Shown here: in pieces, positions 1 to 23,009 of the stretch
How the letters are laid out: each line of letters opens with the position of its first letter
Position numbering within the stretch: position 1 is the first letter of the stretch
IMG/VR virus record: IMGVR_UViG_3300037488_001971
Span: 1 to 23,009 of that record
Origin: a virus
Strand: one strand, 5' to 3'
DNA: 23,009 nt
Position numbers and translations under genes: made by a program
The notes under the pieces: model-generated
What the model was told of the DNA's origin: nothing
The model's input: only the letters and a program-made list of their open reading frames with translations
Databases searched by the model: none

Positions 1-28
1 CTGGTTCGCGGGGTCGATATAATTTAAG

Positions 29-343
29 TTATTCCTTTGTTACTCTCTCTGCTCGCTTCTTAACGATAGGTGGCGTCTGTTCGGATTGTAATCTATTTAT
101 TATGAGTTGGGAATAGCCAGCTATATCTAACCAGTGGTCTATGTGTTTTGAATCACCATGAACTATGCGAGCTATCTTGGTGCATATTAGGTCTATAGAT
201 TCCATCATGTCATGATCTAGATACTTCTCTGTCTCAATTAGTCCTGATCTATACATTGCTTTGAGGGATTGAGCTGTTTCAGCTAACTCTCTAAACTTAT
301 CTGATGGTGCATGCGTCTTGTCTCTATCTTGTATTATCTTCAT
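29..343 (-). CDS. DUF6378-like phage protein
   Basis: A 104-residue protein resembling the DUF6378 phage family. It has an N-terminal D-R-D-K-T-H segment followed by a helical stretch, and ends in the family's C-terminal signature (KIARI, then HIDHWLDIAGYSQL at about residues 68-81). The molecular function of the family is unknown; its members are common in phage accessory and early regions. The ATG at 343 has an AGAGGA ribosome site four bases upstream. It is the last complete gene of the leftward operon in this window, separated from the lysozyme gene by a hairpin-bearing gap. Bases 1-28 beyond it contain nothing I can call. Family recognition is from memory of the motif. Confidence 0.75.
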   Translation of the reverse strand: MKIIQDRDKTHAPSDKFRELAETAQSLKAMYRSGLIETEKYLDHDMMESIDLICTKIARIVHGDSKHIDHWLDIAGYSQLIINRLQSEQTPPIVKKRAERVTKE

Positions 344-364
344 ACTATCCTCTCTTATATTATG

Positions 365-403
365 CCTATGCTTTCCTCTATGTTAGCAGTTAAGAGGCAT
401 AGG
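365..403 (-). other. Imperfect hairpin between lysozyme and DUF6378 genes
   Basis: CCTATGC (365-371) pairs perfectly with GCATAGG (397-403). The adjoining CTCT/AGAG (376-379 with 393-396) extends the stem across a four-base bulge. No T-run follows on the minus strand, so it is not a classical terminator. It may slow the polymerase, protect mRNA ends, or control the downstream gene. Confidence 0.4.
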
Positions 404-409
404 GCTTTG

Positions 410-859
410 TTACTGCATGAATAGATTATACTCTGCTTGCCTTCTTAATTGTAACCCTTTGAGTATCTTACCACCTGCTCGGCAATACTTCAATAGTGAT
501 TGTCCTGCCATGTTCTTATCACCGCGTAACAGAGCAGACCTAACAGTAGAGCGTTGTAATGCCCCAAGCCCCAAATTGAAAGCGAATGATATAATTGCGT
601 CGTAAGTTCCTTGAGTGAATCGATAAGACACAGGGAATAACATAGCCACTCCTCTTTCAAATCGTGCAAGGTCTTTCCGTAGTAATTCATCTACTTCTCT
701 TTCTGTGAAAGTTTTGTTGTAACTATCAGGGAGTTGTTTACCATCACCAATGAGGTGTCCGATACCAATTGTCCACAGCCCAGCAGCACACTTGTAAGGC
801 TTATAACGAATACCCTCAAATTTCTTGATAAGATTGATGCCATTATCTGAAATCTTCAT
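410..859 (-). CDS. Phage lysozyme (endolysin), glycoside hydrolase family 24
   Basis: A 149-residue muramidase that cuts the MurNAc-GlcNAc bonds of peptidoglycan at the end of infection. It has the E-8aa-x-5aa-T catalytic layout of the T4/P21-type family: Glu15 (KKFEG), Cys24 (YKCAAG) and Thr30 (WTIGIGH). Position 24 is Cys instead of the T4 Asp, a variant known in other phage lysozymes. No signal peptide or SAR segment is seen, so export should depend on the adjacent holin. I chose the ATG at 859 because it overlaps the holin stop as ATGA and gives the usual N-terminus (MKISDNG). The upstream ATG at 907 adds 16 unconserved residues and has no ribosome site. Confidence 0.93.
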   Translation of the reverse strand: MKISDNGINLIKKFEGIRYKPYKCAAGLWTIGIGHLIGDGKQLPDSYNKTFTEREVDELLRKDLARFERGVAMLFPVSYRFTQGTYDAIISFAFNLGLGALQRSTVRSALLRGDKNMAGQSLLKYCRAGGKILKGLQLRRQAEYNLFMQ

Positions 860-1338
860 TTTTTGAATGCTTGAGTTCCGAACCAAAATGAAACAACTGA
901 AGCCCATATAATTTGTGTTTCGTCATCCCATAATAAATTCATAGCTATTTGGAAATCAACACCTGTGCGAATAGCATAAAAGAAACCGAAAACTTCTACA
1001 AAAACAAGTAAACTAAATAAACCATAGGTAATGACAGGTCTCACTAAAGCTCTAATATTTATTACCCATTTAGATGCGCCTTTGCTTATTTCAATGTCAT
1101 GGTTGTATAAAGCATTGCGTTCTTGTGCTTGAGCTTCCACTTGTGATTGCTCTAAATGTATTTCCTCAACTTTAGCTTGAGCTACAAATCCACGCTCTGC
1201 CATTTGCAGTTCTCGTTCTGTTTGTAATCGAGCCATGTCCATTTCATGCTTTTTATCAGAGCGATCCTGAAAAAAGTTTAGGATGTTTGGTAATCCACCA
1301 CTAAAAAATGATAAGAGTGAGCTAATAAGCGTTAGCAT
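856..1338 (-). CDS. Probable holin, 3TM (GTA-holin-like) family
   Basis: A 160-residue membrane protein. An amphipathic or hydrophobic N-terminus (residues 1-22) is followed by a charged, Gln/Glu-rich coiled coil (about 27-85). Two membrane segments come next (about 100-122 and 140-157), ending in FWFGTQAFKK. This order matches the 'holin of 3TMs' family (PF11351 as remembered). It probably makes the inner-membrane lesion that lets the cytoplasmic lysozyme out. It overlaps the lysozyme start by four bases, and its own start overlaps the preceding stop as TAATG, so the lysis genes look translationally coupled. The family assignment is by architecture, not search. Confidence 0.72.
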   Translation of the reverse strand: MLTLISSLLSFFSGGLPNILNFFQDRSDKKHEMDMARLQTERELQMAERGFVAQAKVEEIHLEQSQVEAQAQERNALYNHDIEISKGASKWVINIRALVRPVITYGLFSLLVFVEVFGFFYAIRTGVDFQIAMNLLWDDETQIIWASVVSFWFGTQAFKK

Positions 1339-1610
1339 TATTTATATCCTTTCGTTTTTTCATGTTCTTCTAAAAGCCTTACACGAATATTTATTTCAGC
1401 AATTTGTAGTTTAAGTTCTTCTTTAAGCCTAGCTCTTTGTTCTGCTGATATAGGACTATCTGTCGGCACACCTTGTTCTGTGATAAGAATTGGCATTTTA
1501 GATTTGATGTTGATTAAGTCAGCTTGAATAGATGACATTGATGTAAGTAACCATGCAATCGCTGATACGATTACAGGAAACAACATATTGGTTATTTTTT
1601 CCATATTCAT
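1338..1610 (-). CDS. Small membrane-anchored coiled-coil protein in lysis cassette
   Basis: A 90-residue protein with one N-terminal membrane segment (about residues 8-24, LFPVIVSAIAWLLTSM). A soluble tail ends in a charged helix (about 58-86, RARLKEELKLQIAEINIRVRLLEEHEK) that should form a coiled coil. Membrane anchor plus coiled coil next to holin and lysozyme is the look of an inner-membrane spanin or lysis regulator. No lipoprotein partner (o-spanin) is visible, so the role is open. The start is well fixed: ATG at 1610 with AGGAG five bases upstream, overlapping the upstream stop as TAATG. Confidence 0.75.
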   Translation of the reverse strand: MNMEKITNMLFPVIVSAIAWLLTSMSSIQADLINIKSKMPILITEQGVPTDSPISAEQRARLKEELKLQIAEINIRVRLLEEHEKTKGYK

Positions 1611-1954
1611 TAAAACTCCTTTATATCGAAATTATACATCTCACATACTATTTTTGCATACTTTTCAAATCTTTTCCCGTGCTGGTCAAAATCTTTGTGT
1701 TTATTATACCAGAGCATGCAATGAACCATCTCATGTAACATAGTCTGAGATATTTGATCCCATGTTTCGCAACTTTTATCTATTTTAATTACTGGAGGAT
1801 CATTTATAAACCAACCAAACGCCTCACCATCACTAACTACTTGAAATGTTACTTTGTGGGCGGCAGGCATTCTGTATTGATTAAAAGGCGGTAACGATAA
1901 GAAAGACCTATATATTTTGCGTAGGTTCTGTTTGGTTAGCAATTTTGTAGCCAT
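1610..1954 (-). CDS. SprT-like zinc metalloprotein
   Basis: A 114-residue protein with the SprT-type zinc motif HEMVH (residues 74-78) and a third ligand candidate His92 in DQHGKRF. It lacks the C-terminal zinc-ribbon of full SprT/Spartan proteins. Members of the fold include DNA-protein-crosslink proteases, but the phage versions are uncharacterised. The 5' end overlaps the HNH gene by 47 bases in another frame. Two in-frame ATGs exist (1963 and 1954). Neither has a strong ribosome site; I prefer 1954 because it gives the common MATKLLTKQN N-terminus. Confidence 0.8.
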   Translation of the reverse strand: MATKLLTKQNLRKIYRSFLSLPPFNQYRMPAAHKVTFQVVSDGEAFGWFINDPPVIKIDKSCETWDQISQTMLHEMVHCMLWYNKHKDFDQHGKRFEKYAKIVCEMYNFDIKEF

Positions 1955-2348
1955 AATCTGCATCCGTATATTGAATTATTCCATTACTTGTGTAATGAAG
2001 ATACACACCTATATTTTCCTCTGATGTTTTATTGGTGTGACATGGCGCACATAAACTTTGAAATATATTATTTTTAAATTTAATACCATCCTGCCTATGC
2101 GGAAATACATGGTCAATATGTTCGGCTGATACAACTTTTCCATCAAGCAAACAGGATGCGCATAACGGATTTTTGCTTAATTGAGCTACTCTTTGTTTTT
2201 TCCAATATGCAGTGGAGTAAAGTTTGCTATTTTCCTTACCCTTTTCGGTCATTCCGCCACCATGATCGGCGCAGAATGTTGAGCGGTAGGTTTTCTGATT
2301 GGGGCAACCTAACTCCCTGCATTTGGTGTTCTTAGGAACAGTAGGCAT
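1908..2348 (-). CDS. HNH endonuclease
   Basis: A 146-residue protein with two zinc-binding parts. The first is an N-terminal Cys/His cluster (C10, C15, C26, H29). The second is a classic HNH core with C63-x2-C66, H77-I-D-H80, N93/N94 and C100-x2-C103-H104. The fold nicks or cuts DNA using one metal ion. In phages such genes are either free-standing homing nucleases or packaging helpers beside terminase. No terminase is nearby, so a homing or modification-cassette role is possible. It begins just after the TET/JBP-like dioxygenase stop (TAAA-ATG). Confidence 0.88.
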   Translation of the reverse strand: MPTVPKNTKCRELGCPNQKTYRSTFCADHGGGMTEKGKENSKLYSTAYWKKQRVAQLSKNPLCASCLLDGKVVSAEHIDHVFPHRQDGIKFKNNIFQSLCAPCHTNKTSEENIGVYLHYTSNGIIQYTDADYGYKIANQTEPTQNI

Positions 2349-2349
2349 T

Positions 2350-3147
2350 TTACCAATGATTCTTAAATGCTTTTAGCGCATAAAATACTAAAGTATTCCT
2401 ATAGCCATCTTCTTTCAATGGTATAATCGGCGTCACCCCGTGAACATTCCGCCAAGCAGGATAAACTAAAATAGAATTATCCGAGCTATCTACTGTTGCA
2501 TCATAATCAGGAACAGTCGTATTACCGCCTTTAGCGTTACTTCTCTTTGCAATTATTACATTAACGCAGTCTTTAAGATTACCACCATCGATATGATAAT
2601 TAGCAGCGATATTGAAATTAGAGATGCTAGAAGTAAACAATCTACCAAATCTGAAACGAGGAGGGACATTTTCTTCGACTGCTTTAAGCTGTTTTTCGTA
2701 TACATTTGGGGCTAACTCCTTAATGAGTTCTTCTGCTTCGTTACAAGCAAGAAGCATAGCTTTAATGAATGTTTGAGCAGATTCTACTTCATGCACTCTT
2801 GAAATTCTTGGGTATGGCATACGCATATGAGGTCTAGGCGCACAGCTTCCTAAAATAGTGCTGAACTGATCTACATGTTTCATGCCTTTTTCTGCAAGCA
2901 TTTTTTTATAAAACTCGCTGTTAGGTCCACGGCTCATAACTTCTTTAGGAACTCTATCAGATAAAAGCTCTGCATTAGCGATTTCAGCGAATTGTTTTAA
3001 CTTTGCAGGCACTTCCTTCAAATAAAACCCAATCGGCTCACCATCAGCATAGAAAATGCTATCCTCAGTAACATTTGGTTTTAAATTTCCGCATGTATCA
3101 CCAATCTTTATATTATGCTCATGCAAAACTAAATCAACATGATTCAT
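2350..3147 (-). CDS. TET/JBP-like 2-oxoglutarate/Fe(II) dioxygenase (predicted DNA base hydroxylase)
   Basis: A 265-residue protein. The last third carries the double-stranded beta-helix ligand set: H185-x-D187 (YHIDGGN), distal His236 (NVHGVTP) and the 2-oxoglutarate-binding Arg250 (GYRNTLVFY), with GG at 207-208. The spacing and the N-V-H-G-V-x-P-I motif resemble the TET/JBP class, which hydroxylates the methyl group of 5-methylcytosine or thymine in DNA. The first 150 residues are helical and unassigned. It overlaps the glycosyltransferase gene by ATGA. That partner is of the TET-associated type, which strongly supports a DNA-base substrate. No cytosine-5 methyltransferase is in this window, so the target base is undetermined. 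A generic dioxygenase is the alternative. Confidence 0.75.
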   Translation of the reverse strand: MNHVDLVLHEHNIKIGDTCGNLKPNVTEDSIFYADGEPIGFYLKEVPAKLKQFAEIANAELLSDRVPKEVMSRGPNSEFYKKMLAEKGMKHVDQFSTILGSCAPRPHMRMPYPRISRVHEVESAQTFIKAMLLACNEAEELIKELAPNVYEKQLKAVEENVPPRFRFGRLFTSSISNFNIAANYHIDGGNLKDCVNVIIAKRSNAKGGNTTVPDYDATVDSSDNSILVYPAWRNVHGVTPIIPLKEDGYRNTLVFYALKAFKNHW

Positions 3148-3875
3148 TTAACTACCTTTTTATAATGAGATGCAAATCCTTTTATATCAGACTTAATATC
3201 TATACGACCATTTTTATTCTGAAGAGTTAAAAATGGATGCCACTCTTTCACCATTTTTATAGCCGCTTCCTCATCTCGTTTTGCTTTATAATCTTCATGT
3301 AGTCCACCGGAATTAGTTCCGACATTTGGACAGGCAAACCAATAGTGGTTAAACCTTAGTGTGCCACTACCTCTTTTGATAGTTTGTAGTGCGAAATCCC
3401 TATCTTCTTTGAACTTAAATTGCTCTCTATATTTCCATGTGATGTTTTTTGTATTAATCAATACGCAAACTTCAGCATACTTGCGATTAATGGAATAAGA
3501 AGTTTTTTCGTGCCAAGCGTGCTGTGTGTAATTAATGCCGACTAACTCAAATGGAAGTTTTGAAGCTTTTTCAAAAATCTCAAACCATATTTTCGCACCG
3601 AGATTAACAGTTTTGCCGTTAAAGATTCCGAACCCCGTCACATCATCATCACAAATGATAATCCAATCATGATTGTGTTGTCTCGCGTAGTCCAGCATAA
3701 AATTTCGAACATATACAATTCCTTTATCATCTTTCTCAATGTTCACTTTGTTAGGAACATCGTAAGAATCAAACTCTTGAGGCTCGATAAAGTGTATAAA
3801 CTCTATCCCTGCTTCTTCGAATAATTTATATGTTTTAGTATTTTGTCTTGATTTTGTAGGTATATAACAAATCAT
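3144..3875 (-). CDS. TET-associated glycosyltransferase (TAGT-like, GT-A fold)
   Basis: A 243-residue putative glycosyltransferase. Visible features are an N-terminal IPTKSR nucleotide-sugar loop (residues 5-10), EAGIEFIHFIEPQE (21-34), R57-N58, a metal-binding triad D76-D77-D78 (IICDDDV), and a C-terminal KEDRD (156-160) followed by NHYWF and GTNSGG (186-191). This order agrees with the TAGT family predicted to add sugars to hydroxymethylated DNA bases. Genes on both sides overlap by four bases (ParB upstream, dioxygenase downstream), so the three are translated as a unit. Sugar donor and base acceptor cannot be read from sequence. Confidence 0.78.
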   Translation of the reverse strand: MICYIPTKSRQNTKTYKLFEEAGIEFIHFIEPQEFDSYDVPNKVNIEKDDKGIVYVRNFMLDYARQHNHDWIIICDDDVTGFGIFNGKTVNLGAKIWFEIFEKASKLPFELVGINYTQHAWHEKTSYSINRKYAEVCVLINTKNITWKYREQFKFKEDRDFALQTIKRGSGTLRFNHYWFACPNVGTNSGGLHEDYKAKRDEEAAIKMVKEWHPFLTLQNKNGRIDIKSDIKGFASHYKKVVK

Positions 3876-4477
3876 AAGCCTTGATCTTTGACTGCTTTCA
3901 TTTCTCGTTCAAAATATTCCAACATCATGTAGCCAACATAAGCATCTTGATCACGCCAAAATTTAACAACTAACTGCGCACGCTCATAGTGTTCAGGCTC
4001 AAACTCTATTTGTATTGCTTTTCTTACACCTTTTGCCATATCATCTAACTGTGAGCCAACGTCATGCTGGTCTAAAATAGAATAATCAATATCTTTAATT
4101 TGAAGTTCGGAAGGATCGAAAGCTAAAACGCTGATGTCAAAATCAGCTAACTTTAAATCCTCTATTTCTTGAATTAGTAATGATTCGTCCCACTCGCCAT
4201 TAAGAGCAATTTTATTGTCTGCAATAATAAATGCTTTCTTTTGATCGTCGCTTAAATCTGATGCGCTAATCGTCGGCACTTCTTTAATATTTAATTTTTT
4301 AGCGGCTTCAACTCTGCCGTGACCTGCAAGAATATTATCGCCATCGACAATAACTGGGTTTCTAAAACCAAATTCTTTAATAGAAGCGGCTATTTGATCT
4401 AACTGAGCATCTGTATGAATACGACTGTTTTTTTCGTAGGGGATTAAATCTATTATCTTTTTATACTCTATCTTCAT
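3872..4477 (-). CDS. ParB/Srx-domain protein (stand-alone, phage type)
   Basis: A 201-residue protein. Residues 1-125 are a ParB N-terminal domain of the kind normally fused to DNA methyltransferases in phages and mobile elements: NSRIHTDAQLDQIAASIKEFGF, the nucleotide-binding GHGR at 52-55, and ADNKIALNGEWDE. Here the methyltransferase domain is absent. It is replaced by a roughly 70-residue tail (VRKAIQIEFEPEHYERAQ, then KFW...AYVGYMMLE) seen in other phage ParB-like proteins. It heads the modification cassette, starting at an ATG with AAGGAG five bases upstream. Such ParB domains may bind CTP/ATP or nick DNA; the activity here is unknown. A partition role is unlikely without ParA. Confidence 0.85.
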   Translation of the reverse strand: MKIEYKKIIDLIPYEKNSRIHTDAQLDQIAASIKEFGFRNPVIVDGDNILAGHGRVEAAKKLNIKEVPTISASDLSDDQKKAFIIADNKIALNGEWDESLLIQEIEDLKLADFDISVLAFDPSELQIKDIDYSILDQHDVGSQLDDMAKGVRKAIQIEFEPEHYERAQLVVKFWRDQDAYVGYMMLEYFEREMKAVKDQGL

Positions 4478-4515
4478 AAAAACTCCTTAATAAATTATTC
4501 TACTACAAAAGTTCT
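4478..4515 (-). promoter_or_regulatory. Candidate promoter for the ParB-TAGT-TET/JBP cassette
   Basis: The short gap after the Ref-like stop contains, on the minus strand, TTTTGTAGTAGAATAAT followed by AAGGAG and the ParB start. The 12-mer TTTTGTAGTAGA is identical to the element upstream of the rightward early genes at 8040-8050. TAGAAT is a fair -10 box. No good -35 is visible at the expected distance. It would give the cassette its own start inside the leftward operon. Confidence 0.42.
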
Positions 4516-4781
4516 AGTGTTTGTTGTAAAAGTTGCGATTCTGTTCCATACTTCGTTTCAAATGTTTTTTGACCCGCGTGGAGCGCGATTCCAAACCCAC
4601 CATTTTGATGATGCATAGGGCAAAGCGGTATGGCAAGAGACCAATGGCTTTTTTGACCAATGCCAGCGCCATGTCTAATATGGTGTATGTGAGGTGCAGA
4701 ATACCCAAAACCAAGATTGCGACACACAATGCAACCAAGTTGAGACAATTTTTCATAATGCTTCCTTTCATCTTTGATCAT
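4503..4781 (-). CDS. Ref-family (RecA-dependent) nuclease-like protein
   Basis: A 92-residue HNH-related protein with a C17-x2-C20 pair (GCIVCRN), an HIHHIRHG core (31-38), PLCPMHHQ (52-59) and a C-terminal TKYGTESQLL. This order is typical of the recombination-enhancement (Ref) nucleases and their lambdoid DUF968-type relatives. P1 Ref cuts DNA in RecA-bound displacement loops. It overlaps the NinB stop by ATGA, a logical pairing with a recombination mediator. It may help recombination-dependent replication or resolve intermediates. Confidence 0.78.
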   Translation of the reverse strand: MIKDERKHYEKLSQLGCIVCRNLGFGYSAPHIHHIRHGAGIGQKSHWSLAIPLCPMHHQNGGFGIALHAGQKTFETKYGTESQLLQQTLELL

Positions 4782-5131
4782 TGCCAGCTAAATCCGATTT
4801 CGGTAGCCGCCCAAGCCTCAATATTTTCTTGATATTGGGTCATGTCCTCGACCGATAATTTAGTGGTGCTTTTAAGAACTTCAAACACTTCATCATTAAT
4901 AATGCGTTCTGTCCTTAAAAATTTGTATTTCATCATCTTATGTATTTCGTCTTGGCTGTAACCAAGATAATCGCCTATAGCTTTATACATAGCCCATAGT
5001 CGGTCATTTTGTTCGTTTGTTCTCACATCTTTACTTTCCGTAAGAACTATCTTCCATTTTTTTGAGTAATCTAGAGCCTCTAGCTTCGCCACTAGGAAAG
5101 GTAGGTTTTGTTTTGTAATGATCCATTGCAT
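4778..5131 (-). CDS. ninB: NinB/Orf-family recombination mediator
   Basis: A 117-residue protein with the NinB signature: RTNEQNDRLWAMYKAIGDYLG (37-57), EIHKMMKYKFL (62-72), STTKLSVEDMTQYQENIEAWA (88-108) and a terminal GFSWQ. Lambda NinB (Orf) binds single-stranded DNA and replaces RecFOR in loading the recombinase, which fits the recombination genes elsewhere in the window. The ATG at 5131 has AAGAGG nine bases upstream. The gene overlaps the tail of its upstream neighbour by about 100 bases, unusually long, yet both proteins look conserved. Confidence 0.88.
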   Translation of the reverse strand: MQWIITKQNLPFLVAKLEALDYSKKWKIVLTESKDVRTNEQNDRLWAMYKAIGDYLGYSQDEIHKMMKYKFLRTERIINDEVFEVLKSTTKLSVEDMTQYQENIEAWAATEIGFSWQ

Positions 5132-5291
5132 ATTGTTTAGCCTCTTGTGGTGTGTTGAATATTTTTATTTGCGTGTTAGGCAAATCCCATAATATATATC
5201 TTGCATTATCAGCAATTTTATATTTGGCAATAGAATATCCGTTTGCTGTTATTGCGTATTCCCCATGCTTTTTCCATCTAAACTCTGACAT
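5031..5291 (-). CDS. Conserved phage protein of unknown function
   Basis: An 86-residue protein starting MSEFRWKKHGEYAITANGYSIAKYKI, a pattern I recognise from small hypothetical proteins near phage recombination genes. A TxxEAKQYA helix follows at about 47-56. Its last 33 codons overlap the NinB start region in another frame and encode a basic, low-conservation tail. Its first 14 bases overlap the preceding gene. Coding potential of the N-terminal half is convincing; no function can be assigned. Confidence 0.72.
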   Translation of the reverse strand: MSEFRWKKHGEYAITANGYSIAKYKIADNARYILWDLPNTQIKIFNTPQEAKQYAMDHYKTKPTFPSGEARGSRLLKKMEDSSYGK

Positions 5292-5706
5292 TTCTAGCCG
5301 CTAGAGCTTCTTTCGCGAATCGTAATGAAATATCAGGATAGTTTTTCGGGTTAGCAATAATTCTTTTAGCCCAAGCTTTTGGATCAGTAGTAGGCTTAGG
5401 TGCTTTCTCAACAGCCTCTAGCATTTTTTCTGAAAATACTTTGCTTTCTCCCTTTAACATTTTTGGTGGTGGAAGTTTAGTATATTCTGTGGGTATGGGG
5501 CATAACCTGATAATGTCTGCGGGAGTAGGTGCGTAAGTAGATTTGCTGGTATGTGTATTAAACGCTTTACATACTGCTACGAAATCAAATTGCTGTAATT
5601 TTGCAAACCAAATACGCATCATGTCTAATTCAACATTTGGCTCACCATAAATATTCATAACAGAGTTAATCATATTCATAAAATTTCTCTTATCTTGTTC
5701 TAACAT
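5278..5706 (-). CDS. Probable replicative helicase loader/inhibitor (G39P-like)
   Basis: A 142-residue protein. Its N-terminal half (about residues 1-70) has the helical pattern of the phage G39P/DnaA-D-like loader family: MRIWFAKLQQFDFVAVCKAFNTH followed by YAPTPADIIRLC. Such proteins deliver a replicative helicase to the origin. The C-terminal half has a conserved-looking WAKRIIANPKNYPDISLRFAKEAL segment (111-134). The location downstream of the O-like initiator gene supports a replication role. The start is firm: AGGAG five bases before the ATG at 5706. The family call rests on pattern similarity only. Confidence 0.6.
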   Translation of the reverse strand: MLEQDKRNFMNMINSVMNIYGEPNVELDMMRIWFAKLQQFDFVAVCKAFNTHTSKSTYAPTPADIIRLCPIPTEYTKLPPPKMLKGESKVFSEKMLEAVEKAPKPTTDPKAWAKRIIANPKNYPDISLRFAKEALAARNVRV

Positions 5707-5714
5707 AACAACTC

Positions 5715-5858
5715 CTATTTAATCATTAAATATAAACCAACATTACCTATCGCATAACCAAAATAACATATACCCATTCCATTATTACCTACTATAAATT
5801 GTTCAACACTAATGTATGAATAAATCAGTCCTGTGATAATAATTAATGTATGGCTCAA
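5715..5858 (-). CDS. Tiny membrane protein, TTG start
   Basis: A 47-codon frame starting at TTG (5858) that overlaps the preceding stop as TTGA. It ends in TAG inside the AGGAG of the next gene. The peptide reads (M)SHTLIIITGLIYSYISVEQF, then GICYFGYAIGNVGLYLMIK: two short hydrophobic helices with VEQ and GNxG between them, a pattern I have seen in small phage membrane proteins. No strong ribosome site precedes the TTG, so translation would rely on coupling to the gene before it. It fills an otherwise empty 138-base gap exactly, which is the main argument for it. Confidence 0.55.
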   Translation of the reverse strand: MSHTLIIITGLIYSYISVEQFIVGNNGMGICYFGYAIGNVGLYLMIK

Positions 5859-6034
5859 AATGGCGGTTCTTCAGTTATAAAATCAAATACATTTTCTCTT
5901 GGTGCTGGCGGTAATTTTTTTATGCGATGTTTAGGTCTGTGCAAAATGTAACATTCAGCTTCATGTTTAGTGCGAAACCTACGAATAGGCTCACCATAAT
6001 CATCAAACACTAAATATCTAAATAAAATTTCCAT
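5855..6034 (-). CDS. Small conserved phage protein
   Basis: A 59-residue protein, MEILFRYLVFDDYGEPIRRF followed by RTKHEAECYILHRP and a basic/proline-rich tail ending EEPPF. Short proteins with the FDDYGEPxRRFxTKxEA pattern recur in phage genomes; function unknown. I chose the ATG at 6034, which overlaps the preceding tiny gene's stop as TAATG. The longer reading from 6079 would add 15 hydrophobic residues that belong to the other frame's protein. Confidence 0.7.
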   Translation of the reverse strand: MEILFRYLVFDDYGEPIRRFRTKHEAECYILHRPKHRIKKLPPAPRENVFDFITEEPPF

Positions 6035-6132
6035 TAATATCTCGAAAAAATAAAAACACAGGCAAATATAGTCCACCACAATAAGCTGGCGTCATGAATA
6101 TAAAAGTTATACGCCACTAATAATTCAAGCAT
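6034..6132 (-). CDS. Tiny single-pass membrane protein (32 aa)
   Basis: ATG at 6132 overlaps the previous gene's end (ATGCTTGA), and TAA overlaps the next start (TAATG). The peptide starts MLELLVAYNFYIHDASLLWW and continues TIFACVFIFSRY: a polar N-terminal half with one hydrophobic helix and a basic end. There is no strong ribosome site, so coupling is likely. Perfect nesting between neighbours and a plausible membrane topology support it. Function unknown. Confidence 0.55.
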   Translation of the reverse strand: MLELLVAYNFYIHDASLLWWTIFACVFIFSRY

Positions 6133-6256
6133 TAAAAAATCTCACAAACATTAAATCGATTAAGGTATGAATTCCAATTAATAGACCAATTATACCGCCG
6201 ATTATTAAAGTCCAAACTATAATCTCTAAAATTAGTTCAAAATGTTGCGTCTTCAA
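6125..6256 (-). CDS. Tiny membrane protein, TTG start with strong ribosome site (43 aa)
   Basis: A 43-codon frame starting at TTG (6256), preceded by AGGAG with nine bases of spacing (6266-6270). The sequence is (M)KTQHFELILEIIVWTLIIGG, then IIGLLIGIHTLIDLMFVRFFNA: one glycine-zippered hydrophobic helix of about 20 residues with a short basic end. It overlaps the preceding gene's stop by 20 bases and the next tiny gene by eight. The good ribosome site in front of a non-ATG start is the deciding evidence. Small size and GxxxG-like pattern could suit a membrane modulator, but no function can be assigned. Confidence 0.62.
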   Translation of the reverse strand: MKTQHFELILEIIVWTLIIGGIIGLLIGIHTLIDLMFVRFFNA

Positions 6257-6488
6257 TTTTTTCTGCTCCTAGTAATTTTTTAGTATCACCATCAAAGATT
6301 AATATAATATTTTTATCTTCATCATCTATTTTATCTTTTTTATTTAAACCAACAGAGCCATTATTCATTATATGCGCGTAGCATCTATAAACAATAGGCT
6401 CTTTTTTTTCAACAACTGTCGGCTTTCCTACAGATTTAGGGATTTTAATCTCTCCCATGATTTGCTTTACAAAAAATTCTAAACTCAT
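6237..6488 (-). CDS. Hypothetical protein (83 aa)
   Basis: A charged protein with a probable beta-rich C-terminal half (PIVYRCYAHIMNNGSVGL, then KNIILIFDGDTKKLLGAEKI). The ATG at 6488 has AAGGA six bases upstream. It sits between the SleB-like hydrolase and the run of tiny membrane proteins. I do not recognise a family. Confidence 0.7.
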   Translation of the reverse strand: MSLEFFVKQIMGEIKIPKSVGKPTVVEKKEPIVYRCYAHIMNNGSVGLNKKDKIDDEDKNIILIFDGDTKKLLGAEKIEDATF

Positions 6489-6505
6489 ATCTTGTCCTTG
6501 GTCTT

Positions 6506-6859
6506 TTAATAAAAAATGTGATTGTTGTATGCTACTTTAATTGTTTTATCTTTAGCCCAATAAGGTTTCATATTTTTAGTATGGAACCATTTAGCCCCTT
6601 TTGTTGGATCATCGATCCTACCTTGCAATATCGCTTCAGCTAATGGCATTAAGTAAGCAACCTGCTGTTTACTTGGCATACCATAATCTAAAAATTGATA
6701 TTGCTTTGGTTGTTTCATGACCGAACAAATATTTTTCGGATACTTTGGGTCAGCTTTACGATTAATTGCTGTATAAGCGACAGCGACTTTGCCAATATCT
6801 GGCTCACCGCGAGCTTCACCAAACATAATTGCTGATAAACATAAGATTTCATTTATCAT
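6506..6859 (-). CDS. SleB-type cell-wall hydrolase
   Basis: A 117-residue protein matching the hydrolase-2 (SleB) fold: FGEARGEP (13-20) with the catalytic Glu15, AYTAINRK (28-35), and the C-terminal AKWFHTKNMKPYW and HIFY. The family consists of lytic transglycosylase-like peptidoglycan hydrolases. No signal peptide is present and the gene lies among replication genes, not with the holin/lysozyme pair. It may instead be a virion-associated or early cell-wall enzyme. The ATG at 6859 has AGGAGG four bases upstream, decisive over the longer reading from 6904. Confidence 0.85.
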   Translation of the reverse strand: MINEILCLSAIMFGEARGEPDIGKVAVAYTAINRKADPKYPKNICSVMKQPKQYQFLDYGMPSKQQVAYLMPLAEAILQGRIDDPTKGAKWFHTKNMKPYWAKDKTIKVAYNNHIFY

Positions 6860-6867
6860 TTTTCCTC

Positions 6868-7548
6868 CTAGAAAGTTATCGGAATAGGCGGTTCGTCTTT
6901 CCACCTACCTTGATTCAGGTAAGTAGTAGGATTTGGTATGAACTGCCCACCATTCTTAAACCATTGATCGCTTTTAACTTGCCAATCTAATGCTATAAGT
7001 ACTTCTTCTATATTAGGTCTTGTTTTATTCCAAGATTCTAATGCCTTATCTTTACCTACTTTTTTAGGGTAAGCATTCCAAAATTTTAGAAACTCATCAC
7101 TCTCTAATAACTTGGTTTTTGGTTTATTAGTTATTGGTTTATGGTTTATGGTTAGTGGTTTATGGTTTATGGTTTGCATAGCGGTCGGTATGCGTTCAAT
7201 ATGCGTTCGCATTGCGGTCGCATCACTTTCCTTACCCCACCTTAGTTTCGCGGCAACAACAGCGCGTTCAGATTTAGTTTGATAAGCTTCAATTTCAATA
7301 TCGCACCGCTTATGAATATATCCATCTTCAGTTTTAACAAAAAAATCTTCAAGAACACTTTGTATGGCAATCTTTTCATCTTCACTCCTTGCGCTCATTA
7401 AGCGATATAATTTGGTTTCTTCTAGGGGTATTGGTTGTTCTGAGAGGTAATACTGATCTATAAGCTGATGATAAACGCCATGTTCTAACAATGATAGATG
7501 GCTTGTATCCTTCCTGTAATCAGCTATATTGTGTTGGTAATAATGCAT
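6868..7548 (-). CDS. YdaU/DUF1376-type replication initiator (O-like)
   Basis: A 226-residue protein. Residues 1-100 carry the YdaU (DUF1376) domain: MHYYQHNIADYRKDTSHLSLLEHG, QLIDQYYLSEQPIPL, and the RAVVAAKLRWG helix. A low-complexity linker (about 110-148, with the repeated INHKP) joins it to a C-terminal domain typical of phage replication proteins (DEFLKFWNAYPKKVGKDKA, FIPNPTTYLNQGRWKDEPP). It probably recognises the origin and recruits helicase via the loader encoded downstream. The linker-coding DNA holds iteron-like repeats, as in lambda O. The start is set by AGGAG four bases before the ATG at 7548; the stop lies in the next gene's ribosome site. Confidence 0.83.
   Translation of the reverse strand: MHYYQHNIADYRKDTSHLSLLEHGVYHQLIDQYYLSEQPIPLEETKLYRLMSARSEDEKIAIQSVLEDFFVKTEDGYIHKRCDIEIEAYQTKSERAVVAAKLRWGKESDATAMRTHIERIPTAMQTINHKPLTINHKPITNKPKTKLLESDEFLKFWNAYPKKVGKDKALESWNKTRPNIEEVLIALDWQVKSDQWFKNGGQFIPNPTTYLNQGRWKDEPPIPITF
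7135..7174. repeat. Two 19-bp direct repeats (period 21) inside the initiator gene: candidate origin iterons
   Basis: TGGTTTATGGTTTATGGTT occurs at 7135-7153 and again, identical, at 7156-7174. The period is 21 bases, two DNA helical turns. Each copy contains a 7-base subrepeat (TTTATGG). Related partial copies flank it at 7113-7134. At 7181-7222 there are further doublets (GCGGTCG and TATGCGTTC, each twice). The block encodes the initiator's INHKP-type linker. The position matches lambda, where the origin iterons lie inside gene O. Origin function is inferred. Confidence 0.5.
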
Positions 7549-7564
7549 AATACTCCTTTTTGTC

Positions 7565-7593
7565 TTATTGTTACAAAACGAAGTATTGCCCAA
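7565..7593 (-). promoter_or_regulatory. Candidate leftward promoter before the replication initiator
   Basis: On the minus strand TTGGGC (7593-7588) is followed, 15 bases from its first base, by TTTTGTA (7578-7572). This is the same spacing as TTGG...TTTTGTA in the two rightward leaders at 8024 and 9323. The -10 would fall on CAATAA, which is weak. Immediately upstream is a short A/T stem (AACTTTC 7592-7598 with GAAAGTT 7607-7613) after the VRR-NUC stop. That stem may be a weak terminator or processing site. Confidence 0.35.
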
Positions 7594-7616
7594 CTTTCAA
7601 AAAAAAGAAAGTTTTT

Positions 7617-7967
7617 TTATCCTTTAAGGTAATTCTTTATGGTTTCTTTCGCTTCGACAAAACCGTAGCATACTTCAGCATCATAACCCATATTTTTAGC
7701 TAACTTTTGAAATTCTAACTGATTTTCCTGCGCTTTTCCACCTTTAGCTTTCATTTCTATAAACAACCCACATTTGGGCGACTTTGGAATCATTAAAAAC
7801 AAATCTGATACACCCGCCATAACACCCTCGCGTTTGAGCTTTATAGCCGTGCCAATGTTCCTTACACCACCATTTGGGATGGCGAAAAGGCAACCCCTAA
7901 TCAAAGGATATTGTAGTCTGAACCATTCTATAAGTGCCACTTGTTCTTTGTGTTCGTCGTTTTTCAT
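7617..7967 (-). CDS. VRR-NUC domain nuclease
   Basis: A 116-residue stand-alone VRR-NUC protein: PNGGVRN (31-37), KLKREGVMAGVSDLFL with catalytic Asp55, then FIEMKAKGGKAQENQ with the ExK pair Glu71/Lys73. The family is a PD-(D/E)XK nuclease; phage members cut branched DNA. As first gene of the leftward operon it faces the rightward operon across 115 bases. No ribosome site is evident before the ATG at 7967, so it may be translated from a near-leaderless message. Confidence 0.9.
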   Translation of the reverse strand: MKNDEHKEQVALIEWFRLQYPLIRGCLFAIPNGGVRNIGTAIKLKREGVMAGVSDLFLMIPKSPKCGLFIEMKAKGGKAQENQLEFQKLAKNMGYDAEVCYGFVEAKETIKNYLKG

Positions 7968-8004
7968 CGCTTTTATAAAATATTTATAAAAAAAGTAAAA
8001 AAAA

Positions 8005-8077
8005 GCTTTTCTTTTCTCAGAAGTTGGAAGATGATTCTTTTTGTAGTAGATTTTATCTTAACAGGAATTGAAAGGAA
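8005..8077 (+). repeat. Promoter/leader repeat, copy 1
   Basis: A block of about 75 bases shared with 9304-9373. Matching parts in order are GCTTT-CTTTT-CT, then TTGGAAGAT at the same 19-base offset, TTTTGTAGTA, and an identical TTAACAGGAATTGAAAGGAA just before the start codon. Differences are substitutions plus a five-base length change between the -10 region and the start. Confidence 0.75.
8024..8052 (+). promoter_or_regulatory. Rightward early promoter, copy 1
   Basis: TTGGAA (8024-8029), a 17-base spacer ending TTTTTGTAG, and TAGATT (8047-8052) form a sigma-70-like pair. The region from GCTTTTCTTTTCT (8005) through TTAACAGGAATTGAAAGGAA (8058-8077) recurs almost entirely before the gene at 9377. 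Conservation of both the boxes and their spacing between the two copies is the main support. Confidence 0.6.
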
Positions 8078-8082
8078 ACGAT

Positions 8083-8250
8083 ATGAGAATTACAGGCGCT
8101 TATTGCATTATCGAAACACTTGCTGAGAAAAAAAACATTAATTTCTCTCAAGCCCTCCAGTATGTTGCAGAAAATTACAAGTCTTGCGACAAATACCAAA
8201 AAATTGCATACGATACTTTAGCTAATCCAGCAGTTCAGGTTCCCGTATGA
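8083..8250 (+). CDS. Small hypothetical protein (55 aa)
   Basis: MRITGAYCIIETLAEKKNIN, then a helical middle (FSQALQYVAENYKSC) and a short tail ending VQVPV. I chose the ATG at 8083, five bases after AAAGGAA/ACG; an in-frame TTG at 8068 lies inside the ribosome site itself. It is the first gene of the rightward operon and its stop overlaps the next start as ATGA. No family is recognised. Early position after a strong leader suggests a host-takeover or regulatory peptide, which is only inference. Confidence 0.72.
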   Translation: MRITGAYCIIETLAEKKNINFSQALQYVAENYKSCDKYQKIAYDTLANPAVQVPV

Positions 8251-8504
8251 AATTACTAACCGCACTATTAATCGCACTGCCAATCGTATCATTCGCGGGT
8301 GAATCACCTAAGCTTCGTTATAATTGGGTCGAAGGTAAATATAATTACGCCCCTAAAGAAGCCAAGCTCAAATACAATTGGACTGCCGATCAGTATGAAT
8401 TTGTAATGCCGAACTCCAAACTTAAACTTAATACGCAAAGCAATAACTACGAGTATGTGCAAACTCAAATTGATCCATATAAATCACAAATAGGGGAAGA
8501 ATAA
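8247..8504 (+). CDS. Exported small protein with three short repeats
   Basis: An 85-residue protein. Residues 1-18 form a signal peptide (MKLLTALLIALPIVSFAG, with likely cleavage after Ala17 or Gly18). The mature part has three tandem repeats of about 19 residues: PKLRYNWVEGKYNYAPKEA, KLKYNWTADQYEFVMPNS and KLKLNTQSNNYEYVQTQ. The shared pattern is KLxYNxxxxxYEY. Similar YN...WEYAP repeat proteins occur in other phages; I know no function. It should act in the periplasm or on the surface. Superinfection exclusion or envelope modulation are possible but unproven. Confidence 0.8.
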   Translation: MKLLTALLIALPIVSFAGESPKLRYNWVEGKYNYAPKEAKLKYNWTADQYEFVMPNSKLKLNTQSNNYEYVQTQIDPYKSQIGEE

Positions 8505-8611
8505 TGAAAAAAGATTTAATTCTTGGATGTATTTTTGCAATTGCTTTTTGGGCTTATGTAGCACTTTGGCTTTATGTGGGCTACCCATATTTAATTAAAT
8601 TATTTGGATAG
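8504..8611 (+). CDS. Tiny membrane protein (35 aa)
   Basis: ATG at 8504 overlaps the previous stop as TAATG and has AGGGGAAG just upstream. The peptide is MKKDLILGCIFAIAFWAYVA then LWLYVGYPYLIKLFG: one membrane helix after a basic start (positive-inside). It ends in TAG within the ribosome site of the next gene. It follows a secreted repeat protein, so the two may act together at the envelope. No family recognised. Confidence 0.72.
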   Translation: MKKDLILGCIFAIAFWAYVALWLYVGYPYLIKLFG

Positions 8612-8619
8612 GATAAAAA

Positions 8620-8949
8620 ATGACACAAGACAATAAATATAACGGCTGGACTAATTATGCTACTTGGCGAGTTGCGTTAGAAATATTTGATCCATTTGAT
8701 ATGTCTGATTATTATCAAACATACATGCTCAAGACCTATGAATTTGGTCAGTTTTTAAAAGAATATGCCGATGACATTGTATTCATGAATATTCCACCAA
8801 ATAATAATAGCCTTGCGATAGATTATGCTGGCGCTTTCCTTCAAGAAGTTAATTGGTATGAAATAGCCGATCATATAATTCAAGATTATGAATATGAGTT
8901 AAAAGCTTCTGATGAAAATACAAGAGAGGATTATGATGAAACTGTATAA
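8620..8949 (+). CDS. DUF7249-like phage protein
   Basis: A 109-residue acidic protein beginning with the conserved YNGWTNYATWRVALEIFD (residues 7-24), a signature of small phage proteins grouped as DUF7249 (from memory). The remainder is helical with Asp/Tyr-rich segments (WYEIADHIIQDYEYEL). Function unknown. AGGA lies six bases before the ATG. The last 14 bases overlap the next gene. Confidence 0.8.
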   Translation: MTQDNKYNGWTNYATWRVALEIFDPFDMSDYYQTYMLKTYEFGQFLKEYADDIVFMNIPPNNNSLAIDYAGAFLQEVNWYEIADHIIQDYEYELKASDENTREDYDETV

Positions 8950-9124
8950 ATTTAAAGTTGTTATTACTTCCCAAAATACTTATGAGCGGGAAGTTATTGC
9001 CAAAAATGAAGATGACGCTATAGATATATTTACGACTTCTATAGATGATAACGACAAAATATCTGAAGAGCAATTTGATGTCAAGGATATAGAAAATGTT
9101 GGCGAAGCTACGGAGGACGACTAA
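8936..9124 (+). CDS. Small acidic hypothetical protein (62 aa)
   Basis: MKLYKFKVVITSQNTYEREV begins a beta-strand/helix protein (IAKNEDDAIDIFTTSI) with a strongly acidic tail ending ATEDD. The pattern looks like a short beta-beta-alpha fold in which EDDAID starts a helix. The ATG at 8936 is five bases after AGAGAGGA and is preferred over 8912 and 8933. The next gene starts at its stop (TAATG). No family recognised. Confidence 0.7.
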   Translation: MKLYKFKVVITSQNTYEREVIAKNEDDAIDIFTTSIDDNDKISEEQFDVKDIENVGEATEDD

Positions 9125-9300
9125 TGTTTATTATAGACTTTGAAACAGAAAAAATTAAAGAGGTAGATAATTGGCAAATATGCGAATTCGTAAATGGTCT
9201 TATTGCAAGCCAAAATACAGACCTATTAAATAAGCGTTATTTGTTTGTCCCAACTGCCGATGCCGCGGAATATATTATTAATAAAGCTATGAAACATTAA
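9124..9300 (+). CDS. Small hypothetical protein (58 aa)
   Basis: An open frame of 58 codons starting ATG at 9124, overlapping the previous stop (TAATG) and preceded by GGAGG about eight bases upstream. It begins MFIIDFETEKIKEVDNWQIC and contains NKRYLFVPTADAAEYIINKA near the end, giving mixed alpha/beta composition. It exactly fills the space before the second promoter copy. No family recognised, but the ribosome site and packing make it a likely gene. Confidence 0.65.
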   Translation: MFIIDFETEKIKEVDNWQICEFVNGLIASQNTDLLNKRYLFVPTADAAEYIINKAMKH

Positions 9301-9303
9301 AAT

Positions 9304-9373
9304 GCTTTCTTTTTCTAAATGTTTGGAAGATAATTAATTTTGTAGTATTTTTTTAACAGGAATTGAAAGGAAT
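9304..9373 (+). repeat. Promoter/leader repeat, copy 2
   Basis: Second copy of the 8005-8077 block. GCTTTCTTTTTCT (9304-9316) sits 19 bases ahead of TTGGAAGAT, followed by TTTTGTAGTA and TTAACAGGAATTGAAAGGAA (9353-9372). The near identity of the translation leader as well as the promoter suggests duplication of a whole control segment. Confidence 0.75.
9323..9351 (+). promoter_or_regulatory. Rightward early promoter, copy 2
   Basis: TTGGAA (9323-9328), a 17-base spacer (ending TTTTGTAG) and TATTTT (9346-9351). The boxes and spacing equal those at 8024-8052. It would start a second rightward transcript that includes the ERF/YqaJ recombination genes, independent of the first small-gene cluster. 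Confidence 0.58.
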
Positions 9374-9376
9374 TTT

Positions 9377-9898
9377 ATGAACATATTTTATTTGCACAAT
9401 AACCCTCGCGACTGCGCTATCATGCACCTTGATAAGCATTGCGTCAAAATGATCTTAGAATATTCCCAGCTTCTCTCTACTGCTCATCGTGTTCTTGACG
9501 GCGACGATTATGCTGACGCGCATGGTTTTTACAAAAAAACTCATATGAATCACCCTTCTGCCGTATGGGTTCGTAAAAGTGCTGACAATTATGCTTGGCT
9601 TGTTCAATTATTATCTTTTTTATGTATAGAATATACTTACCGATACGGCAAAATACATAAAGTTCAGGATACAAGATTAATGCATAAACTTTTTTTAATA
9701 CCTAATAACATTGGCACAGAGCCGTTCACCGAGCCTACTCCTGCTATGCCTGACGACTGCAAAATAATTAATGATTCAATTGCTTCTTATCGTAAATATT
9801 ACCAATTATATAAAGCTCATATTGCTAAATGGACTGATCGTAATATGCCTTATTGGTTTGATAAAAATGCTTTGCAATTCAACAATTTGGGAGTATGA
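9377..9898 (+). CDS. Conserved phage protein with DKHxVKMILE core
   Basis: A 173-residue protein. Its N-terminus (MNIFYLHNNPRDCAIMHLDK followed by HCVKMILEYSQLLSTAHRVLDG) and KTHMNHPSAVWVRKSADNYAWL (54-75) form a pattern I recognise from cyanophage and other marine phage proteins, mostly annotated as hypothetical. Several conserved His, Asp and Cys residues could bind metal. It directly follows the second promoter copy, so it is expressed early and probably strongly. A nucleic-acid enzyme role is possible, but I can point to no established motif. Confidence 0.82.
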   Translation: MNIFYLHNNPRDCAIMHLDKHCVKMILEYSQLLSTAHRVLDGDDYADAHGFYKKTHMNHPSAVWVRKSADNYAWLVQLLSFLCIEYTYRYGKIHKVQDTRLMHKLFLIPNNIGTEPFTEPTPAMPDDCKIINDSIASYRKYYQLYKAHIAKWTDRNMPYWFDKNALQFNNLGV

Positions 9899-9928
9899 TC
9901 GTTGAAAATCAACAACTTAGGAGATATT

Positions 9929-10264
9929 ATGTCTGACCAAGAAAATGTTGCAATAGAAAAGGTTCATATTCAGGCTTTGGTTAATCCTGATACGGACTGG
10001 GCTGAAGATAAACCAACGCTTCAAGAGTTAATCGCAGATCATATTATGTTTCAATCAAAAAAATTTGGCGATTACTACAAGGACGCATTGCTACAAGAAC
10101 AAGTAAAAAATATCATCTACGATTCTGAAGATGATAAGCTTGGACGCATCAGAGATTTATATGATGCGGAAATAGAAGGTCTTGCACGCTTTATAGCGGA
10201 ACACCATAGAGATAATAATTTCGCTAGATGGGCTTACGAGGAAACAATGAAACATATTATTTAA
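9929..10264 (+). CDS. Hypothetical protein (111 aa)
   Basis: An acidic, helical protein starting MSDQENVAIEKVHIQALVNP and ending YEETMKHII. The ATG at 9929 has AGGAG five bases upstream and is preferred over the in-frame TTG at 9902. A small inverted repeat (GTTGA/TCAAC, 9901-9913) lies just before the ribosome site. I do not recognise a family. It precedes the ERF gene and may be co-expressed with recombination functions. Confidence 0.7.
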   Translation: MSDQENVAIEKVHIQALVNPDTDWAEDKPTLQELIADHIMFQSKKFGDYYKDALLQEQVKNIIYDSEDDKLGRIRDLYDAEIEGLARFIAEHHRDNNFARWAYEETMKHII

Positions 10265-10286
10265 TCTTGAAAGGAATTTATAAGAC

Positions 10287-10838
10287 ATGAAAACATCAGA
10301 GAGTATAAAAGAAATAGCAACAGCGTTAGTAAAAGCACAAGACAATATTACATATGCCATTAAAGATTCTACCAACCCTCATTTTAAATCTCGTTATGCA
10401 GATTTGGGTTCGGTGATACACGCTATTAAAGAATCCTTAAACAACTTCGGCATAGCTTTCATTCAAACTCCCACAGAATCACAACCTGGCACTCTAGCAT
10501 TGACTACTCGTTTAATTCACTCCTCAGGTGAATGGATTGAGGATACTGCTATTTGTCCTTTGCAAAAAAATGATCCGCAAGGTTACGGCTCGGCTTTGAC
10601 TTATTTGCGCCGTTATACTTTAGCGTCAATTACAGGTCTTTATCAAGATGATGATGATGGCGAATCTACCCGCATGAATCCTGAAGACTATTTAAAGAAA
10701 ATTCAATCAAGCAAAACGATTGAGGAACTTCAAACTAATTATGCTTCCGTAATTGGTGAAGTTAAAAATAATCAAACAATATCTAAAGCTGTAATTTCAG
10801 AAACCAACAGAATGAAAGCTATTTTAAAAGGGGAATAA
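10287..10838 (+). CDS. erf: ERF-family single-strand annealing protein
   Basis: A 183-residue ERF recombinase. Diagnostic segments are IATALVKAQDNI (10-21), NPHFKSRYADLGSVIHAIK (30-48), the GIAFIQTP strand, QGYGSALTYLRRYTLASITGL (98-118) and DDDDGE (121-126). ERF proteins anneal complementary single strands, working with a 5'-3' exonuclease, here the YqaJ protein two genes on. Together they give RecA-independent recombination for circularisation or concatemer formation. The family's C-terminal zinc or charged tail is short here. Spacing from AAGGA to ATG is long (11 bases). Confidence 0.93.
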   Translation: MKTSESIKEIATALVKAQDNITYAIKDSTNPHFKSRYADLGSVIHAIKESLNNFGIAFIQTPTESQPGTLALTTRLIHSSGEWIEDTAICPLQKNDPQGYGSALTYLRRYTLASITGLYQDDDDGESTRMNPEDYLKKIQSSKTIEELQTNYASVIGEVKNNQTISKAVISETNRMKAILKGE

Positions 10839-10839
10839 C

Positions 10840-11055
10840 ATGACACAACAAGAGCGTTTAATTAAACATTTTAAAAGAACTAAAACAATCGATCCGTTAA
10901 GGGCTTGGACTAAACTTGGCATTTATCGTTTAGCTGATTGTGTTTATAACCTGCGCAAAAAAGGTTACGCAATTGAAACGACAGACAAAAGAGTTAAAAA
11001 TACTTTTAATGAAACTTGTATCGTAGCTGAATACAGAATTCGAGGCATGCTATGA
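10840..11055 (+). CDS. Winged helix-turn-helix protein (HTH_39-like)
   Basis: A 71-residue protein with the layout of small phage winged-helix proteins: TQQERLIKHFKRTKTIDPLR (2-21), the turn AWTKLGIYRLADCVYNLRKKGY (22-43), a wing (AIETTDKRVKNTF) and a final AEYRI strand. It may be a DNA-binding regulator of the operon or a recombination accessory factor. AGGGGA precedes its ATG, and its stop overlaps the next start as ATGA. Confidence 0.8.
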   Translation: MTQQERLIKHFKRTKTIDPLRAWTKLGIYRLADCVYNLRKKGYAIETTDKRVKNTFNETCIVAEYRIRGML

Positions 11056-11222
11056 ATTCATTGATGCAAAAAGCTCATAAAATTTATCCCGATTCAGAAT
11101 GTATGAGAGTTCAATGGATTGTGCAAACAATTTATTTAAAACTTAAAAGACATAACGACATGGAACCAATTAACCAGCACGCAATGGGAAGGTATTTCTA
11201 TGGACATACAACAAGGAAGTAA
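11052..11222 (+). CDS. Small hypothetical protein between HTH and exonuclease (56 aa)
   Basis: An open frame beginning ATG at 11052 (ATGA overlap with the HTH stop) and ending 23 bases inside the exonuclease gene. It reads MNSLMQKAHKIYPDSECMRV at the start and NQHAMGRYFYGHTTRK at the end; basic and helical. It fills the gap and is coupled on both sides, which is its main support. No family recognised. Confidence 0.6.
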   Translation: MNSLMQKAHKIYPDSECMRVQWIVQTIYLKLKRHNDMEPINQHAMGRYFYGHTTRK

Positions 11223-11835
11223 CGAATGGTTCGAAATGCGCCTCGGTAAAATTACGGCGAGCAGAATTTCTGACCTAATGTCAAAAGTTAAGACAGGTGA
11301 GAGCGCTAGTCGTAAAAAATTAAAAAACGAACTCATACGAGAGCGTTTAACGGGCAAACGCATTGAGGGTTATACCAATGCCGCGATGGAAAGAGGAAAC
11401 GCGTTAGAGCCGCTTGCAAGGGCTTCCTACGAGATTCGTCGTGGTTTGTTTGTAGATCAGCTACCTTTTGTCAATCATCCTGTCATTTCTATGGCAGGTT
11501 GTTCACCTGACGGGTTAATTGGTAGTGATGGGCTTATAGAAATTAAATGTCCTAACCCTGAGAATCATTTAGAGCATTTTATTAATGACGGCAAAGATTT
11601 AATAAATCGTTATTATGCTCAAGTCCAATGGCAAATGGCTTGTTGTGGTGTTGATAGAAAATGGTGCGACTTAGTTTCTTTTGATCCTGACATTAGCGAT
11701 GCGTTACAGCTTTTTATTACTAGGGTTTTCAGAGACGAGGAATTTATAAAGCAAGCAGAAGAAGAAGTCATGGCATTTAATGACGAAATAGATATAATTG
11801 TTCAACAACTTAAAGGAAAAGAAAATGGCAGTTAA
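11200..11835 (+). CDS. YqaJ-type (lambda-exonuclease-like) recombinase nuclease
   Basis: A 211-residue PD-(D/E)XK exonuclease. Motifs: QQGSNEWFEMRLGKITAS (4-21), the acidic Glu70 in RGNALEP, GCSPDGLI with Asp104, GLIEIKCP with Glu114 and Lys116, and YYAQVQWQM (138-146). It resects 5' ends of double-stranded DNA, producing the 3' single strands that ERF anneals. It matches the usual YqaJ length. GGAAGG lies seven bases before the ATG. The stop overlaps the next gene by 11 bases. Confidence 0.93.
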   Translation: MDIQQGSNEWFEMRLGKITASRISDLMSKVKTGESASRKKLKNELIRERLTGKRIEGYTNAAMERGNALEPLARASYEIRRGLFVDQLPFVNHPVISMAGCSPDGLIGSDGLIEIKCPNPENHLEHFINDGKDLINRYYAQVQWQMACCGVDRKWCDLVSFDPDISDALQLFITRVFRDEEFIKQAEEEVMAFNDEIDIIVQQLKGKENGS

Positions 11836-12079
11836 ATATGATTTAATAGCAGGTGGTGAAAAATATGTTGCAACAGATGGAAAAGAAAAACGCAAAAATA
11901 TTCACTGTGGCGTAGTTATGGAAAATAAATATGGTGGTCTATCTATAAAAGTAGAAAGCCTTCCTATTAATTTTGACGGATGGTTAAATACTAGAGAACC
12001 TAAACCAAGAGAGGCGGCTCAAAACACCGGAACAAAGCCAGCAAACTTTGACGACATGGAATCGGATGTTCCATTTTAA
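11825..12079 (+). CDS. SSB-like protein with acidic C-terminal tip
   Basis: An 84-residue protein with a beta-rich body (MAVKYDLIAGGEKYVATDGK, HCGVVMENKYGGLSIKVESL, FDGWLNTREPKP) and a disordered tail ending DDMESDVPF. This tail mimics the DDDIPF tip of bacterial SSB, which docks partner proteins. It resembles small phage OB-fold proteins beside YqaJ/ERF genes, so single-strand DNA binding is the likely role. The ATG at 11825 is chosen because AAAGGA precedes it; an in-frame TTG at 11798 is less likely. A terminator follows directly. Confidence 0.72.
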   Translation: MAVKYDLIAGGEKYVATDGKEKRKNIHCGVVMENKYGGLSIKVESLPINFDGWLNTREPKPREAAQNTGTKPANFDDMESDVPF

Positions 12080-12084
12080 TAACT

Positions 12085-12110
12085 AGGGGGATTAACTTCC
12101 CCCTTTTTTT
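12085..12110 (+). terminator. Rho-independent terminator after the SSB-like gene
   Basis: AGGGGGA (12085-12091) pairs with TCCCCCT (12098-12104) around a six-base loop, followed by a run of seven Ts. The next gene in the same direction begins 12 bases later with no visible promoter. It probably acts as a partial terminator that lowers expression of the metallophosphoesterase. Confidence 0.85.
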
Positions 12111-12121
12111 GAGAGAAAAAT

Positions 12122-13093
12122 ATGCCAAGAGCAAATACGCCACACAATCAAATAACTACAGATGAAGAATTTTTAAAACTTTGGAAAGAATTAAAATCAC
12201 CTAAGAAAATGGCATTAGCTATTGGTTGTGACCTTACTGCTGTTTATAGACGCAGACGCAGTTTAGAGGCTCGTTACGGACTTGATCTAGTTACTAATAG
12301 CGAAACGCCAATGATAGAAAGACATTCTGCTCGTATTAATGTTCCTGTCGAAAATGGCGTAGTTTTAGTATTTTCTGATGCACACTTTTGGAATGACAAT
12401 CCTTCCACAGCTTATAGAGCTTTAATTAAATATATTGAAGAATTAAAGCCAAAACTTGTGGTATGTAATGGCGATGCTTTTGATGGGGCTAATGTATCTC
12501 GTCATGGTCGTATTGGTTTCCTTGAAAATAGACCTGATGTTCATCAAGAATTAGAAGCTTGTAAAACAATGCTTGGCGGCATCGAGGATGTTTGCAAAAA
12601 GATTAAACCTAGCCCTATATTAACTTGGACTTTAGGTAATCACGATAGCCGTTTTGAAACTCTATTGGCGGCAGTAGCCCCACAATACGAAAAAATACAT
12701 GGTTTTCATTTAAAAGATCATTTCCCTGCTTGGAAACCTTGCTGGGCTACATGGGTTAATGATGTATGTATCAAACATAGATGGAAAGGTGGCGTTCATG
12801 CCACACATAACAACACTATGGGCGCTGGCACAAGCATGGTTACAGGACATTTACATTCTCTTAAGGTAGCCGCTTATACAGATTACACAGGAACTCGTTA
12901 TGGTGTTGATACAGGAACTCTTGCTGAAATTGACGGCGAACAATTTGTTCACTATACTGAAGATAATCCTAAAAATTGGCGCAGTGGTTTTGCTGTGCTT
13001 ACTTTTTGGAAAGGGAAGCTTCTACCACCGGAATTAGTAGAAGTTATTGGTGATGGTATCGTTGCGTTTAGGGGGAAAGCATATGAAGTATAG
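12122..13093 (+). CDS. Calcineurin-like metallophosphoesterase with N-terminal helix-turn-helix
   Basis: A 323-residue protein. Residues about 12-55 look like a helix-turn-helix (TTDEEFLKLWKELKSPKKMA, IGCDLTAVYRRRRSLEARYG). The rest is a phosphoesterase with its metal ligands in order: SDAHFW (D86, H88), NGDAFDG (D118), LGNHDSRF (N173, H174), KHRW (H219) and TGHLHS (H243, H245). Phage enzymes of this type may process DNA ends, nucleotides or RNA; the substrate is not readable. It follows the recombination cluster through a partial terminator. The HTH-like part could bind DNA or a protein partner. Confidence 0.87.
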   Translation: MPRANTPHNQITTDEEFLKLWKELKSPKKMALAIGCDLTAVYRRRRSLEARYGLDLVTNSETPMIERHSARINVPVENGVVLVFSDAHFWNDNPSTAYRALIKYIEELKPKLVVCNGDAFDGANVSRHGRIGFLENRPDVHQELEACKTMLGGIEDVCKKIKPSPILTWTLGNHDSRFETLLAAVAPQYEKIHGFHLKDHFPAWKPCWATWVNDVCIKHRWKGGVHATHNNTMGAGTSMVTGHLHSLKVAAYTDYTGTRYGVDTGTLAEIDGEQFVHYTEDNPKNWRSGFAVLTFWKGKLLPPELVEVIGDGIVAFRGKAYEV

Positions 13094-13280
13094 CGAAGCT
13101 GGCAAAGGTTCAGCAGCAAGAAAAACAGATAAAGAAAAATTTGAAGAGAATTTTGAAAAGATTTTTGGTAAAAAGAAAAAAGAAATCTATTACGATTCAG
13201 ATGAAACAACTAGCTGGGACGAGGATAAAGTAGATATTGTTGGATTAAACGGAAGCACAGGCGATCATTACATTAAATAA
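13083..13280 (+). CDS. Small conserved phage protein (65 aa)
   Basis: A charged protein, MKYSEAGKGSAARKTDKEKF followed by EENFEKIFGKKKKE and an acidic tail. The YSxxGKGSxxR...F..NF.KIFGKK pattern recurs in short phage proteins near metabolism or nuclease genes; function unknown. The ATG at 13083 overlaps the phosphoesterase end by 11 bases and has AGGGGGAAAG upstream. It is the last rightward gene before the bidirectional terminator. Confidence 0.78.
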   Translation: MKYSEAGKGSAARKTDKEKFEENFEKIFGKKKKEIYYDSDETTSWDEDKVDIVGLNGSTGDHYIK

Positions 13281-13281
13281 A

Positions 13282-13308
13282 AAAGGGGGAATTATCCCCC
13301 TTTAATTT
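13282..13308. terminator. Bidirectional rho-independent terminator between converging operons
   Basis: AAAGGGGGA (13282-13290) pairs perfectly with TCCCCCTTT (13295-13303) around an ATTA loop. It is followed by T-rich sequence on the plus strand and by TTTTTT on the minus strand. It ends the rightward operon (stop at 13280) and the leftward fibre/pqqA operon (pqqA stop at 13311). Confidence 0.9.
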
Positions 13309-13310
13309 TA

Positions 13311-13382
13311 TTACTTATTCATTACATACATAGTTACTTCAAAGCCAAAACGCATTTCTGTAGCTGATGGTGTAGTCCACAT
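13311..13382 (-). CDS. pqqA: PqqA, precursor peptide of pyrroloquinoline quinone (PQQ)
   Basis: A 23-codon gene whose peptide starts MWTTPSATE and ends MRFGFEVTMYVMNK. PqqA peptides of Klebsiella and Pseudomonas type are also 23 residues. They start MW, have P5 and carry the invariant E-V-T-x-Y with Glu15 and Tyr19. Both crosslinking residues are present here at exactly these positions. In the host pathway PqqD binds the peptide, PqqE joins Glu15 to Tyr19, and further steps give PQQ, the cofactor of periplasmic methanol and glucose dehydrogenases. AAGGAG stands six bases before the ATG, and the bidirectional terminator follows the stop. No pqqB-E genes are present, so the product must depend on host enzymes. 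This makes it a candidate auxiliary metabolic gene and points to a methylotroph host. Confidence 0.92.
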   Translation of the reverse strand: MWTTPSATEMRFGFEVTMYVMNK

Positions 13383-13457
13383 AATAAACTCCTTAATTAA
13401 AAAAATACTGCCATTTAATTATGAGCTACATTGTGGCTCAAAACATCAAGAAAATCA
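13383..13457 (-). promoter_or_regulatory. Leader of pqqA with hairpin, possible promoter
   Basis: The 75 bases before pqqA are non-coding. They contain an imperfect hairpin (GAGC 13423-13426 with GCTC 13436-13439, plus inner ACA/TGT pairing). On the minus strand they also contain AGTATTTTTTTAA, which is identical to 13 bases around the -10 of the rightward promoter at 9344-9356. A separate promoter for pqqA is therefore possible, but no convincing -35 is visible. Confidence 0.35.
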
Positions 13458-13622
13458 TTATTTAATTTTAGAACGCGCCCACTCATAAATTCTAATGCAA
13501 TACCAAACTATTGATAATAAAGCCGCTATTGCTGGTAAAAATTTCATTACTGCACCAAGAGCCGTAACTCCCGAAACTGTATCTAATAAATGCTTTGTAT
13601 GTTCTTCCATATTCATTTTCAT
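13458..13622 (-). CDS. Small single-pass membrane protein (54 aa), holin-like
   Basis: MKMNMEEHTKHLLDTVSGVT, then ALGAVMKFLPAIAALLSIVWYCIRIYEWARSKIK. The TKHLLDxVS...LPxIAALxxIxWxxIRIYE pattern is one I know from small phage membrane proteins annotated as holins or putative internal membrane proteins. It has one hydrophobic helix and a basic end. The start is not firmly set: ATG at 13622, 13616 or 13610 are all in frame and only a weak GAAAG precedes the first. Since a 3TM holin exists elsewhere, this could be a second holin or antiholin. Confidence 0.65.
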   Translation of the reverse strand: MKMNMEEHTKHLLDTVSGVTALGAVMKFLPAIAALLSIVWYCIRIYEWARSKIK

Positions 13623-13631
13623 TTCTTTCTA

Positions 13632-13829
13632 CTAATTGATAAGATGCTTTTCAATAGCCAAATAAAGACTACCATCATTGTTGCCGCTAGATATATAAGC
13701 AACAGAGCCATCAGATAGTAAAATAACCAAATAATTTTTACCATCGAAGTAATCAGCGCCAATATCTTTGATTGTTTTATTTTGTAGAAAATCGAAATGA
13801 TCGTCAATGGTATCATAAAAATCTTGCAT
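13632..13829 (-). CDS. Small hypothetical protein (65 aa)
   Basis: MQDFYDTIDDHFDFLQNKTI, followed by a probable beta-hairpin (NYLVILLSDGSVAYISSG) and a short helix. It starts 17 bases inside the end of the GT9-like gene. A competing frame at 13619-13816 encodes only a hydrophobic, low-complexity peptide, so this frame is preferred. No family recognised. Confidence 0.62.
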   Translation of the reverse strand: MQDFYDTIDDHFDFLQNKTIKDIGADYFDGKNYLVILLSDGSVAYISSGNNDGSLYLAIEKHLIN

Positions 13830-14256
13830 TCAAACTTTCTATCACTATTTCAGGACTGACAAATTTGTTAGCATCATGTTCCGTTTGTTCCCACCATAGG
13901 AATTGGTTTTGAACCAAATTGCTTCGATCCTTTATAAGATTAATATTTTCAGGGTGTCCAAATATTAAAGGATCAGAAACCGACCACAATACTATACCAT
14001 ATTTTTTTTTATCCCAAGCAAAATGTTGAAAAAAAGAATCGCAACTTATCCATGTTTTGCAATCATTTACAAGGCTTTCAAGCTCTTTAAGTGATAAGTT
14101 TTTTCTAAAGTCAGGCACTAATTGTTCTTCACCATCTATACCTACTTGAACAATTGGTTCTTTAATTAGTTCAATAAGTTCTTTCCAATAAGGATAATTT
14201 TTTGCATTAGTTTTTCCATTTCTTAAAGCTTTAGAATAAGGGCTAATAATAATCAT
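13813..14256 (-). CDS. GT9/heptosyltransferase-like C-terminal domain protein
   Basis: A 147-residue protein that looks like the second Rossmann half of a GT-B (family 9-like) glycosyltransferase: IIISPYSKALRNGK (2-15), NYPYWKELIELI (20-31), PIVQVGIDGE (34-43), LVNDCKTWISCDSFFQH (62-78, with the donor-site SxDSFFxH motif), and SDPLIFGHPENINL. Its N-terminal half appears to be the last 80 residues of the preceding gene, with which it overlaps by ATGA. The two products may therefore form one active transferase. Likely substrate: a sugar for a fibre or surface glycan. Confidence 0.72.
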   Translation of the reverse strand: MIIISPYSKALRNGKTNAKNYPYWKELIELIKEPIVQVGIDGEEQLVPDFRKNLSLKELESLVNDCKTWISCDSFFQHFAWDKKKYGIVLWSVSDPLIFGHPENINLIKDRSNLVQNQFLWWEQTEHDANKFVSPEIVIESLNARFL

Positions 14257-15221
14257 ATATACATTTTTCTATAAGCATTCTCTAAATTGTCAGTCCATTT
14301 CCATTGCGCCATTTTTCTATAAATATTCCATTGCTCTATATCGCCAAATAAAGCTTTAGCTTCAGCAATTGATTTGCCTGGCACTATGTCAGGATAGCAA
14401 GTAAATACTTCCGCATTTGTAATGTCAGGCATTACATGACTAAATACAATATGATCGCCCATGCCGCAATTAAGAACTACAATCTTTTTATCTTTATAAG
14501 CAATTGTATTTCTAAAAATTGATTCATCTTGCTCATATAATTTTTGATTTGTTTCTGATCTAATACCACCATTAGGATTTTTAAGATGCCAGCTAACCGC
14601 ATTAGGAACTGCAAGAATTTTATATCCTTTTAGGTATAAGCCATAAGTAAATAAAGTTTCTTCTCTATGCGCTACTCTTGAAAGACCTGTATTGTAATCA
14701 TGCACCCCAGCTCTATAAAGAAAAGAACAATGAAGATGCTCAACTTCTTTTACTTTGTGAATAAATGACCATTGAATGTTAGGCTCTGTATCTATATTTT
14801 CTATTTTGCCTGTAGGTTTAAAGCTTTCAAATTGTAATGGCGGTGTTAGTATTGCGCCACCTATAGCACCTACTTTTTTGCTTGTGTAATTAAATAAAGT
14901 TTGTAAGACATTGGGTTCGGGTATTGCATCATCATCAACGCGCCATACCCAATCAAATTCCATAGTATTAGCCATTTGATGAATATGATGCTGACCTTTT
15001 TTGTGAGCATAAACCCATTCCCAAGCAATGCCTTTAATATCAAGCATTTTAAAAAAGTAGCTATAAACCAACTCTTTTCGCATATCTTGTGGCTCATCAT
15101 TATCATCAAAAATAACTAGCTTATCAACCTTTTTTGTCTGATTAATTATAGAGTTAAGCGTTAAAGGTAAAGTAGTTTGATAACGACCACGAGTAGCTAC
15201 CGAGCAAAGAACTTTATCCAC
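14253..15221 (-). CDS. Family 2 glycosyltransferase with GT-B-like C-terminal extension
   Basis: A 322-residue protein. Residues 1-235 are a GT2/GT-A domain: CSVATRGR (6-13), KLVIFDDNDEP (34-44), metal-binding D96-D97-D98 in WRVDDDAIPEP, REE at 186-188 and VSWHL (209-213). Residues 245-322 (KKIVVLNCGMGDHIVFSHVM) match the first Rossmann strand and glycine loop of GT9 transferases, and the downstream gene supplies the rest. The start codon is GTG at 15221, overlapping the methyltransferase stop by eight bases. It probably transfers sugar to a virion or fibre component made from the same operon. Confidence 0.83.
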   Translation of the reverse strand: MDKVLCSVATRGRYQTTLPLTLNSIINQTKKVDKLVIFDDNDEPQDMRKELVYSYFFKMLDIKGIAWEWVYAHKKGQHHIHQMANTMEFDWVWRVDDDAIPEPNVLQTLFNYTSKKVGAIGGAILTPPLQFESFKPTGKIENIDTEPNIQWSFIHKVKEVEHLHCSFLYRAGVHDYNTGLSRVAHREETLFTYGLYLKGYKILAVPNAVSWHLKNPNGGIRSETNQKLYEQDESIFRNTIAYKDKKIVVLNCGMGDHIVFSHVMPDITNAEVFTCYPDIVPGKSIAEAKALFGDIEQWNIYRKMAQWKWTDNLENAYRKMYI

Positions 15222-15843
15222 GATCCCACCGCATAATCATAAGATTAAATTTATTTTTGTCATTAATTTCGGGTAAAATTTCCGAAATGTAGCCATGTTC
15301 GTTAATATAGTTATATTGAAAGTCGGGAAAGTGTAATTCATTTAGGCCATGAAGTTTATGATGCTCACCCCAAAAGCCTACAGGCTCATTATGCGGAGTA
15401 GTTAATAAAAGGCGTTTGCAATGTTGTTTAAGTTTTTGCGCTATATCAAGGCCATTATCAATATGCTCAATAAATTCAAAAGCAATTATGGTGTCATATT
15501 GCGCTAAAGGATAAGTGTTAATATCAGCGTTAGTAAAAGATGCGTTTAAGCCCCATTCCTGTTCGCGTGCAACCTCTATAATAAGAGGATCGTAATCTAA
15601 TCCTATATAGTTTAAATCATTTGGAAGAAATTGAGAGCCGTAACCTGTGGAACAACCTATTTCAAGAACATTCTTGCCTAATAGATTGCGGTTAGCCCAA
15701 AGATAACGAGTGGCTTCTCTAGGATAGACGGGATCGCCTTTTAGAAAAACCGCTCGCTCATAATTGTTAGATAATAAATATCTATAGTATTGTTGATCGT
15801 GTTGTTTAGCATACGCTAAAGCATCTTGTTTTGTCTTGTCCAT
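15214..15843 (-). CDS. Class I SAM-dependent methyltransferase
   Basis: A 209-residue Rossmann methyltransferase: motif I VLEIGCSTGYGS (59-70), motif II YIGLDYD (79-85), motif III-like TNADINTY (104-111), then IIAFEFIEHI (119-128) and LLLTTPHNEP (145-154). The N-terminus (YYRYLLSNNYERAVF) is helical. It lacks the cytosine-C5 PCQ/ENV motifs and the N6-adenine DPPY, so a DNA methyltransferase is unlikely. Beside glycosyltransferases it more likely methylates a sugar or small molecule. AAGGA precedes the ATG at 15843. Confidence 0.85.
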   Translation of the reverse strand: MDKTKQDALAYAKQHDQQYYRYLLSNNYERAVFLKGDPVYPREATRYLWANRNLLGKNVLEIGCSTGYGSQFLPNDLNYIGLDYDPLIIEVAREQEWGLNASFTNADINTYPLAQYDTIIAFEFIEHIDNGLDIAQKLKQHCKRLLLTTPHNEPVGFWGEHHKLHGLNELHFPDFQYNYINEHGYISEILPEINDKNKFNLMIMRWDRG

Positions 15844-15852
15844 ATTAATCCT

Positions 15853-18549
15853 TTAAACTGGATAAATTGCTAATACCCTATCGTTTAATGCTAATGCAGT
15901 TGTTGTAAATGTAGTGCCGCCCGATACTGTGCAATCAACACCATTAACAAGTATTGAACCATTAACTGAAACTTGAATTTTGTTTGCAGTATAAGTTTGT
16001 GTTGTTGTAAATGAAGTTTGTGCCGCAGTTGCAGTATAAGCATCATAAACCATAGTGTTAGTGCCATTAATTCCGCTATAGCCTGAAATGCCGCTATACC
16101 CTGATATACCTGATGCACCTGAAAATCCACTTATGCCTGATCCACTATAACCTGATATGCCTGAATATCCACTAATGCCTGACGCGCCACTATAACCTGA
16201 AATGCCTGAATCACCGCTAAATCCTGATATACCACTATACCCACTAATGCCGCTAAAACCACTATAGCCTGAAATACCACTAAATCCTGACACACCAATA
16301 TTAATACCTGTATAAGCAACAGATTGAACAACATCGGTTACTGTGCAAGGGCTAATAGTAAATGTAGTGCCATTTGTTGCAGTAACATCAGCATCGGCTA
16401 ATTTAGCACCATTTCTAAATACATCTAAATATCCAACAGTATATGCAACAGTAAATACAGTTTGACTAGCGGATGGAGTAAAATCAGTTACAACTCTTGA
16501 GGTGCTAGTTGCGTTAATGCCACTATAACCTGAATATCCGCTAATACCACTTCCTGAATATCCTGAAATGCCGCTATATCCGCTTATGCCTGACGCACCG
16601 CTATACCCACTAATTCCTGAATCACCACTAAAGCCCGAAATTCCTGACGCTCCGCTAAAGCCTGATATGCCTGAATAACCGCTTATGCCACTATCGCCGC
16701 TATATCCTGATATTCCTGAATAACCACTAAAGCCACTAACGCCTGATCCACTATATCCACTAATTCCTGAATCACCGCTATACCCACTAATTCCTGAAAA
16801 GCCTGATATGCCACTAAAACCACTATAGCCACTAATACCACTATCACCGCTAAAACCTGAAATACCACTATAACCGCTATAGCCTGATATGCCACTAAAA
16901 CCGCTATAGCCTGATATGCCGCTATAACCACTATAGCCCGATACACCATTAACAAGGGCAAATATTAAATTATGATTATTTGCAAAGTTTGTAGTTCCTG
17001 TGCCTGCACTTGAAACTAAAGCAACAGGATAAGCCCAATAAGAAGTTGCACCGCCAGGATTGTAATTAACAGGCGTTCCATTAATAACCCATGTTTGAGA
17101 ATTAACACTTGAGTTTGCATCTTGAATAACAAATTCTTCCGTTTGTTGTAATAAAGATAAATAAATATCTATATCAACATTGTTTTCATTAAGATGAGAA
17201 ACATTAACTATAGTTGAACTTATTTGAGTTGCATTATCCCAAGTAATAGCACCATCGCCTGGATAACCTGATGTTGATGTTGTATTTGCATGATACTCAA
17301 AAAAGCTGGATGATGATCCAGGAATGCCACTAAAGCCACTATAACCACTATAGCCTGAAATACCTGAATCGCCGCTATAACCACTTATGCCGCTATAACC
17401 GCTATAACCACTAATACCGCTATCACCTGAATATCCGCTAATACCGCTATATCCTGAATCACCTGACATACCGCTATAGCCACTATAGCCACTAATGCCG
17501 CTATCACCACTCCAACCTGAAATGCCTGACCAACCTGATTCGCCTGACCAACCACTATAACCACTTATACCTGACCAACCTGAATCACCGCTATAGCCAC
17601 TATAACCGCTTATACCTGATTCGCCTGACCATCCTGATATACCGCTATCACCTGAATATCCGCTAATACCGCTATCGCCGCTAAAACCACTAATTCCGCT
17701 ATCACCACTAAATCCGCTAATGCCACTATCACCTGAATAGCCGCTTTCACCACTATATCCGCTTTCACCACTATAACCACTATATCCACTTGTGCCTTCG
17801 CCGCTATAACCGCTATATCCTGATTCACCTGACCAGCCGCTTAAACCACTATCGCCACTAAAGCCTGATATACCTGAATCGCCACTATAACCTGATTCAC
17901 CGCTATAACCTGAAATGCCTGACGCACCACTATCACCGCTAAAGCCACTTATACCTGAATCGCCACTATAGCCGCTAAAGCCTGAAATACCACTAGCGCC
18001 AGGTGGCCCTACAATTTGACCTACATTAACCCAAGCTGATCCATCCCATACATATAAATCACCATTAGAATCAACAATGTATGCGTCATTTATGTTTGCG
18101 CTTGGCGGTAAAGCCGCAGGATTAGCAACACTTCCAATAATATTAATTGATGTGCCTTGTTGTCCGCTATAGCCTGAAAAACCGCTATAACCTGAAATGC
18201 CTGAATCACCACTATAGCCACTATCACCGCTAAATCCTGAAATGCCTGAATCACCGCTAAATCCTGATATACCACTATCGCCACTATATCCACTAATTCC
18301 TGAATCGCCACTATAGCCGCTTATGCCGCTATCACCTGAATACCCACTATCGCCACTAAATCCACTAATGCCGCTATTTCCACTAAAACCTGAATAGCCG
18401 CTATATCCTGAAATTCCACTAAAGCCACTTGCGCCTGCTCCACTAAATCCTGAATAACCTGATAGACCGCTATAACCTGATTGCCCAGCAGTTAAAAGTT
18501 CAACTTTTAAATTATTTGAATCAACAACTTCTATTTGATAATTAGCCAT
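15853..18549 (-). CDS. Collagen-like (G-X-S repeat) tail-fibre protein
   Basis: An 898-residue fibre built of four collagen-like blocks of Gly-X-Ser triplets (residues about 24-131, 182-411, 536-677 and 752-828). X is mostly Tyr, Ile, Phe, Asp, Glu, Trp or Ala. Globular modules separate them: 132-181 (DLYVWDGSAWVNVG), 412-535, 679-751 (QTVFTVAYTVGYLDVFRNGA) and a C-terminal 829-898. The third and fourth modules resemble each other and a segment of the 21329 gene product. Proline is nearly absent from the repeats, and three GS 'short triplets' shift the phase (near 601, 665 and 802). Such fibres form trimeric stalks carrying receptor-binding heads. Repeat codons are varied synonymously (Ser TCA, AGT, AGC). 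Confidence 0.85.
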   Translation of the reverse strand: MANYQIEVVDSNNLKVELLTAGQSGYSGLSGYSGFSGAGASGFSGISGYSGYSGFSGNSGISGFSGDSGYSGDSGISGYSGDSGISGYSGDSGISGFSGDSGISGFSGDSGYSGDSGISGYSGFSGYSGQQGTSINIIGSVANPAALPPSANINDAYIVDSNGDLYVWDGSAWVNVGQIVGPPGASGISGFSGYSGDSGISGFSGDSGASGISGYSGESGYSGDSGISGFSGDSGLSGWSGESGYSGYSGEGTSGYSGYSGESGYSGESGYSGDSGISGFSGDSGISGFSGDSGISGYSGDSGISGWSGESGISGYSGYSGDSGWSGISGYSGWSGESGWSGISGWSGDSGISGYSGYSGMSGDSGYSGISGYSGDSGISGYSGYSGISGYSGDSGISGYSGYSGFSGIPGSSSSFFEYHANTTSTSGYPGDGAITWDNATQISSTIVNVSHLNENNVDIDIYLSLLQQTEEFVIQDANSSVNSQTWVINGTPVNYNPGGATSYWAYPVALVSSAGTGTTNFANNHNLIFALVNGVSGYSGYSGISGYSGFSGISGYSGYSGISGFSGDSGISGYSGFSGISGFSGISGYSGDSGISGYSGSGVSGFSGYSGISGYSGDSGISGYSGISGFSGASGISGFSGDSGISGYSGASGISGYSGISGYSGSGISGYSGYSGINATSTSRVVTDFTPSASQTVFTVAYTVGYLDVFRNGAKLADADVTATNGTTFTISPCTVTDVVQSVAYTGINIGVSGFSGISGYSGFSGISGYSGISGFSGDSGISGYSGASGISGYSGISGYSGSGISGFSGASGISGYSGISGYSGINGTNTMVYDAYTATAAQTSFTTTQTYTANKIQVSVNGSILVNGVDCTVSGGTTFTTTALALNDRVLAIYPV

Positions 18550-18550
18550 A

Positions 18551-19030
18551 TTAGTTTACCACCCCGTCTGATCTTACTAAAAATAATAAAAAGATAATCA
18601 TATCTTGAGCGGGTGTTGCTCCTACTGCTGGAAATGAAATTTTAATTCTACCTGAAAAACCAACGCAAGGATCAGCATTAATATCTAATTGAGGATCGGA
18701 AGAAATAATTGACCATGTTGATTCGTCTATTTCTAAAGTAAATGAGCCTGCGGCATCAACACGATTAGATATAGTTAATGAAACAGGTGAAGGCGGTGGA
18801 GTGTAGTCCGCTATGTCAAAAGTAAGGCCATAACGACTATCGCGAATATTGCTTAATTGTCTGCGAATAATGGAAGCATTAATAGTAACTCCAGTAAGAT
18901 TAACTGGCGTTCCATCGTTGCTAAAAGTTAAATTCCAAAAGGTTTTTTGATCATATACAAGTTCGCCAGCAATGATTTCATTATCAAAGCCCGACACTTG
19001 TTGAAGGGTATTTTTATTAAAGATAGCCAT
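18551..19030 (-). CDS. Phage structural or tail-associated protein, conserved
   Basis: A 159-residue beta-rich protein starting MAIFNKNTLQQVSGFDNEII, with KTFWNLTFSNDGTPVNLTGV and LDINADPCVGFSGRIKI. This is a pattern I have seen in proteins located just before fibre genes in small marine phages; probably a fibre-attachment or tail component. The ATG at 19030 is preferred over 19057 because GAGGA lies shortly upstream and it gives the conserved start. It immediately precedes the collagen-like gene (one base between stop and ATG). Confidence 0.73.
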   Translation of the reverse strand: MAIFNKNTLQQVSGFDNEIIAGELVYDQKTFWNLTFSNDGTPVNLTGVTINASIIRRQLSNIRDSRYGLTFDIADYTPPPSPVSLTISNRVDAAGSFTLEIDESTWSIISSDPQLDINADPCVGFSGRIKISFPAVGATPAQDMIIFLLFLVRSDGVVN

Positions 19031-19086
19031 GTTTTCCTCACTAGGTAAATAACGCAAGCATCTCTCTGACGCAATGCGATGGTCTT

Positions 19087-19115
19087 ATCTTATTTAATAA
19101 GTTATTTTACCACAA
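19087..19115 (-). promoter_or_regulatory. Candidate promoter for the collagen-like fibre genes
   Basis: Minus strand TTGTGG (19115-19110), 17-base spacer, TAAGAT (19092-19087), inside the only sizeable gap (19031-19115) of the fibre operon. A perfect 6-bp palindrome (CTTATT-A-AATAAG) overlaps the -10 side. The downstream leader of about 55 bases contains no gene. Confidence 0.4.
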
Positions 19116-20264
19116 TTATTTAAAATATGGGCCTACTAACCATGTAACAACTGTAAATCTTTTTCCTTTTGTTACAGGTTCTACGCCATGCACCATAAAA
19201 GAAGGAAATACAATAATATCGCCTTTTTCTTGTGGCGGATATATCTTTTCATGGCTATTCATAATATAAAACTTTCCGCCTTCAAAGTCGTCATTAAGAA
19301 TTGCTAAACAAGTTAATTTTCTTGTTTCATTTCCTAATTGATGAAAGGTATCAACATGAGCTTCATATTTACCATCAACTTCATACATCAAAAATTCTGT
19401 TTGATTTGAATGAGTAATATTGTATTGCCATTTTTCATGGTTAATATTTAAACCGCATGAAGTAAGTGTTGCGCCTATACCTTGATTTTGTGGAAGCATT
19501 ACTCTTAATACATTTCTAATATTAAGATTTATATTAGCAACAGGATCGCGACCTTCACCAATAAATGGTTGTTCTTTTTGTGTTTCATCTTTTGAATACT
19601 CTTTAATTAAGTTATCACAAAAGTTATTAGAAACGCCATTTTTAACTACATAAGCTACATCAAATTGATTGTTTTCAATTGTATTTTTTGTTTTACTAAT
19701 TCCTAATGATTCCCGTTTATCATATTTCCATTCAGCATGAGGGCCATTAGCATCAACATAATGCAAGAATACTTGGGCTTGCCATTGTCCTTCAACATAA
19801 GGTTCGCGCCAATGCCATTTATCGCAACCACGATACATAACGGCATCACCAATAGCCATATCAATTTTTGAGCTATTAGACTTATCTTCATGGTCGCCCA
19901 TATAGATTGACCAAACATTGCCTTCAAATCCTAATGTAATTGTGGCAGATATTTCGCAAGCAGGTCTATCTCGATGATTTTTTAATTCCTCGCCTTGTTG
20001 ATTATAAAGGCGAGCGTAAGAATAAGTGGGGTAAAGTTTAAGGCCTGATGCTTGTTCAAAATAAGGTAAACAAGTTTCTAACAGTTTGTCAAAAGCTAAT
20101 GCGCCATGCACCGCTTGAGATAATGGACATTGAGAATCATTAACTGTTTTTTGTTCTTCAACTAATCTTTTTAATTCATTAGTTAATTCTTGGCAAGTAT
20201 GTTCAAGTAAGAATGATTTTAAATGAACATATTTCTTATCTTGAAACTCTTGTATTGTATTCAT
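19116..20264 (-). CDS. Tandem 2-oxoglutarate/Fe(II) oxygenase (prolyl-4-hydroxylase-like)
   Basis: A 382-residue protein with two oxygenase domains. The first (about 1-175) has H97-x-D99 (NHRDRP) and His151, but no clear arginine finger, so it may be partly degenerate. The second (about 205-382) is a full prolyl-4-hydroxylase-type core: H303-V-D305, the FEGGKFYI strand (327-334), KGDIIVFPSFMVHGV with His359, and Arg369. The second domain should be active; the first could be structural. Lying between fibre genes and transcribed with them, it may hydroxylate a virion protein or a sugar donor. AAGGA precedes the ATG. It is unrelated in layout to the TET/JBP-like enzyme at 2350. Confidence 0.85.
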   Translation of the reverse strand: MNTIQEFQDKKYVHLKSFLLEHTCQELTNELKRLVEEQKTVNDSQCPLSQAVHGALAFDKLLETCLPYFEQASGLKLYPTYSYARLYNQQGEELKNHRDRPACEISATITLGFEGNVWSIYMGDHEDKSNSSKIDMAIGDAVMYRGCDKWHWREPYVEGQWQAQVFLHYVDANGPHAEWKYDKRESLGISKTKNTIENNQFDVAYVVKNGVSNNFCDNLIKEYSKDETQKEQPFIGEGRDPVANINLNIRNVLRVMLPQNQGIGATLTSCGLNINHEKWQYNITHSNQTEFLMYEVDGKYEAHVDTFHQLGNETRKLTCLAILNDDFEGGKFYIMNSHEKIYPPQEKGDIIVFPSFMVHGVEPVTKGKRFTVVTWLVGPYFK

Positions 20265-20271
20265 ATTATCC

Positions 20272-20487
20272 TTATGTTATTTCTGCTGGGGCATCCTCTA
20301 CTATTACAGGAAATGGTTTAATTAATTCATCGCTTGGATCATACCAAAATTGATCTGCTACAACATCATCTGCACATAGTGTCCAAAATAATCCACCTAC
20401 TTCAAAAGTTTGTCCTTGTTCTACTACTTGAGCAACACGATAACCTGTTTCTCTTGGTTCGGTAGGACTTATTAATGCTTCTTTCAT
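20272..20487 (-). CDS. Small conserved fibre-module protein (71 aa)
   Basis: MKEALISPTEPRETGYRVAQ followed by VGGLFWTLCADDVVADQFWYDPSDELI. Short proteins with LFWxxCxDDVxADxxWYDP recur in marine phage fibre regions; function unknown. Possible fibre chaperone or cap. Sharp spacing to both neighbours and an AGGA eight bases before the ATG support it. Confidence 0.75.
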   Translation of the reverse strand: MKEALISPTEPRETGYRVAQVVEQGQTFEVGGLFWTLCADDVVADQFWYDPSDELIKPFPVIVEDAPAEIT

Positions 20488-20505
20488 AATTTTATCCTTT
20501 TATTC

Positions 20506-21318
20506 TTAAAATTCTACAACGACAACACCGCCACCACCACTACCGCCAGCTGTATTTGCATCCCCCGCCGCAGATCCGCCACCGCCATAATTTTGGCCAT
20601 TTGATTGAGTGTTAGTTCCTCTAGCGCCTCCGCCAAAAAATGATCCGCCACCAATAGAGCCTGTGGTTCCTCTAGCACCGCCGTTTCCAGTAAATAGTAA
20701 AGTTCCTGTTGATCCAGCACCGCCAAGACCACCCACACCATTTGCTGGAGTGCTAGATCCCCCTGCTCCACCTGTAGCAGAAGCTAAAGGGCCAAAAGAA
20801 GAAGTCCCACCTGCTCCACCAGCACCAGGCGCAGGCCCAGCAGGGCCACTTCCTCCTACTGTAACTGAATAAGGAGTTGAAGCAGTTACTGGGCCAACAT
20901 AAATAGCGCAACCACCGCCACCACCACCACCTAAACTAGCAAGTCCTCCAGGCATACCAGCGCCACCGCCACCGCCACCCACAACAGTAACTTTAATTTG
21001 TGTTGTTGTAGCTGGTGTTGTAAATGTGCCAGGTGATGTAAATACTGTCATATTAGAAAAACCACCACCACCTGATGCGGCAATAGTAATTGAACCTGAT
21101 CCATTAGTTACTGAAATTCCAGTTCCAGCAGTTAATGTAGTTTTTGTTAAAGTATTGCCTGTGGTATTACCAATTAACAATTGACCATTTGTATAAGTAG
21201 ATTGTCCAGTTCCACCATTAGCAACTGCTTGAGTTCCTGTAACACCTGTGGCTACATCAAGCAAGCCTGAAGAATTAACCTTATTGGCTAATTGTGATAA
21301 ATTAAAAGCTTGTGTCAT
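20506..21318 (-). CDS. Glycine-rich tail-fibre/receptor-binding protein
   Basis: A 270-residue protein. The N-terminal part (1-85) has the phage-fibre repeat VANGGTGQSTYTNGQLLIGN (32-51). Next is a beta segment (FSNMTVFTSPGTFTTPATTT, about 86-105). About 150 residues rich in Gly follow, with poly-Gly runs and a VVVVEF end. Gly-rich domains of this kind form polyglycine-II sandwiches at fibre tips (T-even gp38-like adhesins) and bind receptors. GGGGA lies six bases before the ATG. It may assemble with the larger fibre encoded upstream. Confidence 0.8.
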   Translation of the reverse strand: MTQAFNLSQLANKVNSSGLLDVATGVTGTQAVANGGTGQSTYTNGQLLIGNTTGNTLTKTTLTAGTGISVTNGSGSITIAASGGGGFSNMTVFTSPGTFTTPATTTQIKVTVVGGGGGGAGMPGGLASLGGGGGGGCAIYVGPVTASTPYSVTVGGSGPAGPAPGAGGAGGTSSFGPLASATGGAGGSSTPANGVGGLGGAGSTGTLLFTGNGGARGTTGSIGGGSFFGGGARGTNTQSNGQNYGGGGSAAGDANTAGGSGGGGVVVVEF

Positions 21319-21328
21319 TTATTTCCCC

Positions 21329-23009
21329 TTATGCCGCACCTGCTGATGCGAATGTTTGTTGAATAAATACGACTGATGTCGTTGTATATGGTGTTGTTAA
21401 ACTCCATACACCTGAAGAAGTAGTATAATCAACAGATTCCTCTAATAATACACCATTAGCATATAAATTAAAAGCGTTTGCACCAAAATTAAATGAATAA
21501 TTAGTTTGATTTGCTACGCTAAAAGCTAATACATTTACAGGCGTTCCTGTTGGGGTTGTTAAATTATTACTACTAAATTGAATATTGACTAATTTACCAG
21601 TTGTTGCTGATGGAAAATTGCCTAATGTATTTCCTGATATATCAAAATCTTGCTCATTTAAAATAGTTCCATTTATAAATGGCAATTCATATCCTGAATG
21701 AAATTCCCATGTCGTAGGCGTATAAGTAGAAGCTGAAGTTAGATCATCTTCAAATCTTGAAAATGCAGGATAAGATTGAGTAGCCGCACGATAATTATAA
21801 ATGCTATCACCAAATACAACACTTGTTACAGTCGTTGTAAAGGTAATAGTGCGCGTTGAATAATTAACGCTAGATACAGTATATTGAGTTGGAGTGCCTG
21901 TATTGACAAAAGTCATAATACTGCCAGCTACAATAGCTTGATAAGGCATAGTTGCACTATTCCAAATTACATCTGCACCTGATACGCTATCCACAGTTAA
22001 AAAAGTATTTTCATAAAATATTCCGCTAGATTTAGCTCGCATAGATATAATTGATACAACATCATTTAAAGTAGCACCTACGCTTAATGTAACGCTTGCT
22101 GATGCGTCTGTATATTCTGATTCTGATAATAAACATCCATTTTGAAATACTAAACATTGACCTACAATATAATCAGCATCGCGAGTTACGCTAAATACAG
22201 TTTGAGCTGAAGTTGCATCAAAATTATCAATCGTAATAAAAAAGTCATCAGGCGCAGTAAATCCTACAACTCGACCATAAATATCAATAGTTAAAGTAGC
22301 GGCTGATCCTGTATATGTAGAAGGGCCACCAAAATCTAAAAATGTATCTAATGAAGCTACCACTTGACCTGTATTAGTATTTTGAACTTTAATTTGGCCT
22401 GTTCCAACAGTTGTTGTTCCTGTGCCAATAACTTGTCCAGTTGCTTGGTCTAAATCAATAATATTTGGAGTTAAACCTAAAGGATCAAGCGCTGACCATA
22501 TTCTAGGATTAAATTTTAATGCAGTAGTGGGAGTAAAAGTTCCAGTCGTTCCAGCGTAGCCTGCAAAATCCGTATCAAAACTAAATTTACGACTTTGCCT
22601 ATTTGCATAAGCAAGGTAAATATTAGTGCCAAAAGCAGGATCAGCTAAATACCATTTATAGTCGGCTGGATTAGAAGATGGACTTGATGATGCGGTATTA
22701 TAAAGACCAAAATAAGTTCTATTTGTAGGACTAAAATTAAAGTTACTTGAGCCAGTTATATTGTCGGCATAAGCAACAGATATGTATTTTTCTGTATATT
22801 GAAATGTCATTGGTCGCCATTGAAAAACTGTTGAAGCTAATGAAAAATCACTTGTTGCAATTTGATTAACCATGCGACTAAAGAAATACCAATTGCCTGC
22901 TGAAATGCCATAAAGTTGAACAGTAGGCATAACAGTATTAATACTATAAGGATTGCCATTAGATTGTATAGCCGTAGTGCCTGCAAATATAAGTTGAGCA
23001 GTAGTTGGG
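21329..23009 (-). CDS. Large fibre/structural protein, 5' end outside the window
   Basis: The open frame runs from its stop at 21329 to the window edge with no stop, so the true start lies beyond 23009; at least 559 residues are present. An internal ATG at 22930 is not needed. The sequence is Thr/Ser/Asn-rich and beta-structured. Residues upstream of that ATG (PTTAQLIFAGTTAIQSNGNP) continue the same composition. A segment encoded about 22030-22240 (DATSAQTVFSVTRDADYIVG, then QCLVFQNGCLLSESEYT) matches the modules in the collagen-like fibre. Probably a tail-fibre or tail-associated protein that shares a binding module. Confidence 0.75.
   Translation of the reverse strand, partial: PTTAQLIFAGTTAIQSNGNPYSINTVMPTVQLYGISAGNWYFFSRMVNQIATSDFSLASTVFQWRPMTFQYTEKYISVAYADNITGSSNFNFSPTNRTYFGLYNTASSSPSSNPADYKWYLADPAFGTNIYLAYANRQSRKFSFDTDFAGYAGTTGTFTPTTALKFNPRIWSALDPLGLTPNIIDLDQATGQVIGTGTTTVGTGQIKVQNTNTGQVVASLDTFLDFGGPSTYTGSAATLTIDIYGRVVGFTAPDDFFITIDNFDATSAQTVFSVTRDADYIVGQCLVFQNGCLLSESEYTDASASVTLSVGATLNDVVSIISMRAKSSGIFYENTFLTVDSVSGADVIWNSATMPYQAIVAGSIMTFVNTGTPTQYTVSSVNYSTRTITFTTTVTSVVFGDSIYNYRAATQSYPAFSRFEDDLTSASTYTPTTWEFHSGYELPFINGTILNEQDFDISGNTLGNFPSATTGKLVNIQFSSNNLTTPTGTPVNVLAFSVANQTNYSFNFGANAFNLYANGVLLEESVDYTTSSGVWSLTTPYTTTSVVFIQQTFASAGAA

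Follow-up and report, generated by a model that had tools for sequence, protein, structure and literature searches.

Which base, and in which nucleic acid, would be modified by a viral locus that encodes a ParB-like protein, a TET-associated glycosyltransferase (TAGT) and a TET/JBP-type 2-oxoglutarate/Fe(II) dioxygenase in immediate succession? The locus lies in a virus record of IMG/VR of 23,009 bp and 36% G+C, analysed over its whole length (hereafter, the window), which may be a partial phage genome; many of the larger relatives bearing a TET gene are about 38-41 kb. A preliminary description had interpreted the three genes as a base-hypermodification cassette under a shared promoter-like element. 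We found this account to be largely right, as the cassette is borne out by profiles, fold, synteny and conservation, while the shared promoter is not.

Results

Organization of the Cassette

The three genes lie on the minus strand in the order ParB (3872..4477, 201 aa), TAGT (3144..3875, 243 aa) and TET (2350..3147, 265 aa). The reading frames are as described before, with 4-bp overlaps at 3872-3875 (ParB/TAGT) and 3144-3147 (TAGT/TET). Directly upstream of ParB, a gene of the RecA-dependent nuclease/HNH family (4503..4781, minus strand; Pfam RecA_dep_nuc, 1.4e-13) holds a position conserved among close relatives; it is a neighbour outside the proposed pathway. An HNH endonuclease gene (1908..2348, minus strand; Pfam HNH, 1.4e-6, and synteny) lies directly downstream of TET and is often retained in relatives. 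The proposed promoter-like element was no better than chance, as the region 1500-8500 contained 23 promoter-like sites against 28.3 expected in shuffled sequences. In addition, the nearest minus-strand site upstream of ParB (4636-4608) falls within the ORF of the upstream nuclease, which is separated from the ParB start by a gap of 25 bp. An AAGGAG ribosome-binding site precedes ParB, as is expected within a longer co-directional run.

The ParB-like protein was assigned from synteny, a match to phrog_620 (1.2e-51) and a ParB_N match (1.3e-5) whose 25.6 bits fall just under the cut-off of 26.3. Its residues 52-55, GHGR, correspond to a GxxR nucleotide-binding-type motif.

Other features were observed elsewhere in the window. 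A collagen-like repeat protein (Pfam Collagen, 7.5e-74) and, near it, a two-part protein are encoded at 15853-18549 and 19116-20264 (both minus strand). The two-part protein ends in a 2OG-Fe(II) oxygenase domain at its C-terminus (PF13640, 5.4e-18), so that the window encodes a further dioxygenase, of another family. ORFs for a methyltransferase, a GT2 glycosyltransferase and a weakly GT9-like protein adjoin the collagen-like gene (13813-15843, minus strand), an island possibly serving surface or tail glycosylation. An ORF on the plus strand (9377-9898) matches phrog_624, "DNA binding protein" (2.9e-54), and no Pfam family.

The Dioxygenase and the Glycosyltransferase

The catalytic centre proposed for the dioxygenase is intact: H185 (codon 2595-2593, minus strand, as for those following), D187 (2589-2587), H236 (2442-2440) and R250 (2400-2398) form an HxD/H/R arrangement that is invariant in 28 relatives and, in a larger relative set, conserved wherever the sequence covers it. 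The Pfam Tet_JBP profile matched at 1.6e-8 with 34.4 bits, 0.5 bits short of its cut-off of 34.9, and phrog_6059 matched at 3e-49. A sequence search of the PDB with the single window protein returned no matches; a profile built from 12 TET relatives recovered TET2 in the PDB at 2e-7. The AF2 model (pLDDT 92.8) had TET2, CcTet, CMD1 and NgTET1 as its top Foldseek matches (best 2e-11). In the structural comparison the VIA Z was 19.1 for TET2 (rmsd 3.5, 242 aligned), 18.8 for NgTET1 and 16.5 for CMD1, and the best non-TET match was FTO with 14.3. The window dioxygenase belongs with the TET enzymes; the placement with small-molecule or protein hydroxylases, which would have spoken against a role on DNA bases, was seen neither in the profiles nor in the fold. 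In the 265-aa protein, Pfam recognised the dioxygenase domain alone. The label "queuine tRNA-ribosyltransferase" carried by phrog_6059 was rejected, as it has no Pfam or fold backing and looks like a mis-annotation.

The glycosyltransferase matched Pfam TAGT (PF20691) at 9.4e-14 with 52.3 bits, above the cut-off of 27.5, and phrog_842 at 1.9e-23. Its DDD motif, already pointed out in the preliminary description, occupies residues 76-78 (3650-3642, minus strand) and is invariant in 15 relatives. The PDB sequence search with the single window protein gave no matches, and the model (pLDDT 71.7) showed Foldseek matches to nucleotidyl- and glycosyltransferases that are too weak for a fold assignment.

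Relatives and the Exchangeable Slot

Relatives of the window TET are encoded by 584 stretches of viral contigs, and a second search, with a Prochlorococcus phage protein as the query, yielded 166 relatives that may overlap this set. Named isolates include Prochlorococcus phages MED4-184/P-HS2, with 50% identity in TET and, in P-HS2, an FkbM-type methyltransferase beside it; more distant TETs occur in Mycobacterium, Microbacterium, Gordonia, Rhodococcus and Arthrobacter phages. ParB stands before TET wherever the upstream sequence reaches at least 4.5 kb (81 of 81 relatives), a constancy across cassettes that argues for a structural or targeting role of the putative DNA-binding protein. In the MED4-184 record (L096), ParB (6620-7261) is annotated "DNA methylase" and TET (7959-8744) "queuine tRNA-ribosyltransferase"; both labels look wrong.

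The gene between ParB and TET varies. Among 166 loci, a number that includes near-duplicates and equals that of the second search by chance, 70 hold an FkbM-type methyltransferase in this slot and 22 a set of P-loop kinase, glutamine amidotransferase (GATase) and amino acid:DNA transferase (ADDT), families assigned from Pfam, with three further loci adding an acetyltransferase-like gene to that set. A TAGT fills the slot in 26 loci, another TAGT-type protein in two, and a divergent TAGT-like glycosyltransferase in 20, the last group aligning with TAGT in profile-profile comparison at probabilities of 96.5% and 97.1%. The remainder comprises ADDT with a second kinase (6 loci), the families F7, F8 and F10 (7 loci), and other or no genes (10 loci). 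When slot type was mapped on a tree of 65 TETs, at least 29 changes were required. Shuffled labels gave 40.7, the minimum being 7; slot types are thus clustered on the tree yet often exchanged. Sister pairs with unlike slots occur (for example, ADDT/GT_F4), and the window's nearest TETs with a different slot include those of L006 (F7), L007 (GT_F4) and L015 (ADDT). This repeated exchange suggests that several chemistries are fed by TETs that are close relatives and should make one and the same product. With the capping gene swapped in related viruses, the kit has the look of a modular system for disguising DNA, akin to the base J pathway of trypanosomes.

Two observations on the slot stand apart. 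The families F7, F8 and F10 gave no significant Pfam match; they occupy the usual place of the glycosyltransferase or ADDT (L006, 8579-10008; L021, 1947-2831) and are possible new base-decorating enzymes. Pelagibacter phage HTVC112P (L124, 4375-6597) shows a ParB-TET-FkbM arrangement with a different TET subtype (D190/R258), so that this logic recurs in another clade of TETs.

The Probable Substrate Base

The window lacks a C5-methyltransferase, as the preliminary description had stated (no PF00145). Across this TET lineage, the domain was not found in 104 of 106 records, one of them the window; most of these records are fragments, and the count pools four scans and leaves out records of the P12024L type, of myoviruses and of cellular origin. 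Among the records lacking it are isolates of phages submitted as complete. The two carriers, L166 and L172, both belong to the FkbM-slot type, and in L166 the gene (1219-2124) is separated from ParB by about 2.5 kb that include other genes. Thymidylate synthase/hydroxymethylase (PF00303) was not found in the 31 records scanned.

An ADDT-family protein accompanied by a P-loop kinase occupies the slot at 31 loci. Of the 25 main-type ADDT proteins, eight were scanned, and each matched PF18724 significantly; the six of the L010/L013 type, two of which were scanned with no Pfam match, are linked to the family by BLAST clustering and profile comparison (89% probability). In actinophage isolates with the same TET type, Mycobacterium phage Prince among them, the genes after TET encode ADDT and P-loop nucleotide kinase 3. 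In phages, ADDT had 377 matching records, foremost among them those of Salmonella, Vibrio, Klebsiella, Escherichia, Mycobacterium and Dickeya phages, and the relatives are mostly ViI-like phages (Salmonella, Dickeya, Shigella) and others. PMC6449724 reports that ViI makes its hypermodified bases from 5hmdU, by way of a 5hmdU-DNA kinase. The TAGT of T6-like phages acts on cytosine-derived bases (PMC13390438), so that TAGT itself is no pointer to thymine; the window carries this glycosyltransferase, not ADDT, in its slot, and 5hmC is, in principle, a possible starting point for a kinase/ADDT route as well.

The cassette very probably hydroxylates and glycosylates a 5-methylpyrimidine in DNA. The near-absence of C5-methyltransferases, the lack of PF00303 and the kinship of ADDT with ViI-like phages favour thymine over 5-methylcytosine, and thymine is probably, though by no means surely, the oxidised base. 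The idea is not wholly new, as the TET of Mycobacterium phage Prince has already been annotated "thymidine hydroxylase" by one annotator.

The active site was compared with that of TET2. The segment from R250 to L258 (codon 2376-2374) aligns with TET2 RISLVFYQH, the last residue of which is H1904, a residue that contacts 5mC; at the corresponding position, 162 of 164 sequences have Leu. N190 (2580-2578) aligns with TET2 N1387 and is Asn in 166 of 168 sequences. L258 is suggestive, being compatible with thymine but not diagnostic. A C5-methyltransferase was likewise not found in the D190/R258 group (P12024L, HTVC112P), so the residue signature fails to separate substrates cleanly, and the active-site argument for thymine, drawn from a comparison with TET2, is weak.

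Discussion

We propose that the dioxygenase would convert thymine in phage DNA into 5-hydroxymethyluracil (5hmU) by hydroxylating its 5-methyl group, a step for which a methyltransferase or hydroxymethylase is unneeded because thymine has the methyl group already. The TAGT would then move a sugar onto the hydroxymethyl group, yielding a base-J-like glycosyl-5hmU, and the ParB-like protein might, more speculatively, bind DNA and recruit or position the enzymes. On balance, we lean towards such a post-replicative hypermodification cassette, leading from thymine through 5hmU to its glycosylated form. By analogy with known phage systems, the modified base would block host nucleases, and masking of the phage DNA is plausible. 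The chances are slightly better than even for the broader proposal that this widespread phage TET lineage consists of thymine hydroxylases, the window phage making base-J-like glycosylated 5-hydroxymethyluracil and related phages producing methylated or amino-acid-linked thymines by combining this hydroxylase with other enzymes in the exchangeable slot.

A different substrate for the same cassette has to be weighed, namely 5mC supplied by a C5-methyltransferase of the host or encoded separately, with TAGT glycosylating 5hmC. Characterised phage TET systems do work on 5mC, Methylophilales phage Melnitz has a C5-methyltransferase gene directly before its TET, and the position of N190 at TET2 N1387 agrees with this substrate, as do the two carriers among the 106 records. 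Host C5-methyltransferases are also common in at least one host phylum, being present in 231 of 386 cyanobacterial genomes, a phylum-level count that says nothing on Prochlorococcus MED4. However, the gene is missing from nearly all cassette records, complete deposits among them, and in L166 it stands off from ParB behind intervening genes. A cellular bin (G045), which may be incomplete, likewise has the cassette without a C5-methyltransferase, and the pairing of ADDT with a kinase fits thymine chemistry. We therefore regard oxidation of 5mC as unlikely, though it deserves consideration.

It is more doubtful still that the locus acts elsewhere than on phage DNA bases, that is, on RNA, on the nucleotide pool or on host DNA for takeover. 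The name of phrog_6059 would agree with such a role, but that label lacks Pfam and fold support, the fold is nearest to TET enzymes solved on DNA, and TAGT and ADDT are families of DNA-base enzymes. Although the Tet_JBP score just below the Pfam cut-off might be taken as a sign of decay, a degraded or inactive remnant is highly improbable, given the intact and overlapping reading frames, the catalytic residues kept in every covering relative and the large number of relatives.

If thymine is the substrate, these proteins would be thymine hydroxylases of bacterial viruses, would allow thymidine hypermodification to begin after replication, and might represent a viral origin of the base J pathway. 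The slot would offer a natural catalogue of enzymes that decorate one hydroxymethyl handle with sugars, methyl groups or amino acids, of use in labelling DNA and in studies of how restriction is evaded.

The phage TETs of Burke et al. 2021 (PNAS; cited in PMC12730594) reportedly act on 5mC and lie in clusters of TET, C5-methyltransferase and glycosyltransferase genes. The present cassette resembles them in combining a phage TET/JBP dioxygenase with a glycosyltransferase for base hypermodification, but there a C5-methyltransferase is co-encoded, whereas the present lineage nearly always lacks one and keeps ParB throughout. Iyer, Zhang, Burroughs and Aravind are said to have predicted phage TET/JBP-TAGT systems and other decorating enzymes in 2013; measured here are the fixed order of ParB, slot and TET, the number of exchanges and the near-absence of C5-methyltransferases in this lineage. 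In the ViI/M6-type pathway (5hmdU, 5hmdU-DNA kinase, amino acid:DNA transferase), the ADDT-family protein and P-loop kinase correspond to the slot of cassette relatives. However, 5hmdU arrives there via the nucleotide pool, whereas TET is the only candidate source found here, and the window slot holds a glycosyltransferase. The kinetoplastid base J pathway (JBP1/JBP2 thymidine hydroxylase and JGT) shares the succession of a TET/JBP-superfamily hydroxylase and a DNA glycosyltransferase and, if our favoured reading is right, thymine as the sole requirement; in the present case the gene is viral, ParB is co-encoded, no J-binding domain is recognised by Pfam, and activity on thymine is predicted.

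Follow-up and report, generated by a model that had tools for sequence, protein, structure and literature searches.

A stand-alone pqqA gene in phages of methylotrophic bacteria, with a promoter-like element and a candidate leader RNA

Background

Why would a phage carry a gene for PqqA, the precursor peptide of the cofactor PQQ, and no other gene of the pathway? The question is raised by a short frame in a 23,009-nucleotide stretch of viral DNA (hereafter, the window). PQQ synthesis uses one PqqA per PQQ molecule, and in known PqqA the residues E15 and Y19 are cross-linked by PqqE. A location of pqqA near a pqqBCDE operon is common and not obligatory. Such proximity does not define PqqA, because Methylophilaceae have several pqqA genes but only one set of the remaining pqq genes (PMC4109929).

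A viral PqqA was earlier named in the Lake Baikal virus population VP_266 (PMC7678222), which resembles the window in its viral PqqA, its predicted Methylophilaceae host and the benefit proposed, but which is T4-like and encodes its own methanol dehydrogenase, whereas the window has a lone pqqA in a P19250A-type phage. In the accessible part of a study of reservoir sediment (PMC13188868), pqqA is listed with pqqD and pqqE among virus-encoded genes, where it is classed with the phosphate-solubilising genes of other viruses and no link to methylotrophs was found. The open-access papers on Melnitz, MEP301, MEP401/402 and Venkman make no mention of a phage pqqA, and what PMC11118758 discusses is a PqqA family that neighbours host defence systems, not a phage pqqA. 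The PqqA family and its occurrence in viruses are known already; the guild-wide distribution, the stand-alone cassette, the dedicated promoter-like element and the leader RNA described here appear to be unreported in the searchable literature.

Identity of the pqqA frame in the window

The frame and the signals that flank it directly are as follows:

13311..13382, minus strand: pqqA, encoding MWTTPSATEMRFGFEVTMYVMNK (23 aa), then TAA
13389..13394 (read 13394-13389), minus strand: Shine-Dalgarno site AAGGAG, 6 nt before the pqqA ATG
13282..13303, both strands: terminator-like inverted repeat AAAGGGGGAATTATCCCCCTTT, 9 pairs, with a T-rich tail on each strand

The peptide scored 41.3 bits against the Pfam PqqA model PF08042 (cut-off 21.1; E 1.4e-10), which was also found in a six-frame search of the window at 39.1 bits, and 38.5 bits against the NCBIfam PqqA equivalog model TIGR02107 (cut-off 20). 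Since the scores exceed the cut-offs of both curated models, the frame is not a chance one, and the first-pass annotation, which had called these 23 codons PqqA, was borne out. Its coordinates were also correct; the strand, which it had left out, is minus, with the start codon ATG at 13382-13380 and no open frame on the plus strand of 13311-13382.

MWTTPSATEMRFGFEVTMYVMNK is like known PqqA (PF08042, TIGR02107) in its length of 23 residues, its MW start, its RFGFEVTMY core and its Glu15 and Tyr19, and the E-x-x-x-Y pair of PqqA, which gives rise to PQQ, is present at E15 and Y19. The earlier description thus stood for the 23 codons, the N-terminal MW and the two residues, which the translation places in E15-V-T-M-Y19, but not for a C-terminal EVTxY, as the motif lies near the C-terminus and is followed by VMNK. 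No solved structure matched the peptide by sequence.

Unlike known PqqA, the peptide is phage-encoded and is found without any other pqq gene. As had been claimed, tblastn queries of PqqB, C, D and E gave no match across the 23-kb window, and no PqqE was detected above cut-off in 49 pqqA-carrying records. The AAGGAG site reported before the frame was recovered, and the bidirectional terminator said to lie right after it corresponds to the inverted repeat at 13282-13303, which is terminator-like on both strands and common to pqqA and the converging plus-strand genes.

Phage context of the window

Two neighbouring genes border the pqqA region:

12122..13093, plus strand: metallophosphoesterase (PF00149, phrog_221), converging on pqqA
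13458..13622, minus strand: 54-aa ORF, directly upstream of pqqA

The source record is a virus contig, and the genes around pqqA encode ERF and YqaJ recombinases, the metallophosphoesterase, a collagen-like tail fibre and a phage lysozyme/endolysin. The nearest cultured phage was P19250A, which matched 48% of a 7.8-kb query at 79% identity; it has an isolate genome of ~39 kb, infects a freshwater methylotroph of the Methylophilaceae, and encodes a PqqA that equals the window peptide with one change. This similarity places the window in the P19250A lineage. The phage genes and the match to a cultured phage support the earlier view that the gene is phage-borne, and the suggested link to PQQ-dependent methylotrophs is in keeping with the hosts that the relatives infect.

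The collagen-like tail-fibre gene (15853-18549) encodes 898 aa with GYSG/GFSG/GISG repeats. A 382-aa protein encoded at 19116-20264, adjoining the tail genes, matched phage 2OG-Fe(II) oxygenase families in its second half and another family in its first half.

Distribution among phages

Searching 50,697 phage records by tblastn with PqqA gave 12 matching records, of which the genuine phage matches were nine Methylophilales isolates (P19250A, Venkman, MEP301, MEP401, MEP402 and four Melnitz variants) and one uncultured Manatee Spring phage with a terminase closest to that of Venkman; the isolate tally takes in no MEP431-434, HIM624-A or Venkman EXVC038S, so that its denominator is incomplete. 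Two weak matches to Acinetobacter phage were rejected as bacterial DNA, the record that was opened holding a bacterial pqqABCDE region. Both records, CAKLQF020000010.1 and CAKLQH020000055.1, bear the name Acinetobacter phage MD-2021a and match pqq DNA of bacteria; the former carries chromosomal pqqABCDE alongside polyphosphate kinase and further genes of the host.

Among the five isolate lineages with pqqA, terminases are essentially unrelated, and at the sensitivity of this tblastn search no PqqA match was found in the nearest relatives by terminase that infect other hosts (pelagiphages, Vibrio phage ICP2 and roseophages); pqqA tracks the host rather than the phage family. P19250A, Venkman, MEP301, MEP401/402 and Melnitz, all of them OM43 phages except P19250A, share with the window the same unannotated pqqA, but its position and neighbouring genes vary between these lineages. 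A pattern scan found pqqA in at least 120 IMG/VR contigs, with a PqqA frame in each of 120. The search of viral contigs that the first-pass annotation had recommended recovered the gene in phages of one host group, whether related or not.

Absence of pqqA from current annotation

In five isolate records there was no feature under the pqqA match. In Melnitz (MZ577097.1:76100-76195) an opposite-strand "hypothetical protein" just before a tRNA-Leu gene hides pqqA, and in MW202481 an unnamed "hypothetical protein" overlies the match, likewise on the opposite strand. None of the phage records opened had a PqqA annotation at the match, and PHROGs v4 contained no family matching the PqqA peptide. The expectation that standard annotation would miss the gene was therefore correct, and its absence from phage annotation and PHROGs is explained by a size below gene-calling limits. 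The same oversight may affect further auxiliary genes that encode only a peptide.

Selection on the peptide and optional presence of the gene

Among 107 distinct sequences, pN/pS was 0.29 for viral PqqA and ~1.6 in shifted frames. Diversity was 0.38 at third codon positions compared with 0.17 and 0.13 at first and second positions, and both measures were computed on the codons left free by the search pattern. The peptide is clearly under purifying selection. A strict Shine-Dalgarno site preceded 115 of 120 viral pqqA genes, as against 4.4% of random ATGs on the same contigs. The tail of phage PqqA has mostly Met or Cys at position 21, with NK after it.

In three small-phage groups defined by terminase, about half of the long contigs carried pqqA, and a smaller share did so in the MEP401 terminase group; these terminase-defined sets include many fragment contigs. 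Three close relatives (G022, G026 and G030) have the neighbouring genes and junctions intact without pqqA, which shows pqqA to be an optional, dispensable gene. In one phage group (L601, L602, L619, L627, L660, L666, L668, L672 and L683) pqqA ends as MWTTPSATEMRFGLI*, without Glu15 and Tyr19, while the leader hairpin described below, the ribosome site and the first 13 pqqA codons are retained; MWTTPSATEMRFGLI would represent a copy either decayed or repurposed. Frame decay in relatives had been named beforehand as an observation that would count against the gene, and it was seen only in part, in that one small group is truncated and some relatives lack the gene. Truncated and absent copies are what an accessory gene would be expected to show.

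Promoter-like element and cassette layout

A further feature was located upstream of the ribosome site:

13418..13458, minus strand: bipartite promoter-like element ATGATTTT-N27-CATAAT, with an upstream box at 13458-13451 and a -10-like hexamer at 13423-13418

This element, which overlaps the stop codon of the upstream 54-aa ORF, corresponds to the consensus ATGRTTTT-N27-YATAAT, with a spacing of 35 +/- 1 nt, found upstream of viral pqqA. In 1.3 Mb of these phages, 28 of the 29 exact copies of the motif lay within 120 nt of a pqqA start; the 29th was also upstream of pqqA, farther off because the leader RNA lies in between, and no exact copy was found away from pqqA. At a 1% false-positive level, a trained matrix detected the element in 51 of the 88 distinct regions upstream of pqqA, a fraction that is somewhat optimistic since the matrix was trained on these same sequences; the window element reached a score of 28.1, where the 99% null threshold was 12.6.

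In Venkman and MEP301, pqqA is oriented against both neighbours. A terminator-like repeat occurred within 60 nt of pqqA in 37 of 127 copies (background, 0.9%). In its layout, pqqA is a small, self-contained cassette: a promoter-like element and a ribosome site precede the gene, and a terminator frequently follows it. Because unrelated phages have the element in common, we infer that a host factor reads it, and it may accordingly be described as a putative host-type promoter. A GAGC-N9-GCTC hairpin upstream of the window pqqA was considered as an operator and rejected, as it is broken in L021, whose upstream region is related.

Leader RNA in other phages

A hairpin was found in the leader of about one tenth of the first pqqA set. 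It has the form UCA-AR-NNNGA/UCNNN-UGA, lies 32-46 nt before the start codon, and occurs in T4-like, Venkman-like and MEP401-like contigs (for example L061:6017-6060, L028:809-852, L036:633-676 and ~100 further IMG/VR loci); it is absent from the window. To avoid bias, a further scan of all viral contigs used only the conserved bases of the hairpin and required neither PqqA nor pairing. It returned 120 hits, with complementary stems in 104. A PqqA frame followed 32-46 nt downstream in 89 of these 104 paired leaders, and the remaining 15 comprised nine with truncated pqqA, one with a divergent PqqA and five on contigs that stop short of the gene or inside it, with the pqqA start already visible in two of the five. 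None of the 16 unpaired hits was followed by PqqA.

The three free stem pairs matched in all 41 distinct sequences (shuffled mean 7.6, maximum 17), and the stem had 94 double-change cells compared with 30.5 expected. No relevant Rfam 15 family matched the hairpin, which is proposed as a new candidate among cis-regulatory RNAs. Some leaders have a second hairpin that adjoins the ribosome site, and a folding program paired the 5' CUC with this second hairpin. Rfam matches to sraA and RsmZ around the window pqqA were far below gathering scores and were dismissed as chance. Elsewhere on one leader-bearing contig, an Rfam ROSE_3 RNA thermometer (L061:4506-4572; 51.7 bits, gathering score 43) was detected directly before a phage Hsp20 gene (4567-5055).

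Proposed function and alternative explanations

We consider, with a probability of about three in four, that the stand-alone phage pqqA is an auxiliary metabolic gene that provides only the consumable substrate of the pathway, so that extra PqqA would lead to more PQQ for the XoxF methanol dehydrogenase during infection. Transcription of the cassette would fall to the host's machinery, as suggested by the pqqA of several phages facing away from its neighbours and by the element common to unrelated phages. Host PqqD and PqqE would then cross-link Glu15 to Tyr19 of the phage peptide, host PqqB and PqqC would complete PQQ, and the extra PQQ would keep the XoxF-type enzyme active while the phage replicates. 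Carriage by bona fide phages is evident from isolate genomes and from the phage genes of the window, and the pN/pS of 0.29 indicates maintenance by selection. Methylophilaceae have 3-12 pqqA copies, while the rest of the pqq genes are usually single-copy (PMC4109929), so that gaining a further pqqA is how the host itself tunes the pathway. PqqA supply may not be limiting for PQQ synthesis in these hosts, and the increase in PQQ and the support of XoxF during infection are predicted effects.

A 72-kb T4-like contig (G087, IMGVR_UViG_3300025120_009955) encodes pqqA, a full-length XoxF (624 aa, with the WDYD motif; L579:5990-7864), a formate dehydrogenase alpha subunit (946 aa; 7944-10784 of the same locus) and curlin-like repeat proteins. 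The set makes up a phage methylotrophy module and fits the same goal.

It is improbable that the phage peptide acts instead as a decoy that occupies PqqD/PqqE or the PqqA-processing proteases, lowers PQQ or diverts a host signal. The phage-typical tail leaves room for such a special role, as does the group that retains only a truncated N-terminal half; however, loss of the residues that PqqE cross-links would be expected of a decoy, whereas the full-length copies retain Glu15, Tyr19 and an RFGFEVTMY core, as in a competent precursor, and the T4-like phage combines pqqA with its own PQQ-requiring XoxF. Equally unlikely is a host pqqA cassette that was gained by illegitimate recombination and spread among phages without benefit. 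Host genomes offer many pqqA copies (PMC4109929), and the gene is patchy in close relatives, but this explanation is already disfavoured by the purifying selection on the peptide, the near-universal ribosome site, the recurrence in unrelated phages of one host group, and the promoter-like and leader elements in common.

That host DNA was mis-binned as virus, as was the case for the "Acinetobacter phage" record with a weak match, deserves almost no weight for the window, where pqqA lies amid endolysin, tail-fibre, ERF and YqaJ genes and which itself matches cultured P19250A, and this explanation is already refuted by the complete cultured phage genomes that carry pqqA. The auxiliary gene reading is preferred.

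A wider proposal, which we put forward tentatively as possible rather than probable, is that the guild of methylotroph phages shares a stand-alone pqqA cassette under dedicated control, exerted by a pqqA-specific promoter common to unrelated phages and, in many others, by an undescribed leader RNA, possibly a riboswitch or other regulator of PQQ precursor supply and possibly derived from host pqqA.

Conclusion

Cultured phage-host pairs such as MEP301, Venkman and MEP401 make the question directly testable. The leader RNA is a new candidate for a regulatory RNA that is linked to a cofactor pathway. If the proposed function is true, supply of the precursor peptide would be a recurrent control point pushed by methylotroph phages during infection, in hosts that matter to marine and freshwater methanol cycling.
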